From assembly GCF_000422545.1 (NCBI RefSeq), contig NZ_KE383874.1, forward strand, positions 119,214-183,213: a stretch of DNA of 64,000 bases. Reading direction: 5' to 3'. This stretch comes from Desulfocurvibacter africanus subsp. africanus DSM 2603 (GTDB lineage: Bacteria; Desulfobacterota; Desulfovibrionia; Desulfovibrionales; Desulfovibrionaceae). This document shows positions 1 to 64,000 of the stretch, in pieces. The position numbers were made by a program, and so were the translations under genes. Below the pieces are notes generated by a model. It was not told the origin of the DNA. It made no database searches and saw nothing but the letters and a program-made list of their open reading frames with translations. Position 1 is the stretch's first letter, and each line of letters begins with the position of its first letter.

Positions 1-485
1 TACCCGTCTGGAGCAAGCCATACAAGGCCTCTCTCGGGCGTCCAGATGCGCGCGCGAGTCATGGCCTGGCAGAATGATACGCCGTAGGAGCCCGCGTTCA
101 TGGCCACGGCGCCGCCCACGCTGCCGGGAATGCCCGCCAACCCTTCCAGACCCGACAGACCATGCCGGGCGGCCCAGCCCAGCAGGAGCGGCAGGCGTAC
201 GCCGGCGCCGCAGCGAACCAGGATTTTGCCCTGGACCTCGCCCACGACCTCGGGGCCCTGCTCGAATTGCGGCCGGACCAGCAGCAGATCGAGCTCGCCG
301 TCCTTGGCCAGCAGGTTACTCCCCCAGCCGAGGACCAACGGACGTCCGCCCAAGCGCGCAAGTTCTCCGGCCAATCGGTCGAGCCCGGCTTCGCTGCCCA
401 CGCTGATCTCGGCCAGCGCGCGGCCGCCAAGCCTCAGGGTCGTGCGCTCGCTCAGGAGCGGTCCTTTGCCGATGATCAAATCCAT
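1..485 (-). CDS. murB: UDP-N-acetylenolpyruvoylglucosamine reductase MurB (C-terminus outside window)
   Basis: Cytoplasmic NADPH-dependent flavoenzyme that reduces UDP-GlcNAc-enolpyruvate to UDP-MurNAc, the second committed step of peptidoglycan precursor synthesis. The translated minus strand begins MDLIIGKGPLLSERTTLRLG and contains an FAD-binding-4 core: a GWGSNLL motif, then GLEGLAGIPGSVGGAVAMN, typical of MurB. About 161 codons are visible and the rest lies beyond base 1. The start at 485 is 16 nt downstream of the murC stop, in line with a dcw operon. No defect is visible in the part seen. Seen: FAD motifs and context. Known: family function. Confidence 0.93.
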   Translation of the reverse strand, partial: MDLIIGKGPLLSERTTLRLGGRALAEISVGSEAGLDRLAGELARLGGRPLVLGWGSNLLAKDGELDLLLVRPQFEQGPEVVGEVQGKILVRCGAGVRLPLLLGWAARHGLSGLEGLAGIPGSVGGAVAMNAGSYGVSFCQAMTRARIWTPERGLVWLAPDG

Positions 486-501
486 GCTGCTCCGGCTCCG
501 C

Positions 502-1866
502 CTAGGCCTTGTCCAGATAGTTCTGGCCCACTTGCCAAATATTGCCCGCGCCAAGGGTCAGAAGCACGTCTCCGGGCCTGAGCAGCCCAGGCAGGGCGGC
601 TTCCATTTCCTCGAAGTTCGGGAAGAAGCTCACATCCACCTTGCCGACCTGACGGATGCCCTGCGCCAGCGACAGGCCGCTCACGCCCGGAATGGGCGCC
701 TCGGACGCCGCATATATCTCCGTGAGCAGGAGCACGTCGGCGACGTCGAACACCTTGCAGAAATCGCCGAACAGGGCCTTGGTGCGCGTGAAGCGATGGG
801 GCTGGAAAGCCACCACGAGCCTGCGCTCGGGATAGCAATCCTTGGCCGTGGCAAGGGTGGCGCCGATCTCGGCCGGGTGATGGCCGTAATCGTCCACCAC
901 CAGGATTCCGCCCTTCTCGCCCTTGATCTCGAAGCGCCGCCCAACACCGCCGAACCTCTCCAGGCCCTGAAGGATGGCCTCCTTGGGCAAACCTGCTTCC
1001 AGGGCAACGCCGATGGCGGCCATTGAGTTGAGCACGTTGTGACGGCCGGGTTTGTTGAGCACCACATCGGCCCAATATTCCTCGTCCACGTAAAGTTTGA
1101 ATATGCAGCGCTCCTGGCAGCTCGTGATCTCGCCGCGGATGCGGTTTCCCGGGCGCAGGCCGTAGGTCATGATGCGCCGCCGGATTCCCGGAAGGATGCG
1201 TTCGACGCCGGGATCGTCGCCGCAGACCACGTTCACGCCATAGAAAGGCACCTTGTTCATGAACTCGGTGAAGGCCCGGTCGATGGCCTGCTGATCCGGG
1301 TAAAAGTCCAGGTGGTCGGCGTCCACGTTGGTCACGATGGTAATAATGGGCGCAAGCACGAGGAACGAGCCGTCGGACTCGTCGGCCTCGGCGATGAGGT
1401 ACTCGCCCTCGCCCAGATAGGCGTTGGCTCCCCAGGAATTGAGCCGCCCACCGATGATGACCGTGGGGTCCAGCCCTGCTGCGGTGAATATCTCGGCCAG
1501 CAGCGAGGTGGTCGTGGTCTTGCCATGGGTGCCGGCCACGGCGATGCCCGTGCGCAGGCGCATGAGTTCGGCGAGCATCTCGGCCCGTGGGATAACCGGA
1601 ATGCCGAGCCTGCGCGCTTCCTGCACCTCGGGGTTGGTCTCGGGTACGGCCGTGGACTTGACCACCACATGGGCGTTGCTCACGTTGGATGCGCCGTGGC
1701 CAAGGAAAACCTCTGCGCCAAGATCCTTGAGTCGCTTGGCCGCGGCGTTCATGGACAGGTCCGAGCCGGTCACTGCGTAACCGAGGTTCAGGAGCACCTC
1801 GGCGATACCGCTCATGCCCGAGCCGCCAATGCCTATCATATGAATGTTCTTTATGGTGTTCTTCAT
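502..1866 (-). CDS. murC: UDP-N-acetylmuramate--L-alanine ligase MurC
   Basis: ATP-dependent ligase that adds the first amino acid (L-Ala) to UDP-MurNAc in the cytoplasm. 454 aa. It starts with a Rossmann-like UDP-binding segment ([18 protein letters not shown]), followed by the Mur-ligase P-loop [13 protein letters not shown] and the central HxGR-type loop region ([19 protein letters not shown]); the C-terminal domain carries [10 protein letters not shown]. Length is normal for MurC. The reading frame is open further upstream, but the ATG at 1866 gives the canonical MurC N-terminus and sits 19 nt after the murG stop. Part of the dcw operon. Confidence 0.96.
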
Positions 1867-1885
1867 CTTCTTTGCTTCCCAATCC

Positions 1886-2965
1886 TTAAATGCGCTCGGT
1901 CGCGGCGGCTTCCAGGGCGTCCGCCACGCGCGCCGCTGCGTCGGGCATGCCGAGCATGGCCGCGGACCTGCCCATCTCCATGAGGCGCTCGGGCTCAAGC
2001 AGCGGCTGAATGATAGTGAACAAGCCCGTTTCCGCCAGTTTCCTTTCGCTGACCATGACCGCGGCCCCACGCTCCGCCAGGGCTTGAGCATTCAAGGACT
2101 GGTGGTCATGGGTGGCATGCGGAAACGGAACCAGCACGCTGGGCTTACCAGCGACAGTCAATTCGGACAGAGTGGTTGCGCCTGCGCGGCAGATCACGAG
2201 ATCCGCCCAGCCGTAAGCGGCCGCCATATCCTTGATGAACGGGTCCACCTTTGCCGTGGTGTATCCCTGCGCGGCGTACGAGCGCCTGACGGATTCCAAG
2301 TCCTTTTCTCCGGTCTGGTGCCATAGCTCGATCCCTCCCTTGGCAAGCTTGGGCAGGTCGCTGACCACGGCGTCATTGAGGGTCTTGGACCCTTGGCTGC
2401 CGCCGAGGATAAGAATCCGCCTGCCCGTGGGACGCTGCTCGGTATTCCCGTCGCGCAATCCGCGAATGGCGGCGCGCACGGGATTGCCTGTCAGTTCGGT
2501 CTTGGCCTGATCGAAGCAATGGTGCTCGTCCGTGTAGCTGATGAGCACCATGCGCACATAGCGGCCCAGCACCCGATTTACCACGCCGGGCATGCTGTTC
2601 TGCTCGTGGATGAGCGTGGGGATGCCCAGCCACTTGGCGGCCAGCACGGGGCAAAACGAAGCGTAGCCGCCAAAGCCGATGACGGCCTGGGGCTTGTAAC
2701 GCCAGAGAACCCACAGTGATTCGAGCACGCTGCGGGTGATCCAGAAAATGGAGCCCACCGAACGCACGCCGCGGCCGATGACACCCCGAGCGGCCAACGC
2801 GCGGAAAGGGATGCCCGCTTCGGCGGCCATGCGGCCTTCAGGTCCGTAGGTGCCGCCAAGAAAGAGCAGCTCGCCGTCGGGATGGCGGCGCTTGATCTCT
2901 TCGGCTACGGCCAAGGCCGGGAAAATATGTCCACCGGTTCCGCCGGTGGTCAGCACGATACGCAT
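1886..2965 (-). CDS. murG: Undecaprenyl-PP-MurNAc-pentapeptide N-acetylglucosaminyltransferase MurG
   Basis: Peripheral membrane GT-B glycosyltransferase that converts lipid I to lipid II by adding GlcNAc on the inner face of the membrane. 359 aa. The N-terminal glycine-rich loop ([18 protein letters not shown]) and the second G-loop ([14 protein letters not shown]) are present, as is the UDP-GlcNAc donor segment ([24 protein letters not shown]). I chose the ATG at 2965 because it yields the standard MRIVLTTGG start; the frame extends upstream without support. It begins 4 nt after ftsW ends and is followed by murC. Confidence 0.96.
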
Positions 2966-2969
2966 GAAC

Positions 2970-4085
2970 CTATCCCTCGTTCCGCGACAAGTTGAGCAAA
3001 AGGCCGAGCGTAGCGAAAGAGACCACAAGGTTGCTGCCGCCATAGCTCAGGAAAGGCATTGGCACTCCCTTGGGAGGAGCCGCGCCCAGGACCACGGCCA
3101 TATTGAGCACGAAGCCAAGTCCCAGCACGCTGGTCAGCCCAAAGGCAAACAGCCTGTCGCGCAGGTCGCTGCGCGACCAGGCAATCACGAAACCGCGCCA
3201 GAGCAGCACGCCGACGAGCAGAAACAAGGCGGACACGCCTATGAAGCCCAGCTCCTCGCCGATGACCGCCACAAGGAAATCGTTGTGCGCCTCGGGCAGG
3301 AAGAAGAGCTTCTGCTTGCCTGCACCCAGGCCCACCCCGAAAATATGGCCAGAGCCCAGGGCATACAGGGACTGCACGAGCTGGTAGCCGGTATCGAGCG
3401 GGTCCACGAAGGGATCCACGAAGGCGAACACGCGACGCATGCGGTTTGGCGACTGGCTCACGAGCACAACGGCGGCGCAGGCCGCGGCTATGCCCACTGC
3501 GCCCAGGTGCGTCAGCCGCACCCCGCCGGCCAGGGCCATCAGCAACATGAGCAGGAACAGGAATGAAGCGCCGCCGAAATCCGGCTGCATGAGCAGCAGT
3601 CCTGCAAGAATGCCGGTAACGAGCAGCGGCGGGACCATGGCCACACTGAAACGGCCCAGAAGGTCCTGCTTGGCGCTGTAGAAGTTGGCCAAGTAAACTA
3701 CCAGGGCCAGCTTGGCCAGCTCCAGCGGCTGCATGACGAACGATCCGAGCCGCAGCCAGCGGAAAGCGCCGTTGGCCTCGTGACGCAAGGGGCTCCACAG
3801 GGCAAGAGCCAGCAGGAAGATGGCCCCCACGATCCAGAGATAACTTAGCGAATACAGGCGCTCGCGCGGGAAAACCCAGGCGATGGTCATGATGAACAAC
3901 CCGGCCACGGAAAAGCCGGCCTGCCGGATGAAGAAATGGTACTTGTTGCCCATGTACTTCTCGGCCATGACCCCGCTGGCGGAAAGCACCATGACCAGTC
4001 CCAGGCCCAACAGGACCAAGGCCGCGGCCAGGAGCAGGTAGTCGAACCCCCTGCGCTCCATGCGTTCCGCCCTGCGCTCGTTCAT
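2970..4085 (-). CDS. ftsW: SEDS-family lipid II polymerase / cell-division protein FtsW
   Basis: Polytopic inner-membrane SEDS protein that polymerises lipid II at the division septum together with a class B PBP (here the FtsI encoded in the same cluster). 371 aa with about ten hydrophobic segments. Typical SEDS signatures are visible: MQPLELAKLALVVYLANF in the first half, and the C-terminal GVPMPFLSYGGSNLV. Its ATG overlaps the murD stop by 4 nt (ATGA), so translation is probably coupled. RodA would look similar; placement between murD and murG supports FtsW. Confidence 0.94.
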   Translation of the reverse strand: MNERRAERMERRGFDYLLLAAALVLLGLGLVMVLSASGVMAEKYMGNKYHFFIRQAGFSVAGLFIMTIAWVFPRERLYSLSYLWIVGAIFLLALALWSPLRHEANGAFRWLRLGSFVMQPLELAKLALVVYLANFYSAKQDLLGRFSVAMVPPLLVTGILAGLLLMQPDFGGASFLFLLMLLMALAGGVRLTHLGAVGIAAACAAVVLVSQSPNRMRRVFAFVDPFVDPLDTGYQLVQSLYALGSGHIFGVGLGAGKQKLFFLPEAHNDFLVAVIGEELGFIGVSALFLLVGVLLWRGFVIAWSRSDLRDRLFAFGLTSVLGLGFVLNMAVVLGAAPPKGVPMPFLSYGGSNLVVSFATLGLLLNLSRNEG

Positions 4086-5389
4086 GCCTTGCTTCCCGCT
4101 CCAGACAAGCCCCGGGCGATGCGCTGGAAGTCGTCGCCCCTGGCCTTGTAGTCCTTGTACAGGTCGAAACTCGCCGTGGCCGGAGAGAGCAGGATCACAT
4201 CCCCGGGCTGTGCCTCGGCGTACAGACGCTTCACCGCAGGCTCCAGCGTCGGTTCCCAGAACAGGGGCACGTGCCCCTGCCAGGCGCCCTCGAACACCTC
4301 GCGAGCTTTGCCGAACAAGCCCACGGACTTGACCCGGTCTTTAAGCAGCGGCACCAGAGCGGCCACATCGCCGCCCTTCCACACCCCACCGGCAAGCAGG
4401 CGCACGGGCCGATCAAAGGCCGTAATGGCCGCTGCCATGGCGTCGATGGTCGTGGCCTTGGAGTCGTCCACGAAGAGCACGCCGCCGGTCTCGATGACCG
4501 GTTCGATGCGGTGCGAAAGCGGCTTGAAGCTCATGACCGCCGCGCGGGCCTGGTCATCGCTCACGCCGAAAGCCCGACAGGCCAGCCAGGCGGCCTCCAT
4601 GTTGGCTTTGTTATGCACGCCGAGCAGCCGGGCGCCTTCGAAGCGGTTGCTGGGAACATAGTAGACGCGCTTGGCCTTGGTGAAGCCGCGCGCCTCCAGT
4701 TCGTCCTTCATGTTAAGCGGAGCAATGGCCAGATCCTGCTCGGTCTGGCGTGCGAACAGCTTGAGCTTGGCCTCCAGGTACTCTTCCATGGACTCGTGAT
4801 AGTCCAGATGGTTGGCCGAGAAGTTCAGCAGCACGCCCACATGGGGTTTGAAAGTCCGGCAGTTCTGCAACTGGAAGCTGGAAACTTCCAGCACGAGGAT
4901 GTCCGCGCGCTCGCCGCCCAGGAGGTACTCCGAGAGGGGCGTGCCTATGTTGCCGCCCACGAAGACCCGTTTGCCGGACTCCCTGAGGATATGTCCGCAC
5001 AGGCTTACGGTGGTGGTCTTGCCGTTGGTGCCGGTCACGGCCAGAATGGGTTCGCTCACGAACCAGGAAGCCAGCTCCAGCTCGCTGACGACCTTGCGCT
5101 CGGGCATGTCGCCCAGCAGATGGCCCATCTTGCGCACGGGCACTCCCGGGCTGACCACCACGAGGTCCACGCCCGCGAACTGCTCCGGCGTGTGCTCGCC
5201 GATCTGCATGTCGATGCCTTTGTCCGCGGCGAAGCGGCGCACATCCTCGCCCGGATCCTTGCGCTCCAGCCAGCGCACTTTGGCGCCAAGGGACACCAGC
5301 AGTGTGGCCGCGGCGGTTCCGGAACTGCCAGCACCCAAAACGACCGCCTGATAACCCGCCAATTGCCCAGCATGTATGAGTTCGCGCAT
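4082..5389 (-). CDS. murD: UDP-N-acetylmuramoyl-L-alanine--D-glutamate ligase MurD
   Basis: Cytoplasmic Mur ligase that adds D-glutamate to UDP-MurNAc-L-Ala. 435 aa. An N-terminal Rossmann motif (VVLGAGSSGTAAATLL) is followed by the P-loop VTGTNGKTTTVSLCG, then NFSANHLDYHESMEEY, and a C-terminal DDSKATTIDAMAAAI motif characteristic of MurD. The end overlaps the ftsW start by 4 nt; the start lies 16 nt past mraY. All three Mur-ligase domains are present. Confidence 0.96.
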   Translation of the reverse strand: MRELIHAGQLAGYQAVVLGAGSSGTAAATLLVSLGAKVRWLERKDPGEDVRRFAADKGIDMQIGEHTPEQFAGVDLVVVSPGVPVRKMGHLLGDMPERKVVSELELASWFVSEPILAVTGTNGKTTTVSLCGHILRESGKRVFVGGNIGTPLSEYLLGGERADILVLEVSSFQLQNCRTFKPHVGVLLNFSANHLDYHESMEEYLEAKLKLFARQTEQDLAIAPLNMKDELEARGFTKAKRVYYVPSNRFEGARLLGVHNKANMEAAWLACRAFGVSDDQARAAVMSFKPLSHRIEPVIETGGVLFVDDSKATTIDAMAAAITAFDRPVRLLAGGVWKGGDVAALVPLLKDRVKSVGLFGKAREVFEGAWQGHVPLFWEPTLEPAVKRLYAEAQPGDVILLSPATASFDLYKDYKARGDDFQRIARGLSGAGSKA

Positions 5390-5405
5390 GGTTCGCTTTC
5401 CTCCC

Positions 5406-6482
5406 CTAGCGCAGCTTGAGCGTGCTCAGGGCCACCAAGGCCAGGAGCACGGATAGTATCCAAAAACGGATGATGATCTTGGACTCGGGAATACCCTTGA
5501 GCTCGAAGTGGTGGTGCAGCGGGGCCATGCGGAAAATGCGCTTGCCCCCGGACATCTTGAAGTAGCTGACCTGCAGGATGACCGAAATGGTCTCCACCAC
5601 GAACAGTCCGCCCACCACGAGCAACAGCAGCTCCTGCTTGGCCAGCACGGCGATGAAGCCCAGGGTTCCGCCGAGTGACAGCGAGCCCACGTCGCCCATG
5701 AAGACTTGGGCCGGATAGGCATTGAACCACAAGAAGCCCAGCCCGGCGCCCACGAGCGCCGCGCAGAACACGGCCACCTCGCCCACGCCCGGCACGTAAG
5801 CCACTTGGAGATAGTTGGCCAGGTTCACGTTGCCGGCCACGTAGACGAAGACCGTGAAGACCACGCTGACCACCACCGTGGGCACGATGGCCAAGCCGTC
5901 CAGGCCGTCGGTGAGGTTCACGCCGTTGCTCGATCCGACCATGACCAGAACAGCGAAAGGTAGATAAAGCCAAGCCAAGTCAGGAGTGAAGTCCTTGAAG
6001 AAGGGCATGGCCAGTTTGGTGGAGTAGGCCGGATGATCGATAAGCAGCACGAGCACGAGGCCGGCCACGGCTAACTGGCCCAAAAGCTTGGTCCGCGCCG
6101 AGAGCCCCAGGTTGCGCTTGCGCTTGATTTTGAGGAAATCGTCCAGGAAGCCCACCAGGCCGAAACCCAGGAACACGATGATGCACAACCAGATATGAAT
6201 GTTGGTCAGATCGGCCCACAGGAGCACGCTGGGCACCAGGCTCGCGGCGATGAGCATGCCGCCCATGGTGGGCGTGCCGGCTTTGGCTTTATGCGCCGCC
6301 ACGTCCTCCAGGATGTACTGGCCGAACTTGATTCTCTTGAGCCAGCGTATCATGAGCGGGCCGAAGAGGATGGAAATGAGCAGCGCCGTAAGCAGCGCAT
6401 AGATGGACCGGAACGTGATGTACCGGAAAACGTTGAAGGCGCTGATCTCGCCAGCGAGGGGATACAGAAGATGATAGATCAT
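5406..6482 (-). CDS. mraY: Phospho-N-acetylmuramoyl-pentapeptide-transferase MraY
   Basis: Integral membrane enzyme that transfers phospho-MurNAc-pentapeptide from UDP to undecaprenyl phosphate, making lipid I. 358 aa with about ten transmembrane segments. Signatures seen: [12 protein letters not shown], the acidic [16 protein letters not shown] motif, [13 protein letters not shown], the [19 protein letters not shown] motif and the C-terminal [10 protein letters not shown] loop. The start overlaps the murF stop by 4 nt. Complete and ordinary. Confidence 0.97.
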
Positions 6483-7885
6483 TGCCCGGCTCCTCCATTC
6501 GAGCCGTAGCTGCTGCGTAAGGCGGTAACGAACTCTTCCATGCGGCTGGACCTGGAACCCTTGGCCAGGATGACGGTTCCGGCCTGCTCCTTGGTCAATC
6601 CGAGGTCTTCCAGCACCGGCGCCAGTTCCGCCCCGGCGCGAACTTCCTGAAACCGGCCCTTGAAGCCGGCCTGTACCAGTCCCCTGGCTACGGCCTTGGC
6701 GAATCCTCCGCGGTAGACGACCGCCGCACAGCCCGAGGCCGCGGCTCGTTCGCCAAGCCTGACGTGCTCGGCCTCGGCCTCGGAGCCCAGTTCGAGCATA
6801 TCGCCCAGCACAAGCACCAGGGGCCGGTTGCCGGCAAGCTCCGTTGCGGCTTGAATCGCCCTGCTCATGGACAGGGGATTCGCGTTGTACGTGTCGTCGA
6901 TCAGGGTTCCGAAGCCCAGATGATGCGCCGCGAAGCGCTGGTCCGGCAATTGTGCCTTGGCCAGGGCCTGCACGATGGACCCCGCGCTCATGCCCAGGCG
7001 GTAGGCCGCCGATGCCGCGGCCACCACATTCTCGGCGAAATGTGCGCCCAGAAAGGGCAGGTCGACTTCCAACCGTTCATCCTCAAGACGCAGGAGGAAC
7101 ACGCCGCCCTGCTGCGAGGGACCAAGGTAGGTGCAGAAGTATGGCGCTTTCTCATTCTGCGTGCTCATGGCCTGGACGCTTGGGAAAATGCGCTGCGCGG
7201 CCTCCCACAACTCGGGATAATCCCGGTTCACGATGGCTGCGCCGCCGCGGCGCACGGATGTCAGCAAGTGGGCCTTGGCCTTGGCCACTCCACGCAGACT
7301 GCCCAGCCCTTCAAGATGTGCCGGACCGATATTATGGATCACGGCCAGATCGGGAGATGCAATGGGAGCCAGCTCCTCCATGTCGCCCTGGCGGCTGATG
7401 CCGACCTCCATGACCCAAACGTCCTCCTCACCGCTGGCGGCGAGCATGGACAAAGGCAGCCCGATCTGGTTGTTCAAATTCTTGTGGTTCTTGGCCACAC
7501 TCATCTCGGCGGCCAAGGTTTGAGCGATCAGCTCCTTGACCGTGGTCTTGCCGGCCGAACCCGTAACCGCCACCACGCGGCTCTGCACGCTGCCACGCCA
7601 GGCCACGGCCAGGTCGCCCAGGGCCTTGCACGTGTCCCGCACCAGGAGCACCGGCGCGCCATCCACTTCGGGCAAGGGCCTCTGGGCCAGGACGGCCACG
7701 GCGCCCTTGCGCACGGCGTCCGCCGCAAAGCTGTGACCGTCGACGCGCTCGCCCGGCAGGCAAACGAACAGGTCGCCGGGCTGGACCACGCGGCTGTCGA
7801 TCTGCACGCGGGTCACCGTGCGTCCGTCGGTCTGCTCGCCCAAGGCGTTCAGAACCGTTGCGATGCGCGAAAGCTCCATCTTCAT
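6479..7885 (-). CDS. murF: UDP-MurNAc-tripeptide--D-alanyl-D-alanine ligase MurF
   Basis: Adds the D-Ala-D-Ala dipeptide to UDP-MurNAc-tripeptide, completing the stem pentapeptide. 468 aa. The P-loop reads [18 protein letters not shown], with [18 protein letters not shown] downstream and a C-terminal [16 protein letters not shown] motif typical of MurF. The start overlaps murE by 4 nt and the end overlaps mraY by 4 nt, so murE-murF-mraY are probably translationally coupled. Length is normal. Confidence 0.96.
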
Positions 7886-9339
7886 CCGAGCAACTCCCTC
7901 ACCACCTGCTGGTCGCTAAAGGGATGCTTCACATCCCCGATCTGCTGGTAGGGCTCATGTCCCTTGCCGGCGACGACCAGAGCGTCCTCCGCGGTCAGTC
8001 CCTCCAGGGCCAAGGCGATCGCCTTGCGCCTGTCAGGCTCGATGACCACCCGCGCGCAGCCGGACAGGCCCGGCTTCACGTCCTCGATGATGGCGAGCGG
8101 GTCCTCATGGCGCGGGTTGTCCGAGGTAAGCACGGCCACATCGGCATGACGGCATACGGCTTGGCCCATGAGCGGCCGCTTGGCCCGGTCGCGATTCCCG
8201 CCGCAGCCGAACACGCACACGAGCCTGCGCACGCCCAGGGCCTTGACCGCCGAAAGCACGTTGACCAGGGCGTCGGGCGTGTGAGCATAGTCCACGAATA
8301 CGTTCAGGCCGTGCGGGTTGGTCACGCGCTCCAAGCGGCCGGAGACGCCGGTGAATCCGGCCAGGGCCTGCATGTCGGACTCGCGGAGTCCGAGCTTGAA
8401 GCCCACGCCCATGGCCGCCAGGAGGTTCATGGCGTTGTGCCGGCCCACTAGCGGCGAGACCAGCTCGAAACGTCGCCCCTCGAACTCGACGGCCAGTTCC
8501 AGGCCCGCGGCGCTCATGGCGCGGATCTCGGCGCGGATTGCCGGCATGCCCACGGGAGGCGTCTCCAGGCCATAACCGAGCACGGACCGACCGGCGCTCA
8601 GGCCCTCCCGCAGGAGGCGCAGACCGTAGGGATCTTCGTAGTTGACGACCCAGGCCTTGCCCTCTTTGGGCAATTCGCGGAACAGCCGCGCCTTGGCCTG
8701 GAAGTACGTCTCCATATCCTTATGATAATCCAGATGGTCCTGGGTCAGGTTGGTCAGCACTGCGGCGTCATACGCAAGACCCGCCACTCGCTGCTGATCC
8801 AGGGCGTGGGAAGAAACTTCCATGACCGCCAAATCCACTTCGGCCTTGTCCATCCTGGCCAGCATCTCGTGCAGGCTGAGGCAGTCCGGAGTGGTCAGCG
8901 GCGCGTCCATGCTGAAGCCGGGCCAGCGGTAGCTCACGGTGCCCAGCACTCCGACCTTGCGGCCGGAGCCGCCGAAGAGCTGTTCAAGGATATAGGAAAT
9001 AGTCGTCTTGCCGTTGGTGCCGGTAACACCTACGAGTTTGTAACCGTGACCGGCCGTGCCGAAAGCGGCCTGGGCCAGATCGCCCAGGGCTTGGCGCGGG
9101 TCGTCGTGGGTCACCAGCCTGGCCGTAGCTCCTTCTGGCAGGCGCACGCCTGGAGCGGCCACAATCCAGGCCGCGCCACGCGCAAGGGCGTCAGGAATGA
9201 AGCCCGCGCCATCGGCCTGGGGACCGGGTACCGCCACGAACACGTCGCCCGCGCCGACCTTGCCCGAATGCGCACGGACGGGCCGTCCGGCGCGCACGGC
9301 CGCTAGCAGTTCTTTCCATGAGACATCAACCGAATGCAT
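7882..9339 (-). CDS. murE: UDP-MurNAc-L-Ala-D-Glu--meso-DAP ligase MurE
   Basis: Adds the third amino acid of the peptidoglycan stem peptide. 485 aa. The P-loop is VTGTNGKTTISYILEQL; the YAHTPDALVNVL motif and the substrate-selecting TSDNPRHEDP loop follow. DNPR is the signature of meso-diaminopimelate-adding MurE enzymes (lysine-adding forms have a different loop), which points to a Gram-negative type wall. The end overlaps murF by 4 nt; the start is 5 nt after ftsI. Confidence 0.96.
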   Translation of the reverse strand: MHSVDVSWKELLAAVRAGRPVRAHSGKVGAGDVFVAVPGPQADGAGFIPDALARGAAWIVAAPGVRLPEGATARLVTHDDPRQALGDLAQAAFGTAGHGYKLVGVTGTNGKTTISYILEQLFGGSGRKVGVLGTVSYRWPGFSMDAPLTTPDCLSLHEMLARMDKAEVDLAVMEVSSHALDQQRVAGLAYDAAVLTNLTQDHLDYHKDMETYFQAKARLFRELPKEGKAWVVNYEDPYGLRLLREGLSAGRSVLGYGLETPPVGMPAIRAEIRAMSAAGLELAVEFEGRRFELVSPLVGRHNAMNLLAAMGVGFKLGLRESDMQALAGFTGVSGRLERVTNPHGLNVFVDYAHTPDALVNVLSAVKALGVRRLVCVFGCGGNRDRAKRPLMGQAVCRHADVAVLTSDNPRHEDPLAIIEDVKPGLSGCARVVIEPDRRKAIALALEGLTAEDALVVAGKGHEPYQQIGDVKHPFSDQQVVRELLG

Positions 9340-9344
9340 ATGCT

Positions 9345-11282
9345 CTAGGACTCCCTGGCTTGGGAAAGCCAGACTGTAAAAGAATCATCGCCCAAAGCCG
9401 GCCAGGGCTTGCCTGCGGCCGGCAATTGCTTGGCGACAACGGAACCATCCCCAATGATCTGAGGGATGCGGCCGCTACGCGCCAGAATCTCCACGGCCCG
9501 GCGCAATTCCATGCCGCGCAGGTCAGGAACGGTGTCTGCCGAGAGAGGTTTGCTGACCAGCATTACCCGGCCGTCGGCTGCCGGGCCGCCCACCGGAGTC
9601 GCCAAGGACATGGCTGCGGCTGCCGCAAGGACTTCGTCAGGCAGGATGCCGTAGTAGGCCAGGGTCTTGATCGCCACGTCGCGCACAACCGGCGCGGCCA
9701 CGAGGCCGCCGTAGTATTGCTCCTTGGTCGGCTCATCCAGCAAGGCCACCACGAGGTAGCGGGGATTGTCGCCCGGCACAAGGCCGGCGAAAGAAGAACT
9801 ATAGCCGCTGCCGTAACCGCCCTCGGGGCTGGCTTTCTGGGCCGTGCCGGTTTTGCCGCCCACGCTCACGCCGGGTATCTGAGCCGACTTGCCCGTGCCT
9901 TGTTCCACCGCGCGCACGAGCATGGCGCGCACGGCTTTGGCCACTTCGGGGGAGAAAACCTGCCGGGGTTCGGCCTGCGGCGAAACGGAGGTCTGAGCCA
10001 GCCGGAGCCGCCTGTCCTGTCCATCGGCGGCCAGCACCAGGTAGGCTTGGGCAAGCTGCAGCACCGTGACTCCCACGCCCTGTCCGAAGGAGGCCGAGGC
10101 CGTGTCGATCTCATTCCACTGCGCGGAGGGGCGAATGAGCCCACGGCTTTCGGCCGACAGGGGCAGGCCTGTAGGCCGGCCGAAGCCCAGCGCGTTCATG
10201 TAGTTCCAGAACCGCTCGGCGCCAAGCTCCAGTCCAAGCTTGGCCGAGCCGATATTGGAAGAAAAGCTGAGCACATCGGTGACGGACAGCTCGCCATAGG
10301 CGTGCGTGTCGCGGATGATGTTGCTGTGCAACCGCCAGCGGCCGTTCTCGCAGAATATGGGGTCCGCAGGCCGGCGCAGGCCTTCCTGCAGCACGGCCGC
10401 GATGAGGAACGGCTTCAGGGTCGAGCCGGGCTCGATGATGTCCAGAGCCAGCCGATTGCGCCAGCGGCTGGGCGACTTACCCCGGTAGACGTTGGGATTG
10501 AAAAACGGATAACTGGCCCAGGCCAGGATATCGCCGCTGGGCACGTCGATGACCAAGCAGCCGCCCCAGGTGGCTCCATACTGGGTTACGGCCCGGGCCA
10601 GGGCCGATTCAGCCTCGGCCTGCACCTGCACGTCAATGGTCAGGCGCACGTCGCGGCCGTCGATATCCATCTCGCGACCCTCGGCATCGAGGTAAAGCTT
10701 GCGGCCCGAGGCATCCCGGGCAAGCACTATCTCGGCCGTGCGCCCGACCAGCTCGCCATCGAAGGATCGCTCCAGTCCCTCCAGCCCTTCACCGTCCAGG
10801 CCCACGAAACCGATGAGCGGCCCGGCCACATGGCCGTTGGGATAGAGCCTGGCGTACTCCGGCACAAGATGAATGCCCGGCAGCTTCTTCTGCCTGATCC
10901 TGGACGCGGCCCGGTCGTCGATCTGACGCGAAAGCCAGACAAAATTTTTCTTGGAGCGCAGTTTCCTGGCCAGCTCTTTAACGGGCTCGTCCAGAATGGG
11001 CGCGAGCACTTGAGCGGTCTGCCAGGCATCGGGAATCTCCAAGGGCCGGGTATAGACCGACTCGATGGGAATCGACTTGGCCAGAACCACGCCGTTACGG
11101 TCGAGGATATTGCCGCGTCGGCCACGCTCGAATTCGGCCGAGAGATGCTGGCGGCGGGCCAGTTCGGAATATTGCGGGCCCTTGACGACCTGGACCCACC
11201 CCGCCCGGAGCCACAGCCCCAGCCAGGCAAGCAGGAAAAAGGCCAGGCCGATAACCAGCCTGCGCCTGCTTGTGTCCTTCAT
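9345..11282 (-). CDS. ftsI: Septal class B penicillin-binding protein FtsI (PBP3-like) with C-terminal PASTA domain
   Basis: Transpeptidase that cross-links septal peptidoglycan, anchored by one N-terminal transmembrane helix (residues about 8-25 after KDTSRRR). 645 aa. Active-site motifs are intact: EPGSTLKPF (SxxK), SFSSNIGS (SxN) and VGGKTGTAQ (KTG). The last ~65 residues (VPDLRGMELRRAVEILARSG onward) form one PASTA repeat, a muropeptide/beta-lactam-binding-like module absent from E. coli FtsI but seen in some other phyla. The start at 11282 gives MKDTSRRR; an in-frame ATG at 11303 is a less likely alternative. Confidence 0.93.
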   Translation of the reverse strand: MKDTSRRRLVIGLAFFLLAWLGLWLRAGWVQVVKGPQYSELARRQHLSAEFERGRRGNILDRNGVVLAKSIPIESVYTRPLEIPDAWQTAQVLAPILDEPVKELARKLRSKKNFVWLSRQIDDRAASRIRQKKLPGIHLVPEYARLYPNGHVAGPLIGFVGLDGEGLEGLERSFDGELVGRTAEIVLARDASGRKLYLDAEGREMDIDGRDVRLTIDVQVQAEAESALARAVTQYGATWGGCLVIDVPSGDILAWASYPFFNPNVYRGKSPSRWRNRLALDIIEPGSTLKPFLIAAVLQEGLRRPADPIFCENGRWRLHSNIIRDTHAYGELSVTDVLSFSSNIGSAKLGLELGAERFWNYMNALGFGRPTGLPLSAESRGLIRPSAQWNEIDTASASFGQGVGVTVLQLAQAYLVLAADGQDRRLRLAQTSVSPQAEPRQVFSPEVAKAVRAMLVRAVEQGTGKSAQIPGVSVGGKTGTAQKASPEGGYGSGYSSSFAGLVPGDNPRYLVVALLDEPTKEQYYGGLVAAPVVRDVAIKTLAYYGILPDEVLAAAAAMSLATPVGGPAADGRVMLVSKPLSADTVPDLRGMELRRAVEILARSGRIPQIIGDGSVVAKQLPAAGKPWPALGDDSFTVWLSQARES

Positions 11283-11354
11283 CTTGCCCGTTCCCACCTG
11301 CATCGGAACAACACCTTCCCGACCTCTCAGCCGCCCCAATGGCACATCGCTCAG

Positions 11355-11642
11355 CTACTGAACCTCTGGTTCAGGCCGGGCCGCCTCCACTCGCCGTATC
11401 TGGCCTGTCCGGGCTGGCCGAAGCCCGAACTCCGGCGCTTTGCGCCGCAGGTTGTACGGCGCGCACAAATTGTTTCGCTCCATCTCCAGCTTGTCGACGA
11501 GCGAGCGCAGCTCCCGCGACTCCAACTCCAGGCGGCGTAGATCGTAGGCCAATTCCACGCGCTCGATGTTCACCCACACGAGACCCAAACCCAGAAACAT
11601 GGCCAGGGCCAGGTTAGCGGTCAGCAAGTGTCCGCTCTTCAC
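11355..11642 (-). CDS. ftsL: FtsL-like cell-division protein
   Basis: 95 aa single-pass protein: a short cytoplasmic N-terminus, a hydrophobic helix (residues about 6-25, LLTANLALAMFLGLGLVWVN), then a heptad-rich stretch (RVELAYDLRRLELESRELRS) predicted to be coiled coil. This matches FtsL, a bitopic divisome scaffold that pairs with FtsB/FtsQ. Recognition is by size, topology and position between rsmH and ftsI, since FtsL sequence is poorly conserved. The start overlaps the rsmH stop by 4 nt. Confidence 0.85.
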   Translation of the reverse strand: MKSGHLLTANLALAMFLGLGLVWVNIERVELAYDLRRLELESRELRSLVDKLEMERNNLCAPYNLRRKAPEFGLRPARTGQIRRVEAARPEPEVQ

Positions 11643-12625
11643 TGTCCAGCCTCCCCCACCCGCTCGGCCGCGCGCAGCTTGGCGCTACGACTGCGGGGAT
11701 TGGCGGCCATCTCCTGTTCCGATGGCGCAAGGGGCTTCTTCGTCAGCAGCTTGAGCCTGGGTTGTCCGCCACAATCACAAAACGGCTGTGTTCTGGGGCA
11801 ACGGCACTTCCTGGCATCTTCCCGGAAAGCCCACTTCACCAAGCGGTCCTCCAGGGAATGGAAGGAAATGATGACCACCCTGCCGCCGGGGCGCAGCCGG
11901 TCCGTGATGCGCGACAGAAAGGACTCCAGTTCCTCCAGTTCGCTGTTCACGGCCATGCGCAGGGCCTGGAAGGTTCTGGTAGCCGGGTGATTGCGCGCCG
12001 TGCGCCGCCATTTGGCCGGATACGCCCGCGCCACAATGGCAGCCAGCTCCAGAGTCGTCTCGATCTCCTTATCTTGCCGAGCCTCCACGATAGCCCGGGC
12101 GATGCGCCCGGCCATGGGCTCCTCGCCCAGGTCCCGGATGATCTCCTTGAGCCGCTCGCAGGAAGCCTTGTTGACTATCTGTGAGGCCGGCGCCGCGCCG
12201 CTGTCCGGGTCCATGCGCATGTCCAGCGGCCCCTCGGCCATAAAGCTGAAGCCACGTTCGGCCAGGTCCACCTGCAGCGAGGAGATGCCCAGGTCCAACA
12301 CCGCGCCGTCGAGCAGGTCCCAGCCCAGATTCTCCATCTCGGCCTCGAAACTGCTGTAGGGAGCCTGGACAAGATGCGCCGCTTGGCCGAACCGGGCCAA
12401 ACGTGTTCTGGCGCGTTCCAGGGCTTGAGCATCACGATCCAGGCCCAGCAATTCGGCGCCTTGACCGGCAAGCTCCAGAATGGCCTCGCTGTGGCCGCCC
12501 AAGCCCAAGGTGCCGTCCAGATAACGGCCACCAGGCCTGGGAGCCAAAAACTCCAGGGTTTCCGCGAGCAGAACACTGATGTGACCGTGCTCGCCTTGCT
12601 CCTTATGTGCCAGTTCGCGCATCAT
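11639..12625 (-). CDS. rsmH: 16S rRNA (cytosine-1402-N4)-methyltransferase RsmH (MraW)
   Basis: SAM-dependent methyltransferase that modifies C1402 of 16S rRNA in the P site. 328 aa. The N-terminus carries the family signature HISVLLAETLEFL and the SAM motif LDGTLGLGGHSEAIL; DLGISSLQVD and AEGPLDMRMDPDSG follow, and the C-terminal SFHSLEDRLVKWAFRED is diagnostic. It starts 3 nt after mraZ and overlaps ftsL by 4 nt. A second Met immediately follows the first, so the exact start could be 12622. Confidence 0.96.
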   Translation of the reverse strand: MMRELAHKEQGEHGHISVLLAETLEFLAPRPGGRYLDGTLGLGGHSEAILELAGQGAELLGLDRDAQALERARTRLARFGQAAHLVQAPYSSFEAEMENLGWDLLDGAVLDLGISSLQVDLAERGFSFMAEGPLDMRMDPDSGAAPASQIVNKASCERLKEIIRDLGEEPMAGRIARAIVEARQDKEIETTLELAAIVARAYPAKWRRTARNHPATRTFQALRMAVNSELEELESFLSRITDRLRPGGRVVIISFHSLEDRLVKWAFREDARKCRCPRTQPFCDCGGQPRLKLLTKKPLAPSEQEMAANPRSRSAKLRAAERVGEAGQ

Positions 12626-12628
12626 GGC

Positions 12629-13078
12629 TTACAGACTCACCTCTATGCCCGTGGCTGCGATGGCCTCTGAGCAGTCCTCGTGCACTTGCGACAGAATTTG
12701 CTCGTCATGCCGGCTCTTATCCCAGATCTCGAATTTAACCCCCATGCCCACAAGGTAGAGTTCCTTGTCCAACCCGGCATATTCACGCAGTGTCGGCGGG
12801 ACGAGAATGCGTCCCTGGCTGTCGAGGGTAACTTCCTGGGCGCCGCCCAGGAAAAAGCGCAAGAAGGTGCGCACTTTCAAGGGGGGATTCTTGAGCTGGC
12901 TCAACTTGAGCTCGATTTCCTCCCACGCGGACAAGGGATAGCAGGAGATGGCTTCATCGTAATTGGTAAGCACGAGCTTGCCTTCCGGGGCCGCGGCAAT
13001 GACTTGATCCCGGAATTCCGGCGGAATCATGAGTCTGCCCTTGGCATCGATGTTGCGTAACGACCTGCCCCGGAACAT
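12629..13078 (-). CDS. mraZ: Transcriptional regulator MraZ
   Basis: First gene of the dcw operon. MraZ is a ring-forming AbrB-like DNA-binding protein that controls its own operon. 149 aa with two SpoVT/AbrB-type half repeats; each carries the conserved D-x-K/Q-GR motif: NIDAKGRLMIPPEFR near the N-terminus and TLDSQGRILVPPTLR in the second half. Direct-repeat boxes just upstream (separate entry) are the expected binding site. Length is typical. Confidence 0.95.
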   Translation of the reverse strand: MFRGRSLRNIDAKGRLMIPPEFRDQVIAAAPEGKLVLTNYDEAISCYPLSAWEEIELKLSQLKNPPLKVRTFLRFFLGGAQEVTLDSQGRILVPPTLREYAGLDKELYLVGMGVKFEIWDKSRHDEQILSQVHEDCSEAIAATGIEVSL

Positions 13079-13096
13079 GCCCTTTGCCTCTTAAGT

Positions 13097-13121
13097 TCCC
13101 ACAATTTACCACACAATCCCA
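13097..13121 (-). promoter_or_regulatory. MraZ operator: three 5-bp boxes with 5-bp spacers
   Basis: Read on the minus strand upstream of mraZ: TGGGA-N5-TGGTA-N5-TGGGA, at 13117-13121, 13107-13111 and 13097-13101. A weaker fourth unit (GAGGA) lies at 13127-13131. The known MraZ site in E. coli and Mycoplasma is TGGGN/TGGTG-like direct repeats separated by 5 bp. The last box ends 18 nt before the mraZ start codon. I could not place a convincing -10 element. Confidence 0.8.
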
Positions 13122-13308
13122 CTCACTCCTCATCCAGACACAAACTTTTGTCAATCTAAAAGAGACTTGACAGTGATTAAAACCTTGCCCAGACCGCAAA
13201 AACCGCGATAACAGGCCGAATGAGCTTGCGAATGGCTTCATTGATTTATTTCCGCAGGCGGAAGATGACGAAGAAAGGCAACCATGCGCATGTGTCCTGC
13301 AGCCCTCC
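13122..13308. other. Intergenic stretch upstream of the dcw operon
   Basis: No gene seen. Contains a minus-strand TTGACA (13154-13149) and a plus-strand TTGACA (13168-13173), either of which could be a -35 element, but neither has a well-placed -10 that I trust. Confidence 0.5.
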
Positions 13309-13560
13309 ATGACCTTTCTCAAGCTGGTGCGGCCAATGTTCAGCCTACCTGTCTGGAACCATATGGCTTTGGCTCTCATGGGCCGGTCACGACATGGACG
13401 GGCGCTGCATACAGGCTGGCGCTTCTTGCGCACTACAACCTTGCTGCGCATTCTGGACACCAGCGCGGAATTGTCCCAGATCGTATATGCGCGTGACACT
13501 CTGGAACCTACGCATAACGTCGCCAACAAGACGGGTGGGATCCTAGCCTGTCATGTTTAG
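13309..13560 (+). pseudogene. Possible remnant of a transposase N-terminus
   Basis: An open frame of 83 codons starts MTFLKLVRPMFSLPVWNH. This opening resembles, from memory, the N-terminus of some DDE transposases that begin with an FSLPSW-type motif. The frame is then short and ends at the edge of the repeat copy at 13558. No catalytic domain follows, so if it is a transposase it is a decayed fragment. It could instead be a chance frame; confidence is low. Confidence 0.25.
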
Positions 13561-13686
13561 AGCATTTTGCTTTTGAAAATGCTCTGCAAGCCATGCGTCG
13601 GCATGGCTTGCCGCTAGCTTCGGCGTAGGCGCAATTCACTTGCGCCGTCAACGCCGGAGCGGGCGTCTTAAAAGCAATCTGCTCTA
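13558..13686 (+). repeat. MITE-like repeat, copy 1
   Basis: 129 bp. Left end TAGAGCATTTTGCTTTT and right end (reverse complement) TAGAGCAGATTGCTTTT form an imperfect terminal inverted repeat. Internally there are successive small hairpins (GAGCATTTT/AAAATGCTC, GCAAGCCATG/CATGGCTTGC, GGCGCAA/TTGCGCC). Same sequence family as the copies at 15048, 15754, 22594 and 60938. Spurious short frames across it should not be annotated as genes. Confidence 0.9.
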
Positions 13687-13936
13687 AAGGCTGCATTGAA
13701 CACCAAGCGAGATGCGCATCGGCATGAGCGGGACCTCCACTCAGGTCTGTCGTGCGTAAGCGGACCACCCAAATGCACACTTGCAAACGTATTGGAAAGG
13801 TTGATATCAAGGCGCAGGGGTTTAGGGAAAGCGAATCGATTAACGATTTGTGTCTAGTAATAGCGCGCATGTTGCCCAACCGCTGAATGAGGTTCGCTGC
13901 AGGCAGACAAGTGCGCCCAACGCCATGTAAAACACC
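13687..13936. other. Intergenic stretch before the HD-GYP gene
   Basis: 250 bp with no gene or clear promoter that I can support. Confidence 0.4.
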
Positions 13937-14974
13937 ATGACAAAGAAACTACTGGACGTTCCCGACAGCCTTAACGAAGAATATTACCAGATTAATCTGG
14001 ATATTCGAAACAGCTTTTCCAAGTACCGGCCACCGCTGAACATCTATCGCTTCCATGAGGCCATTGGCAGGCTGGAGCCTTATTATAGGGTAGGCGAGCG
14101 CCTGAGCAACGAGCAGGTCGAGGGACTTGAACGGCTCGTGCAGGAGGGCTTCGCCTTCGTATCGCGTAGCGATCATCCCATTTACGTCAAGCACATCAGC
14201 CATCAGCTCGACCTGGTGCTCATTGACAAGAATCTAAAGCCCAGCGAAATTTGCGACATCCTCATGCAGGCCCTGACCATGCGCATGGAGCATTTCCAGG
14301 AGCAGCCGGTCAAGGCAGTCTATGAGCGCCTGCGCGAGGACATCTTCGTGCTCACGGAGTATCTGGCGGCGGATATCTACCGCATCAAGGGCCTGGTCAA
14401 ACGGCTGCACAAGAAGCACACCTTGGCCAACCATTCGGTCAACAGCGGCATTGTGGGCCTGGGGCTGTTCCTGTGCATGCAGTCCGAGGATTTCACCAAG
14501 GCCGACATCCCGCGCAAGAACCTGGACAACATGGCCCTGGCCCTGTTTCTGCACGATGTGGGCATGGCCAAGATCCCCGCCTTCATCCGGGACAAGGCCA
14601 ACAACCTGACGCCCGAGGAGCAATCCAAGCTCCTGCAACACCCCAAGCTGGGCTACGAAGTGCTGACCAAGATCGACGCGAAGTTCAGCGAGGCGGAAAA
14701 GGCCGTCCTGGAGCATCACGAGCGCATGAACGGCTCCGGCTATCCCAACAAGCTCAAGGAAAACGAAATCTCCTACGTCGGCCGGCTCACGGGTATCGTG
14801 GACTCCTACTGCGCCATGATCACCGACAAGCCCTACGGCGAAGGCCTGGATCCGGAGATGGCAGTCAGGGAGCTTGCCCGGGACGAGAAGCGCTACGATG
14901 CGAAGATCACGAAATTTTTCCAGTCCGAAGTGCTGACCAAGAAACTTCCGATAGCCGTGCGCGAAATCGGCTAG
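13937..14974 (+). CDS. HD-GYP-type phosphohydrolase domain protein
   Basis: 345 aa soluble protein. The C-terminal half (about 150-340) has the HD-GYP pattern: H166, the HD pair 206-207 in ALFLHDVGMAKIP, H235, the HH pair 260-261 and ERMNGSGYP with GYP at 268-270. This family typically hydrolyses cyclic-di-GMP. All expected metal-binding positions appear present. The N-terminal ~150 residues are a helical region I do not recognise and could be sensory or regulatory. No membrane segment. Single gene with its own terminator downstream. Substrate is inferred, not shown. Confidence 0.85.
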   Translation: MTKKLLDVPDSLNEEYYQINLDIRNSFSKYRPPLNIYRFHEAIGRLEPYYRVGERLSNEQVEGLERLVQEGFAFVSRSDHPIYVKHISHQLDLVLIDKNLKPSEICDILMQALTMRMEHFQEQPVKAVYERLREDIFVLTEYLAADIYRIKGLVKRLHKKHTLANHSVNSGIVGLGLFLCMQSEDFTKADIPRKNLDNMALALFLHDVGMAKIPAFIRDKANNLTPEEQSKLLQHPKLGYEVLTKIDAKFSEAEKAVLEHHERMNGSGYPNKLKENEISYVGRLTGIVDSYCAMITDKPYGEGLDPEMAVRELARDEKRYDAKITKFFQSEVLTKKLPIAVREIG

Positions 14975-14989
14975 TCCCACCTGGAACAA

Positions 14990-15024
14990 AACGGCCCGCC
15001 GGCAAGCCTGGCGGGCCGTTTTTT
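14990..15024 (+). terminator. Rho-independent terminator after HD-GYP gene
   Basis: Stem AACGGCCCGCC / GGCGGGCCGTT (11 bp) with a 9-nt loop, followed directly by a run of T. Confidence 0.9.
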
Positions 15025-15047
15025 ATCGCAAGTTAGGGTCGCCCTGC

Positions 15048-15175
15048 TAGAGCATTTTGCTTTTGAAAATGCTCTGCAAGCCATGCGTCGACATGGCTTG
15101 CCGCCGCATAGGCGTAGGCGCAATTCACTTGCGCCGTCAACGCCGGAGCGGGCGTCTTAAAAGCGATCTGCTCTA
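15048..15175 (+). repeat. MITE-like repeat, copy 2
   Basis: 128 bp, same orientation as copy 1, with a few substitutions. The right-hand terminal CTA, read on the minus strand, is the TAG stop codon of the neighbouring CBS-domain gene. Confidence 0.9.
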
Positions 15176-15658
15176 GAATGAGCTGACCATCTCGCGGCTG
15201 ATCTCGTTGAACAAGTCGTTTATGACCACCACGCCGATGGGCTTGCCCCCTTCTTCCACCACGGCCCAACGGACCTTGCTGTCCACCAGGCTATTCAGCA
15301 CCAATAATACAGGGTCATTGGGCCGCACCGTGGGCGGCTTGCGCTCCATTATATCCTTGACCCTGCGGTGGCAGCACAGGGTGCAGGCCTTGGCAAAGGC
15401 GCGATCCCAGTCGGTCTCCTCGGCATTGCGCACGACATCGTCGCGCAGCACGCAATCTTCTATGGCGCGCAGCATGTCGCGCGCGGTGATCACGCCTGCG
15501 AGTTGTCCGCTCTCCTTGACCACAATGGCGAAATCATTGTCGGCATGCTTGCTTATGGACTCGCGAAGCTTGGTAATGACCTCGGCCATGCTCGTCTCTT
15601 CCTCCACGACGAGGAAATCCTCGCGCATGATGTCCCAGGCTCGTTTGCGCAACAGCAT
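15173..15658 (-). CDS. CBS-domain pair protein
   Basis: 161 aa made of two CBS motifs and little else. The first runs from about residue 8 (AWDIMREDFLVVEEETSMAE to ITARDMLRAIED); the second from about 95 (VKDIMERKPPTVRPNDPVLL to VVINDLFNEIS). CBS pairs usually bind adenosyl ligands and regulate a partner. A CTLCCHR cysteine cluster sits between the two. The ATG at 15658 is preceded by GAGGAG at good spacing; the longer upstream frame runs into repeat copy 3 and is rejected. The stop codon is supplied by the end of repeat copy 2. Partner unknown. Confidence 0.85.
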   Translation of the reverse strand: MLLRKRAWDIMREDFLVVEEETSMAEVITKLRESISKHADNDFAIVVKESGQLAGVITARDMLRAIEDCVLRDDVVRNAEETDWDRAFAKACTLCCHRRVKDIMERKPPTVRPNDPVLLVLNSLVDSKVRWAVVEEGGKPIGVVVINDLFNEISREMVSSF

Positions 15659-15753
15659 TCGGTTCTCCTCATTGATGTTTGATCTGCTCGTCACTACTGC
15701 GCCAGGCGCCTCAAAACCGCATCCGCTGGACAGCGTGCGGGCCGCCCATATCT

Positions 15754-15881
15754 TAGAGCATTTTGCTTTTGAAAATGCTCTGCAAGCCATGTGTCGGCAT
15801 GGCTTGCCGCTGCGTAGGCGTAGGCGCAATTCACTTGCACCGTTAACGCCGGAGCGGGCGTCTTAAAAGCAATCTGCTCTA
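15754..15881 (+). repeat. MITE-like repeat, copy 3
   Basis: 128 bp, same orientation as copies 1 and 2, lying between the CBS gene and the 413-aa HD gene. Flanked by TA on both sides, as are the others. Confidence 0.9.
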
Positions 15882-15966
15882 ATGACCGACGGGGCCGCAG
15901 TCCCGGATCTCGCGGACAAGCCGAAAGCCGCAGGAATCAGGCCGGCCGCGCACGCCCGCTTGCGGA

Positions 15967-17208
15967 CTAGTCGAAATCTGCAAGCAGCGAGCCGATATGC
16001 ACGCCGCTCTTGTAGGAATCTTTCTGGTACGCGCTCTTAATGCGCCATAGGGACTGCTGCAACTGGTCCGAGGTGATGCCGTTGCGCAAGGCCGTATAGG
16101 CCTCAATGAACGCGGCCAGGTTGTCGCACAGCTTTACCAGCTCGCCGTCACGCGGGTCGAAGCGGTCATCGTTATACCATTCCTGGAGATCCTCAAAGCT
16201 TACCAGTGCCGTTTCACCGTTCTGGCGCACGGTATTGCCGAGTTCCTGCTCAAGGCCGTAGCCCAGGAAATACTTGAGCCGTTCGGCGATCTCATAGTGC
16301 CCTCCTGCCGACAGCCTGGCGAAAACCCGATTTTCCAGTTCCTTTTCCTCATATTCGCGGATGATGTCGGCGATGCCCGCCACGCTGCGCTTGACCGGCG
16401 AAATGATGTCGCGGGTGAGCAGCTCGGGCAGATCGTGAAACAGCCCCGTAAAGAAATTGTTCAATCTTCGCCCTCGACAGGCCCCGATCTCCAGGCTGAA
16501 GAGATAGGCGAAGGCAGCCACGATGAACAGATGCCCCAATACGGAGGTCTCGGGGATGCGCGGAGTCTGGGACCAGCGGCGCTGAAAACGCAGCCTGCCG
16601 CAGAGCTTGGCGAAGCGCGCCAGGGCCGAGGTCTCGTTCATGAGCTCCGGCACCCCACGCAGGTCGCTGTGGGCATTCAGGATAGTCGTGAAGTCGTTCT
16701 CGATCTCGTCCAACTCCTCATCCCAGGGATTCAGGCCCTTGATGAGGTGAAACTCGTAGCGGCTGGCATAAATATGCGCGGCGTGCAGGATGCGACCGGC
16801 CGGATCCTGCGGGTCCGGCACGGCGAGGTAGCTGCGCATGCGGCCTATGAATTCCTCGCCAAGGGTCTGGATGCGCGGGGTCAACTCGGCGAGCACCCAT
16901 TCCGACAGCCGGCGGTAGTGGTCAGGGTTGGCTTTGATCTGATAAAAGACCGGCGGCTTGATATCAGTGATGATCAGGCGGAAAAAATAATCAAACAGGC
17001 CGCCCTCCACCAACTGCTCGGCCAGGCTCAAGCGCTCCTCTTCACCCAGCCCCTGACAGTTCTCCATGTACAAGAGCCAGGCGATCATCATCTTGTGCGC
17101 CTGCTTGTCCACCTCGAACAGTTCCATGGGTCGCAGCTTATCGTTCCAGCGCTTCATGAACGAGCCCGAGAAGACAAGCTGCAAAAGGCTCTTTCTAATA
17201 CTTGGCAT
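15967..17208 (-). CDS. HD-domain (YfbR-like) protein
   Basis: 413 aa. The central/C-terminal part has an HD-superfamily pattern: ETSVLGHLFIVAAFAYLF supplies the first His, GLFHDLPELLTRDIISPVK the HD pair and following segment, and KLCDNLAAFIEA the distal Asp. The arrangement resembles YfbR-type 5'-nucleotidases, but the protein is about twice their length, with a ~220-residue N-terminal extension of unknown function. Cytoplasmic. Read alone on the minus strand, away from rplM. Biochemical role not inferable beyond phosphohydrolase. Confidence 0.75.
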   Translation of the reverse strand: MPSIRKSLLQLVFSGSFMKRWNDKLRPMELFEVDKQAHKMMIAWLLYMENCQGLGEEERLSLAEQLVEGGLFDYFFRLIITDIKPPVFYQIKANPDHYRRLSEWVLAELTPRIQTLGEEFIGRMRSYLAVPDPQDPAGRILHAAHIYASRYEFHLIKGLNPWDEELDEIENDFTTILNAHSDLRGVPELMNETSALARFAKLCGRLRFQRRWSQTPRIPETSVLGHLFIVAAFAYLFSLEIGACRGRRLNNFFTGLFHDLPELLTRDIISPVKRSVAGIADIIREYEEKELENRVFARLSAGGHYEIAERLKYFLGYGLEQELGNTVRQNGETALVSFEDLQEWYNDDRFDPRDGELVKLCDNLAAFIEAYTALRNGITSDQLQQSLWRIKSAYQKDSYKSGVHIGSLLADFD

Positions 17209-17358
17209 GACCTGAATTTTCGGTTACATCCACCCCTCGCCGTCCGCCGTCCGTTACAGACTTCCCCGGCGAGACTTTCTAGCCCGTGGCCAAGCAAAGC
17301 ACAAGCCCGGGTTGATTAAGGCCTTTTCGCGCTTTTCAAGGCTTCGGGAGCTCGTCGC

Positions 17359-17387
17359 TTGACAGCACCCGTATTTCTGACTAAGAA
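17359..17387 (+). promoter_or_regulatory. Candidate sigma-70 promoter for rplM-rpsI
   Basis: TTGACA at 17359-17364, 17-bp spacer, TAAGAA at 17382-17387 as a weak -10; the rplM start is 35 nt further on. The -35 and spacing are ideal, the -10 is poor. Confidence 0.5.
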
Positions 17388-17421
17388 GTTACCCCTTCGA
17401 GTTCTGAGCAAGGAGCTTTTC

Positions 17422-17853
17422 ATGAAGACATATACCCCCAAGCCCCAGGACATCCAGCGCGACTGGTTCATTGTCGACGCTGATGAAAAAATCCTGGGCC
17501 GCCTGGCCACCCAGATCGCGCTCCGCCTGCGCGGCAAGCACAAGCCTGAGTACACGCCCTACGTGGACAACGGTGATTTCATCGTTGTGGTCAATGCCGC
17601 CAAGATCAAGGTCACCGGCAAGAAGATGACCGACAAGATCTACAGGAAGCACACCGGCCACATGGGTGGACTCAAGGAAACCCCTCTGAAGGACATGTTG
17701 GCGAAGAAGCCCGAGGATGTCATCCTCCTGGCGGTTAAGGGTATGCTGCCCAAGACCCGCCTCGGCAGGGCGCTTCTCAAGAAGCTCAAAGTATATGCCG
17801 GAACCGAACACCCGCATTCCTCCCAGCAGCCCAAGCAGCTGGAACTCGCCTAG
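17422..17853 (+). CDS. rplM: 50S ribosomal protein L13
   Basis: 143 aa, normal for L13, an early-assembling 50S protein that binds 23S rRNA. Motifs: [36 protein letters not shown], and [20 protein letters not shown] followed by GTEHPH. The ATG at 17422 has AAGGAG 7-8 nt upstream; the longer frame from 17359 overlaps the promoter and is rejected. Co-transcribed with rpsI, 21 nt downstream. Confidence 0.97.
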
Positions 17854-17874
17854 GCGAATCACGGAGAGAGCGAC

Positions 17875-18267
17875 ATGAGCGAAGATTTTTTCTACGGCAC
17901 CGGCAAGCGGAAAAACTCCGTGGCCCGCACCCGCCTGTACAAAGGTACCGGGCAGATCGTCATCAATGAGCGTCCCTACGAGGAGTACTTTCCTCGCGCC
18001 ACGCTGCAGATGATCATCCGCCAGCCCCTGAACCTGACCAAGCTGCTCGGCAAGCTGGACATCAAGGTCAACGTCTGCGGTGGCGGCGTCGCCGGACAGG
18101 CCCAGGCCGTTCGTCACGGCATTTCCCGCGCCCTGCTGCAGCTCGATGTGAACCTGCGCCCCGTTCTCAAGCGGGCGGGTTTCCTGACCCGCGACTCCCG
18201 CCAGAAGGAACGCAAGAAGTACGGTCAGCGTGCCGCTCGAGCCCGCTACCAGTACTCCAAGCGCTAA
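17875..18267 (+). CDS. rpsI: 30S ribosomal protein S9
   Basis: 130 aa, full length. S9 contacts the P-site tRNA with its basic C-terminal tail. Seen: FYGTGKRKNSVARTRLYKG at the N-terminus, GGGVAGQAQAVRHGISRALL in the middle and the C-terminal RKKYGQRAARARYQYSKR. Preceded by GGAGAG. Usual partner of rplM. Confidence 0.97.
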   Translation: MSEDFFYGTGKRKNSVARTRLYKGTGQIVINERPYEEYFPRATLQMIIRQPLNLTKLLGKLDIKVNVCGGGVAGQAQAVRHGISRALLQLDVNLRPVLKRAGFLTRDSRQKERKKYGQRAARARYQYSKR

Positions 18268-18298
18268 ACCGCGCCGGGTTCCCATTCACGCGATCAAT

Positions 18299-18328
18299 GG
18301 GGCGAAGCCGCTCGGCTTCGCCCCTTTT
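18299..18328 (+). terminator. Terminator of rplM-rpsI
   Basis: 12-bp stem GGGGCGAAGCCG / CGGCTTCGCCCC with a 2-nt gap, followed by TTTT. Confidence 0.85.
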
Positions 18329-18563
18329 CGTGTTTCTGGAGCGGGCCGACCCTCGCGTCTCTCTCGTTATCCGACGCCGACCCGCGCATGAGGCTGGACG
18401 TCTCCTGCATGAAGAGCGCACAGGGCGTGCAAGGGCCTACTCCACCTGGCTTCCGCACGGTGTGCCGCCTTGTTCATCCACCTGGTCCGCCAGGCCAGGC
18501 CGCTCTGCCTGATTCGTCCGGTCTGACCAATCCGCCCGATTCGCCTGATTCGCCGGAGGAGCC

Positions 18564-19874
18564 ATGACCAAGAAAAAAAAGCCCACCCCCCGCCTCGTAG
18601 TCGCCGACGCCCAAGGCAATATTTATGACCATCCCGACTTGACCATGCTTGTGCGCCGCGGAGGCGAGTTCGGCCCGCCGCGCCCTGACGAGATAGTCTC
18701 CCTACCGGCCGAGAGTGACCTGTTCATGCTCCCTGCCCGTCGAGCCGTGGGCCTCGACCCGGTCACGGGCGATGTGCAGGTGCAGGAGGATTTCGCCGTG
18801 GCGGCCTTCGCCTGCCCCGGCTACACCCTCTCCGGCCTGGCCGCCTATGTCACGGACAAGGGCGCGCCCAGGCTTCCGCTGTTCGCCTATGGCGCCGTTG
18901 GTTTCGAGAACGGTCGCTTCTGGGTTTGCGCCTCGCGTGTGGACGAAGACCAGCGGCAGGTCTTCAAGAACGTGCCCAAGGACAAGATCAAGCGCGGCGC
19001 CGAAGCCATGCTCAAAAATTATCCGGACAATCGACTGGTGCGCCACCTGGCCACGTGTGCCCTGACCTACTGTTGTCCGGCGGCGCGCAACCTGGCCCTC
19101 GGCCGCTTCGAGTGCCCCCTGCCAACCGCGCGCGGCTGCAACGCCCGCTGCCTTGGCTGCATATCCCTGCAAGCCAAGGATTCGGGTTTCCCCTCCACCC
19201 AGAGCCGCATCACCTTCACGCCGACGGCAGCCGAAATCGTGGAAATCATGCGCCATCACGCGCAGCGCGAGCCGCGGCCCATATTCTCCTTCGGCCAGGG
19301 CTGCGAGGGCGAGCCGCTCACGGAAGCAGCGATTATCGCCGAGGCAGTGGGCCTGTACCGTTCGGGCGGCGGCCAGGGCACGGTGAACGTCAACACCAAC
19401 GCAAGCCTGCCGCAAACCATGGAGCCCCTGGCCAAGGCCGGCTTGAGTTCGATCCGCGTCAGCCTCAACTCGGCGCGGCCGACCTTGTACGAAGCCTACT
19501 ACCGGCCCGTGGGCTACACATTCGCGGACGTGGTGGAAACCATCGCCCAGGCCAAACAGCACGGCCTGTTCGTTTCCCTGAACTTCCTGTTCTTCCCCGG
19601 AGTGAGCGACAGCGAGGCGGAGGTGGAGGCCCTGACGGCTCTGGTCTCCGAGCACAAGGTCGACTTCATCCAGCTGCGCAACCTGAACCTGGACCCGGAA
19701 CTGTACATGACCATCGCCGCGCCCTTTGCCCAGGGCTCGGGCATGGGCCTGGCCAACTTCCGCAAGCGCCTCAAGGACGCCTGCCCCTGGCTGCGCTACG
19801 GGTATTTCAATCCGTACCTGGGTGGGCCTGTCGATAAGGACGAAGAAGGCGAGAAAGTCGGGAAAGACGAGTGA
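18564..19874 (+). CDS. Radical SAM protein of unknown substrate
   Basis: 436 aa. The [4Fe-4S] motif is C192-x3-C196-x2-C199 in RGCNARCLGCI, followed by a TIM-barrel-like region with FGQGCEGEPL and VNVNTNASLP (SAM-binding strands). About 190 residues precede the radical SAM core and contain extra cysteines (C165, C170, C171 in TCALTYCCP), a possible additional metal site. Strong GGAGGA Shine-Dalgarno. It stands alone between rpsI and purM. A short C-terminal lysine/glutamate tail. Reaction unknown. Confidence 0.85.
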   Translation: MTKKKKPTPRLVVADAQGNIYDHPDLTMLVRRGGEFGPPRPDEIVSLPAESDLFMLPARRAVGLDPVTGDVQVQEDFAVAAFACPGYTLSGLAAYVTDKGAPRLPLFAYGAVGFENGRFWVCASRVDEDQRQVFKNVPKDKIKRGAEAMLKNYPDNRLVRHLATCALTYCCPAARNLALGRFECPLPTARGCNARCLGCISLQAKDSGFPSTQSRITFTPTAAEIVEIMRHHAQREPRPIFSFGQGCEGEPLTEAAIIAEAVGLYRSGGGQGTVNVNTNASLPQTMEPLAKAGLSSIRVSLNSARPTLYEAYYRPVGYTFADVVETIAQAKQHGLFVSLNFLFFPGVSDSEAEVEALTALVSEHKVDFIQLRNLNLDPELYMTIAAPFAQGSGMGLANFRKRLKDACPWLRYGYFNPYLGGPVDKDEEGEKVGKDE

Positions 19875-19931
19875 GGCGAGCGGGACGGGCCTGACAGGCC
19901 TGACGGCCCCGGTTCATCAGCAGAAACAACA

Positions 19932-19962
19932 AAAAGGCCGTGGATGCACTCCACGGCCTTTC
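19932..19962. terminator. Bidirectional terminator between radical SAM gene and purM
   Basis: Stem AAGGCCGTGGA / TCCACGGCCTT (11 bp, 5-nt loop), flanked by A-rich sequence on one side and T-rich on the other, so it can serve both converging genes. Confidence 0.85.
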
Positions 19963-19989
19963 ATTTTCTGAATCCGGAACCCGTGCGGC

Positions 19990-21051
19990 CTAGCTGGCCG
20001 AAGCCGGAAAGCGCACCTGCACCTGCTCCTCATCGCCCTTGCGCTGGCGGATGGTGCCGATTTCGTAGGCCTTGACCCCATGGCCCGCCAGACGGTCGAT
20101 GACATCGGACTTGCTCTTCTGATCCACCACGAGCACGAAGCCGATGGAGCAGTTGAAGATCTGGAGCATCTCGGGCCAAGTCAGCTCGCCCGTGGCCTTG
20201 AGCCAGTCGAACACCGGCAGCATGGGCCAGGAACCGAACTCGATATCGCAGGCCACACTCTGGGGCAGCACGCGCGGGATGTTATCGTAAAAGCCACCGC
20301 CCGTGATGTGGGCCATGGCCTTGACCTGTACGGTGCGCATGAGGCTCAGCACGGGCTGCACATAGATGGCGGTCGGCGCAAGCAACACCTCGGCCACGCT
20401 CTTGTCCGAGCCGGGGAACTGATCGTCGGCCTTGAGACCCGACTTCTCGAAGAGTTTGCGCACGAGGGAGTAGCCGTTGGAGTGGATACCGCTTGCGGCC
20501 AGGCCGATGACTGCGTCGCCCACAGCCACGCCCGCGCCCTCCACGATCTTGGCGTTGTCCACCAGCCCCACGCAGAATCCGGACATGTCGTACTCGTCCG
20601 GGGCGTACAGGTCGGGCATTTCGGCCGTCTCACCGCCCAGCAGGGCGCAGCCCGTCTGCCGGCAGCCTTCGACCACGCCTGAAAGGATGACCTTGAGCCG
20701 CTCAACGTCAACCTTGCCGATGGCCAGATAATCCAGGAAAAACAAAGGGCGCGCGCCCTGGACAAGAATGTCGTTGACACTCATGGCCACCAGATCGATA
20801 CCAATGGTGTCGTAGCGGCCGAAGGCGACCGTCAGCAGGAGCTTGGTGCCCACGCCATCGGTGGAGGCCACCAGGACCGGCTCCTCCATGGAGGACAAGT
20901 CGGGCTTGAACAGCCCGCCGAAGCCGCCGATCTCGGTGACGACACCTTTGGTGAATGTGGAGCCTACCATGGCCTTGATGCCGCGCACGAAATCGTTGGC
21001 GGCGTCTATATCGACCCCGGCGGCCTTGTATGCTGAGGAGCGGTCGTTCAT
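19990..21051 (-). CDS. purM: Phosphoribosylformylglycinamidine cyclo-ligase PurM (AIR synthetase)
   Basis: 353 aa. Fifth step of purine synthesis: ATP-dependent closure of FGAM to AIR. Motifs: YKAAGVDIDAANDFVRGIK, STDGVGTKLLLT, MSVNDILVQGARPLFFLDY, LLGGETAEMPDLY, ASGIHSNGYSLVR and HITGGGFYDNIPRVLP. Start 21051 (MNDRSSAYK) has GGAGA upstream; an in-frame upstream Met at 21063 is possible. Single gene. Confidence 0.96.
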   Translation of the reverse strand: MNDRSSAYKAAGVDIDAANDFVRGIKAMVGSTFTKGVVTEIGGFGGLFKPDLSSMEEPVLVASTDGVGTKLLLTVAFGRYDTIGIDLVAMSVNDILVQGARPLFFLDYLAIGKVDVERLKVILSGVVEGCRQTGCALLGGETAEMPDLYAPDEYDMSGFCVGLVDNAKIVEGAGVAVGDAVIGLAASGIHSNGYSLVRKLFEKSGLKADDQFPGSDKSVAEVLLAPTAIYVQPVLSLMRTVQVKAMAHITGGGFYDNIPRVLPQSVACDIEFGSWPMLPVFDWLKATGELTWPEMLQIFNCSIGFVLVVDQKSKSDVIDRLAGHGVKAYEIGTIRQRKGDEEQVQVRFPASAS

Positions 21052-21145
21052 GCTGGTCTCCAAGTTCGCGTGTGAGTGTATGGAACACTATTCGAATGCA
21101 TGCCTTCATAGGCCCTCTATGAGGGAAATTCAAGGAGAGAGTGCC

Positions 21146-21484
21146 ATGCGGACCTTTGCCAGCGCCCTTGCCCTGATGGCGGCCCTGCTCGTCACAGGCA
21201 TCGTGGAAGCGGCCCAGCCCGAAGCGACAGACACCATTGAGATCAGACCCTTGAAATCCGGAGAAGTCAGCGGACCATACATAACCACGGACCCGCAGAC
21301 CGGCGACCGTATTCTGGGTGTGGCTCATCCCGCCCCGGACTGCGCGGAACCCGAACGCTATGGAGCGGTCTACGTGGTCCCGGAAATCGACGTGCCGGCC
21401 AAGCAGGAGCCCGCCAAACCGGTGCTGAAATATCAGCCCGGCGCCGAGGTGCCGCAGCCAGGCGTCTATCGCCCCGGCAGTTAG
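21146..21484 (+). CDS. Small secreted protein with Sec signal peptide
   Basis: 112 aa. Residues 1-23 form a signal peptide (MRTFASALALMAALLVTGIV followed by EAA), cleaved probably after AEA/AAQ. The mature part is proline-rich and acidic (DTIEIRPLKSGEVSGPYITT). Strong AAGGAGAG ribosome site. No family recognised. It sits 29 nt upstream of amrS and may be co-transcribed. Confidence 0.7.
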   Translation: MRTFASALALMAALLVTGIVEAAQPEATDTIEIRPLKSGEVSGPYITTDPQTGDRILGVAHPAPDCAEPERYGAVYVVPEIDVPAKQEPAKPVLKYQPGAEVPQPGVYRPGS

Positions 21485-21513
21485 CGGGACCGGGCCGGCC
21501 AAAGGAGCCAGCC

Positions 21514-22596
21514 ATGATCGAAGCCCAGTTGTGGAAGCCCGCCGCGGACAAGCACGTGCGTTGCGAACTGTGCAACCATTTCTGCCTCATCGAGCAGGGC
21601 GCGCGCGGCAAGTGCGGCGTGCGCGAGAACCATGACGGCCGGCTCATGTCCCTGTCGGCCGACAAGGTCGCGGCCATGAACCTCGATCCTATCGAGAAGA
21701 AGCCGCTCTATCATTTCCTGCCCGGCACCACGTCCCTGTCCATCGGCACGCCGGGCTGCACCATGGCCTGCCAGTTCTGCCAGAACTATTCCCTGTCCAT
21801 GCCGCCCAAGCAGGGCGACGAGGTGCGCGGCGAGCGCATCACGCCCGAGGTGATCGTGGAAACGGCCCTGCGCTACGGAGCTGCGAGCATTTCCTACACC
21901 TATTCCGAGCCGACCATCTTTTTTGAGTTGGCCGAGCCCTGCGCCAAACTGGCCATAGACAAGGGCCTGAAGAACGTGTGGGTCTCCAACGGCTACATGA
22001 GCGACAAGTGCCTGGATCGCCTGCGCGACATCATCCATGCGGCCAATATCGACTTGAAGGCCTTCAACGACGACTTTTACCGCAACATCTGCGACGCCCG
22101 CCTTAAGCCCGTGCTGAAGAACATCGTGAGCATCAAAAAGATGGGCTGGTGGCTGGAGCTGACCACCCTGCTCATCCCGGGCATGAACGATAGCGACGAG
22201 GAACTGCGGGGCATGGCCGCCTATATCCGCGACGATGTGGGTGCGGACACGCCCTGGCACATCTCGCGCTTTCATCCGACCTACAAACTCACGACCAAAC
22301 CCATCACGCCCGTCGAACGCCTTGAGCGGGCCTGGGAGATCGGCAAGGAGGCCGGGCTCAAGTACGTCTATGTGGGCAATGTGCCGGGGCATGTTTCGGA
22401 CCACACGACCTGCCCCGAATGCGGCTGTCTGTGCCTGGACCGCAGCGGCTTCTCGGTCACGAGCAATGCCATCAAGGACGGCAAGTGCCCCGAATGCGGA
22501 CTGGAAATTCCCGGCGTGGGACTCTCTGGAGAAGCCGGCAAGAACCGCGCTGCCAAGGGCCGCACATCCGGCGCAGCGCGTCGCCCATCGATCTAG
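21514..22596 (+). CDS. amrS: AmmeMemoRadiSam system radical SAM enzyme
   Basis: 360 aa radical SAM protein of the PflA-like AmrS type. N-terminal cysteines (VRCELCNHFC) precede the cluster motif C82-x3-C86-x2-C89 in PGCTMACQFCQNY; SYTYSEPTIFFE and the TLLIPGMNDSDEEL segment follow. C-terminal CPECG pairs form a zinc-ribbon-like end. Usual partners AmmeMemo AMMECR1 and MEMO are not in the window. The stop codon TAG at 22594 is the first triplet of repeat copy 4, so the original 3' end may have been altered by that insertion. Confidence 0.88.
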   Translation: MIEAQLWKPAADKHVRCELCNHFCLIEQGARGKCGVRENHDGRLMSLSADKVAAMNLDPIEKKPLYHFLPGTTSLSIGTPGCTMACQFCQNYSLSMPPKQGDEVRGERITPEVIVETALRYGAASISYTYSEPTIFFELAEPCAKLAIDKGLKNVWVSNGYMSDKCLDRLRDIIHAANIDLKAFNDDFYRNICDARLKPVLKNIVSIKKMGWWLELTTLLIPGMNDSDEELRGMAAYIRDDVGADTPWHISRFHPTYKLTTKPITPVERLERAWEIGKEAGLKYVYVGNVPGHVSDHTTCPECGCLCLDRSGFSVTSNAIKDGKCPECGLEIPGVGLSGEAGKNRAAKGRTSGAARRPSI

Positions 22597-22722
22597 ATCA
22601 GATTGCCTTTATGACGCCCGCTCCGGCGATGACGGCGCAAGTGAATTGCGCCTACGCCGAAGCTAGCGGCAAGCCATGCCGACGCACGGCTCGCAGAGCA
22701 TTTTCAAAAGCAAAATGCTCTA
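22594..22722 (-). repeat. MITE-like repeat, copy 4 (inverted)
   Basis: 129 bp in the orientation opposite to copies 1-3. Its first bases TAG serve as the amrS stop codon. Slightly more diverged at this end (TAGATCA instead of TAGAGCA). Confidence 0.9.
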
Positions 22723-22886
22723 GGCAAGCCCAGGCCACCCGGTAAGGAGCGCGCCCGGAACGCCAGGGAACTTCCTTTTCCAGCCTGCGGCAAAAGCTGG
22801 CCGGCAGCGTTTCGCTTCTGCTCAAGGCTGTTACCCCTTGCCAGGCCCGAGGCTTTGGCGTAAGTAGTCACTCCCTTGAGGGAGAC

Positions 22887-22963
22887 CGGGGCGTGGCGCA
22901 GTCTGGCAGCGCGCCTGCTTTGGGAGCAGGATGCCGGGAGTTCAAATCTCTCCGCCCCGACCA
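22887..22963 (+). tRNA. tRNA-Pro (anticodon UGG)
   Basis: 77 nt including encoded CCA. Acceptor stem CGGGGCG / CGCCCCG, anticodon stem CCTGC / GCAGG around loop TTTGGGA (anticodon TGG), T-loop TTCAAAT. Its 3' 46 bases are the phage attachment core, so the 3' half is phage-derived in this lysogen while the gene stays intact. Confidence 0.96.
22918..22963 (+). other. Left attachment core (in tRNA-Pro)
   Basis: 46 bp identical to 60818-60863. Starts in the tRNA anticodon loop (CTTTGGGAGC) and runs to the CCA end; flanks diverge on both sides. Confidence 0.95.
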
Positions 22964-22971
22964 GCGATTAC

Positions 22972-23010
22972 AACGGCTTGCAGGTGTTTACCCGCAAGCC
23001 GTTTCTTTTT
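22972..23010 (+). terminator. Phage-carried terminator for tRNA-Pro
   Basis: Stem AACGGCTTGC / GCAAGCCGTT followed by TCTTTTT, immediately past the tRNA. It replaces the host terminator, which is displaced to 60873. Confidence 0.85.
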
Positions 23011-23032
23011 AGGGCATACAAAAGGGCATACA
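23011..23032 (+). other. Integrase arm-type sites, left arm (two)
   Basis: AGGGCATACA at 23011-23020 and again at 23023-23032, direct repeats with 12-bp periodicity. The same motif is repeated three times on the right prophage arm, which suggests integrase arm-binding sites. Confidence 0.7.
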
Positions 23033-23364
23033 GGGATGCCCAATCCCATGAACTTCATTTTTAAAAAGCAAGCCATTTCAAGCCGATATGCGAATTAGCA
23101 TCCATATCACCACGCAAGCTAATTGCCCTCCTTTGCATTCCATTGCTCTCCCTGCAAAAGCGGTCGCCTCCTGCTAAGGCCGCTCCCGTGCGGGCTGGCA
23201 TGCCCTTGCCATGCCCTGAGCCGTTGCGTTTTTTGATCGAAAAAGCTCGAAGGTTTGGTGCGGAGGAGTGATTTTTTTCTGGGGGCGGCGCTCTTTCGGG
23301 CGCGGGCTGGGTCTGGTCAGCGTAAGCTGGTGAAGGAGCGCGGAGAGGCGCGGCTGGCGCGTGG
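23033..23364. other. Non-coding prophage end; possible cos region
   Basis: No gene seen. In HP1-like phages the packaging cos site lies between the last late gene and attP, which is this stretch. It contains a T-run followed by GC-rich inverted segments (GGCGGCGCTC, GGGCGCGGGC near 23280-23310), but I cannot identify cos itself. Confidence 0.35.
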
Positions 23365-23398
23365 AAAAAGGAAAGGCCGGGGATGATTCCCGGCCTTT
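23365..23398 (-). terminator. Terminator of the prophage late operon
   Basis: On the minus strand, stem AAAGGCCGGG / CCCGGCCTTT (23372-23398) then CCTTTTT, about 50 nt after the methyltransferase stop. Confidence 0.85.
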
Positions 23399-23447
23399 GT
23401 TGTGGTTATGGCTGGCGTTCGGCTGTGCCGTGCTGTGCAAGGCTCCT

Positions 23448-24194
23448 CTATCCTTCCATTGCCTCCGTGAGTCGCTTCGCGGCGATGGCGGCGTACTCGG
23501 GAGACAGCTCGATCCCGATGAAGCTCCGGCCGGTTTGGAGGCAGGCCATGCCCGTTGTGCCGCTGCCGGCGAAGGGGTCCAGGACCGTGCAGCCCGGCAT
23601 GGTGACTTCCAGGAGATCCGTGAGCAAGGGCACGGGCTTCTCGGTCAGGTGGACCTTGCGGTTCGCATTGACGTGGTGCCGGTAGACGCCGGGCAGGCAG
23701 CGGCGCGTATGCGTAAGCGGCTTGCCCTTGCTGCCCGTGATGATGAACTCCGCATCCCGCTTGAAGTCTCCCAGGGTGGGGCGGGCGCTGGGTTTGTGCC
23801 AGGTCAGGACGCCGCGCCACATCCAGCCTGCGGCCTGCACGGCGTCGGTCATGGCCGGGAGCTGTCGCCAGTCCGTGAAGACCATGAGCCGGGCCCCATC
23901 GCGCGCAATGCGCCAGCACTCGGCAAGCCAGAGCGAGGCCCACAGGGTGAAGGAGCGCTGATCGCGGTTATCCCCGAGCATGGCTGGATAGCGCCGCTTT
24001 GTGGAGCCGTGTTGGTACTTCTGGGCGGGGTCCGCCTGCCTGGCGGATATGGTCATGCCGCCGCTCGAATAAGGCGGATCGGTGAGGATGGTATCGACGG
24101 AGTTGTCCGGGAGCGCCCTCAAGATGCCGAGGGCTTCGCCTTGGTGCAGGGTAATGCGATCAGAAGCGAGCAGCGTGGTCATGTCGAACCCCAT
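23448..24194 (-). CDS. Phage DNA methyltransferase (beta class, probably N6-adenine or N4-cytosine)
   Basis: 248 aa amino-methyltransferase. Catalytic motif DPPY (LTDPPYSSGG, about residue 38) precedes the SAM-binding motif VLDPFAGSGTTGMACL (about 205), the order of beta-class enzymes. Probably modifies phage DNA against host restriction. Last gene of the late operon. Its start codon lies 35 nt inside the end of com, and a predicted hairpin in the mRNA covers it (separate entry). An alternative start, MTTLLAS at 24182, would also lie just after the hairpin. The exact methylated base is not deducible. Confidence 0.85.
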   Translation of the reverse strand: MGFDMTTLLASDRITLHQGEALGILRALPDNSVDTILTDPPYSSGGMTISARQADPAQKYQHGSTKRRYPAMLGDNRDQRSFTLWASLWLAECWRIARDGARLMVFTDWRQLPAMTDAVQAAGWMWRGVLTWHKPSARPTLGDFKRDAEFIITGSKGKPLTHTRRCLPGVYRHHVNANRKVHLTEKPVPLLTDLLEVTMPGCTVLDPFAGSGTTGMACLQTGRSFIGIELSPEYAAIAAKRLTEAMEG

Positions 24195-24345
24195 TTCGAG
24201 GCTCGCGGCCTTCGAAGTTGGGGCTCATGGCTCTCACGTGGTTGTCTGTCCGGCAGCGCGGACAGCGGATATGCAGGCTAATGACCTGGCCACGGGCCAG
24301 GAGTTTGCCGCAGGTGCCGCAACGGATCTCGTCGGCGGGTATCAT
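24160..24345 (-). CDS. com: Com-like zinc-binding translational activator
   Basis: 61 aa. Two CxxC pairs (IRCGTCGKLLARG and IRCPRCRTDNHVRA) form a zinc finger, with KLLARG matching the Com family of Mu-like phages. In Mu, Com binds the mRNA and frees the mom start codon from a stem. Here the downstream gene is a DNA methyltransferase, overlapping com by 35 nt, with a hairpin at its start. The start overlaps the stop of the baseplate V gene (ATGA). Confidence 0.8.
   Translation of the reverse strand: MIPADEIRCGTCGKLLARGQVISLHIRCPRCRTDNHVRAMSPNFEGREPRNGVRHDHAARF
24189..24223 (-). promoter_or_regulatory. RNA hairpin overlapping methyltransferase start codon
   Basis: In the minus-strand transcript, nested arms CCCCA/TGGGG, TTCGA/TCGAA and GGC/GCC (13 pairs, 5-nt loop CGCGA, small internal bulges) form one hairpin. 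The ATG (24194-24192) begins at the 3' arm, with its TG inside the TGGGG pairing. This parallels the translation-inhibitor stem of Mu mom, which the Com protein opens. Structure predicted by eye. Confidence 0.65.
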
Positions 24346-25544
24346 GCGGTGATGCCTCCAATGATGTTGCGATGCTCCTCCAGGCTGGCAACGTGTCCGG
24401 ATACCGTGCCGCCCTGGACGATGGCTCCCACGGTCGGGTGAGTATGCGAGGCCAGGACGGTCAATGCGGCCTTGATCTCATCGAGGCAGGCCAGGATCTC
24501 GGCGAAGAGGCTCGGGCCAGAACCGCCGCCCCCTCCGCTTCCCATGCAGGCGAATGTGCCGGCCACCAATGTTATCGCACCGCCCCCGAGCGTCACGTTC
24601 GCGGCCTGGAGGACTTTATTGCCAGCGGCGATCTCCGTGCTGTTCCCGGTCACGTTCACGGCCAGATCCGCGCCGATGGTCTCCGTCTTCGCGCCGCCAA
24701 TGTCCGTGGTCTGTTCGCCCGTGACGGTCTCGGTTCTGCCTCCGCCGATAGTCGTCTCCTGCTCGCCCTGGACCGTCTCCTGCCGGTCGCCGTCGATGGC
24801 AACGGAACGGTTGCCCTTCACGGTGCTGGTGTGGTTCTGGCCCACGGTTTCGGTAGCCTCGCCGGCCGTCGTATGCGTGGAGTCCGCCCCGGCCGACAGG
24901 TTCAGGTCGCCCAACGTGCCCAGATCCGCGCGCAGCCCGGCCAGCATGGTAAGGACCGTGCCCACCTCCACGGTGCGCATGCCGCCCACCTCGATAGTGG
25001 AATGCTCCTCGATGCGCTTGAACTCGCGCGCCAGCTCGGTGACGGCCTCGACGGCCCGCACCAGCCTGGTCAGCGAATCGTCCTCGATGCCGGCGTCCGT
25101 GCGGCGGACCCAGTTACCCGCGGCGTCCGCGCGCTGGAACACGGCCGGGGACTGCTGGGCCAGCCATTCCCTTGGCGCAACGGCCGGCAGGGACGTGCCC
25201 ATGGGATAGACGTGCCGGATAATGGGATGGTCTGGCCTGCCATAGGCGAAGCCTACAACCACGAGCGCGCCGGGCTCGGGGAATGCGAACGTCCCGGCCT
25301 CCTGCCCTGCTCCGCTCGGCACGGGCAGCGGTACGGCCGGATAGACCGGGAAAGCAGGATCCGGCTCCAGGTCCGGGGTAAGGATCTCGATGTCCACGGC
25401 GTAGCGCGGCCGGAAGCGCTCACAGGTCGCGCCCTTTTCGGGCTGATCGGCAATGGCCACCACGCGCGCGTAGCGGTCCAGGTGCAGCCCTCCGGAGAGT
25501 TCCGGGAAAAGCTTGAGCACGGCGGCCCTTATTGCATCCTGCAT
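24342..25544 (-). CDS. Baseplate assembly protein V-like / tail spike
   Basis: 400 aa. The N-terminal ~130 residues have an OB-fold-like region ending GALVVVGFAYGRPDHPIIRHVYP, as in gpV/Gp5-type spikes. From about 215 to 320 there are short repeated units rich in T-E-T/V and G (EATETVGQNHTSTVKGNRS, EQETTIGGGRTETVTG), expected for an intertwined trimeric beta-helix needle. A glycine run (GSGGGGGSG) precedes the C-terminal domain with SHTHPTVG. Central membrane-piercing spike of the contractile tail. Twice the length of P2 gpV. Confidence 0.8.
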   Translation of the reverse strand: MQDAIRAAVLKLFPELSGGLHLDRYARVVAIADQPEKGATCERFRPRYAVDIEILTPDLEPDPAFPVYPAVPLPVPSGAGQEAGTFAFPEPGALVVVGFAYGRPDHPIIRHVYPMGTSLPAVAPREWLAQQSPAVFQRADAAGNWVRRTDAGIEDDSLTRLVRAVEAVTELAREFKRIEEHSTIEVGGMRTVEVGTVLTMLAGLRADLGTLGDLNLSAGADSTHTTAGEATETVGQNHTSTVKGNRSVAIDGDRQETVQGEQETTIGGGRTETVTGEQTTDIGGAKTETIGADLAVNVTGNSTEIAAGNKVLQAANVTLGGGAITLVAGTFACMGSGGGGGSGPSLFAEILACLDEIKAALTVLASHTHPTVGAIVQGGTVSGHVASLEEHRNIIGGITA

Positions 25545-26218
25545 GTGACCCCCATTTCATGCCCGGCCAGGCGCAGGGACAGGACGCGCCGGCCGTTCAG
25601 GATCGCCCCTGGGCGTAGCGCGGGCATGGCCGGGATGTTCTGGCTGCCCCCGGCCGTGGCCTGCGAGTGGACTGATTCCGGCAGCTCCACGGCCCGATTA
25701 GGCCAGCGGGAATCCTCCCAGGAACCCACGAACACCTGCCCATCGCCCTGGGTCTGCCAAAAGTAGTCCGGGATGGAAAACACCTCGCCCAGCCTGGCCA
25801 GGCCGTGAAAGCCTGAGCCGAGGGTTCCGAAATACGGCACGCGGGTGGAGGCGTAGGCGCGATCCGGCACGATGAAGCGCAGGCCCGTGCGGGCCGCATA
25901 GGCGGCCAGCACGTCGCGCAAGGTCGGATGGCGCAAAGCCAGTGGATGCGCCGCATCGAGCCTGGCCGACACCTCCCGACAGAACAAGCGCTGCTGGGTC
26001 GAGTCCACGGGCACGCAGCGCTCCACCTCGCCGGTGAAGAACCGCGTGAGCTTTGCGTCGAAGTGCCAGCCGAGGGCAAAGACAACTTCGCCCGAGAGCT
26101 GCTCTCCGGCGCGCACCTGGAAGATGGCCCGGCCCGGCCGGTCGATGTCCAGGCGGATATCCTCGCTCACCAAAGGGAGTTCGGAGCCGGCCACAAGGAT
26201 GCGCTTCTGGAGCTTCAT
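25529..26218 (-). CDS. Tail hub-like protein (gpD-type)
   Basis: 229 aa. Features typical of the tail hub that bridges tube and spike: ARLDAAHPLALRHPTLRDVL, YAARTGLRFIVPDRAY, and IPDYFWQTQGDGQVFVGSW. Smaller than P2 gpD (~390 aa), so probably a reduced hub. It overlaps the spike gene by 16 nt, the classical hub-spike adjacency. Assignment by motif resemblance and position. Confidence 0.6.
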   Translation of the reverse strand: MKLQKRILVAGSELPLVSEDIRLDIDRPGRAIFQVRAGEQLSGEVVFALGWHFDAKLTRFFTGEVERCVPVDSTQQRLFCREVSARLDAAHPLALRHPTLRDVLAAYAARTGLRFIVPDRAYASTRVPYFGTLGSGFHGLARLGEVFSIPDYFWQTQGDGQVFVGSWEDSRWPNRAVELPESVHSQATAGGSQNIPAMPALRPGAILNGRRVLSLRLAGHEMGVTCRMQ

Positions 26219-26763
26219 GCTTGCGCCTCGCCCTCCTCAAAATCGCCCACCTTGTCGTTCTGGGCCTTGAGCCACTGCTCGAACGGCGAGAGCTTCTGTT
26301 CCTCTTCCGTCTTGGGCGGAGTGACGGCCTGGCCTTCGTTCTGCGGCGTCTGAATGTCCTTCTTGGCCTCGCGGACCTCCACGCGCTCCGGAACCGAAAC
26401 ATGCTCGAGCAAGGCGAACGAGACCAGCCAACAACGCTTGTCCTCCTGCTCGTCGGCCTTGAAGTCGCCCGTGAACCTGGCCTGGCGCATGCTGGCGGCA
26501 TTGGCCGTGCGATTGGTGACGGTGTAGACCTTGAGATCGCCCCCACTCTTGCCCTCGGCTATCCGCGTCAGCTTGCGCAGATCCGCCTCATCCTTGAAGC
26601 GGATGTGGATCTTGCACTCCAGCCGCTTGCCCTTGGTGCCCTTGCTGGCCGTGGAGGTCGAGGAAGACTCGCCCGAGGCGTCCTCATCCTTGAACTTGAG
26701 CCCCAGCGAAACATGCAGGCCATAGCCAGGCACGGTGAAGTCATCGAGGCGCAGGAAGCTCAT
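26215..26763 (-). CDS. Phage tail protein of unknown function
   Basis: 182 aa starting MSFLRLDDFTVPGYGLHV; the start ATG overlaps the upstream stop (ATGA). An N-terminal beta-rich domain and a highly charged C-terminus (KKDIQTPQNEGQAVTPPKTE). A low-complexity S/T/G/K linker (SSSTSTASKGTKGK) lies around residues 33-46. Position beside the hub suggests a baseplate hub partner (gpU- or gp53-like role); that is inference only. The frame extends upstream but overlaps the previous gene heavily. Confidence 0.6.
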   Translation of the reverse strand: MSFLRLDDFTVPGYGLHVSLGLKFKDEDASGESSSTSTASKGTKGKRLECKIHIRFKDEADLRKLTRIAEGKSGGDLKVYTVTNRTANAASMRQARFTGDFKADEQEDKRCWLVSFALLEHVSVPERVEVREAKKDIQTPQNEGQAVTPPKTEEEQKLSPFEQWLKAQNDKVGDFEEGEAQA

Positions 26764-27650
26764 AATCCGAAGGCCTCCTTGTAGTAGGCCACCTGGCCGA
26801 CAGCCCCGAACCAGCCCACGGCCACGGAACACTTGTAGGCGGCGTCCAGCGGAGGCGCGGCCTCGCGGAGCTGGCGGGCCAGATCCGGCCCTGCACCCTC
26901 CAGGTAGACGCCATGCCAGCCGCTGTCCGTCCCGGACATGCCGGCAATGAGCGCGTCCAGATCGGCTTGGCGCTGTCGCATGGCCGCGGTTACCTTCGCC
27001 GCGAAGCTGGCCAGGCGCTCCACCGGCGAGGCTTGAGCTGCGGCGAGGCCTTCGGCCACGGCCAGTTGCGCGCCAACGGCGCGGGACGTGGCCAGCCCAG
27101 TGGCGTCACGTTCCGGCGAGGCCTTGCCCCAGGCCGGGTACGCCGGCGCATCCGGGATCTTGAGCTTGTCCTCTTCCAGGCTGGCCAGGGCGCTGCCCCG
27201 GCGCTCCGCTTGCTGCAGCTCCCGAATGGGAAATACCCGATTGAAGAGCGCGAGCGCCGCGGCGAGCTGGCCAGGGGCAGGCGCGGCCATGACCAGCAGC
27301 ACCAGGCCGGTAACGCCGGCCGGCAGCGCGGCGTCTCCCAGCCTGCCCGCCACGGCGCTGATAGCGCCCTGCGGCGTCAGATAGGCCTGATCGCCGCGCC
27401 ATTGGCCAATGCCGTAATGGTAGGGGGTCACGGCTAAACAGGCGGCCGGGCTGGAGAGCAACCCGGAGGCCTGCTCGCGCAGCTCGCCGGCGCTCGATCC
27501 GCCGGAGGCGCCGCCAGGCAGCCCGAGGCCGCCCAGGCTGCCCGCGCCGCTGGAGAGTGCAGCGTCCAGCGTATCCACTGCTCCGGAGAGTTGCGGAACC
27601 ATGGCCGCGATTGATGCCGGCGGCGTGAATACGGCGGGTTGCCACATCAT
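26760..27650 (-). CDS. Unknown phage structural protein, alanine-rich
   Basis: 296 aa, rich in Ala/Gly/Leu, with a likely flexible glycine/serine section (about 35-55, SLGGLGLPGGASGGSS) and a hydrophobic stretch GVTGLVLLVMAAPAPGQLAA. No family recognised. Encoded between the PLA2-like gene and the hub genes; start overlaps the upstream stop by 4 nt. Could belong to baseplate or be a virion cargo protein. Confidence 0.55.
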   Translation of the reverse strand: MMWQPAVFTPPASIAAMVPQLSGAVDTLDAALSSGAGSLGGLGLPGGASGGSSAGELREQASGLLSSPAACLAVTPYHYGIGQWRGDQAYLTPQGAISAVAGRLGDAALPAGVTGLVLLVMAAPAPGQLAAALALFNRVFPIRELQQAERRGSALASLEEDKLKIPDAPAYPAWGKASPERDATGLATSRAVGAQLAVAEGLAAAQASPVERLASFAAKVTAAMRQRQADLDALIAGMSGTDSGWHGVYLEGAGPDLARQLREAAPPLDAAYKCSVAVGWFGAVGQVAYYKEAFGL

Positions 27651-27934
27651 GCGGCTTCCTCGGCAACAGCCGGATCCGGCTCACCCGCCCAATGCCCAGC
27701 CCCGCACAGCCGCACAGCCAGCCAATATAGCCAGGCGCGCACGGGATAACCGCGCCGAATCATACAGACCCGGAGAATCCTGTCCGCCCAGGCACGCCAC
27801 TCGGCCGGACCTCCCTGGGAGTAGGCCAGGTCATGCTCATCGCAACAGCCTTCCCAGGGCGGAGGCGTGCCGAACACGGAGCGCCAGGTACGGCTGATCT
27901 CACCCGCTCCACCGCAGCCGTTGCTGTTACCCAT
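27647..27934 (-). CDS. Small protein with phospholipase A2-like CCxEHD motif
   Basis: 95 aa. Contains WEGCCDEHDLAYSQGG, matching the secreted-PLA2 active-site pattern CCxxHDxxY with the His-Asp dyad and paired cysteines; more cysteines (NGCGG, RVCMI, RLCGAGHW) could form disulfides. No signal peptide seen. It sits between the tail-fibre assembly gene and baseplate genes, so a membrane-acting role at entry or lysis is possible. ATG overlaps the previous stop (TAATG). The longer upstream frame is rejected. Confidence 0.55.
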   Translation of the reverse strand: MGNSNGCGGAGEISRTWRSVFGTPPPWEGCCDEHDLAYSQGGPAEWRAWADRILRVCMIRRGYPVRAWLYWLAVRLCGAGHWAGEPDPAVAEEAA

Positions 27935-28443
27935 TAGGCGGCCACCGGAGCTGTATAGGTCTCGGAGACGGCCTCCAGTTCGGCCAATGTAGTCGCGGCT
28001 GAGATCTCCTGCTCCCGCGCCTCCTGCCAGCCGAAACAGCTCTCGATATGCGCCCGGCCGGCCTCGTAGACTTCGGCAAATTTGATTGCGTCCATCGTAA
28101 CCCATTGACCTTCAGATGCTTTCCAGCGCGTCGAAAGCGTCGGATCTTGCTGCAAGGCTGCGGCAAGTTCCATGTAAGCAATGCGGGCCGGCGCGTCGGA
28201 GTCAAACAGCACGCCGCCGACGATGAATCCACCATCACGGGCCGCATTTTTGGCAGCATGAATAGCGGAGAGTTTGGCCTCGCGAGCAAGCATTAGCCAT
28301 GCGGCCTCAAGCTCGCTCCACGTCGGCTTTGACCGCCCATCCTCCCAGCGCAAGGCGTCGTAGGCTTCGCGGGTATTGGCGGTCAGAGATCCGCCGAATC
28401 GAGCGCCAGGCACAAGAGATCCAAGAGCAAGAGCGATATCCAT
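27934..28443 (-). CDS. DUF4376-type tail-fibre assembly-like protein
   Basis: 169 aa. The middle section resembles the DUF4376 domain found in proteins encoded directly after tail fibres: ARDGGFIVGGVLFDSDAPARIAYM and GQWVTMDAIKFAEVYEAG. Its place directly after the tail fibre (sharing one base) fits a P2 gpG-like assembly or receptor-tip role. Family name is from memory. Confidence 0.65.
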   Translation of the reverse strand: MDIALALGSLVPGARFGGSLTANTREAYDALRWEDGRSKPTWSELEAAWLMLAREAKLSAIHAAKNAARDGGFIVGGVLFDSDAPARIAYMELAAALQQDPTLSTRWKASEGQWVTMDAIKFAEVYEAGRAHIESCFGWQEAREQEISAATTLAELEAVSETYTAPVAA

Positions 28444-30728
28444 TAGCCAATCCTCTCGATTATAACGCCCGTGTATACTTCAGTCGCAAAGTTGGTCGCG
28501 AACCCAAGTCCATTCGTTGACCTGGACAAGCTGCAAATGTGCTGGACTTCAATAGCGGTCGCTTCGGCAAGCACAATTTTGCCCCGGATACAACTGGAGG
28601 TTTGCGATGGATAAGACCCGTCCGTCCGTTCAACAGTGCCGACAATCAGGTTTTGCGCATGCGTTACGTCATACAGCTTGGCCTGGTGCGATACGGTTCC
28701 GTAGGACGGCGCGCGTGCATCCACCAGATACGTGCCGGCCGGCAGCGTTATCTGATTGGCGGCCACGCTCGCCCCTGGAATCGAGTTAACTTTTTCGGCC
28801 AGGTCGCGCGTACGCCAAGCGCCGGACGTAAACGTCCCGCCTGCCGTGCCCTGGGCTTTCTCATCCCGTGCGATAAGCACATTATTCTGCGCCAGCTCCG
28901 CCTTGTCCGCCTTGCTCCCCTCCAGCCCCGCCAAGTCGCTGGCGAGCTGCAGCATGTTCACCGTGCCGGCGTCGGTCGGCACGGTGGCCGCCTGGATGCA
29001 GGGCAGCCAAGAGACGGATTTGGGGCGGTTTTCGTCGGCGGTCGGGAGGGTTAACGCAGAGTCCAGAATCAGCTTGTCAGCTCCGTACGCTGCCCCCCCT
29101 GTGTCCGCACACCCCGATTTAGAGCCCGGATTGACCAACTCCAATGCGCCGTTGGCCGCGACTTGGTCCCCCAGGAAGTTTGCCGTGGCACTGCCAATTG
29201 CACCCGACAACACCTCTCCGTATAGCCGCCTAGCTGCATCCTCCTGCCACGTGCCCACCGGTCGCCCGTTGCTCGGGTCAGCCGCGCGGCCGAAGTCGCG
29301 CCATCTCGGAGTGCGAAATGTGGTCGCGCCGTCACCGGAGCTGAACGAACCGACCGAGGATTGCACGGCGGCCTGGGCCTGCCATTCTGCCTCGGTAATG
29401 ATGTTGCCCGAGGCCTCGGCTATCGCCCACAACTCCGGCCAGGTCGCGCGGCTAAGTAGCGGGCCGTCGGGTATGGCTATAGCTCCCGCCGGCGCAGTCG
29501 CGCCTGGCCAAAAGAACACCGTGCCCACGGGCATGCCCACACCGGAGCCGATCAGCCGCCAATCTCCCCACACACCAGCCGCGCGCCTGCGCCACCAGCC
29601 CGGCCGGTCCGGATCGCCCTCGCTCCACACAACCTGCGTCCGGCCGATATCGCCGGGCAAAACCATCGTCTGGCAAAAAGCCCAGGCCTCGGCCGGCAGA
29701 TCCTCGGGCAGGTGCGTGGCCACACCCTGCTGCACCGCATACAGGCTGTTGCGCGCGATGGCGTCCAGGTCGCCCATGTACGGCGTATGTTCGCCGTCCA
29801 GCTCGAAGCCCTGGAAGGCGTCGGCCAGGTCCTCCACCTGCTGCGGCGTGGCCGCTCCCACCTGCTCGGGCGAGATGGCCAGCCCCTTCTGGCGTAGGTC
29901 CGTCACCGTGCCGTCGGCTGCAATGCTGGCCACCTGCACGCAGTAATGGGGCACATGGTACGGAGCGCCCTCCGTGTAGTCGGCGGCCGGCGCGCTGGGA
30001 TCGAGGAACATGGGCGAGACGACGGTCACCACGTCCGAGCCCTGGCGCTGCATGCTCACATCCAGCCAGACATCGCAGGGCGTGAGGCTCGGCACCACAA
30101 CCAGCGGCTCGGCCAGCGCCGCCCGGATGCCCTCCACGTAGCCGCGCCCGGCCTCGAAGCGGTACCCGGCATCGTGCGTGAGCAGCCAGCCGTCATCCAG
30201 GAAGGCGCTTCGGCCGTAGAGGTCCCGGTTCGACAGGCGCTCGCGCTCATCGATGCCCTTGAGGCGCACGGTAAAATCGAGCTGCCAGACCCCGGCCTCC
30301 ACGGTGATCTGCGTGAGCTCGCGCGCGCCGGTGAACTCCAGCAGGAAGTTGCGGGTCAGGTTGTTCCCCTGGGTGTTGGTGTTCGGATCGTAGGCGCGCT
30401 TCTCCATGGCTGGGAACGTGGCCACGGCTACGAGCACGTCATGCTCGGAGCAATAGAGGCCCTGCCAGTTGAAGGTGAACGGGCCGATATCCGAGCCCAG
30501 CAGCGCCGAATACACGACTTGGTTTGGAGTCACGAAAGCTCGGTACTCAGGGGGAATCGTGAACTCATGGACCACCTCGGCCAGCACGCCGAGCGCCGGA
30601 TCCACGGGCGCGGTATGGTCCAGGCCAGGCACGTTGGCGAAAAGGAACTTGTCGATGACCAGGGGCTGTCCCCCTGCCTGCAAGCTGGCGATGAGCGATT
30701 CGCCGGCATAGGTCAGCACGACACTCAT
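28443..30728 (-). CDS. Phage tail-collar fibre protein
   Basis: 761 aa. The N-terminus (MSVVLTYAGESLIASLQAGG, about 1-170) matches the phage tail-collar fibre domain that attaches fibres to the baseplate in Mu/HP1-type tails. A middle region has the collar-like GTVFFWPGATAPAGAIAIPDG. The C-terminal ~200 residues, including an N-rich/coiled portion and a final beta-rich tip, likely determine host receptor binding. Starts 4 nt inside the tail gpI gene. Confidence 0.85.
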   Translation of the reverse strand: MSVVLTYAGESLIASLQAGGQPLVIDKFLFANVPGLDHTAPVDPALGVLAEVVHEFTIPPEYRAFVTPNQVVYSALLGSDIGPFTFNWQGLYCSEHDVLVAVATFPAMEKRAYDPNTNTQGNNLTRNFLLEFTGARELTQITVEAGVWQLDFTVRLKGIDERERLSNRDLYGRSAFLDDGWLLTHDAGYRFEAGRGYVEGIRAALAEPLVVVPSLTPCDVWLDVSMQRQGSDVVTVVSPMFLDPSAPAADYTEGAPYHVPHYCVQVASIAADGTVTDLRQKGLAISPEQVGAATPQQVEDLADAFQGFELDGEHTPYMGDLDAIARNSLYAVQQGVATHLPEDLPAEAWAFCQTMVLPGDIGRTQVVWSEGDPDRPGWWRRRAAGVWGDWRLIGSGVGMPVGTVFFWPGATAPAGAIAIPDGPLLSRATWPELWAIAEASGNIITEAEWQAQAAVQSSVGSFSSGDGATTFRTPRWRDFGRAADPSNGRPVGTWQEDAARRLYGEVLSGAIGSATANFLGDQVAANGALELVNPGSKSGCADTGGAAYGADKLILDSALTLPTADENRPKSVSWLPCIQAATVPTDAGTVNMLQLASDLAGLEGSKADKAELAQNNVLIARDEKAQGTAGGTFTSGAWRTRDLAEKVNSIPGASVAANQITLPAGTYLVDARAPSYGTVSHQAKLYDVTHAQNLIVGTVERTDGSYPSQTSSCIRGKIVLAEATAIEVQHICSLSRSTNGLGFATNFATEVYTGVIIERIG

Positions 30729-31345
30729 GAACGAGCCTCCACGGTGAAATAGTCGTTTTCGAGAGTGGCCACGCGCAGAGTTTCCACCATGCTGGGAATG
30801 CCTGCACTGGCCGCGTAGACCGTCGAATGGTCATTACCGAAGGCGCAGGCCGTCACGTGCGCGGCCTGGGTGACGCGGGAAATGAAGCGGTAGCGGCGAC
30901 AGGTTCGCCCGTACTCATTGATGATGAGCTCCAGCACGTTCTGCTGGTCGGGCATGCGCGCATCGTCCACCACAACGCCGATGATGTCCCAATCCTGGTT
31001 TGCTACGCGCTCTTCCAGGGACACGCCGCCCAGCTCCAGGCGCTGAAAAATCCGCCTCCAGCCGGCGACGCTCCCGGCATCGCGCGCGTTGGCGTAGGCG
31101 TGGGCCACGCGCAGGCGGTACAGCCGTTCCGGCTCGCCAGCGTAGGGCGTGACATTGCGCTGCCAGGCCAGCAGGTCGAGAATGACCGGCGAGCAGGTCA
31201 GTGGATCGAGCTGCTGGGCCGGCAGCGCCGCCCACTGTCCCAGGCGAAGGAACCATTCATGGGCTGCGGCGGCGAGCTTGCCAGCCCTGTCGCCTGCCAT
31301 CCAGAACGGCAGGCTCGGCTTGTTCAGGGTAGGCAGCTCGCTCAT
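30725..31345 (-). CDS. Tail protein I (baseplate)
   Basis: 206 aa. Resembles P2 gpI (tail_P2_I): DPLTCSPVILDLLAWQRNV and YRLRVAHAYANARDAGSVAGW are typical. gpI is part of the baseplate next to gpJ and links tail fibres. ATGA overlaps with gpJ upstream and with the fibre gene downstream. Confidence 0.85.
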   Translation of the reverse strand: MSELPTLNKPSLPFWMAGDRAGKLAAAAHEWFLRLGQWAALPAQQLDPLTCSPVILDLLAWQRNVTPYAGEPERLYRLRVAHAYANARDAGSVAGWRRIFQRLELGGVSLEERVANQDWDIIGVVVDDARMPDQQNVLELIINEYGRTCRRYRFISRVTQAAHVTACAFGNDHSTVYAASAGIPSMVETLRVATLENDYFTVEARS

Positions 31346-32529
31346 GCTTCAACCCCAAGGCTGACATCGAGGCTGGCTAGCACGGGCAGCTCAAGCTGCG
31401 CTACGATGTCCCCCCGCGAAAACTCCACGCTGCGCAGGTCCGGCAGCTCCGCATGCAGCTCCTTGGCGAGGCGGGAAAAACTGAAACGCGACAACGGCAT
31501 GACCCTGGCCACGTCGAAGTCGGTGTTTTCGCGCCAGGCCGAGCGCACGCGGTCCTCCACTGCCTGGCGCAACACCTCGCGCCGCTCCGCGCCGGCGGAC
31601 ACGACGGGATAGACGGTCACCGTAAGATCCACGGGCATGGGCGTGATGGCCATGCATTGCAGATCGTCGCCGTGGCCATGATTGCCGGACTCCCGGACAT
31701 GCGCGTTTATGGCGTCGATCAGCTCTTGCGGGGGGATGCCGGATTCCACCATGATGTGGCAGTTGCTCGTACCAGGCCCGCGCGGGCCGTCCTTCTCGAA
31801 GAACAGGTAATCGACACGCAGGCCGGAAAACTCGCTGATGATGGCCTTGTATGCCGCATCATGGTGGTACTGCCCCACGGCCGCGAACTGGTTGCGGCAA
31901 CGCAAGCGCAGGGCCTCGTCATCTTCCACGTCCGCGCCGGGCGAGGTGAGCCAGTCCGCGCCGTTGGATACGGACATGATGCCGGGCACAGGCTTGGCCA
32001 AGATGGAATAGTAGCCTGGGCCAAGGTTGTACGCCGCACCGGCCTGCTCTGCCCGCACGGCCACGGCCGCGCCGAGCTGCCCCTCGGGGATGACCGTCTC
32101 GGCAGTGGTCAACACGTGGTAGACCACGCCATTCAGGGCCGGGGATTCGATCACCGTGCCGGCCGGGATGACCAGCGCTCCCGAGGCGGAGGCGCGCGTA
32201 AAGGTGACGGTGCCGAGCGCATAGGCCGCCGTCTTGCGAACCACGTCCACGCCCCAGGCGTAGACATCGAGCCAGGCGCCGGAGGCGTAGCGCAGGAAAG
32301 TGTTGGGCAGGACAGTCGTAACGAGCAGCGCCACCAGCCACTGCGCCGGCTTGGTGACTATGGCCGAGATGAGCCGCCAAAACGGCGACCAGGCGCTGTC
32401 GTTGGTTATCAGGCTGTCCTGGTCCTCGTTGATGGCTTCCCACTCCGCCTGCATCTCCTCGGGGGTGACGGGCATGCCCGACTCGCGCAGCATGCCCGTG
32501 AAGAGTTCCGTCGCGTTCGCGTCCGCCAT
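31342..32529 (-). CDS. Baseplate J-like protein
   Basis: 395 aa. The wedge protein gpJ (Baseplate_J family) forms the baseplate periphery. Seen: LRYASGAWLDVYAWGVDVVR near the N-terminus, a middle domain ASASGALVIPAGTVIESP, and a C-terminal part with RRRNQF-like SPGADVEDDEALRLRCRNQF. Longer than P2 gpJ (302 aa). Followed by gpI with 4-nt overlap. Confidence 0.87.
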   Translation of the reverse strand: MADANATELFTGMLRESGMPVTPEEMQAEWEAINEDQDSLITNDSAWSPFWRLISAIVTKPAQWLVALLVTTVLPNTFLRYASGAWLDVYAWGVDVVRKTAAYALGTVTFTRASASGALVIPAGTVIESPALNGVVYHVLTTAETVIPEGQLGAAVAVRAEQAGAAYNLGPGYYSILAKPVPGIMSVSNGADWLTSPGADVEDDEALRLRCRNQFAAVGQYHHDAAYKAIISEFSGLRVDYLFFEKDGPRGPGTSNCHIMVESGIPPQELIDAINAHVRESGNHGHGDDLQCMAITPMPVDLTVTVYPVVSAGAERREVLRQAVEDRVRSAWRENTDFDVARVMPLSRFSFSRLAKELHAELPDLRSVEFSRGDIVAQLELPVLASLDVSLGVEA

Positions 32530-32531
32530 GG

Positions 32532-32855
32532 TTATGCCTCCAGCGCAAGGGATAGCTCGCCGTATTCCACCGTCTGCGCGGTGAGCCAGTATGCGCCGGG
32601 CGCGGATTCGTCGATCACGGCTGTGCCGGGCACGATGCGCTCGTCGTCATCCACGGCGATGGTGATTTTGACCAAGTTGGTCTGGCGCTTGCGCGCGTCA
32701 CGGTTGGCGATGATCTCCACCAGCAGCCCGGATTCGCGTATCATGTGCATGATGTCCTGGGCGATGGAGGCGCGGCCGTCGAGAAGCACGGGATTGCCCC
32801 CGGCGTCCAGGGTCAGATCGTTGTCCGTGATGCGCAGGTCGGTGTATTTGGGCAT
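32532..32855 (-). CDS. DUF2590-type baseplate protein
   Basis: 107 aa. Begins MPKYTDLRITDNDLTLDAGG and contains RASIAQDIMHMIRESGLL, resembling DUF2590 and gp25/gpW-like wedge proteins. It occupies the position of P2 gpW, directly before gpJ, so it is probably the wedge gp25 equivalent. Confidence 0.7.
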   Translation of the reverse strand: MPKYTDLRITDNDLTLDAGGNPVLLDGRASIAQDIMHMIRESGLLVEIIANRDARKRQTNLVKITIAVDDDERIVPGTAVIDESAPGAYWLTAQTVEYGELSLALEA

Positions 32856-32858
32856 GAT

Positions 32859-34667
32859 CTATCCGGCCTGCAGGGCCATGTATTCTTCCAGCTCTCCGGG
32901 CGAGAGCGGGCGCTCGGTGTTGATCGTCACCTGTCCGATGCTGGTCTGCTTCGAATTGGACTTGTTGAAGTAGGAGCTGTTCGCCTTCAGGATGCCGCCA
33001 GAGGGCACCGTCGATGCGCGCGGAGCATCAAGCGAGGGCAAGGATGCAGTCGGCGCGGGCATCGTAGTGCCGGCAGTGGCCGCCGAATTCGCTGCCGTGG
33101 CAGTGATCTCGGCCTTGCCGCCAAAGCCGAGCTTCTCGCCCAGCCAGTCCCACACCTTGCCCAAGGCCTTGAACGGAACCATGACCGCTTCGATGGTGGC
33201 CATGAGCGCCTGCCCCCAGGCCGTGTCCAGGAAGGCAGCCTTGAGATCGTCCCACCAGTAGATCACGGCGGCTACGGCCGCGATAAGCGCGACAATGCCG
33301 ATCACTACCCAAGTCATGGGGTTGGCCCACAGGGCCGCGTTGAGCAGCCATTGGGCCGCCGTCTGCAGGCCGGTCATCTTGCTCAGGAAACCGATTGTCG
33401 CGGCCACCAACTTGAATGGCCCAGCGATGCCCAGCATGGCCATCTTGCTCACGGCCGTAGCGGCGGCAAGCAGCCCCATGGCTCCGGCCAGGCCCATGAC
33501 CACCATGGCCCCATAGCCTACCCAGCGGGCCAGGTTCGGCGCGATGGTGATCCAGCGGTTCACGGTATCGAGCACGGCCACGAACTTGCCCACGATCAAT
33601 TCGAGTGGCGGCAAAAGCGCCTGGCCGAAGGACGCGCCTACCACGTTGACGGCCCCGCCCATGCGGCCCCAGATGTCGGTCATCTTGGCGGCCATCTGCC
33701 GGGCCTTGTCCATGCCGTTGACCTTGCCGATGGTGTCGATGGATTTACCCAGGCCGGTGGTATCCGCCATGAGCTGCTTGATGAGCGAGACGGCCTCATC
33801 GGAGCCGAAGGCGTCCTTGAGCGCATCGGATTCGGCCACGCTCAGCGTGTCGCCGAACTTGCCCTGGATCTTGCCCAGGATATCGACCATGCCGAGCATA
33901 TTCCCCTGGCTGTCCGTGAAGGACAGGCCAAGCTTCTCCTGGGCGCTGCCAACACCGGACAGGAAGGCTTTGTATTTGGTGCCCGCCTCGGAGCCGCCCA
34001 TGGTGGCCTGCAGAGTGCCCAGGATGGCCATCTGCTCCTCGGCCGCAACTCCGGCAGCCGTGGCGTTAGCTCCAAGAGCGGTAAAAGCGGAGGACATCTC
34101 GTCGCCCGTGGTCTTGAACATTTGCACGGCCAGCGCGGTGCGCCCGGCGAGCTGCTCCACCCACTGGGCCTTGCCCATCTTGTCCGCCTGGTTCTTGAAG
34201 ATGCCGTACATGGTGCCCATGTAACTGGTGACGGTGCCCACGTCGGCCTTGGTGGCCTTGGCCAGCACGCCGGAGGCCACGGAGAAGGACGCGAGTTCCT
34301 TGCCCGTAAGCCCAGCGATGCCCGATTGGATATCGTAGGAGGCGCGCACGACCTCGGCCGCCGAGCCGCCGTACTGAATGGCGAATTTCTTGGCCGAGGC
34401 GCTCAGGATCTTGAGCGAGGCATTGTCCACGTCCAGCGAGGCGACCTCGCCCAGGGCGCGGTTCAGGTCGATGGCCGGGGCCACCATCTGGTGAATGGCC
34501 ATGGCGGAACCGCCCGCGGCCATTACGCCGGTGCCGGCCCGCAAAGACTGTTCATGCACTGTCTCCGTCATGCCGGACAGGGACTTGCGCAGCTTGGAGA
34601 CCTTGCTGGAGGCGTTGTCCCGCAGTCCTATGGCGAATTCGAGCCGTTCCAGTTTGGTGGAGGCCAT
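32859..34667 (-). CDS. Tail tape measure protein
   Basis: 602 aa. Sets tail length and is ejected with DNA. Sequence of the TP901-core type: TKADVGTVTSYMGTMYGIF, TALGANATAAGVAAEEQMAI, and hydrophobic segments around residues 375-480 (GYGAMVVMGLAGAMGLLAAA, MTWVVIGIVALIAAVAAVIYW). Immediately follows the tail chaperone pair E/E', as expected. Its length suggests a short tail, on the order of 90 nm by the usual rule of about 1.5 angstrom per residue. Confidence 0.9.
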   Translation of the reverse strand: MASTKLERLEFAIGLRDNASSKVSKLRKSLSGMTETVHEQSLRAGTGVMAAGGSAMAIHQMVAPAIDLNRALGEVASLDVDNASLKILSASAKKFAIQYGGSAAEVVRASYDIQSGIAGLTGKELASFSVASGVLAKATKADVGTVTSYMGTMYGIFKNQADKMGKAQWVEQLAGRTALAVQMFKTTGDEMSSAFTALGANATAAGVAAEEQMAILGTLQATMGGSEAGTKYKAFLSGVGSAQEKLGLSFTDSQGNMLGMVDILGKIQGKFGDTLSVAESDALKDAFGSDEAVSLIKQLMADTTGLGKSIDTIGKVNGMDKARQMAAKMTDIWGRMGGAVNVVGASFGQALLPPLELIVGKFVAVLDTVNRWITIAPNLARWVGYGAMVVMGLAGAMGLLAAATAVSKMAMLGIAGPFKLVAATIGFLSKMTGLQTAAQWLLNAALWANPMTWVVIGIVALIAAVAAVIYWWDDLKAAFLDTAWGQALMATIEAVMVPFKALGKVWDWLGEKLGFGGKAEITATAANSAATAGTTMPAPTASLPSLDAPRASTVPSGGILKANSSYFNKSNSKQTSIGQVTINTERPLSPGELEEYMALQAG

Positions 34668-34670
34668 GCT

Positions 34671-34859
34671 TTATCCCTTGAATGCCGTGGCAATGCCGTT
34701 GGCCACGGCGACCGTCATCTTGTCCCAGTAATCCCGCTCCAGAAACAGCGCCTCGGCCATGCTCTCAGTTTCCATCGGGCGGCCTGGGAACCACTTGCGG
34801 CAGAGCGCCACGAGCTGCGCCGAGGCGCTCTCTCCGATTGCCGCCGCCCGATCCTCTAC
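34671..34859 (-). CDS. Tail chaperone E' extension, reached by -1 frameshift
   Basis: Open -1 frame that continues 62 codons from the slippery site at 34859-34865 to TAA at 34671, with no good start of its own. It encodes VEDRAAAIGE... ending GIATAFKG and contains RKWFPGRPMETESMAEALF, resembling the small phage protein family found before tape measures. Fusion with the upstream gene yields a 148-aa E-E' product. Equivalent to lambda G-T and P2 E-E'. Confidence 0.75.
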   Translation of the reverse strand, partial: VEDRAAAIGESASAQLVALCRKWFPGRPMETESMAEALFLERDYWDKMTVAVANGIATAFKG

Positions 34860-35116
34860 TTTCCCAACTCAATTTCCAGGTCAGGCATGTACTCTTCCAG
34901 GAGCGCGTTGCTGATCAGCACGGGCGCACCGGGCAGTTCCAGGAACTCCTTGAGGGCCTCGCGGCTTTCGGCATCCACGGTGCGCTGCAGGAACGTCTTG
35001 GCTGGGGCAATCTTGTTATTCGGAGTCAACGAGTTGAGGTACATGTTGTAGGTGGCCACATCCACGTTGAACGTGAGTTCCTTGCCCTTGACGATAAGCT
35101 TGATGGTCTTGTTCAT
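34856..35116 (-). CDS. Tail assembly chaperone E-like protein
   Basis: 86 aa, start MNKTIKLIVKGKELTFNVD. Precedes the tape measure gene, and its length is close to P2 gpE (91 aa). Contains NNKIAPAKTFLQRTVDAES. Likely coats the tape measure during tail tube assembly. Ends at TAG (34856) or continues by frameshift. The longer upstream frame is rejected because a Shine-Dalgarno-like GGAGCA precedes this ATG. Confidence 0.8.
   Translation of the reverse strand: MNKTIKLIVKGKELTFNVDVATYNMYLNSLTPNNKIAPAKTFLQRTVDAESREALKEFLELPGAPVLISNALLEEYMPDLEIELGK
34859..34865 (-). promoter_or_regulatory. Programmed -1 ribosomal frameshift heptamer G GGA AAG
   Basis: The last two sense codons of the E-like gene are GGA AAG, preceded by G and followed by the TAG stop. 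G GGA AAG is the same slippery heptamer used in phage lambda gene G/T. Slipping by -1 gives GGG AAA then GTA GAG, which enters the 62-codon open frame. Confidence 0.8.
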
Positions 35117-35157
35117 GGTATGCTCCTTCGCCCATGACGGGCGCTGTTGATGCTGGA

Positions 35158-35469
35158 TTACTTCCGCTTCGCGCTGCCGACGATGACGTCCGCGAGCGAG
35201 ACAAGCCGCTCCTGCATGGCATCGAGCATGACGCCGCCGGAGTAGGCTGAAACCGAGGCGCAAGCGACGCGGACCGTCTCGGACATCCCGCCGAAGTCAC
35301 TGAGCAGCATGTGCGTCACCACGCCGGAGAAGAGAGCCACGAGACACGAACAGGCCCAGCTCCAGATGGAGCGCTCTCCGCACTTGGCCGCGCGGGCCAT
35401 GCCTCCCAGGATGGACAGGAGGATCACCAGCCACGTTCTTTCCAGCCACTCCCAAGCTCCGGCGATCAT
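35158..35469 (-). CDS. Holin (class III-like)
   Basis: 103 aa with hydrophobic stretches at about 13-25 (TWLVILLSILGGM), 37-52 (WSWACSCLVALFSGVV) and a third weaker one near 70-80, ending in a basic tail GSAKRK. Resembles LydA/superfamily III holins. Encoded directly beside the spanin and lysozyme genes. Start ATG overlaps the Rz1-like stop by 4 nt. Confidence 0.7.
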   Translation of the reverse strand: MIAGAWEWLERTWLVILLSILGGMARAAKCGERSIWSWACSCLVALFSGVVTHMLLSDFGGMSETVRVACASVSAYSGGVMLDAMQERLVSLADVIVGSAKRK

Positions 35470-35768
35470 CGTCCGCTCCTCTCGTCTTCCTCGAGGCGAG
35501 CTTGCCCCGTAGAGTCTTGCGCCCATGCGCGCAGTGCTGCCTTATCGGCGTTGCAACGATCCAGGGCCGCGCCCAGGTCGATGGCGTGCTCCAGGAGGTC
35601 ACCGTTGGTCCGTCCGGTCCAGGTCGGCCGCGCCGTGTCCTGCGCCAGGGCGGGCGGAGGCATAACGCGCTCGACGACCGGGACGGGCACAATCTGCGGT
35701 CTACTGGAGCAGGCCGCGCACAGTGTCAGGCACAGCAGTATCGGCCCAAGCAGTCGTCTGCTGGTCAT
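35466..35768 (-). CDS. Outer-membrane spanin lipoprotein (Rz1-like)
   Basis: 100 aa. Signal and lipobox-like end (LLGPILLCLTLCAACSS, Cys about residue 21) followed by a proline-rich stretch (PQIVPVPVVERVMPPP), as in Rz1. The -3 residue of the lipobox is unusual (Cys). It overlaps the end of the Rz-like gene by 68 nt in another frame, the usual nested Rz/Rz1 arrangement. Confidence 0.75.
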   Translation of the reverse strand: MTSRRLLGPILLCLTLCAACSSRPQIVPVPVVERVMPPPALAQDTARPTWTGRTNGDLLEHAIDLGAALDRCNADKAALRAWAQDSTGQARLEEDERSGR

Positions 35769-36057
35769 TGCGGGTTGCCTCCTTGAGCGCTCGTAATGCG
35801 GCGCTCCGCTGTTGGTCGATTTCGGCTACCCGGAGGTCCCGCGCAGCCAGGGCGGAGTCGCGCGCGGCCAGGTCCTCGCGCAAGGCGTCGAGGGCCTTGT
35901 CCTTGGCCGTGTCTGCGGCCTGCAAGGCGATGATGCTCTGCTCGGCCGTAGCCAGGTCAGCCCGAAGCCCCTTGATGGCCGTGCCCTGCCACCAGATGGT
36001 GGCGAGGAGCAGGAGCACTATCGTCCCTGTGGCTATGGCGAGATATTTGCCCATCAC
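35701..36057 (-). CDS. Inner-membrane spanin (Rz-like)
   Basis: 118 aa type II membrane protein: N-terminal anchor (residues 5-24, YLAIATGTIVLLLLATIWWQ), then a long alanine-rich coiled coil (LRADLATAEQSIIALQAADT to EIDQQRSAALRALKEA). With the Rz1-like partner it would span the periplasm and fuse membranes at lysis. Overlaps the lysozyme stop by 4 nt. Confidence 0.8.
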   Translation of the reverse strand: MMGKYLAIATGTIVLLLLATIWWQGTAIKGLRADLATAEQSIIALQAADTAKDKALDALREDLAARDSALAARDLRVAEIDQQRSAALRALKEATRNDQQTTAWADTAVPDTVRGLLQ

Positions 36058-36461
36058 GCCACCTCCAGAGCCAAGGAAATGCCGCGCTGGATGATGGCTG
36101 GGCTGTATGGCTGCTGGCCGTTTTCATGCCGGATGATGGCCGGCAGCAGATCCGGCAACCTGTCGGCCACGTTGATCGGCGCGTCCGCGTCAACCCCCAG
36201 GAGTCGCGCCACATGCACGGCATAGGCTTCGGTGTTGTTTTCCGTCGGTGGGGCCCAACGCGCGATGATCTCGCGCACGCTGCGCAGGCCGTGCTTGCGC
36301 TGGTAGTTGAGCAGGATGACGGCCATGGCCCGGATGCCGTGCTCCGGAGAGCAGAAGATGCAGAAATCCGTATCGTCCTGCGCCTGGGCCAGCCCCTGCC
36401 ACTTGTCGCCATGGCGAATGTTGCCGGGGTTGTGGTTGCGAATGCCGCGAGGGATGGTCAT
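36054..36461 (-). CDS. Phage peptidoglycan hydrolase (P5-like lysozyme/transglycosylase)
   Basis: 135 aa. N-terminus PRGIRNHNPGNIRHGDKWQG is the signature of a family of phage muralytic proteins; a conserved Glu in CSPEHGIRAMAVILLNYQ is the probable catalytic acid. No signal peptide, so it depends on the holin for release. Placed between the small membrane protein and the spanins, it is the endolysin of this cassette. Confidence 0.78.
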   Translation of the reverse strand: MTIPRGIRNHNPGNIRHGDKWQGLAQAQDDTDFCIFCSPEHGIRAMAVILLNYQRKHGLRSVREIIARWAPPTENNTEAYAVHVARLLGVDADAPINVADRLPDLLPAIIRHENGQQPYSPAIIQRGISLALEVA

Positions 36462-36619
36462 TTAAGCCCCTTTTTTATGCCCCCAAGGCCTATGCCCCAC
36501 CGATCATGTTCGGTCAGGCCGATGGGGATAAGCCCATGGATGAAGTGGAAAACGGCCAAGATGAGCGCCATCAAGGCTGTGCGCCAGTTCCGCCAGAGAT
36601 GAATGATGTAGCTTTTCAT
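36458..36619 (-). CDS. Small single-pass membrane protein of lysis cassette
   Basis: 53 aa, start MKSYIIHLWRNWRTALMALI. One hydrophobic helix at about 14-32 followed by GLTEHDRWGIG and a lysine-rich tail. Vaguely resembles DUF6356-type small proteins. Could be a second holin or antiholin. ATGA overlaps with both neighbours support translation. Confidence 0.55.
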   Translation of the reverse strand: MKSYIIHLWRNWRTALMALILAVFHFIHGLIPIGLTEHDRWGIGLGGIKKGLK

Positions 36620-36813
36620 CTCTCCCGTACCTCCTGACAGATCACGCAATGAGTAACGCCGGGCACGGCTTTGCGCCGGGCCTCGGGTATTGGCTCGCCG
36701 CATTCCGCGCAGGTCTCGCGGCTAGGGCCGCTCCGGCGTCCGGCGCACGCCCTAGCCAAGGCCTCCTGCCGAAAGAGGTATTCGCGCTCGGCGGCGATGT
36801 CGGCGATATCCAT
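36616..36813 (-). CDS. TraR/DksA-type zinc-finger protein
   Basis: 65 aa. C-terminal four-cysteine finger: CAECGEPIPEARRKAVPG then HCVICQ, matching the DksA/TraR C4 zinc finger; the N-terminal helix (MDIADIAAEREYLFRQEALA) carries the acidic tip-like residues. P2-like phages encode such a protein (P2 orf82), which may act on host RNA polymerase. Lies between the tube and the lysis genes. Confidence 0.85.
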   Translation of the reverse strand: MDIADIAAEREYLFRQEALARACAGRRSGPSRETCAECGEPIPEARRKAVPGVTHCVICQEVRER

Positions 36814-36818
36814 GCCCT

Positions 36819-37280
36819 TTACCCGCCAACAAGCCCGTCGGTGTCGGACGTGGAGAGATACGGCACGCCGTTGATGCGCACGAAGTCGGGGCTGGTGACC
36901 ATGTACTTCAGCTTGGAGATGTGCTTTTCCCCGCCCTTGCGGTCGATATCGAGGAGCGATTCGAGCTTTACCTTGCAGCCGAAGGCCTCGACCTTCATCT
37001 CCTCGCTGTCTCCGGTCTTGGCGTAGAACAGGATGTCGAACTCCGGCAGCTCTCGGAAGGAACCGGCGTTCTTGGCCGCCTGGGACAGGAGCGAGATGGC
37101 CAGGGCATCCAATTCCAGATCGCCCTCCGCCTTCGCGTCGCCGGATACCCAGCCGTTGGGCACGCCGTTGTCTTGCGCCACCTCGGTGTTGTCCTCGATG
37201 GACAGCGTGGCCTTTTCGACGTGGATGGACAGATCCCCGATGGTGATATCGATATTCTTGCCGCTGATGCGCTGTGACAT
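36819..37280 (-). CDS. Tail tube protein (DUF2597-like)
   Basis: 153 aa. Starts MSQRISGKNIDITIGDLSIH and includes VPNGWVSGDAKAEGDLELD, AGSFRELPEFDILFYAKTGD and a C-terminal SPDFVRINGVPYL, a pattern I recall for DUF2597, the tube subunit of HP1-like contractile tails. Follows the sheath by 7 nt, like P2 FI-FII. Confidence 0.85.
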   Translation of the reverse strand: MSQRISGKNIDITIGDLSIHVEKATLSIEDNTEVAQDNGVPNGWVSGDAKAEGDLELDALAISLLSQAAKNAGSFRELPEFDILFYAKTGDSEEMKVEAFGCKVKLESLLDIDRKGGEKHISKLKYMVTSPDFVRINGVPYLSTSDTDGLVGG

Positions 37281-37287
37281 GGCTCAC

Positions 37288-38397
37288 CTACCCGTTGTTC
37301 GAGAGATCCAGGAGGATGTTGCAGGTGATGGACTTGGGGCTGTTGTAAGGCCGCACGACCATGTAGAGCTGGACCGCGTACTTGCTGGGCCAATCGATGA
37401 CGATGTCGCCATCCTGGGGCGGCTCGATCTCGCCCGGGAAGACCTGCCCGAGGATCTGGCTTGAGCGGCTCATCTCCCGCAGGGGACGCATGAAGTAGGT
37501 TTTGGCTGCCGCCATGCTGGCCGGAGTGGAGTTGAGACGACGATCCGCCACCCTGGCCACGGCCAGCGGGTAGACCCGGCGCATGGCCTTCTGCGCCACG
37601 CGCAGGTTCTCAATGACCTGGTAGTCGCCGCCGGGGACATCGAGCACGTTGCCGTCGCCCCAATAGGTGCCGGGATAGTCCGGGTACCACTGAGGGACCG
37701 AGAAGCGCATGGCGTCCAGGGCCTCCAGCACGGACATATCCAGGACGCGGCCGTTCACGTCCTCGGGCCGTTCGGTCCAGGTGCCGACAAGGGCGCCTGT
37801 TGCCACGCGCATGGGCGAGTCGGCTACGGTGACCGATCTGTTGGCCAGCCGACCGGCATAGGTGCCGATCTCCGGGCCCCATATCGTGCCCACTGGGCTC
37901 ACCTGATCGGCCGCGACGTTCTGCGTGACTGGCCGCACGGCGTCGAGAAAAGCTTCCCAGGTCTCGGTGGCCAGGGGCGCGCGCGTGCAGGGGATGAAGA
38001 ACAAGGGCCGCATGTAGCTGGCCATGATTGATTCGGCCTTGGCCTGCATGGTTTCGACATCCGCCGCGGTGGCCACCGGGTCGGTGATGACCACGGCCTC
38101 CACCGAGGTTCGCTCCATGGCGAAGTCAACGGCATCGGCCCACGTAGCCGCCTCGGCCAGGGGGATGACGCAGCCGTTCCAGTTCTGCCCGGCGTTCAAG
38201 CGCGCGGCTTCGACTTGCGTCTTCAGGTTCGAGGCCTCCGCGCCGAGCACGCCGTCCAGGTCGGTTTCCTGGTTCACGGTGATGAGCGCGCCCTCGTTCG
38301 TCCCAGCGCCGCGCCCGACAAAGAGGAAATAGTTTTCGATGGCCGGTAGCGGCCCCTGCATGAGGTTCAGGTTGTTGACCTGTACTTTTCCGAGCAT
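37288..38397 (-). CDS. Tail sheath protein (DUF2586-like)
   Basis: 369 aa. Contractile sheath subunit. Seen: MLGKVQVNNLNLMQGPLPAI at the N-terminus, FLFVGRGAGTNEGALITV, a central variable domain, and C-terminal AAKTYFMRPLREMSRSSQIL and VVRPYNSPKSITCNILLDLS. Resembles DUF2586 sheaths rather than classic P2 FI. Confidence 0.85.
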   Translation of the reverse strand: MLGKVQVNNLNLMQGPLPAIENYFLFVGRGAGTNEGALITVNQETDLDGVLGAEASNLKTQVEAARLNAGQNWNGCVIPLAEAATWADAVDFAMERTSVEAVVITDPVATAADVETMQAKAESIMASYMRPLFFIPCTRAPLATETWEAFLDAVRPVTQNVAADQVSPVGTIWGPEIGTYAGRLANRSVTVADSPMRVATGALVGTWTERPEDVNGRVLDMSVLEALDAMRFSVPQWYPDYPGTYWGDGNVLDVPGGDYQVIENLRVAQKAMRRVYPLAVARVADRRLNSTPASMAAAKTYFMRPLREMSRSSQILGQVFPGEIEPPQDGDIVIDWPSKYAVQLYMVVRPYNSPKSITCNILLDLSNNG

Positions 38398-38406
38398 GGT
38401 CGTCTC

Positions 38407-39099
38407 CTACTTGGGCACGCTGCCCAGCACGGTTTTGGCGAGCCTCTCGCACATCCTGTCCGCCTCGCCCGAGGTGACGCCGAGGAATGGCCGCTCCGGC
38501 ACCGTATCGAGCCAGGATTGCTTTCCTTGGGATTTCTTGGTGCGCATGAGACGCAGCACCAGGCCCGCATGGCCCAGAGTGAAATGCGTCTGCAGCCAGA
38601 GCACGGAGACGCGCTTGGGCCGTCTGCCGCCGCCCTTCATGGGCACCATGAGCCGGTAGCCTTCGCGCAGCAGCGCCTTGGCCTGCCGGCGCGTACATGG
38701 GGCGTTGTAGTCGGGACGGCCGTAGACCCGTTCCGCGCGATCCGGCGTCCATTCCTCGCCCACGCCGTGTTGATGGCGGGAGGCAATCTTGGCGGTGAGC
38801 GCGTTCTTCCAGGTGACGGCCGCACCGCCCCCTTCCTTGCTGCGGGAAATGACGGCCAAGGTCTTGTCCAGGCCTTTCAGCATTGCCCGCGCGGCCCGCT
38901 GGCGCTTGCGCGGGGCGAAGGGCGCACCCTCCACGGTCTCCTGGCGGCGAATGTTGCGCCGGGATTGTGTACGCACGTAACCGGCCAGCCTGCGGGCATT
39001 CTTCTGGCGGTCCTTGGCCTCGCCTCCCAAGGCTTCAAGCTGGGCGTCGAGCTGCGCGGAGCGCCTGGTGTCATGGCCAATGGTGACTTTAATCTCCAC
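38407..39099 (-). CDS. Tail completion protein S-like (phage virion morphogenesis)
   Basis: 230 aa, very basic. Contains QSRRNIRRQETVEGAPFAPR and a C-terminal RPFLGVTSGEADRM, the pattern of phage virion morphogenesis proteins (P2 gpS), which cap the tail before head joining. Larger than P2 gpS (150 aa) by an insertion around residues 110-180. Overlaps gpR by 11 nt. Confidence 0.8.
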   Translation of the reverse strand: MEIKVTIGHDTRRSAQLDAQLEALGGEAKDRQKNARRLAGYVRTQSRRNIRRQETVEGAPFAPRKRQRAARAMLKGLDKTLAVISRSKEGGGAAVTWKNALTAKIASRHQHGVGEEWTPDRAERVYGRPDYNAPCTRRQAKALLREGYRLMVPMKGGGRRPKRVSVLWLQTHFTLGHAGLVLRLMRTKKSQGKQSWLDTVPERPFLGVTSGEADRMCERLAKTVLGSVPK

Positions 39100-39553
39100 G
39101 GCTGCCCTCCATGCCCGCTACCGCCTCGGCTTCGGTGATATCGGCCTCCGCGATGCGCCAGCGCTTGCCGTTGAAAACGATAGGGCCGGCGGCATCCTCG
39201 ATGACCGTGATCCGCTCCTCGAACTCGCAGGCGATGTCCACGTCGCAGGTCTTGGCGTCGTTTATCTCGACGTCCAACTCCGGGTCGGCCAAGCCATTCC
39301 GGTCATCGTCGTTGTCCGCCAGCCAGCCCAGGATGACCGCCAGAAGTGTCTGGCCGTCTCCGGCGTAGCGTTCGAGCTGGATAACGGCATCGTACTTCCA
39401 GATGCCGATCTCGATCTGTTCGCCGTTTTCGCCCTCGCCCAGGTGTCGGCCCGTCGGCGCCAGATTGCCTTTGTCCGCAAAGGCCGTGATCTGCTCGCGC
39501 GGCAGGCGGGTGACCTCTTTGATGTGGGCGACCAGGGCGGTAATCTTGTGCAT
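39089..39553 (-). CDS. Tail completion protein R-like
   Basis: 154 aa. Pattern matches P2 gpR: DAVIQLERYAGDGQTLLAVI, WLADNDDDRNGLADPELDVE, and a strand-rich C-terminus. Terminates tail extension together with gpS, which overlaps it. Confidence 0.8.
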   Translation of the reverse strand: MHKITALVAHIKEVTRLPREQITAFADKGNLAPTGRHLGEGENGEQIEIGIWKYDAVIQLERYAGDGQTLLAVILGWLADNDDDRNGLADPELDVEINDAKTCDVDIACEFEERITVIEDAAGPIVFNGKRWRIAEADITEAEAVAGMEGSRGD

Positions 39554-39560
39554 GATGACC

Positions 39561-40016
39561 TCAAATCAGCTCGGCTACTATGCGGCCGCGTCCGCACAGA
39601 TCCGCGATGGCGTCCTGTGCCCAGGCGTAAAACCTGTCCGCCGTCTCGGGGGATTCCTTGGCGTCGTTCTTAGCCGCCTCCCGGCGCTCCACCGTGGCGA
39701 ACTGCCCAAGCAGCAAGGCCTTGGCATGGCAGTAAACGGCCCGCTTGAAGAGCCGTGTCGCCTCACCGGCCAGGCCTGCGAAAGGCACTTCCGCCAGCGA
39801 GAGATAACCGGCCATTTCTTGAGCCGCCCGCCACTCCTGAAGCTGACGCACGGCCCACAAGCGAGCGAGGCCGAGGTGATCCTCCACCAGGCTCTCCGCA
39901 TATTCCGCCGGCAGGCGGTACATGAGCTGGAACTCGCCCACGGCGATGTCCGGATACCAGCCGTCACCGGCCAGGGTGGCCGTGGAGGTCTGGTAAGTCA
40001 GGGCGTTGAAGCTCAT
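39561..40016 (-). CDS. Head completion protein L-like
   Basis: 151 aa. Begins MSFNALTYQTSTATLAGDGW and contains GEFQLMYRLPAEYAESLVED, resembling P2 gpL, which stabilises the filled head and forms the head-tail adaptor. 95 bp separate it from gpM with no gene seen. Confidence 0.8.
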   Translation of the reverse strand: MSFNALTYQTSTATLAGDGWYPDIAVGEFQLMYRLPAEYAESLVEDHLGLARLWAVRQLQEWRAAQEMAGYLSLAEVPFAGLAGEATRLFKRAVYCHAKALLLGQFATVERREAAKNDAKESPETADRFYAWAQDAIADLCGRGRIVAELI

Positions 40017-40111
40017 GTATGATCCTTAGAGTTGGGGCTGCCTTCGGCTGCTGGCTACGTGCGCCCTGCGCTGTGCCTTGGCCTCGGCAGCCCCGGTTGG
40101 CTGGAGAGTAT

Positions 40112-40888
40112 CTAGGCCTCCGCTCCGCCTTCTTCGGGCGGGTCGGAGGGCTGCTGTTGCTGTTCGTCCTGACCGTCCTGGCCACCGTCGCGGGCCAGGC
40201 GCTTCTTTACGGCCTCAAGGGCCGTCTTGACCTTGGCTCCCAAGGCAAAGGCGCGCTCCAACTCCTGGGCAGCCAGGGAGAGCTTGCCCTCTCGCTCGGC
40301 CTGTAAGCCGAGCAGGCGATGGAAGCCGGCCTTGACCTGGTCAGGGAGATCCCAAGTATTGCCGGAATCGGGGCCGTCGCTCTCGATCTCCAGCAGGACG
40401 ATGGAGAGGTACGGCTCGAAGGTTCGCTCCGCGTTGTACTCGCGCTCGGCCCACTCCAGGAGCTGAGTGGCTACGAACAAAGGCAGGCTGGCCTTGAACC
40501 GCTCCGGCAGGGTCTGGCCGTGCTCCAGGCACCAAAAGGCAACCCGAAGCCCGTCCTCGATGCATCCGGCATCAAAGCACCAGACAAGAAACCAGCCGAT
40601 GAGATCGTGCCGCTGACCATCGGCCATGAGGCGCTCCACATAGTCCCGGTACTTGGGGATAAGCGCATTCCGCTTGATGTCCGCCTTGCGTTCCACCGAG
40701 GCGACGTTGTGCAGCGCCTTGAGGTCCTCCGTCAGAGATGCGGAGAGCATGGCCGCGAGCTTCTGCCCGCCCATGAGGCCCGTGGGCATGGTGCCCAGCA
40801 CGCGCGCGCCGGAAGCAATCTTCTGCCCTGCCGGCTCAATCGAGCGGCTGGCCTGCATGGCTTGTTGATGGTTGCGCATCAAGCCCAT
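40112..40888 (-). CDS. Terminase small subunit M-like
   Basis: 258 aa from the ATG at 40888; an in-frame GTG at 40900 is also possible. Helical protein: SLTEDLKALHNVASVERKAD, RDYVERLMADGQRHDLIGWF, and a C-terminal Q/E/P-rich tail (DEQQQQPSDPPEEGG). Matches the small terminase gpM family, which recognises cos and guides the large subunit gpP. Confidence 0.82.
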   Translation of the reverse strand: MGLMRNHQQAMQASRSIEPAGQKIASGARVLGTMPTGLMGGQKLAAMLSASLTEDLKALHNVASVERKADIKRNALIPKYRDYVERLMADGQRHDLIGWFLVWCFDAGCIEDGLRVAFWCLEHGQTLPERFKASLPLFVATQLLEWAEREYNAERTFEPYLSIVLLEIESDGPDSGNTWDLPDQVKAGFHRLLGLQAEREGKLSLAAQELERAFALGAKVKTALEAVKKRLARDGGQDGQDEQQQQPSDPPEEGGAEA

Positions 40889-40890
40889 GG

Positions 40891-41916
40891 CTAAGCCCAC
40901 CCGCCTGCGCCATCGGGCAGCTTCACGTTGGCGAATTCCACGCCCACGAACTTCTCCGGGGTCTCGACCAAATAGCCTTCATTGCGGCTGTTGTAGTCTT
41001 CGACCTGATCCTTCTTGGGGTTGTCCACGATTTGCCGCCGCCAGGAGTCGGCCTGCTGGTAGATGGACAGGTTGTTATAGGAGGTGATGACCAGCCCGCG
41101 CGCCGGGTAGTTGGAAGGCGTCTCCCAGGGGATGCCGCCGAAGGTGGTCAGGCTGGCGTTGAGCTGCGCCTTCTCCGTGGGCTGTCCGCCCACTGCGGCG
41201 TAGAGCGCGGACTTCTCCTGCGCGACGAGGTCCGCGCCGATGAGCGCGACCAGATCCTTGCGCATGTACTCGGGAATGCCCTGCATGAGGTCATTGACGG
41301 CCACGTCCAGGTTGGGCCAGTCACCGCCTTCGCCGATGCGGATCTCATTCAGGGTTGCTCCCTGGGCCAGGATATTGGCCGGCAGGTTGTCACGCATGTA
41401 CTGCAGCCAGCCCTTGTTCACGTCCTGCAAAAAGGGGTTGGCCACCAAGTCCGTATCCTGTGCGCCCGAGGTGCCGTACCAGCCGATGAGTTCCATGTCG
41501 CTGGCCATGCGCTCCCGCACATAGCGGGCATAGTGCTCCGCGAAGTCCTTGAACTTGGCCCAGGCATCCATGATGCGGTACGGCAGGGCCACGTCGGCAT
41601 TGGTTTGCAGCAGCTCAAAGCTGTAGCTGCCCATGCCCAAAACGTTGCGCGGCGTGCGCTCCTTGCCAGGCTGCGACGTGTCCGTACGGCCGGTGACCGG
41701 ACTGGAGGCAGAGCCGAGGATGTTCTCGCCCTTGAGTTCATCCACCGGCAAGATGTTGATCTTGGGCAGGAAGGTGGAGGACTCCACGATCTTGTCCTTG
41801 AGCGTCTGAGCGATGGAAGGGACAATGGAAAACTGCCGCTCCACGCTGGGAATGCCGTAGGTATGGGCGAAACGGGCCATCAAGGCCGCGTAAAGTTTAC
41901 GTGTCTGTTCATTCAT
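40891..41916 (-). CDS. Major capsid protein N-like
   Basis: 341 aa. Starts MNEQTRKLYAALMARFAHTYG. Typical P2 gpN segments: RTDTSQPGKERTPRNVLGMG, MASDMELIGWYGTSGAQDTD, VNKGWLQYMRDNLPANIL and an end with SRNEGYLVETPEKFVGVEFA. HK97-fold shell protein, likely trimmed at the N-terminus by the gpO protease as in P2. Upstream frame extension is rejected. Confidence 0.92.
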   Translation of the reverse strand: MNEQTRKLYAALMARFAHTYGIPSVERQFSIVPSIAQTLKDKIVESSTFLPKINILPVDELKGENILGSASSPVTGRTDTSQPGKERTPRNVLGMGSYSFELLQTNADVALPYRIMDAWAKFKDFAEHYARYVRERMASDMELIGWYGTSGAQDTDLVANPFLQDVNKGWLQYMRDNLPANILAQGATLNEIRIGEGGDWPNLDVAVNDLMQGIPEYMRKDLVALIGADLVAQEKSALYAAVGGQPTEKAQLNASLTTFGGIPWETPSNYPARGLVITSYNNLSIYQQADSWRRQIVDNPKKDQVEDYNSRNEGYLVETPEKFVGVEFANVKLPDGAGGWA

Positions 41917-41926
41917 GGTGCTGCTC

Positions 41927-42769
41927 CTAGTAGATGGGGGCCTGGTCTTCGGCCGGGGCAGTGCTGGGCGGGACGGACGTGCCAGGCTTGGCGGCCTCGA
42001 AGCGCTTGGCCATGTCGCCCACCTGCTGTCCAAGCTGGGTCACGGCCTCGGTCAGGGTAGCGAACTTGTCGCTGCCATCCTCCGGCTTGGCAGCCGGCTT
42101 CTCGGCAGCTTCCGGCTTCTGCGCGGAGGCGGCCGTGAAGGCGGCCAGCGATCCCTTGATCTCCTCTACGGCGGTGCCAAGGGCATTGACCTTGCCCTGC
42201 AGCGCCTCGAACTGTGCCTTGTCCATGGGGTCCTCTTGGGGGTTGTCGTGGCTTTGGTCTGAGGGAAGGCGGGAGAACATTTCCCGGAAACGGGTGAACC
42301 AACCCGGCTCGGGCTCTTCCTTGGCGGGGAACTCGCACTCCACGTTGGAGACGAAAACGGTTCCGGCGGACTGCTTGCGCTGCGAAAAGCGCATCTCGTC
42401 GGTGCCCAGCGAAGCCGGGGAATCGGTGATGCCTAGCCCGACAAGGTAGGCCTTGCCCGTGCCGGCGAAGCTTGGCTCAATCTCCATGCTGAAAAACAAA
42501 CGCTGGCCGAACTGGTTTTCCCAGACATAGGTGGCGTTGGGCTGAATACGCGCGTACAGGCTGACCACGCCGCCCTCTTCCTCGGCCTTGAGTTCCAGCA
42601 CTTTGCCGTAGTTCTGCCATCGGAAATGATCCGGCCAGATAAGGGCCGTGTACGTCGCCGGGGAATAGGATTCCGCAGCCTGCAGCAGCCATTCAGGCTT
42701 GATGGTCCGGCCGTCTATGGTGGGGCCGGACTGGCCGATCTTGCGGAATTCCGAGGTGAGTTTACTCAT
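41927..42769 (-). CDS. Capsid scaffold and maturation protease O-like
   Basis: 280 aa. N-terminal serine protease domain with D19 (TIDGRTIKP), H48 (IWPDHFRW) and S94 (FFSMEIEPSFAG); these align with the P2 gpO triad Asp19, His48 and Ser107. LVGLGITDSPASLGT follows. The C-terminal half (about 165-280) is Ala/Lys/Glu-rich, coiled-coil-like (MDKAQFEALQGKVNALGTAV), the scaffolding part. First gene of the minus-strand late operon. Confidence 0.9.
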   Translation of the reverse strand: MSKLTSEFRKIGQSGPTIDGRTIKPEWLLQAAESYSPATYTALIWPDHFRWQNYGKVLELKAEEEGGVVSLYARIQPNATYVWENQFGQRLFFSMEIEPSFAGTGKAYLVGLGITDSPASLGTDEMRFSQRKQSAGTVFVSNVECEFPAKEEPEPGWFTRFREMFSRLPSDQSHDNPQEDPMDKAQFEALQGKVNALGTAVEEIKGSLAAFTAASAQKPEAAEKPAAKPEDGSDKFATLTEAVTQLGQQVGDMAKRFEAAKPGTSVPPSTAPAEDQAPIY

Positions 42770-42853
42770 GCGCCCCTCTGCATGTGGCTGATGGAAAGTC
42801 CGTTACAGCCAGACATGTAGGCACAGATGGCAAGGCGTGGTCAAAGACGGCGC

Positions 42854-42876
42854 GTCCGATATGGCGCAAATCGGAC
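42854..42876. promoter_or_regulatory. Inverted repeat between divergent late operons
   Basis: GTCCGAT (42854-42860), 9-bp spacer, ATCGGAC (42870-42876). It lies in the 151-bp gap between the O-like gene (minus) and terminase P-like gene (plus), where P2-type late promoters and activator sites sit. Binding by the Ogr-like protein is an inference; the classic TGT-N12-ACA motif was not found here. Confidence 0.4.
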
Positions 42877-42920
42877 ATGCTGAGCGGGAGCAGTGTTCAG
42901 GGCCATGCTATTAAAGCGCC

Positions 42921-44747
42921 ATGGAAACGCGGAACACAGGGCGTGCAGGCGGACGCAACTATCCAGAGGAGATCAAGCAGGCGGCCCGAGGGCTGTACTG
43001 GAAGCGATATACAGTCGCGGAGATCTCAGAGACGCTCAATGTACCGCGCCGCACCGTGTACCATTGGGCCACCGTGGGAGACTGGGACGCCCTGCTCACG
43101 CATGAGACGGCTGAAGAGGCGGTTCAGCGCCGCCTGGCGCTGCTGGCCGAGCGCGATCCAAAGACGCAGACCGAGCTAAAGGAAATCGAGCTGCTGATCG
43201 GTTCCCTGGAGCGCTTGCAAGCCCTGCGCGTGAAGGAGCGCCAAATGTTGGCGGCAACCAACATGGTGTCTCCGGAGGCGGCTCCGCAGGTAGTGGAGGG
43301 AAGCGAACGCTCGTCCGTGAACTGTCCGCCGCAATCACGCGGGAATGGCGGGAAGCGTGGGCCCAAGATCAAGAATGACGTTTCGCGCCTGACGCCCGAC
43401 TTGTTCCAGGAGAAGTTCCACACCAGATTCTTCGACTACCAGCGCCAGTTCCGCGCGGCCATAAGCCAGCGCAACCGCATGTATCTCAAAAGCAGGCAGA
43501 TCGGGGCGACCTGGTACTTCGCCCAGGAGGCCTTCGAGAATGCCTGCCTGACCGGCGACAACCAAATCTTCCTGTCCGCGACCAAGGCCCAGAGCCAGGT
43601 TTTCCGCAACTACATCGTGCAGCTCGTGGGCGAGGGATTCGACATCACCCTGCAGGGCAACCCGCTCATCCTTAATACCGCCCATGGCAAGGCCGAGCTG
43701 CACTTCCTGTCCAACAATTCCAAGAGCGCCCAGAGTTATCACGGGCACGTCTACATCGATGAGTTCTTCTGGATCACCAAGTTCCGGGAGCTGTTCAAGG
43801 TGGCCACGGGCATGGCCGCGCACAAGAAATGGCGGCGCACGCTGTTCTCCACGCCCTCGGCCGTGACGCATGAGGCCTATGGATTATGGACGGGCGAGAA
43901 TTTCCAGAAGCGCTTCGCCAAGCCCAAGCCATGGCCGGACTTCTCCGCCTTGCGCGCCGGCGTGCCCTGCCCGGACAGCTACTTCCGACAGATCATCACC
44001 CTGGCCGATGCCCAAGCCGGCGGCTGCGACCTGTTCGACGTGAAGCAGCTCAAGCTGGAGTACACGCCAGACGAGTTCCGGCAGCTCTTCGGCTGCGAAT
44101 TCATAGACGATACCCAAGCCGTGTTCGCCCTGGCGCTCCTGGAGCGCTGCATGGCCGATCCGGCTGACTGGCAGGATGTCCGGCCTGGAGATGCGCATCC
44201 CGTGGGCAACCGGCCGGTGTGGGGCGGCTACGACCCGAGCCGCAGCCGCGACGATGCCAGCTTCGTGGTACTCCTGCCGCCGCTCAAGGGCGAAAAGATC
44301 CGCTGCATCGAGCGCCACAAGTGGCTGGGCAAGTCATACCTGTGGCAGGCCGCGCGCATCAAGGAACTGGCGGACAAGTACCGCTTCACACACATGGGGA
44401 TTGACGTAACCGGCCCCGGCATCGGCGTGTACGAGCAGGTTCGGCAGTTCTGCCCCGTGGCCATGGCCATCAACTACGCCGTGCAGTCCAAGGCCGTGCT
44501 GGTGCTCAAGGCCAAGGAGGTCATGGAGCAGGAGCGGTTGCAGTGGGACGCCGGGGAGACGGACATCGGGCATGCCTTTTTGACCATCCGGCAAACCACA
44601 ACTGACAGTGGGCAGATCACCTACTCAGCCAACCGAACGGCCAGCACCGGCCATGCCGACGTGGCTTGGGCCATCATGCACGGTTTGGCGGCCGAGCCGC
44701 TGGCCAGGCAGACGGGCAGCTCTGGCTGCACCGTCGCCATCGGATAA
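42921..44747 (+). CDS. Terminase large subunit P-like
   Basis: 608 aa packaging motor. An N-terminal HTH-like part (YTVAEISETLNVPRRTVYHW) is followed by the ATPase with Walker A-like KSRQIGATW (190-198) and Walker B VYIDEFFW (277-284), then the nuclease domain with GYDPSRSRDDASFVVLLP and GIDVTGPGIGVYEQV acidic residues. Divergent from the O-N-M operon as in P2. No strong ribosome site before the ATG, so the start is less certain. Confidence 0.93.
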   Translation: METRNTGRAGGRNYPEEIKQAARGLYWKRYTVAEISETLNVPRRTVYHWATVGDWDALLTHETAEEAVQRRLALLAERDPKTQTELKEIELLIGSLERLQALRVKERQMLAATNMVSPEAAPQVVEGSERSSVNCPPQSRGNGGKRGPKIKNDVSRLTPDLFQEKFHTRFFDYQRQFRAAISQRNRMYLKSRQIGATWYFAQEAFENACLTGDNQIFLSATKAQSQVFRNYIVQLVGEGFDITLQGNPLILNTAHGKAELHFLSNNSKSAQSYHGHVYIDEFFWITKFRELFKVATGMAAHKKWRRTLFSTPSAVTHEAYGLWTGENFQKRFAKPKPWPDFSALRAGVPCPDSYFRQIITLADAQAGGCDLFDVKQLKLEYTPDEFRQLFGCEFIDDTQAVFALALLERCMADPADWQDVRPGDAHPVGNRPVWGGYDPSRSRDDASFVVLLPPLKGEKIRCIERHKWLGKSYLWQAARIKELADKYRFTHMGIDVTGPGIGVYEQVRQFCPVAMAINYAVQSKAVLVLKAKEVMEQERLQWDAGETDIGHAFLTIRQTTTDSGQITYSANRTASTGHADVAWAIMHGLAAEPLARQTGSSGCTVAIG

Positions 44748-44758
44748 CAGGAGAGGAC

Positions 44759-45784
44759 ATGGGCAGGAAGAAACACAAGAGGGGGTCGGCAGCGCAAAGC
44801 GCCGGCGGAAGCGTGCAGGCCTTCAGCTTCGGCGATCCGGAGCCGGTACTAAACGGAGCGCTCTACGACGGCCTGGGCGTATGGCTGCTGGACAACGGGC
44901 AATACTATCAGCCGCCCGTGCCCCTGCGCGGCCTGGCCCGGCTGCTGCGCGCCAATGCCTACCACGGCCCCATCCTGGAGTTCAAAACCAACGTGGTCAT
45001 GCGCGGGTTTCTGACCTCCCCTGCCCTGTCCAGGCGGAGCATGCACGCGATGGCCACGGACTACATGGTCTTTGCCAACGCCTACCTGCGCAAGGTCTTC
45101 AACTGGTACGGCGAGATCATCGGCCTGGAGCATCTCCCGGCCATCAATATGCGCCGCATGCGCAATCACGACCACTACGGCCTGTTGACCGCAAGCGGCC
45201 AGATCCAGCCCTTCCAGCCAGGCGAGGTGGTGCATGTCAAAAACTATGACGTGAGCCAGACCATCTACGGCATGCCCGCCTATCTGGGAGCCATCCAGTC
45301 CATGCTGCTGAACGAAGACGCGACCCTGTTCCGGCGGCGCTACTACCGCAACGGCGCGCACATGGGCTACGTGTTCTACTCGGCAAGCGCGGCCCTGCAG
45401 CCGGAGGACAGCGGTCGCATCAAGGCCGCCATCGAGGGCTCCAAGGGCATCGGCAACTTCCGCAACATGTACCTGCATATTCCTAATGGCCGAGAGAAGG
45501 ACGTGCAGATCCTGCCCGTGGGTGACTTCTCCACCCGGGACGAGCTGGAGAAGATCAAGAACATATCCCGCGACGACATCATCGCCGCGCACCGCATCCC
45601 CCCGGCCATGGCCAGCATCATCCCCCAGGCCGCCGGCGGCTTCGGGGACATCACCAAGATAGATGCAGTCTACGAAAAGAACGAGATCACGCCCGTAAGG
45701 GAAGTGTTGCTCGAGGTGAATGAACATCTGCCGGAACGTGCAAAGGTCGGATTTGCGCTGAGCAAAGAGGCGGAAGAGGCCTAA
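44759..45784 (+). CDS. Portal protein Q-like
   Basis: 341 aa. Phage portal (PBSX/P2 type): PEPVLNGALYDGLGVWLLDN, HGPILEFKTNVVMRGFL, EVVHVKNYDVSQTIYGMPAY, and IAAHRIPPAMASIIPQAAGG. Forms the dodecameric DNA gate at the head vertex. Start MGRKKHKRG at 44759 has GGAGAG; 11 nt after the terminase stop. Confidence 0.92.
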   Translation: MGRKKHKRGSAAQSAGGSVQAFSFGDPEPVLNGALYDGLGVWLLDNGQYYQPPVPLRGLARLLRANAYHGPILEFKTNVVMRGFLTSPALSRRSMHAMATDYMVFANAYLRKVFNWYGEIIGLEHLPAINMRRMRNHDHYGLLTASGQIQPFQPGEVVHVKNYDVSQTIYGMPAYLGAIQSMLLNEDATLFRRRYYRNGAHMGYVFYSASAALQPEDSGRIKAAIEGSKGIGNFRNMYLHIPNGREKDVQILPVGDFSTRDELEKIKNISRDDIIAAHRIPPAMASIIPQAAGGFGDITKIDAVYEKNEITPVREVLLEVNEHLPERAKVGFALSKEAEEA

Positions 45785-45841
45785 CGCGGCTTGACAGCCG
45801 TGGTGTGCATGTAGTTGTGTTTTATTGGGAGGTTGAACACA

Positions 45842-46084
45842 ATGCGGATTTCCTGCGACAGGTGCCAAAGCAAGGCCCGTATCGCCACCACCCGTGAGAT
45901 TACCCCGAGGCTGCGCAAGCTATACTGTGCCTGTACCAATGTTGAATGCGGGCACACTTTCGTCATGCATCTGGAGTTCGGCCACACTATTTCCCCATCT
46001 GCCCTGGACCTGCCCGAAGCCACCCGCGAGGCGCTGCGCGACTGCGTTAGTCCTGCCCAAGCACAGCTTGTTCTGGCCGGATAA
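45842..46084 (+). CDS. Ogr/Delta-like late gene activator
   Basis: 80 aa. Zinc motif C5-x2-C8 (ISCDRCQSKA) and C-x4-C (CACTNVECGHTF), followed by VMHLEFGHTISPS, matching Ogr_Delta proteins that bind late promoters and contact RNA polymerase alpha. GGGAGG ribosome site; a TTGACA (45791-45796) upstream may be its own -35. In P2 ogr is at the other end of the tail operon; here it follows the portal gene. Confidence 0.88.
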   Translation: MRISCDRCQSKARIATTREITPRLRKLYCACTNVECGHTFVMHLEFGHTISPSALDLPEATREALRDCVSPAQAQLVLAG

Positions 46085-46444
46085 CCAAGTCCGACCAGAA
46101 CTCCTTACATATACATATCCCTAAAGCACTTAGCTGTAGGCTGGGTGTCAATTATTTTCTCGGTATATAGAACTATCCACTGAGTCCTATATTCAGCTAC
46201 ACAACCGTAGCCTTACTCCCTATTCATTTCCGTAGGGTTATATTTTTTTATTTTCCATATTGAGTAAACTGATATTTTTTGATTTTAGTAATTTTATAAC
46301 TGGTAGCACTTTATACTACATACAATATATTACTAGGCAAACGTATTAATACACCTGTCCCACATTAATAACAACAGCCCACAATCTGCTCCTCGATAGT
46401 CACTTTACCCCTTGCCTAATACAATACTGATCACCAACAATGCA
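46085..46444. other. AT-rich non-coding stretch
   Basis: 360 bp with no gene and a far lower GC content than the neighbouring genes (long A/T runs such as the one near 46240-46270). It marks the junction between phage late genes and the chemotaxis cargo and suggests separate acquisition. Confidence 0.6.
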
Positions 46445-46471
46445 TAAAGTTTATCAGCAATACACCGATAT
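46445..46471 (+). promoter_or_regulatory. Sigma-28 (FliA) type promoter for chemoreceptor gene
   Basis: TAAAGTTT (46445-46452), 11-bp spacer, ACCGATAT (46464-46471). The flagellar sigma-28 consensus is TAAAGTTT-N11-GCCGATAA: full match in the -35, exact spacing, 6 of 8 in the -10. The chemoreceptor ATG is 51 nt downstream. Confidence 0.75.
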
Positions 46472-46522
46472 TGGCATCTTGGGGGGAAGTGGTAGTCATC
46501 TTCCAATTTCACAGGAGCTGAA

Positions 46523-48205
46523 ATGTCTTTAAAAATGCGTCTCTTTGGCGGTTTTGCTTTGGTTTCCCTTATTGTTGCACTTTCCGGTATTTTCAACTTT
46601 TGGGGTACAAGTAGACTCACCGGCCATATTAATGAAATCAGCGACGTCAGGTTACCTGGCATCCAATCCCTGCTCATCATGAATGAGGCCCAAACAGCAA
46701 TTAAAGCGGCGGAACGTACGCTTCTCAGCGCTGCAATTACTGAAGAAGAGCGTCAACGCCAGTTTGTGAACATAAAAGAGTCCTGGAGCGAGGCGGATGA
46801 GGCCTGGAAGGTATACGAGCCCTTGCCTAAGACCGAGCGAGGTGCGGCAAAATGCAGTGAGCTTGAACAGGCTTGGAATGCATGGCGACAGGACATGGAT
46901 GAGTTCATAGGTCTTGCCCAACGCTACTCCCAAGACAGGTCTAGCGAAAATCAAGACAATATGGCGCGGCAGGCACTTACGGTCAACGCGCTTTCATACA
47001 ATAAGGCCGAGGCGCTCATGATAGAGCTTGTGGGCATCAATAAGCAGGAAGCCCAAGCTGCTGTGGACCAGGCGGAATCAGATTCGTCGCTGATTACTTC
47101 GGCAACGGTATCCGTTGTGCTAGCAGGCGTGCTCCTATCCATTTTCCTGGCCGTAATCATAGCCAGAAATGTACTTAAACAGCTTGGTGATGATCCTGCA
47201 GTCATCGGTGACATTGTCAGTAGTGTCGCCGAGGGCGATCTTATGGTCCAGTTCAGGAATCAGAAAGCCACCGGCGTCTATGCCGATATCAAATCGATGG
47301 CGGAGCGCCTACGCGATGTCGTTGCAGAAGTGCGTAGCGCGGCCGACAACGTGGCATCAGGCAGTGAGGAGCTTTCGGCCGCTTCCGAGTCTTTGTCGCA
47401 AGGCGCCACCGAGCAGGCCGCCAGTGTGGAGGAAATTTCGTCCTCCATGGAAGAGATGGCCGCCAACATCCGTCAGAATGCGGAAAACGCACAGCAGACC
47501 GAGAAGATCGCCCTCAAGGCGGCAGCCGACGCCAGGCAGGGCGGCGAGGCCGTAGAGCAGACCGTGGAAGCCATGAAGGAGATCGCCGACAAGATTTCCA
47601 TCATCGAAGAAATCGCCCGCCAGACCAACCTGCTCGCCCTGAACGCCGCCATCGAGGCGGCACGGGCCGGAGAACATGGCAAGGGCTTCGCCGTGGTCGC
47701 GGCCGAGGTGCGCAAGCTTGCCGAGCGAAGCGGATCGGCTGCTGGCGAGATCAGCGAATTGTCGGCCACGAGCGTTCACGTCGCCGAGCAGGCCGGCGAG
47801 ATGCTCAAAAAGATCGTGCCCGACATCCAGAGGACGGCCGAGCTCGTGCAGGAGATCGCCGCAGCCAGCAACGAGCAGAATTCGGGTGCCGAGCAGATCA
47901 ACAAGGCCATCCAACAGTTGGATATGGTCGTACAGCAGAACGCCTCTGGGTCCGAAGAGACAGCCTCCACGAGTGAGGAACTCTCCAGCCAGGCCGAGCA
48001 GCTTCAGCAGACCATCAGCTTCTTCAAGGTCGAGACTGCCCATACTGCGCACGCAAGCCAGACAAGGAAGCAGCAAAACGCCCCGGCTGCCAAAAGAAAT
48101 GCACAGATCGGGACGGGCAAACCAGGCAACGGCAAGGGCGGTACGAAGAAGGTTGCCTTGAGCATGGGCACGGATGTGTCGGACCATGAATTCGAGCGTT
48201 TCTAG
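46523..48205 (+). CDS. Methyl-accepting chemotaxis protein (prophage cargo)
   Basis: 560 aa membrane chemoreceptor. TM1 at about 9-27, an extracytoplasmic four-helix-type sensor (30-188), TM2 at about 190-214, HAMP at about 215-268, then a long signalling coiled coil whose hairpin tip reads [20 protein letters not shown] (362-381) and [18 protein letters not shown], the canonical CheW/CheA contact. Glu/Gln-rich heptads provide methylation sites. The tail ends SDHEFERF after a basic linker. AGGAG 7 nt upstream. Preceded by a sigma-28-like promoter and followed by cheW. Ligand unknown. Confidence 0.94.
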
Positions 48206-48225
48206 CCATGCAACAGGAGCCCGAC

Positions 48226-48741
48226 ATGAGTGAACATGCCGTTTCGAGTAGCGGTCAGTACCTGACTTTCACCCTCGCGGATGAGGTCTTCGCCCTGGAT
48301 ATAAGTACCGTGCGCGAGGTTCTGGAGCTTCCAGCCATTACCCGCGTCCCCCGGATGCCAGCCGACATGCGCGGAGTGATCAACCTGCGCGGGCAGGGCG
48401 TGCCGGTGATCGACCTGCGGCGCAAGTTCGACCTGGATTGCGCCAAGGACACGATCAATACATGCATTATCATCGTGGAAACAAATGGCCCGGAAGGCCT
48501 GTGCGTGATGGGAGCCATTGCTGATTCCGTCCGCGAGGTCATGGACATACCCCCCGATGCAGTCATGCCTGCACCCAAGATGGGAACTGCCGTGCGTAGC
48601 GACTTCATCGCGGGAATCGGACGCCTGAACGACGCCTTCGTCATCATTCTCAATGCGGAACGGATTTTCGGAAATGTGCTGGATCTCGATCAGCAGATGG
48701 CCGCAAGCCCCCTCCAAGAACTGGCGGATTGCCCAGCATAA
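48226..48741 (+). CDS. cheW: CheW chemotaxis coupling protein (prophage cargo)
   Basis: 171 aa. CheW fold: SGQYLTFTLADEVFALDIST, VREVLELPAITRVPRMPADM, RGVINLRGQGVPVIDLRRKF and AGIGRLNDAFVIILNAERIF. Links the receptor to CheA kinase. The ATG at 48226 has AGGAG 6 nt upstream; an earlier in-frame ATG at 48208 lacks one. 20 nt after the receptor, one transcription unit ending at a strong hairpin. No CheA is present, so it would use host kinase. Confidence 0.93.
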   Translation: MSEHAVSSSGQYLTFTLADEVFALDISTVREVLELPAITRVPRMPADMRGVINLRGQGVPVIDLRRKFDLDCAKDTINTCIIIVETNGPEGLCVMGAIADSVREVMDIPPDAVMPAPKMGTAVRSDFIAGIGRLNDAFVIILNAERIFGNVLDLDQQMAASPLQELADCPA

Positions 48742-48748
48742 AGCATGA

Positions 48749-48788
48749 AGGCCGCGCAGGAGCTTATGCTCCTGCGCGGCCTATTTGT
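48749..48788 (+). terminator. Terminator after cheW
   Basis: 15-bp perfect stem AGGCCGCGCAGGAGC / GCTCCTGCGCGGCCT with TTAT loop, followed by ATTTGTT. Confidence 0.8.
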
Positions 48789-48795
48789 TCGATCT

Positions 48796-48996
48796 TTAAT
48801 GCTCGACCTTAACCGCCGCCGCTTCCCGTTTCCCAGGCTTCCACTTGTCATCCAACTCCGCGCCGCAACGGTCCAGATCATCGCCAAGCAGGTTCAGGAT
48901 CAGGGCCAAGCCGCCTTGCTCTTCCGGTAGCTGCTCGGCCAGCGTGCGCAAGGCTTCCGCGTGCGAGTAGATGCGGACTAGGGGGTCAACTTCCAT
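48796..48996 (-). CDS. Small acidic phage protein
   Basis: 66 aa, MEVDPLVRIYSHAEALRTLA. No family recognised. Helical, acidic, contains GGLALILNLLGDDLDRCG. ATG overlaps the stop of the upstream gene (ATGGAAGTTGA). Third gene of a three-gene minus-strand operon of unknown role, convergent with cheW. Confidence 0.55.
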   Translation of the reverse strand: MEVDPLVRIYSHAEALRTLAEQLPEEQGGLALILNLLGDDLDRCGAELDDKWKPGKREAAAVKVEH

Positions 48997-49375
48997 GTTG
49001 CTTCTCCTCCCGCGCGAGAGCAGCGCGCATGCGCTCCACATCGCCCGCCAGCCAGACGAGTTGACGATGGATGGCGTCCTGCCGTCCCGCGCCGATGCCA
49101 GCGAGTTCGGCGGCCAACCGAGCGAGCTTGCCTTGCAGCGTGGCCATCCCGTCCAGGCTGTAGGCCGATATTCGGCCGGCCCAGCGCACGTCCTGGCGCA
49201 GGTTGCCGGCCACGTCCTTGGCGGCCGCAGCGATCTTGTCCAGGTCGGGCAACAACGGGTGCCAGCCAACGGCAATGGTTTCGGCCCTCAGATCGGCCAT
49301 GTCTCGAATCAGGCGGTCCAGTCCGGCGACGACGGCGATGGCGTCCGGATACGTGGGCTCTTCATGGGTGCTCAT
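48986..49375 (-). CDS. Helical phage protein of unknown function
   Basis: 129 aa from the ATG at 49375, MSTHEEPTYPDAIAVVAGLD. Helical with repeated hydrophobic heptads (LDKIAAAAKDVAGNLRQD, MATLQGKLARLAAELAGIG). No family recognised. ATGA overlap with the upstream gene, 11-nt overlap with the downstream one. Confidence 0.55.
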   Translation of the reverse strand: MSTHEEPTYPDAIAVVAGLDRLIRDMADLRAETIAVGWHPLLPDLDKIAAAAKDVAGNLRQDVRWAGRISAYSLDGMATLQGKLARLAAELAGIGAGRQDAIHRQLVWLAGDVERMRAALAREEKQHGS

Positions 49376-49698
49376 GCCGCCGCCTCCGCAGGGATTGCGG
49401 TTGCCGGACGGCCTTCCGCCGCATTGCCAAGGCTGGGCGCAACGGAGGGCTGTACCTCCATTTTCCCAGGAACGGCAACCCGAGCCGTGACTTGAAGGCT
49501 TTGGTCGGCAATGGTCCAGGCAACGCGGCAGGATGGAGGCAGGGGCAGACGACGCAATGCGCAGGCGGCTTCGCTTTCGCCCCGGCAGGCAAGCCAGGCG
49601 ACGAGCTGGGCCAGCGGGGTCATGCCTCCGCAGAAGTGGGATGCCCGGGAGAGGCGCAGGCGAGGTGGAGAGGAAGAGACAGGGAAAGAGTTGGACAT
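49372..49698 (-). CDS. Phage protein of unknown function
   Basis: 108 aa, MSNSFPVSSSPPRLRLSRAS. Contains ASHFCGGMTPLAQLVAWLAC and a proline/alanine-rich C-terminus. Not recognised; first gene of the operon 49698 to 48796. Confidence 0.5.
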   Translation of the reverse strand: MSNSFPVSSSPPRLRLSRASHFCGGMTPLAQLVAWLACRGESEAACALRRLPLPPSCRVAWTIADQSLQVTARVAVPGKMEVQPSVAPSLGNAAEGRPATAIPAEAAA

Positions 49699-50053
49699 GA
49701 GAGGCCTCCACGGATCTTTAGATTGGCCCCCTCCGATAAAGAAGGTGCCGGGTGCTCTAAACCGCCGTGGAGCGGCGGGCATATTCCCCCGAAGGGTATT
49801 GTATTAGCCCACACCCGACATGAATGCGCGAAGAGACTGTGCCTCATTGGGCACAAAAAAACCACGAACTGACGGGCGTGGGACCGTCCACGGACAAGGA
49901 GTTTAGAGGCTCCTGGGGGCATATTGACCTAGGGGTGGGAGGCGTGTCAAGAGATCCATATATAGACTCACACTATGCTTTGTTACGTTTATGCATGAAG
50001 TTGTGGCGCATGTCCTTCGCAAACAGCCAGCAAACCACGCAAGGAGTATCGTC
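49699..50053. other. Divergent intergenic region
   Basis: 355 bp between the minus-strand trio and the 82-aa gene. A minus-strand TTGACA (49950-49945) with a weak TCAATA 17 bp on may drive the trio. A short hairpin (GCCGTGGAGCGGC) lies near 49765. No gene seen. Confidence 0.4.
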
Positions 50054-50302
50054 ATGGCCGGGAACAAAAAGAAATCGAGTCCGGATCTTTCAAGCTTGGC
50101 TTCAAAGACGCTTAGAGATGAGGATGCATCTAAAATTCAGAAGAGGTTAGCAGGATCTGTGCTTTCCCAAGCCAGCAAGGACAAACAAACTGGCGCTGAT
50201 CTTGAAGACATCGCTTCCAAGGCTTTGAAGAGCGATAAGTACAGCGATACGACGAAGACCCTCGCCGGGTCGGTGCTATCTCAGTCCAACAAGAAAAGAT
50301 AA
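50054..50302 (+). CDS. Small basic protein with two internal repeats
   Basis: 82 aa, MAGNKKKSSPDLSSLASKTL. Two copies of a ~35-residue unit: LASKTLRDEDASKIQKRLAG then SVLSQ, and IASKALKSDKYSDTTKTLAG then SVLSQ. Highly basic ends. I recall similar small proteins in phages and integrative elements with no known function. AAGGAG ribosome site 8 nt upstream. Confidence 0.7.
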   Translation: MAGNKKKSSPDLSSLASKTLRDEDASKIQKRLAGSVLSQASKDKQTGADLEDIASKALKSDKYSDTTKTLAGSVLSQSNKKR

Positions 50303-50312
50303 TCTTTCGAGG

Positions 50313-50360
50313 ATGCCGCGGCGGATGCAAGCATTTGACCGCATCCGCCGCGGCGTCCTT
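50313..50360 (+). terminator. Long hairpin after 82-aa gene
   Basis: 18-bp stem with one mismatch (GGATGCCGCGGCGGATGC against its complement at 50343-50360), 12-nt loop. Only a weak T tract follows. Confidence 0.6.
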
Positions 50361-50415
50361 GCAAATCTATTTATAAATATCGCAAGTCCGAAATAGAAAA
50401 TCAAACGGAGCAAAT

Positions 50416-50742
50416 ATGGACGGAACACCGAGCTACGACGATGAGCTTGTAACAGCTTTGCAGTGCCTACTTGATAACGGCGAGATTTCTCATGAAACAG
50501 CAGTTGGTATCGCTAAGAAGATCATTTCTGATAGCGGACTTGAAAGACTTAGCCCTAAACAGAGCGAAGTCTATGAAACCTTTATCAAACCACACCTTGA
50601 GCCAAAATGTGAAGCGCATGGTTGTGGCGATACGATTTATATTGGAGATATTCCAACTGCCTATGCGCGACGGGATGATCTCGATGGGCTCTTTTGTGAA
50701 GAATGCATACACATGAAGGACGTGATGCATAAAGATGATTAA
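50416..50742 (+). CDS. Small cysteine-rich protein
   Basis: 108 aa, MDGTPSYDDELVTALQCLLD. C-terminal half has paired ligands: KCEAHGCGD and FCEECIHMKDVMH, a likely zinc site. N-terminal half helical. Not recognised. Codon use and GC are lower than in the structural genes. Convergent with the RelA/SpoT-like gene. Confidence 0.6.
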   Translation: MDGTPSYDDELVTALQCLLDNGEISHETAVGIAKKIISDSGLERLSPKQSEVYETFIKPHLEPKCEAHGCGDTIYIGDIPTAYARRDDLDGLFCEECIHMKDVMHKDD

Positions 50743-50782
50743 GCTTACCTCTCACCAGCAGAGGGCTTTCTGTCTTAAGAAT

Positions 50783-51766
50783 TTATTGAGGCGGACGTAT
50801 ACTCTGATCGGCGTAGAAGGGGCGCAATTCCCTGAGGGGTAATGGCCACAAGTCACTCGTTTGGCTTTGGCAAGTATACGCAAAAAAATAGACCAGAAGG
50901 GCGGCTGGCTGACGAAAGAGGTGTTTTTCCTCTGCATGCTTACCAAGCTTATCCAGGAGATACTCATTTTCATCAAGGAAGCGGTTGAAGCGCACCTCCC
51001 ATTTGTCAGCCAGAAGCTCTTTAAAAGCATCGATAATGAGAGCATTGACCGGCCCAGGATCAGGCGACCTTGGCACTCGCTCTTGATATACTTTGAGAAG
51101 AAGCTCCATAGCCTTGTCCACGGGTTCGCCCGCCTTTTTGATCTCATCCGCTACGCGCAGAAAAAGGTCATCCGCTGCTTCTATCAGTGCCATGCTCCGC
51201 GCACAATAGCGCTTGACGAGCGGAGAGGCAGCAGTATTAGGCTTATAAGTTGTATCGTGGGTAAGCTCACTATATGCATGTTGTAATAATGTACGTATCT
51301 GAACCTCGCATGGGACAGTTGGAGGAATCGCAGCCTCCCCATGTAAGATCATATCCACAGGCCTCAGTTCATAATGAACCGATTGATATCCAAAAGCCTC
51401 GGGGCTCTTCTTCCGCTCATCCAAGAAATCCCTTGCGAGAGTTGTCTCCCAGACTGAGTTCTTTTTGATAATCGATTTTACAATTTCAATATCTGATTCA
51501 AGTAAAACTACAAACCGAACACCCACTTTGTCAGTGATTTCATCATATGGGTTTATATAAGGCTTTTTCCGATAGAACGCCTTATCCAAAAGTGATTTAT
51601 CCTCTTTCAGCCTGGGCTCTGAAGGCACTTTGAGAAAGTAGTTAACTTTCCTTGGCGCTATATGAGCACTCAAGTCCTTTAATATCGTATCCGTGACAAA
51701 GCTGCCCCAGGATTCATAGATCTGCCTCTCAGATCGCCAGCGGGTTAGAAACTCTGCCTCTGTCAT
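50783..51766 (-). CDS. RelA/SpoT-type nucleotide (p)ppGpp/pApp synthetase domain protein
   Basis: 327 aa, no hydrolase, TGS or ACT domain. Synthetase signatures are complete: PRLKEDKSLLDKA (51-63, R-x-K-x3-S loop), D79 in ITDKVGVRFVVLL, GYQSVHYEL (126-134) and CEVQIRTLLQHAYSELTHDT (153-172) with the catalytic-type E154 and Q156. The C-terminal ~150 residues are a helical extension not seen in housekeeping small alarmone synthetases. Its start overlaps the NA37 gene stop (ATGA). Low-GC relative to phage genes. Could be a toxic (toxSAS/CapRel-like) effector. Confidence 0.85.
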   Translation of the reverse strand: MTEAEFLTRWRSERQIYESWGSFVTDTILKDLSAHIAPRKVNYFLKVPSEPRLKEDKSLLDKAFYRKKPYINPYDEITDKVGVRFVVLLESDIEIVKSIIKKNSVWETTLARDFLDERKKSPEAFGYQSVHYELRPVDMILHGEAAIPPTVPCEVQIRTLLQHAYSELTHDTTYKPNTAASPLVKRYCARSMALIEAADDLFLRVADEIKKAGEPVDKAMELLLKVYQERVPRSPDPGPVNALIIDAFKELLADKWEVRFNRFLDENEYLLDKLGKHAEEKHLFRQPAALLVYFFAYTCQSQTSDLWPLPLRELRPFYADQSIRPPQ

Positions 51767-52854
51767 TCTTCCCTCATGATACGATCACGAATGGTAAGCA
51801 CAGTCCATTGCGGAGATTTGCTTTCTTGCCCATCAGGCGCATCGATGACCTCAACAGTGACCAACTCCTTAAAACTATCCGCAGGGGCAGTAAGCCTGAT
51901 ATTTGAGCGAAATCGCAGTCTACGCTGCTTTAGATGAGACTGTATGTCCGACAAATCCTTTGCCACCGCTGTCATGGGAAATCCTTTATCCATCATGTGG
52001 CTTCTATAAGCATCCTGAAGCCTTGGCTCTCCAAGATAACTACTGGCAAACGTGTCAACTTGAATTTTTGCTGCCCTATCTGTTTTTAAATAAACGTACA
52101 AGGCCGTCTTATATTCTACTTTCTGCTCCTCTGGCACATCGAGGGAATCAATAAACTTTGACGTATAACTATAGAATTCTTTCGTAGTTCTTGCACAGGA
52201 TTGAAGGAAAGCACAGCCAAGAAAGCCATCATAAAAATACACAGCGGCCTTATCGCGATCCTTCGATGTCATGTTGTGATCAAAAACGAAAGCCTTATAG
52301 CTATCTGCTAAATTATCTCCTGAAGATTGATCCCCATTTTCCACAAAAGCTCCTATCTTATACAATCTTGCCTTGGGAGTAAGGAACAATTCTTCAAGGA
52401 AATGGAGATTGATTGAGCCATCGCTCTGCTTTATCCGCGAGAAACCATCTTGAGCTTCCGCCTTTATTACTATGAGCGCTTTCCTTCCTGGATTGCCAAC
52501 CGTGCCAGTGATGACCACGATAATGCCACCCGGAATGTTTGTTGCCTTCTGAGCATCCGCCAACAAGTCGGCTACCCTTGCTGATTCTGGAACAAAATCA
52601 CCATTCGTAGCAACCAACAAACGCCTGCAAACTCCTAGCAAGCTCTCGTCATGTATTTTGTTAATCCGCATTTCCACACATTGAGATGAACGACCCATAG
52701 CATCAGCAATACGGTCTTCAATTGCTTGCATTGCTGCTGGGGTAAGCGATATCAACATATTTCCATACCGAGGAGGAATGCACTCATCTTTTGTCTTCCG
52801 CTCAAACACCTCATGAACTATGAGCCTCTCAATCTTCAAGTTCGTGAAATGCAT
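51763..52854 (-). CDS. NA37/YejK-like nucleoid-associated protein
   Basis: 363 aa from MHFTNLKIERLIVHEVFERK. Pattern of the 37-kDa nucleoid-associated family: PRYGNMLISLTPAAMQAIED, IPGGIIVVITGTVGNPGRKA, KAAVYFYDGFLGCAFLQSCA and a C-terminal FRSNIRLTAPADSFKELV. These proteins bind nucleoid DNA. Co-transcribed with the RelA/SpoT-like gene through a 4-nt overlap. The longer upstream frame (to 52968) has no support. Confidence 0.8.
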   Translation of the reverse strand: MHFTNLKIERLIVHEVFERKTKDECIPPRYGNMLISLTPAAMQAIEDRIADAMGRSSQCVEMRINKIHDESLLGVCRRLLVATNGDFVPESARVADLLADAQKATNIPGGIIVVITGTVGNPGRKALIVIKAEAQDGFSRIKQSDGSINLHFLEELFLTPKARLYKIGAFVENGDQSSGDNLADSYKAFVFDHNMTSKDRDKAAVYFYDGFLGCAFLQSCARTTKEFYSYTSKFIDSLDVPEEQKVEYKTALYVYLKTDRAAKIQVDTFASSYLGEPRLQDAYRSHMMDKGFPMTAVAKDLSDIQSHLKQRRLRFRSNIRLTAPADSFKELVTVEVIDAPDGQESKSPQWTVLTIRDRIMREE

Positions 52855-53087
52855 GCCGTTACTCCTGTCATTTCGAGATCGAAGCACAACTAAATCAATT
52901 TGATAAGGCAACCAAATCGTCGCAAACACGGATAAGTTCATCCAGTGTACGCACCTGGATAGAGCCATCCCGGATCATTGCGCTAAATCCAGGGAGGTGT
53001 TCATGCATGTCTCCCTATTTTTTTGTCGTTGGGGTTATGTGCCCCATCGTGACTACGATAGCAAGTATCTCTTGATGTGAGAACGCA

Positions 53088-53120
53088 AGCGGCCCGCCTC
53101 TTTATCAGAGGCGGGCCGCT
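53088..53120. terminator. Hairpin downstream of hicB
   Basis: 13-bp stem AGCGGCCCGCCTC / GAGGCGGGCCGCT with loop TTTATCA, 25 nt past hicB. No U tract. Confidence 0.5.
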
Positions 53121-53144
53121 GTTGATGGGCTAACCGGCTTGGCG

Positions 53145-53579
53145 TTATGCGCTACGTGCTCCGGTGTTATTCTCGCCTCCAGCACGTCCGCCAGGACGGC
53201 CAGCGGCACGCAGGGCGCTTTCCACGATAAAAGCGGAACGGCTCATGCCCCGCGCCTTGGCCGCGCGATCAATGGTATTGCGGACATATACGGGCATGGT
53301 GATGTTCACGGGCACGGCCTTCTTTTCCAAGAAGGACATATCAACGTCCACCAGAAGCACCGCCCCGCCCTGGGCGTCCTCCGAGGTCAGCACGTCTTCC
53401 AACTGAGAAGCGGCCGGAGGAGCCATCTCCTCCCCTTCCATGAAAAGTTCGATGGCCTCCTGCACGTTGCCGAGCGCCTCTTCCAGCGTATCGCCGGCAG
53501 TGTAGCAGCCTGGAAAGTCGGGGACTGTAATGCCGTAGGCCGTGCCCTCGTCCTTATGAATGATGATGGGATACAACAT
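53145..53579 (-). CDS. hicB: HicB antitoxin
   Basis: 144 aa. N-terminal HicB fold (MLYPIIIHKDEGTAYGITVP, DFPGCYTAGDTLEEALGNVQ) that masks HicA, and a C-terminal ribbon-helix-helix (VPVNITMPVYVRNTIDRAAK, GMSRSAFIVESALR) for operator binding. Encoded 35 nt after hicA. Operator repeats lie upstream of hicA. Confidence 0.93.
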   Translation of the reverse strand: MLYPIIIHKDEGTAYGITVPDFPGCYTAGDTLEEALGNVQEAIELFMEGEEMAPPAASQLEDVLTSEDAQGGAVLLVDVDMSFLEKKAVPVNITMPVYVRNTIDRAAKARGMSRSAFIVESALRAAGRPGGRAGGENNTGARSA

Positions 53580-53614
53580 ATGCTTACCTCTTTTGGGAGG
53601 AAAATCCCCTCCGC

Positions 53615-53797
53615 TTAGAGTGATACCTTCGATTGCCTTTCGATGCTTCGCAGGGTGCCAAGCGGGAGATCCTTCTTGGGGTGGGGAACGATGGTTGTCC
53701 TCCCATCCGGGTGCCGCATCTTCTGGTGACTGCCGCGCTTGCCGACCGTCTGAAATCCGGCCTCTTCCAGCTTCTTGATCACTTCCCTGCTCGACAT
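53615..53797 (-). CDS. hicA: HicA mRNA interferase toxin
   Basis: 60 aa. HicA dsRBD-like fold: SSREVIKKLEEAGFQTVGKR, then GSHQKMRHPDG with the catalytic His, and VPHPKKDLPLGTLRSI. Cleaves mRNA when free. Toxin-first order, normal for HicAB. Confidence 0.93.
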   Translation of the reverse strand: MSSREVIKKLEEAGFQTVGKRGSHQKMRHPDGRTTIVPHPKKDLPLGTLRSIERQSKVSL

Positions 53798-53805
53798 GGG
53801 TTCCT

Positions 53806-53856
53806 AATACGCATAATGCGCATAGACGTCAATGAGCGATGCGCACTATGCGCATT
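53806..53856. promoter_or_regulatory. HicAB operator: inverted 18-bp repeat
   Basis: AATACGCATAATGCGCAT at 53806-53823 and its inverse AATGCGCATAGTGCGCAT (53856-53839), 16 of 18 identical. Each half itself contains ATGCGCAT-like subsites. Ends 8 nt before hicA; probable HicB RHH binding site. Confidence 0.8.
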
Positions 53857-54262
53857 AAGATGGGCAAAACAGGGTCCAAATAGGCGGGAAGGGGTGGGTC
53901 GTCGGTAACCGGTGTAAGCGGTTTAAAGGCTTTCTGGCCTACAGTTATCTTATTGATTTAATAGTATATTTATTGCCACCAGACAGAGGTTTAGTCATTT
54001 TTCCCACTATTTTTTGTTCAATTATCTAGAGCAGTTGTGAAACTCAAAGCAGTTTAGAGGTGGTTTAAAAATGAGGTTTGGTTTAAACCTCTCTCAAACC
54101 CTCTATTAAACTCAAAAATTATGTATTTTCAATATGTTAACCGTCCACACCCCAACCCGATGCCCCCCTTCGCTGGAAAATTTTCCGAGCGTCAACGCGC
54201 ACGCGCGTGCGTGTGATGCGCGTGCGTATGGAGGCACTGCCGGACGAGTGGGCTGTGGCCAC
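53857..54262. other. Intergenic region with GAGG/TTTAAA repeats and alternating purine-pyrimidine tract
   Basis: No gene seen. 54052-54112 holds repeated units: AGAGGTGGTTTAAA, GAGGTTTGGTTTAAACCTC (inverted) and CTCAAACCCTCTATTAAAC, in direct and inverted arrangement, AT-rich around. At 54195-54230 a GCGCACGCGCGTGCGTGTG-like alternating tract could form Z-DNA. Possible replication origin (iterons) or repressor operator. Confidence 0.45.
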
Positions 54263-54299
54263 AAAAAGGAAGGCCCCAGCAAAATGCATGAGGCCTTCC
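54263..54299 (-). terminator. Terminator of the replication operon
   Basis: Minus strand: stem GGAAGGCC / GGCCTTCC with a 16-nt loop, followed by TTTTTG; 29 nt after the 195-aa gene. Confidence 0.8.
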
Positions 54300-54327
54300 A
54301 GAATAGGGGCTACTCCAATGACTTCCC

Positions 54328-54915
54328 TCATGAAGGTAGTTGGAACACCCAGCAACGCATGTTCTTCTTGGCGTGCTTCGAATACACGCCGCGATTGGCG
54401 GCGACAAAACGCCGGGGATAGCTCTCTGGAAGCTGCTTCCGGAGCGAAGGCATGTCCGGCGCCAACTGGCAATGGCGGCGGCAAGCTTCGATGAACTGGT
54501 TAAAGTTGATGGCGATTTGCCCAGGATTCTTGGAATGATTGAGCCAACCCCGTTCTCCGTTCGGCCCAAGCTTGGCATTAAGTTGTTCATACTGTTGCCA
54601 AAAGGCCGTTACCGCTTCCGGCTCCTCGGGCTCGCCCTGCATATAGGTCTGGTACTCCCGCACTGCATCGCGGCTCACCTGTCGGCCCTTGAGGAGCAAT
54701 GCGTCGTTCTGGCGCAGCACGTACACCCCGGCAGCCTGCAGTGCTTCCGGAACAGCTGTCTCGATGTCGCTGATGTCATGCCTGGCCTTGAGCTGCTCCA
54801 GGAGCGCCGCGCGGGGCATACCAGCAAGCATGGCCCAGATGGCCACCAGATCCTGTAGCTTCTGCACTGTGATCACGGCTGGAGTCATTGGGGGAAACGA
54901 TTCATCAACGGACAT
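54328..54915 (-). CDS. Stand-alone paralog of the primase-helicase C-terminal domain
   Basis: 195 aa. Its last ~95 residues (WQQYEQLNAKLGPNGERGWL to YSKHAKKNMRCWVF) closely match the C-terminus of the adjacent 919-aa protein (WETYDYLNSKMAGGAF to YSKHAKKTMKCWLF): shared INFNQ[FY]IEACR and RRFVA[AS]NR. The N-terminal ~100 residues differ. Probable tandem duplication giving a separate DNA- or partner-binding subunit. Starts 2 nt before the upstream gene's end. Confidence 0.75.
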   Translation of the reverse strand: MSVDESFPPMTPAVITVQKLQDLVAIWAMLAGMPRAALLEQLKARHDISDIETAVPEALQAAGVYVLRQNDALLLKGRQVSRDAVREYQTYMQGEPEEPEAVTAFWQQYEQLNAKLGPNGERGWLNHSKNPGQIAINFNQFIEACRRHCQLAPDMPSLRKQLPESYPRRFVAANRGVYSKHAKKNMRCWVFQLPS

Positions 54916-54916
54916 T

Positions 54917-57676
54917 TCAATCCTCCTGTTTGGGGGCGTTTTGATCGTGGAATAGCCAGCACTTCATGGTTTTCTTTGCATGCTTCGAGTACACGCAGCG
55001 ATTTGAAGCCACAAAGCGGCGGGCATTGCTTCCAGGAAGCAGCTTCCGCAACATCTGAAGATCCGGCGTCAACTGGCCATGGTTGCGGCAGGCCTCGATG
55101 TACTGGTTGAAGTTGATGGCGATGAGCCCAGGCTTGCTCTCATGGTTGAGCGGATCATTGTCGAAGGCTCCGCCGGCCATTTTGCTGTTCAAGTAATCGT
55201 AGGTTTCCCAGAACTGCTCCACTACAGGATGGTCGGTTGCCAAGCGCTGCTCGCGCGTCTTGGCCCGGATGAGCAGGTATTCGGTCAGGCCTTCGGTCAG
55301 GTAGTCGGTCATGGCATCGCCGAAGATGACCTTGAGGGCATGGCCGCAGGCGGCGATCTGCGCGTGGTTCTTGAGCACGCGCTCGTTCTTGATGCCGGTG
55401 TACTGCGCTTCCAGCGTTTCAAAGGCCTGCTGATAGGCCTCCAGGATCTGACGTTCCTGCGAAAGGGCCGCGCCCAGGAATCCCCCCACGTCCGCCGATG
55501 TCTGGCGCTCGAACCAGCGGGCGATCTCCCTGGTGCCGTTCTTGTGGTGCCGCTTGTCTGCGTGGCAGTGGACGATTCGCTGCAGAAGCGCCTCGGAGCC
55601 GTCCACTTCCGCATTCTGTGAGATGAGCAAGGAGGCCTGGAATTGGGGCTCGTCCACGTCGTTGGAGCGCCTGGCTACGCCCAAGGTACCGGTGCCGCGG
55701 CCGTTGTAGAACGGCTTCACCTCATCAAAGCCGAACTGCTTCTGCTTGATGGTGTCCTTGTCCCCGTTGTCGCGGTCTGATTCGATGATGACCACGGGCA
55801 GATTGCTGACTTGCGAAAAGGCGCGACGCCGACCGGCCACCGTGGCTTTGAGCAAATCGAGGCCTTCATAATCCTCGCGGCCGACGCACTTCCACAAGAA
55901 CTCCAGGATAGTGGACTTGCCGGCGCCAGGCTCGCCGGTGAGCTCCAGGAAGGGAAACGTCTTATGGACGGCCCGGATCTGCTGGACGAACAGCGAGCCC
56001 AGCCAGAAGGCCAGCGTGGCCATCCCCTGCCAGTGAAAGGCCGTGGCGAAATTCTTGATCCAGCTTGGATCGAACTTGCCGTCCGTGTGGATGTAGACGC
56101 CATTGAGGACGGTCTTGATGCCTTTGCGGCCGATGTCGAAATAGCCGTGCTTGTTGAGCGGGATTCGACGGCCGTTGTGCCAGGCGTGATCCTGGAAGAT
56201 CCAGGCCTTGCACTCCCGGTCATAGCCCACGAAGGGCAAGGCGCTGACCGTGGTCAGGCGCGAATTGAGCCAACGATCGCGCAGGATCTTGAGCTGGCGC
56301 ATGTCGCCGTCGAAGGTGCCGCCCCGGGAACGGTTGAGCAGTGCCTTGTGGAAGGCGTCCGGGCTGGTGATGGCCGAGCCCTCCATGGCGATGAGGTCAT
56401 CGGCCTGGCCGTTGGCGTAAGCGATGCTGAACATATAGCGCTGCTCGTCCATGATGTCGTCGCGCTCCATGTACAGGAACTGCGGCCGGACGTTGGAAAT
56501 CTGGTCGATGCAGCAGGCGCTGGCAAAGAGCTGGCGTCCTACAGGCGAGTTGAGCACGTCCTCGATGGGGCTAGCGCGCTCTTCGTCTTCCTGGGCCTTG
56601 CCCTGCCCCTTCTTCTTGCCTTTGCCTTGCTCCTGGGGCTCGCTTTCGCCGGCGTGCTCGGCCGAGGCCACGGCGAGATCCTTCTCGAAGGCTGACTCGA
56701 GCTTGATGGAATACAGGGCGTTGCCGAAGTCGATGATGAAGGACATGCGCCGGTTGCGCACGTAGTAGTGGTAGGCCTTTTCCTCCACCGACTCGGCCAG
56801 CATGAGCCGGCCATGATAAAGCCAGGTGCCGATGGAATCCTTGTCGATGCGGCCGGCGCGGTAGAGATCGTCCCAATCCTTGCCTTCCGGCGGCAGGCAG
56901 ACGCTGGCCAGCTCGTTCATTTCCTTGAGCCGCTTGTGATGCTTCTTGGCCCAGCCCGTTCCGGCCTTGTCTGAGTCCAGGGCCACGACCCAGCGAATTC
57001 CTTTCCCTTTGTGCTGCTCTACGATCTGGCTCGGGAAGTGATTACAGGAGAAGGCGGCCACGGCCTTTATGCCGCAGTGGTGCAGGGCGATGGCGTGGAA
57101 GATGCCCTCCACGATGAAGCAGCGCTCGCCGTCCGCAAGCTCCTGGCCGGGAGGCGCCCAGGAATCGCCCTGGAACAGCGTGCCGTCCTCCTTGCGCTGG
57201 CCGCCGAAGTGCGCCTTCTGCCCGTCCTTGCCATTACGCCCGAGGAAGCGCTCCCACCAGCGCGTGCGCATCTCATCGATGTAGAAGCGCACGGTGGGAA
57301 TATACTCGGTGGTGTTGGGAATCTGGTAGGCGGCCTGCTCGTACCAGCCCCGGATCTTGGACAGGTCGAAGCCCCGGTCCAGGGCCAAGTAGGCGTCCGC
57401 CGTGGCGTCTCGATTTTCCTGCGTGGGCGGGTAACGCTTGGCGAAGTCAGCGAAGATGGAAGGCAGAGCCTGGCGCGTGGTTTCCTCGAAGCCGCATTTG
57501 TTGAGGCGCTCGCAACGCAGTACCCACGGATGCTTGATGCCGACGTACACGGTCCGCTTGCCGCATCCAGGGCAGATCCCCTTGCGCAGGTACTCGCCGT
57601 TCCGCTGGAACTGATAGCTCGGCTCGGCCAATAACGCGCGGACAATCTCGTCTGGAGTGATGTCGCTATACTGCAT
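54917..57676 (-). CDS. Phage primase-helicase (zinc finger, TOPRIM, P-loop)
   Basis: 919 aa replication protein. CHC2-like zinc finger C35-x2-C38 and C55, C61 (ICPGCGK, LRCERLNKCGF); TOPRIM-like region about 185-260 (CFIVEGIFHAIALHHCG, WVVALDSDKAGTGWAKKH); a P/K/E-rich linker near 345-375 (EQGKGKKKGQGKAQEDEE); C-terminal P-loop ATPase with LTGEPGAGKSTILEFLW (about 577-593) and VVIIESDRD as Walker B. Replaces the rolling-circle gpA of P2, so replication is probably theta-type from a separate origin. Confidence 0.88.
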   Translation of the reverse strand: MQYSDITPDEIVRALLAEPSYQFQRNGEYLRKGICPGCGKRTVYVGIKHPWVLRCERLNKCGFEETTRQALPSIFADFAKRYPPTQENRDATADAYLALDRGFDLSKIRGWYEQAAYQIPNTTEYIPTVRFYIDEMRTRWWERFLGRNGKDGQKAHFGGQRKEDGTLFQGDSWAPPGQELADGERCFIVEGIFHAIALHHCGIKAVAAFSCNHFPSQIVEQHKGKGIRWVVALDSDKAGTGWAKKHHKRLKEMNELASVCLPPEGKDWDDLYRAGRIDKDSIGTWLYHGRLMLAESVEEKAYHYYVRNRRMSFIIDFGNALYSIKLESAFEKDLAVASAEHAGESEPQEQGKGKKKGQGKAQEDEERASPIEDVLNSPVGRQLFASACCIDQISNVRPQFLYMERDDIMDEQRYMFSIAYANGQADDLIAMEGSAITSPDAFHKALLNRSRGGTFDGDMRQLKILRDRWLNSRLTTVSALPFVGYDRECKAWIFQDHAWHNGRRIPLNKHGYFDIGRKGIKTVLNGVYIHTDGKFDPSWIKNFATAFHWQGMATLAFWLGSLFVQQIRAVHKTFPFLELTGEPGAGKSTILEFLWKCVGREDYEGLDLLKATVAGRRRAFSQVSNLPVVIIESDRDNGDKDTIKQKQFGFDEVKPFYNGRGTGTLGVARRSNDVDEPQFQASLLISQNAEVDGSEALLQRIVHCHADKRHHKNGTREIARWFERQTSADVGGFLGAALSQERQILEAYQQAFETLEAQYTGIKNERVLKNHAQIAACGHALKVIFGDAMTDYLTEGLTEYLLIRAKTREQRLATDHPVVEQFWETYDYLNSKMAGGAFDNDPLNHESKPGLIAINFNQYIEACRNHGQLTPDLQMLRKLLPGSNARRFVASNRCVYSKHAKKTMKCWLFHDQNAPKQED

Positions 57677-57711
57677 TGCTCTCCTCCCGCCCTAGCGCCA
57701 AGCCCATGGCC

Positions 57712-58185
57712 CTAGGCATGGGCTCGTTCCATTTCCCGAAGATCGCCGACAAGGGCCATGCCCCGCTGCAGCACGTCCGAAAGCTCCTGGATGAGGCGGC
57801 GCAACTCCATGGTCTCAAGCCTGTTGTCGGCCACGGATTTGCGCGCCTCTTCCGCGACATCCCCGACCTCGGCGAAGATGTCGTTCACCCGCCGCAGGAG
57901 CGCGTTGCAGTCCAGGTCCTGGCGCGCTTCGTCAATGCCGTAGAATGTCGCCTTGGAAAGCAACCAATGGATGATGGTGAGGTTACCGACAACAGCGCAG
58001 AACTTTGGAAGGTCGGGATAGGATGGGAAGAACTTTTCGGCTGAGAAGACCCGCCGCGCCAACGAATGCGACCAGCCCATGCCCTTGGCGATGTCAGGAA
58101 GCCCCTTGCCGCTTTGCTGCACTGCGAGCTTGAATGCGTCTATCGCATCGAGATGGTGCAAAGGACGTGCGTCGAGATCGGTCAT
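57712..58185 (-). CDS. CII-like regulatory protein (CP76 type)
   Basis: 157 aa. N-terminal DAFKLAVQQSGKGLPDIAKG and MGWSHSLARRVFSAEKFFPS match the phage CII/CP76 HTH family of 186-like phages, which activates establishment of lysogeny. C-terminal half is helical (LLRRVNDIFAEVGDVAEEAR). Encoded between the cro-like gene and primase. Confidence 0.75.
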   Translation of the reverse strand: MTDLDARPLHHLDAIDAFKLAVQQSGKGLPDIAKGMGWSHSLARRVFSAEKFFPSYPDLPKFCAVVGNLTIIHWLLSKATFYGIDEARQDLDCNALLRRVNDIFAEVGDVAEEARKSVADNRLETMELRRLIQELSDVLQRGMALVGDLREMERAHA

Positions 58186-58230
58186 TGTGTCCGCTCCTTT
58201 TCGGTGCCACAGGCGTGGAAGACTGTCTGG

Positions 58231-58503
58231 CTAGTTGCTAGGGTCGTTTCTTCGGGAGACCTGTTCCCAGGCTCCCCGGAGCTGCGCTGGCGTTACTGCT
58301 CCGGAGCGGGTCAGCTCGTGCAGGAGCTGACGCAGAATGAGGCGCTTGCCGGCCATGTCCAGCAAGCGCTTGGTTGGAGGTCTGAGAACGCGCCGATTAC
58401 GACGCAGGTTGCGGATATCCAGGCCAAGAGACCTGGCGACCTGGCTCCAAGAGCCGTACAACCGGACAAGCCGCTGGAGGTGAAATTGTGTCGCTCTGTT
58501 CAT
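58231..58503 (-). CDS. Cro/Cox-like HTH protein
   Basis: 90 aa, MNRATQFHLQRLVRLYGSWS with HTH VARSLGLDIRNLRRNRR. Basic. Divergent from the repressor-like gene with 86 bp between. First gene of the early minus operon. Lacks a Shine-Dalgarno; its ATG is 6 nt downstream of a -10-like TATGAC, so it may be leaderless. Name by position. Confidence 0.6.
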   Translation of the reverse strand: MNRATQFHLQRLVRLYGSWSQVARSLGLDIRNLRRNRRVLRPPTKRLLDMAGKRLILRQLLHELTRSGAVTPAQLRGAWEQVSRRNDPSN

Positions 58504-58589
58504 GCGAAAGTCATAGGGTAAATTCCCCGCATTGGTCAAGGGGGTTTTTTGACTTGCGCCTAGGGCAAAACGTCCCATATATAAATGCG
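58504..58589. promoter_or_regulatory. Divergent early promoters and GGG-N-CCC operators
   Basis: Plus: TTGCGC (58554-58559)-N18-TATATA (58578-58583), ATG 6 nt later. Minus: TTGACC (58539-58534)-N18-TATGAC (58515-58510), ATG 6 nt later. Dyads GGGTAAATTCCC (58516-58527) and GGGCAAAACGTCCC (58563-58576) overlap or abut each -10; a third, GGGTAAAAATCCC, is at 58918-58930. Confidence 0.55.
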
Positions 58590-58883
58590 ATGAACAAAGC
58601 AGATATTTTCGAGCGGGCTTTCGTCACCCTCATCGCGGAGCGGGTCGAGGATCTTGGCATGCCCCATTCGGAATTCGGACGGCGCGTATTTGGCGAGACG
58701 GCCGGCGCCAGGCTTTGGCGGAGCTGTCGGGGATCGGAGCAGCGCCCGGCGCGCAAGGTCACCCTGGGCGAGGCCTATCGCATGGCCGAGGCCTTGGGCA
58801 CAGACTTCCCGAGCCTGGTTTGGAACTTATCCCAAGCCGCCAAGAACAGGGGCATGCTCACGGAGGACCCCTCCGAGGCATAG
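58590..58883 (+). CDS. CI-like repressor (short HTH protein)
   Basis: 97 aa, MNKADIFERAFVTLIAERVE; HTH-like ARKVTLGEAYRMAEALGTDF. No C-terminal protease domain, so it would not be cleaved by RecA like lambda CI; closer to the small P2 C repressor (99 aa). No Shine-Dalgarno before the ATG, probably leaderless. Divergent from the cro/cox-like gene. Confidence 0.65.
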   Translation: MNKADIFERAFVTLIAERVEDLGMPHSEFGRRVFGETAGARLWRSCRGSEQRPARKVTLGEAYRMAEALGTDFPSLVWNLSQAAKNRGMLTEDPSEA

Positions 58884-58959
58884 CGGGTATTTTGCGACCA
58901 TTCAGGATTGAATAAAAGGGTAAAAATCCCTACCATGGCCCTTCAACCAGGAGGTGCCT

Positions 58960-59418
58960 ATGGCTTCGTCCCTCAAGCAGGTCGATCTGTTTCGCCCGCA
59001 AAACACCCTTCCCGCAGAGCTGCACGCGCACAACATCATCGTGACGTCCGTCATGTCGGCGGCCGTCATCAGCCCCAACGTCCCAGGCTTGGCTTTGTCC
59101 GCACTCCTCGCGGATCTGGATATCGAAGAGATCGCCGCGACCATGGATTGGATAGGCGTGACGACGGACATGCTCAAGCGAGAGCTGCACGTCACCGGAG
59201 ACATTTGCGATGTCGTGGCCATGGCTTTGGACCAATGCCAAGCCCGTTGCCCTTCGGTCGCCGAGGGCATTTTCATCCGCTTCCTGGTCCCACGCCGCGC
59301 GGGAGGATACGCCACGGGGCTTGTCTTCGGCGTCGGCCTGGCCAACGCTATGGAGCGCGCCTTGCGCCATCCGGAGCTGGCCAGGGAGGTGGAGCGCACG
59401 GAGACAGGCCATGCGTGA
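58960..59418 (+). CDS. Phage protein of unknown function
   Basis: 152 aa, MASSLKQVDLFRPQNTLPAE. Mostly helical. Strong GGAGGT at good distance from the ATG at 58960. An operator-like GGGTAAAAATCCC sits just upstream. Not recognised. It overlaps the excisionase-like gene by 8 nt and is probably co-transcribed with integrase. Confidence 0.55.
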   Translation: MASSLKQVDLFRPQNTLPAELHAHNIIVTSVMSAAVISPNVPGLALSALLADLDIEEIAATMDWIGVTTDMLKRELHVTGDICDVVAMALDQCQARCPSVAEGIFIRFLVPRRAGGYATGLVFGVGLANAMERALRHPELAREVERTETGHA

Positions 59419-59647
59419 GGTCGAGCCGGGCTATTTCAACTTCAAGCAGGCCGCGGCCTATGTTGGATTTGGCAAGACCGCCTTCCGCGACTACGTCCTA
59501 AAAGGGCAAATCCCCAAGTACGGACCGAAGCTGAACCGCTTCCGCAAGGCGGATCTTGATGCGTTCATGGAAGACCCCAACATATTCAGGTCCCCTACTC
59601 GCATTGTCACGCCGTATCGTGAGGGTTTCACTCCCGTTACATTATGA
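59411..59647 (+). CDS. Excisionase/AlpA-like HTH protein
   Basis: 78 aa. Winged-helix HTH_17-type: NFKQAAAYVGFGKTAFRDYV, then KFGPKLNRFRKADLDAF-like KYGPKLNRFRKADLDAFMED. Such proteins bind and bend DNA as excisionases. ATGA overlap with integrase supports a directionality role. Confidence 0.75.
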   Translation: MREVEPGYFNFKQAAAYVGFGKTAFRDYVLKGQIPKYGPKLNRFRKADLDAFMEDPNIFRSPTRIVTPYREGFTPVTL

Positions 59648-60690
59648 GCGTCCACCAGAAAAAGAACGGCACGTGGTTTGTGCAGTACCGGGTTCCCGGC
59701 GAGAAGATCCCTCGCCGGGAATATTTTGGTGTTGGGTCGGACGGCGAGCAGAAGGCCAGGACACGGGATGCTGAAATCAAACTCATCAAGACGCAAGGCA
59801 AGCAGCCGCTGGTGGTCGGCAAGGAGCGCATGCACCTGGATGCCTTGGCGCAGATCTACATAACCGAACGAAAAACGCGCGGCGCATCACAGAGGTGGCT
59901 TCAAGAGGTCACTCGCCTACTGAACAACTACGTCCTCCCAGCGCTTACCTATAAGCCGGTGGATGCCATTACCTACCCGGATGTCATCGGCTTCATGGAG
60001 GCCCAATGGGGCAAGCGTACACTGGCGACCCGACAGCGCTATCTTGGCTATCTCAAGGCTCTGTTCCGTTTCGGCATTGAGCACGGCCTCACTGCAAACA
60101 ACCCCCTGGCCAAATGGCGCAAGACAAGAGAGCGCCGGCGAGATCTGCACCTCACCGTTGAGGACCTCGGCCGCCTCTTGGCCTGCGCTATGCCACACCT
60201 GGCCTGGGCCATTGAGGTCGAGTGGGAACTGGGCACCCGCCCTGGTCCTTCGGAGTTATTCGCCCTTCGCTGGTCCGACATTGATTTCGTGGCATGCCAT
60301 GTCCATGTCCGGGGAACCAAGACGCTTGGTTCCAATCGCATCATCCCCATAACCCCGGAGTTCCGGGACAGGCTGGCCGTGATGCGCCAGAAGGCTCAGA
60401 GTGATTACGTCATCGAGTATCAGGGGCGACGGATCGGACGCTTGCAAAAGGCCTTGCATAGAGCGGCCGAAAAGGCGGGGATCAAATACAAGGTGCGGAT
60501 GTATGACATTCGCCACCTCTTCGCGTCATCAATGCTCGCCGGCGGCGCGGACCTGGCCGCCGTCTCCAGAATTCTCGGGCACTCCACCATCACGACAACC
60601 CAGCAGAACTACTACCATCTCCTGCAGGGCGAGATGGGACGCGCCATCCGCACTCGACCACGCCTCGGCATAATAGCTGACAAGGATTAG
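59644..60690 (+). CDS. Tyrosine recombinase integrase
   Basis: 348 aa. N-terminal arm-binding and SAM-like core-binding regions, then the catalytic domain: R199 (GTRPGPSELFALRW), K226 (RGTKT), R290 in MYDIRHLFAS, H313 (ILGHSTITTT) and the nucleophile Y323 (or Y324) in QNYYHL. The usual His of the HxxR box is Tyr287, a known variation. Lies 127 bp from the right att core; arm repeats are in between. Confidence 0.95.
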   Translation: MSVHQKKNGTWFVQYRVPGEKIPRREYFGVGSDGEQKARTRDAEIKLIKTQGKQPLVVGKERMHLDALAQIYITERKTRGASQRWLQEVTRLLNNYVLPALTYKPVDAITYPDVIGFMEAQWGKRTLATRQRYLGYLKALFRFGIEHGLTANNPLAKWRKTRERRRDLHLTVEDLGRLLACAMPHLAWAIEVEWELGTRPGPSELFALRWSDIDFVACHVHVRGTKTLGSNRIIPITPEFRDRLAVMRQKAQSDYVIEYQGRRIGRLQKALHRAAEKAGIKYKVRMYDIRHLFASSMLAGGADLAAVSRILGHSTITTTQQNYYHLLQGEMGRAIRTRPRLGIIADKD

Positions 60691-60691
60691 C

Positions 60692-60725
60692 GGGGCATAC
60701 GCAAGGGCATACAGGGGGACATACA
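60692..60725 (+). other. Integrase arm-type sites, right arm (three)
   Basis: GGGGCATACG (60692), AGGGCATACA (60704) and GGGACATACA (60716), direct repeats every 12 bp. Same motif and period as on the left arm (23011). Confidence 0.7.
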
Positions 60726-60817
60726 AGGGGGCAATCTAGTGGCCTCTGAGGGTGCTTTTCGCAAACCCGCATAACGGAATTGCTAGTAATTTCAATGGGC
60801 GTATGGGAGTGCTTCTT

Positions 60818-60863
60818 CTTTGGGAGCAGGATGCCGGGAGTTCAAATCTCTCCGCCCCGACCA
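60818..60863 (+). other. Right attachment core (partial tRNA-Pro 3' end)
   Basis: 46 bp identical to 22918-22963. No 5' half of a tRNA precedes it, so it is only the displaced 3' end. Confidence 0.95.
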
Positions 60864-60872
60864 CGAATTGCC

Positions 60873-60908
60873 AACGGCCCGCAGGCTTTCAGCTTGCGGG
60901 CCGTTTTT
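60873..60908 (+). terminator. Original host terminator of tRNA-Pro, displaced
   Basis: Stem AACGGCCCGCA / TGCGGGCCGTT followed by TTTG. Confidence 0.8.
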
Positions 60909-60937
60909 GATTTCTGAGGGAAGCCTGCGACGTCGTT

Positions 60938-61061
60938 TAGAGCAGATTGCCTTTGAGACGTCCGCTCCGGCGCCGACGGCGCAAATGAATTGCGCCTGCG
61001 CGCGGCGGCAAGCCATGCCGACGCACGGCTTGCAGAGCATTTTCAAAAGCAAAATGCTCTA
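60938..61061 (-). repeat. MITE-like repeat, copy 5 (inverted)
   Basis: 124 bp, same orientation as copy 4, a few bases shorter than the others in the centre. Lies in host DNA immediately past the prophage. Confidence 0.9.
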
Positions 61062-61132
61062 ATGTATTCCCCTGGTGCAGCGGGTAGGGACTCAGATAAG
61101 GCCCTGCCCGCTGCACCAGGCACACGACCAAC

Positions 61133-61819
61133 CTACTTTTTCTTGTGACTGTCCTGTATGAAAATCTTCTCTCCTGCATCCTTCTCGTATTTCGGATGGT
61201 AAGGCCCGTAAGGCATGGCAGAGAGAGCCATGTAGTTGGCCTGCCTGGCATAGGGCACATAGTCGGCGACAGCGGTGCTCACGGCCGTCGCCACGACCTT
61301 CACGATAAGGCTGAGGGGATCTCCGCCGTAGCTTCCCCCCGAAAGGTCGATCACCACGGTTCCAGAGTAATTCCAGAGCTTTTCCCCGCTGATCGAAGAC
61401 TTGAGTTCGCACTCTACTTCGACGGTTAATGTCGAAGCGATGACCAGGTAGGCTGTGTCCCACTTCTTGATTCTGGTGAACAGAACCGCATCAGCGCCGA
61501 AGTACTCCTTGAACATGTTTAGCGGCATATCATAGAGTTGCTCACCGTCGGTGATGCCTTCGTTGTGCAGGATATCAGTCGATATTTCGTAGGGCAGCAC
61601 GTAGAACCCGGTATATACGAGCGGCTCCTGGACGGTCGTCGAATAGTATGTCGGGGCGTCTGCCGCCGTCGACTCGTTAATGGGCGGCAGTATTACGATG
61701 CTGCGCGGCTTTTGCTCGTACATGAGCGGAAAGAGTTCCGCCTTTGTTGCCTGCCTTGCGCACCCGCCGAGTATGGCGAGGGCAATGAACATGACCAAGA
61801 TATTCGGCCACCTATTCAT
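61133..61819 (-). CDS. DUF799-type outer-membrane lipoprotein (GNA1162-like)
   Basis: 228 aa. Signal peptide with lipobox ALAILGGCARQ. Mature part has RSIVILPPINESTAADAPTY, FGADAVLFTRIKKWDTAYLV and VIDLSGGSYGGDPLSLIVKV, resembling the DUF799/GNA1162 lipoproteins. Last gene of a four-lipoprotein operon. The ATG at 61819 overlaps the end of the DUF4810-like gene. Role in the envelope unknown. Confidence 0.8.
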   Translation of the reverse strand: MNRWPNILVMFIALAILGGCARQATKAELFPLMYEQKPRSIVILPPINESTAADAPTYYSTTVQEPLVYTGFYVLPYEISTDILHNEGITDGEQLYDMPLNMFKEYFGADAVLFTRIKKWDTAYLVIASTLTVEVECELKSSISGEKLWNYSGTVVIDLSGGSYGGDPLSLIVKVVATAVSTAVADYVPYARQANYMALSAMPYGPYHPKYEKDAGEKIFIQDSHKKK

Positions 61820-62282
61820 AAACCACCCCCTCTCCGGCCCTAAGACCAGGATTCTCCACGATGGCATCGACCGGAGTGATCACTCCCTTAACTGCCGGAG
61901 CTTCCTTTTCTTTAGGCTTACCTAGTGTATCCTCGGCCCAGGCCAGAAGATTTGTAGTAAACACCTTGGATTCCGGGTAGAGGCGATTTTCCGCCTCGAA
62001 GTAGTTACGGGCTTCCGCCATTTCTCCGGCTTTAAGGTGGATATAGCCAAGTTCGGCATAGATGCCGGGGGGTACGCGCAGGTTACGCTGTTCCGATTTC
62101 GCGATAATGTTCTGAAGTTCCTGGACGTGCTTCGCCTGCTCCTCGGGAGTCGGGTTCTTGCGACAGGCATAGAGAGTGGAGGAGTATTCGCCCATGTAGT
62201 AGTGCCTGTTCTGGTTTGCACATCCGCCACAAGCAAGCACCATGAGAAGAATGATCGCGGAAAAGAGTTTCAGTTTACTCAT
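61812..62282 (-). CDS. DUF4810-like lipoprotein
   Basis: 156 aa. Signal and lipobox-like MVLACGGCANQ. HYYMGEYSSTLYACRKNPTP and then a TPR-like helical part (GIYAELGYIHLKAGEMAEAR). Co-occurs with DUF799 and CsgG-like lipoproteins in other bacteria. Starts 4 nt inside the upstream gene. Confidence 0.75.
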   Translation of the reverse strand: MSKLKLFSAIILLMVLACGGCANQNRHYYMGEYSSTLYACRKNPTPEEQAKHVQELQNIIAKSEQRNLRVPPGIYAELGYIHLKAGEMAEARNYFEAENRLYPESKVFTTNLLAWAEDTLGKPKEKEAPAVKGVITPVDAIVENPGLRAGEGVVYE

Positions 62283-62620
62283 GGTACAGTGATCTCCTTG
62301 GTCATACCGGAGCCTACGAGTACGGTGCGATTTACGACTACGGCACCATCCCGCTCGACGATCACCGTGTAGCGGCCAGGTGCTACCTCATAGATCGTGT
62401 CTTTGGTCTTCGGGGTAGTGGTCCAATCCTTTGCTCCGCTCGCCCTGCCGAGTGTGATGGGGGCAAGGTCGTTCAGGCGCGCCACGGCCCCCATGGTATT
62501 GCCGGTGAACCAGAAATAGGCCTTGCTATCGACCTGCACCACGCCTTCTCGAGCGGCGCATCCCACGAGTATCGTGAGAAATGCAAAAACAAAGATTATT
62601 CGTAACGAGGTTTTGAGCAT
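62279..62620 (-). CDS. Small lipoprotein with beta-rich domain
   Basis: 113 aa. Lipobox TILVGCAARE. Mature sequence GVVQVDSKAYFWFTGNTMGA to YEVAPGRYTVIVERDGAVVV, likely a small beta-sandwich. The ATG at 62620 has AGGGAG 5 nt upstream; a GTG at 62626 is in frame but overlaps that site. Not recognised; it appears to be an extra member of the trio. Confidence 0.65.
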   Translation of the reverse strand: MLKTSLRIIFVFAFLTILVGCAAREGVVQVDSKAYFWFTGNTMGAVARLNDLAPITLGRASGAKDWTTTPKTKDTIYEVAPGRYTVIVERDGAVVVNRTVLVGSGMTKEITVP

Positions 62621-62629
62621 GCTCACTCC

Positions 62630-63634
62630 CTAGCGCGCTTCACGTATAAAGAGTTTCTCGTAGTTCTGCGTCGCATCCCACGTCGTCAGCGAGCCATTGA
62701 GGAGCTCGCATGCCGAGACTTCGTTCTCTGCTGTCTCGCCAAAGGTCGCGGTCACGCGAAGGCGCCCTATGACTTCGCCGGGCAACGTGATCACTGCATT
62801 GGTTTGAGGGTTACGAACCTTCTGGCCTTCGGCCACAACCTCGAATACGTCGCCAGCCTTGATATTTTGGGTCTTGCCTCCTGAAATGAGGTACTGCCCC
62901 GCGTTACGGGCGAGGATGTATCCCTTCCAGGGGCGTTCCAGCAGGTTCTCGATGATATTTGAGGCGACATTGGTGATGGCGGCCTCGATAGCTTTATCAT
63001 TTAGGGTCGTATCATATCCGGCACGGGTCCCCACCCCAAATACACTGCCAGCCTCGGAATAGACCTCACCACTGCCTTCCTCGGAGTAGACAATTTGCCC
63101 GGTAGACACTTCGACGAGGCGGATATGAACTTTGGCAAAAGCCATCTGCCGCTTGGTACGACTAAACACGCCTACGTCGCCTACGTCCTTGCGGCCGAAT
63201 TCGGTGACGGATCCGAGGATCAGGTAGTCTGCCATGTTGCGGTACTCACCCTTACCTCCGATCCCAAGCTCCTTCTGAATTTTATCGAGATCAGCGCGCT
63301 CGATGAGAATAAACTTTTCCGTGGCCACCAACTTTGTCGACAGTATGTCCACGGCCTGCTTGCCCAGGCGATCCTTGGACTCCTTATCGAGGAAGAAACT
63401 CTGCCCGTATTTACTCTCGTTGGTGAAACGACCGATGGCCACCTTGCGTTTCACTCCTCTCTTGTCGAATGTGGCGGCCTGCTCCACCGTAGGACTTACA
63501 GCGGCCGGAGCTCCCTCCACACGCTTTGCTTTCGGGCGCTCCGTAGTGGCACACCCGGAGACAAGAAGCATAACTGCAAAGAGTGACACTACTACTCGCA
63601 GCAAAGCACACCTCCGAAGATTATCCATTGTCAT
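62630..63634 (-). CDS. CsgG/HfaB-like outer-membrane lipoprotein
   Basis: 334 aa. Lipobox MLLVSGCATTE. CsgG-type core: RKVAIGRFTNESKYGQSFFL, LVATEKFILIERADLDKIQK, ADYLILGSVTEFGRKDVG, YDTTLNDKAIEAAITNVASN. CsgG family forms or assists outer-membrane secretion pores. A C-terminal ~90-residue domain (GGKTQNIKAGDVFEVVAEGQ) follows. The start could also be 63628 or 63667; no strong ribosome site. Confidence 0.8.
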   Translation of the reverse strand: MTMDNLRRCALLRVVVSLFAVMLLVSGCATTERPKAKRVEGAPAAVSPTVEQAATFDKRGVKRKVAIGRFTNESKYGQSFFLDKESKDRLGKQAVDILSTKLVATEKFILIERADLDKIQKELGIGGKGEYRNMADYLILGSVTEFGRKDVGDVGVFSRTKRQMAFAKVHIRLVEVSTGQIVYSEEGSGEVYSEAGSVFGVGTRAGYDTTLNDKAIEAAITNVASNIIENLLERPWKGYILARNAGQYLISGGKTQNIKAGDVFEVVAEGQKVRNPQTNAVITLPGEVIGRLRVTATFGETAENEVSACELLNGSLTTWDATQNYEKLFIREAR

Positions 63635-63667
63635 ACATTTAAGATAACGTTTATCAATATATAGCAT

Positions 63668-64000
63668 GCTCGCTATATTGCCACTCCCATAATAAAAGCT
63701 TGAAGTCCAACAGCCAAAACTGAACGATTAAGGTTTACAGCTCTGCAGTCTTCTGCTCACTAGCTTAGTGATGTATATTGCTGAAACTTCAACAAGCATT
63801 TGGTTTGTCGCCACCTATCAGGCGAAAAAATCCATGCCGAGTCAAACTAAAGAATAGCCGCAGGATTGATGTCTTGAATGCCTATTCTATAAGCTGATAT
63901 TACATTTTCTACAAGCCTGCACAGTTTTCCGTTAATAGAATGGTATTTTTTAAAAACCGCCTACAGTTTTTGAATAGGTTTGTCAAAGATCTTTCGTGTA
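63668..64000. other. AT-rich intergenic, no gene seen
   Basis: 333 bp to the window edge, clearly lower in GC than the genes. Probably holds the promoter of the lipoprotein operon; no element I can name with confidence. Confidence 0.5.

Follow-up and report, generated by a model that had tools for sequence, protein, structure and literature searches.

Comparison of sequences identifies an intact chemoreceptor gene and the cheW gene that follows it as true cargo of a P2-like prophage in Desulfocurvibacter africanus subsp. africanus DSM 2603. The pair is a phage moron with a sensory unit of two genes as its cargo, a type of cargo that is uncommon but has precedent, and the prophage probably provides its host with a further sense to swim by. 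The window analysed here is a stretch of 64,000 nucleotides from one contig of the 4.40-Mb genome (G000:C40:119214-183213), and all coordinates below refer to it unless another contig is named.

The prophage spans about 37.9 kb (22918-60863) and ends on both sides in an identical 46-nt direct repeat. The left copy (attL, 22918-22963, + strand) consists of the 3' 46 nt of a tRNA-Pro(TGG) gene that ARAGORN places at 22887-22963, and the right copy (attR, 60818-60863, + strand) duplicates this tRNA end. A tyrosine integrase gene adjoins attR (59644-60690, + strand; phrog_1, E 4e-53), and the early region includes a phage primase gene (54917-57676, - strand; phrog_1139, E 8e-227). Among the late genes are those for the major head protein (40891-42033, - strand; phrog_70, E 5e-109), the large terminase subunit (42921-44747, + strand; Terminase_6N/6C, phrog_3746), the portal protein (44756-45784, + strand; phrog_68, E 6e-124; the longest ORF in this frame runs from 44666) and an Ogr/Delta-like late-gene activator (45842-46084, + strand; Ogr_Delta, E 8e-17). 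Further structural and late matches were found to scaffold, small terminase subunit, tail sheath, tape measure, connectors, spanin, tail, fibres and baseplate. The P2-type terminase, portal, capsid scaffold, sheath, Ogr activator, integrase and att repeats mark the element as P2-like, and its gene set looks complete as judged by family matches only.

The cargo lies between the ogr gene and a convergent prophage gene of unknown function (48986-49711, - strand), which has no Pfam match and is 88% identical at the amino acid level in a sister prophage. Its first gene (46523-48205, + strand) encodes a methyl-accepting chemotaxis protein (MCP) of 560 aa, with Pfam matches to 4HB_MCP_1 (E 8.8e-19) and MCPsignal (E 3.8e-37). 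The protein has the features of a chemoreceptor: a sensor domain, a signalling hairpin with a conserved tip, four full methylation-type motifs and a pair of hydrophobic segments, one within residues 2-29 and the other within residues 187-222. It ends in EFERF, which agrees with the CheR-docking motif x-[HFYW]-x-x-[HFYW], and six other receptors of the same genome end in a like pentapeptide. Aligned with Tsr chains, the receptor shows two symmetric 7-residue gaps, that is, one heptad fewer per hairpin arm than the 36H receptor Tsr, and we therefore take it to belong to the class known as 34H. Pfam gave no HAMP match, and a PDB chain named HAMP plus Tsr (3zx6) aligns from receptor residue 229. 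The structure of the sensor was predicted as a four-helix bundle, in a model built from four sequences with a mean pLDDT of 70 and confident only at about residues 41-180. Its closest PDB relatives were the sensor of Vc1313, a D-Arg/D-Lys receptor (E 1.1e-3), and then Tsr, with no PDB match at or below an E of 0.001. As these are the nearest solved sensors, the model hints that the ligand may be a small polar molecule.

The second gene starts after 2 nt (48208-48741, + strand) and encodes a CheW coupling protein of 177 aa (CheW, E 4.4e-35; PDB CheW 2ho9, E 9e-25). It consists of a single domain, with one PF01584 match and no kinase or receiver domain. Both reading frames are intact, and the cassette is closed by a predicted intrinsic terminator (48749-48782, + strand) with a 15-bp stem, a T-rich tail and a fold of -37.6 kcal/mol (z -7.6). 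Upstream, the 438-nt gap between the end of ogr (46084) and the receptor start has a GC content of 37.2%, compared with 60.9% for the prophage. No CheA is encoded in the prophage; the two H-kinase_dim matches of the genome are on other contigs, C7 and C10. An initial annotation had described a full MCP and a CheW without CheA, between the late and early genes of a prophage, in an AT-rich setting and followed by a strong terminator, and the domain matches, att borders, base composition and fold agree with it on each point.

The place of the pair in the prophage is variable. A sister prophage from IMG/VR (L233, UViG 3300006483_000005) is 95% identical to the window over 36616-46008 and 90% identical over 48848-50295 in blastn, and the segment between these flanks (46009-48847, unstranded) has no nucleotide match in it. 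In its place the sister prophage has other sequence of about 1.2 kb, in which an HTH_3 gene is accompanied by another small gene. As other genes occupy exactly the same place, the receptor-CheW pair is exchangeable cargo and not leaked host DNA, and the same two-sided match within an att-bounded element bears out its earlier assignment to the prophage. Presence in one phage and replacement at the same site in a close relative is also what characterises a moron. We dropped the name toxin-antitoxin for the cassette of the sister prophage; its second small gene had no Pfam match even at an E of 1, so that RelE/HigB-like would be a tentative reading. Among 125 portal-homologue loci, 34 extend as far as the primase, and in these the interval between ogr and primase ranges from 45 to 9037 nt, which indicates a variable site. 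The IMG/VR record of the prophage itself (L232) is 100% identical to the window over 34756-46084, where it stops with the final base of ogr; by arithmetic from contig coordinates, the full record would span about 23448-46084. With the border called there, the pair and the early genes are missing from the record. This reveals a blind spot of border calling, as the cargo is absent from the IMG/VR record of its own prophage.

Next to the genes stands a candidate promoter. The consensus for E. coli sigma-28 (FliA) is TAAAGTTT-N11-GCCGATAA, and the predicted element TAAAGTTT-N11-ACCGATAT (46445-46471, + strand) agrees with it at 14 of 16 positions with exact spacing, both mismatches being in the -10 octamer. 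It ends 51 nt before the receptor ATG. The initial annotation had reported an element with exact sigma-28 spacing at this distance and had read it as a flagellar promoter; the element is present as described, and this reading of it is strengthened, with reservations. When the local AT-rich gap was dinucleotide-shuffled 3000 times, a single shuffle reached 14/16 with this spacing, and the host genome contains a FliA gene (contig C9). When searched with a pattern that had been widened at two -10 positions so as to admit the prophage site, the whole genome yielded two exact matches: the prophage element and a site that precedes the likely ATG of a flagellin gene by 56 nt and scores 16/16 against the strict consensus. 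Upstream of a second flagellin gene a 12/16 site lies at 67 nt from the ATG, and the other three of the five flagellin loci have no site above 9/16. At up to two mismatches, however, the genome gave five matches and a reversed control pattern likewise gave five. An upstream score of at least 13 was found for three of the 27 receptor genes examined (out of about 31 in the genome), with receptor starts taken mechanically, so that some upstream regions are possibly misplaced. The three are the prophage receptor (14), a receptor at 17.3 kb on C40 (13) and the receptor of the second own-genome pair on C39 (14 matching letters with a spacing of 12, scored 13). Thus, sigma-28 control of receptors is no clear rule in this host.

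These counts bear on the possibility that the sigma-28-like element is a chance match and that the pair is transcribed otherwise, either from a sigma-70-like promoter or by read-through of Ogr-driven late genes after induction. In a scan of the window at up to three mismatches the element was the sole match where 0.14 were expected, and at least one match arose in 13 of 100 whole-window shuffles. A sigma-70-like pair (9/12) is present at 46397-46425, and the region 45785-49000 holds five sigma-70-like sites compared with 2.2 (sd 1.4) expected. Against such a coincidence speak the rarity of 14/16 at the same spacing among the local shuffles and the perfect flagellin site at a like distance. We consider transcription from another promoter unlikely, though it keeps an appreciable claim.

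From the location and intactness of the pair, its exchangeable site, its kinship and the presence of partners in the host, we infer how the cassette may work: the direction of its capture, the use of its promoter, its place in an array, its ligand, its effect on behaviour and its value to the phage. We think it reasonably probable that this is a moron-like cassette from host stock, driven by sigma-28 and wired into a CheA array of the host, which confers a new taste or shifted taxis. A temperate P2-like phage would have captured the pair from the stock of receptor-CheW pairs of the host lineage itself. Host FliA would transcribe the two-gene unit from the sigma-28-type promoter when flagella are built. 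The receptor would then insert in the inner membrane, with its periplasmic four-helix bundle sensing a small molecule, and its conserved hairpin tip, together with the phage CheW and a host CheA, would link it into the host arrays. CheR and a putative CheB of the host would adapt the receptor through its EFERF tail, and the lysogen would gain a new taste or a shifted bias in taxis. The benefit to the phage would be indirect, in the form of better placed lysogens. Partners are available in the host, with two H-kinase_dim (CheA) matches and four CheR domain matches on more than one contig. With about 30 receptors already encoded in the genome, a further one may bring little gain.

The pair could also affect the host without providing a new sense. 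Surplus CheW and receptor would then titrate CheA, or feed a chemosensory pathway other than the flagellar one, with the prophage benefiting from changes in run-tumble bias, biofilm or sensitivity to flagellum-dependent phages. This would fit the spread of the CheA and CheR matches over more than one contig, the supply of CheW together with a receptor, and the content of the same site in the sister prophage, where an HTH gene and a second small gene in a toxin-antitoxin-like layout suggest that the site serves cargo of mixed purpose. Simple titration would have no need of a complete sensor domain and an adaptation tail, however, and the promoter points to the flagellar regulon. We regard an effect of this kind as rather unlikely and prefer the reading in which the pair acts as a sensory cassette.

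The origin of that cassette can be approached through its relatives. For comparison we used a set of 288 family genomes; in the lists seen, all belong to the same family as the host and none to the same genus. Among the CheW proteins listed, the nearest were two that the host genome itself encodes, at 67% and 64% identity, followed by those of genus g38 (64-67%). We examined 34 CheW loci, comprising the 30 best of the search, three more from the same genome and one of genome G109. In 19 of these, the prophage pair included, a like receptor gene lies within 257 nt upstream on the same strand, so that the receptor-CheW pair is a common arrangement in Desulfovibrionaceae. The other pairs have the same gene order as the prophage pair, with signalling domains 63-74% and CheW proteins 53-68% identical, but they have another sensor domain, and the prophage pair is phage-carried. 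In a maximum-likelihood tree of CheW (34 rows), the prophage CheW groups with two own-genome pairs on contig C39 with a support of 100/99. In the tree of the signalling domain (19 rows), the prophage MCP groups with the same two pairs with a moderate support of 82/85. The best full-length match of the sensor domain is only 38% identical, in genome G277, near transporter and serine-dehydratase genes. As the trees join both prophage proteins to the C39 pairs while the sensor differs, the phage probably captured a host-lineage pair with an unusual sensor. The trees are also compatible with transfer in the reverse direction.

The second own-genome pair on C39 (at about 228.7-231.3 kb of that contig) was considered as cargo of a mobile element in its turn, since an integrase, a primase and a minor head protein are encoded near it. 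This was rejected because the integrase-bearing element stops short of the pair, at about 224.4 kb, where a 108-nt repeat of the tRNA-Leu forms its end. A phage tail-chaperone remnant before this pair matches Pfam, two further stretches of this kind were seen by eye, one before and one after it, and part of the neighbourhood reads as N. The pair may lie in a decayed prophage. When homologues of the prophage's own proteins were sought in 13 regions around other CheW genes of the family, an integrase was found in one.

The same kinship could have a plainer cause, namely that a host pair recombined into the prophage and sits there unused as a neutral hitchhiker. Among the relatives sampled, those nearest to either protein belong to pairs of this genome, and none of the related prophages examined has the cassette, as would be expected of such an event. 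Decay is not what the cassette displays, however: both frames are intact, a promoter-like element and a terminator are in order, and the CheW is only 67% identical to the nearest relatives found, which suggests that the pair has been kept open for a long time. We therefore judge neutral hitchhiking distinctly improbable. Finally, the IMG/VR record that stops just before the pair might indicate that the borders were misjudged and that the genes are host DNA outside the phage, but we reject this as very improbable, as the 46-nt repeat and the integrase put the right end at 60863, with the primase and other early genes beyond the pair, and as the sister prophage continues on both sides with other content between, which refutes such a misjudgement unless the assembly is in error.

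Returning to the pair as a sensory cassette of the phage, we searched for it in other phages. A scan by portal alignment gave 125 loci, 79 in public genomes and 46 on viral contigs; an ogr match was present in 98 of these, and 75 extend at least 2.7 kb beyond ogr. At E 1e-4, neither the CheW nor the sensor domain had a match at any of the 125 loci, and the receptor signalling domain had one, in an Aliivibrio MAG (L209). Likewise, neither receptor nor CheW was found in 20 regions from the family, which are partly the same prophages. Scans of IMG/VR with single proteins (CheW, sensor and whole receptor) found no relative, nor did a scan with the CheW alignment; these rely on a few degenerate patterns that must match exactly, so that relatives can escape. 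A scan with the receptor alignment gave ten loci on nine contigs, none with a match to the prophage CheW. In a phage collection, 21 records matched the receptor and five the CheW, all at less than 60% identity; to judge by name and length, most of these are contigs of bacteria, or fragments without annotation, that were filed as phage. Both proteins match unnamed PHROGs families (phrog_8572 and phrog_18840), which indicates that such genes occur in the phage data of PHROGs.

Our search of the open-licence PMC literature turned up no description of a phage with a receptor-CheW pair. In the parts available, two matches concern the staphylococcal inhibitor CHIPS, a Campylobacter paper describes prophages inserted beside receptor genes, and the chemotaxis genes of PMC10507051 are those of bacteria and not phages; 'chew' refers to an author in PMC4928673, PMC10746233 and PMC8163819. 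Archaeal mobile elements that carry chemotaxis receiver domains are cited in the accessible text of PMC10547907.

Temperate phages may repeatedly acquire complete receptor-CheW units as portable senses, so that the swimming of lysogens is steered by phage taste, and public viral records may miss such units. We put this forward tentatively, as a possibility with considerable doubt attached. With its own coupling protein and a flagellar-regulon promoter, a unit of this kind would be workable wherever the host has a CheA and a FliA that fit it, and viral records would miss it because border callers cut at the first host-like gene, as happened here in IMG/VR. Phage-induced changes of host metabolism, surface and immunity are known, whereas direct change of host navigation is little documented. 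The unit described here is small, complete and testable, and it bears on whether a phage steers where its host swims.

The morons and accessory loci of P2-like phages are known as cargo of lysogenic conversion. Like these, the cassette is a self-contained unit with a promoter-like element and a terminator, placed at a variable site between structural and early genes in AT-rich intergenic DNA. It differs in what it carries, a sensory module for taxis in place of genes for defence, toxins or exclusion. The P2-like prophage contig of the Aliivibrio MAG also has a 4HB_MCP_1 receptor (539 aa) adjoining portal and terminase, which starts 260 nt after the portal gene. However, its signalling domain is only 30% identical, there is no ogr match on the contig, and the contig ends 86 nt past the receptor, which leaves too little sequence to show a following CheW; it is a case separate from the receptor-CheW pair. 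The nearest published parallel is in a relative of the host, Desulfovibrio vulgaris, for which three MCPs of the Cache type on two prophage scaffolds were reported in 2022 and proposed to help the host to sense growth substrates (PMC9448743, in the sections available). These sections name one older metagenome survey (reference 62 of that paper) as the only earlier report of viral MCPs. The initial annotation had called chemotaxis genes rare as phage cargo; this holds within the collections searched, with no CheW at 125 loci, but has to be qualified by the receptors of these two scaffolds. Both cases present chemoreceptors as viral auxiliary genes. In the sections of PMC9448743 seen, the two mentions of CheW refer to host genomes and methods rather than to the viral scaffolds, and no promoter, att borders or site comparison is described. 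Unlike the D. vulgaris receptors, the receptor described here has a 4HB sensor, is paired with its own CheW and lies in an att-bounded prophage, at a site that is otherwise occupied in a sister phage.

The genome of D. africanus DSM 2603 encodes a second receptor-CheW pair, located on contig C39 at about 228.7-231.3 kb (8717-11298 of region L059). Its proteins are 73% and 65% identical to the prophage-borne receptor and CheW, respectively, and it is preceded by a sigma-28-like element that matches in 14 of 16 letters with a spacing of 12. A remnant of a phage tail assembly chaperone was found nearby (L059:5732-5890, PF16778, E 1.6e-17), and the surroundings of this pair may represent a decayed prophage. 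An integrase also lies in its vicinity. The same contig contains two copies of a 108-nt direct repeat, at positions 208725 and 224385, which include the 3' 60 nt of tRNA-Leu. These repeats are the borders of a further integrated element, some 15.7 kb long, that carries a minor head protein and an integrase, the latter close to its right end.

In the window, the genes directly outside attR (61133-63667, minus strand), the tRNA-Pro-derived right border of the prophage, have a lower GC content, and three of the four matched unnamed PHROGs (18664, 17414 and 17898). Perhaps this stretch is another island at the tRNA-Pro site. Within the prophage, a low-GC part contains a RelA_SpoT-domain protein (PF04607; weak PADLOC match to PDC-S33) and an adjacent homologue of the NA37 nucleoid-associated protein (both within 50783-52968, minus strand), possibly an alarmone-type defence or toxin unit. 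A 195-aa ORF following the primase (54328-54915, minus strand) repeats the C-terminus of that primase (54917-57676, minus strand): the two share a 204-nt repeat at 76% and both match the end of phrog_1139. Judged by this similarity, the ORF is a partial duplication of the primase.

Of 13 CheW regions checked with the proteins of this prophage, one showed an integrase. There, in a genome of the same family (G093, contig C13), a receptor-CheW pair is located at L314:9242-13862, with the phage-type integrase upstream, roughly 2 kb from the section of the receptor that was matched.

Receptor genes also occur on viral contigs from IMG/VR. Two matched loci (L143 and L147) belong to one 16.5-kb contig of a Mu-like phage encoding a transposase, tape measure and baseplate hub. 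Both ends of this contig fall within receptor genes that have a 127-nt identical stretch in common; either the phage inserted amid receptor genes or the sequences were joined during assembly. Two further contigs contain receptor-like genes (L144:7533-9470 and L148:7962-9707); one of these genes adjoins large phage proteins (phrog_1926 and phrog_2299), and the other contig, of 83 kb, has two receptor matches. Finally, a record of Escherichia phage P1 carries an "aerotaxis sensor receptor protein" annotation (MH445380.1:95828-96565); this gene could be cargo specific to that strain, or else a piece of host DNA.
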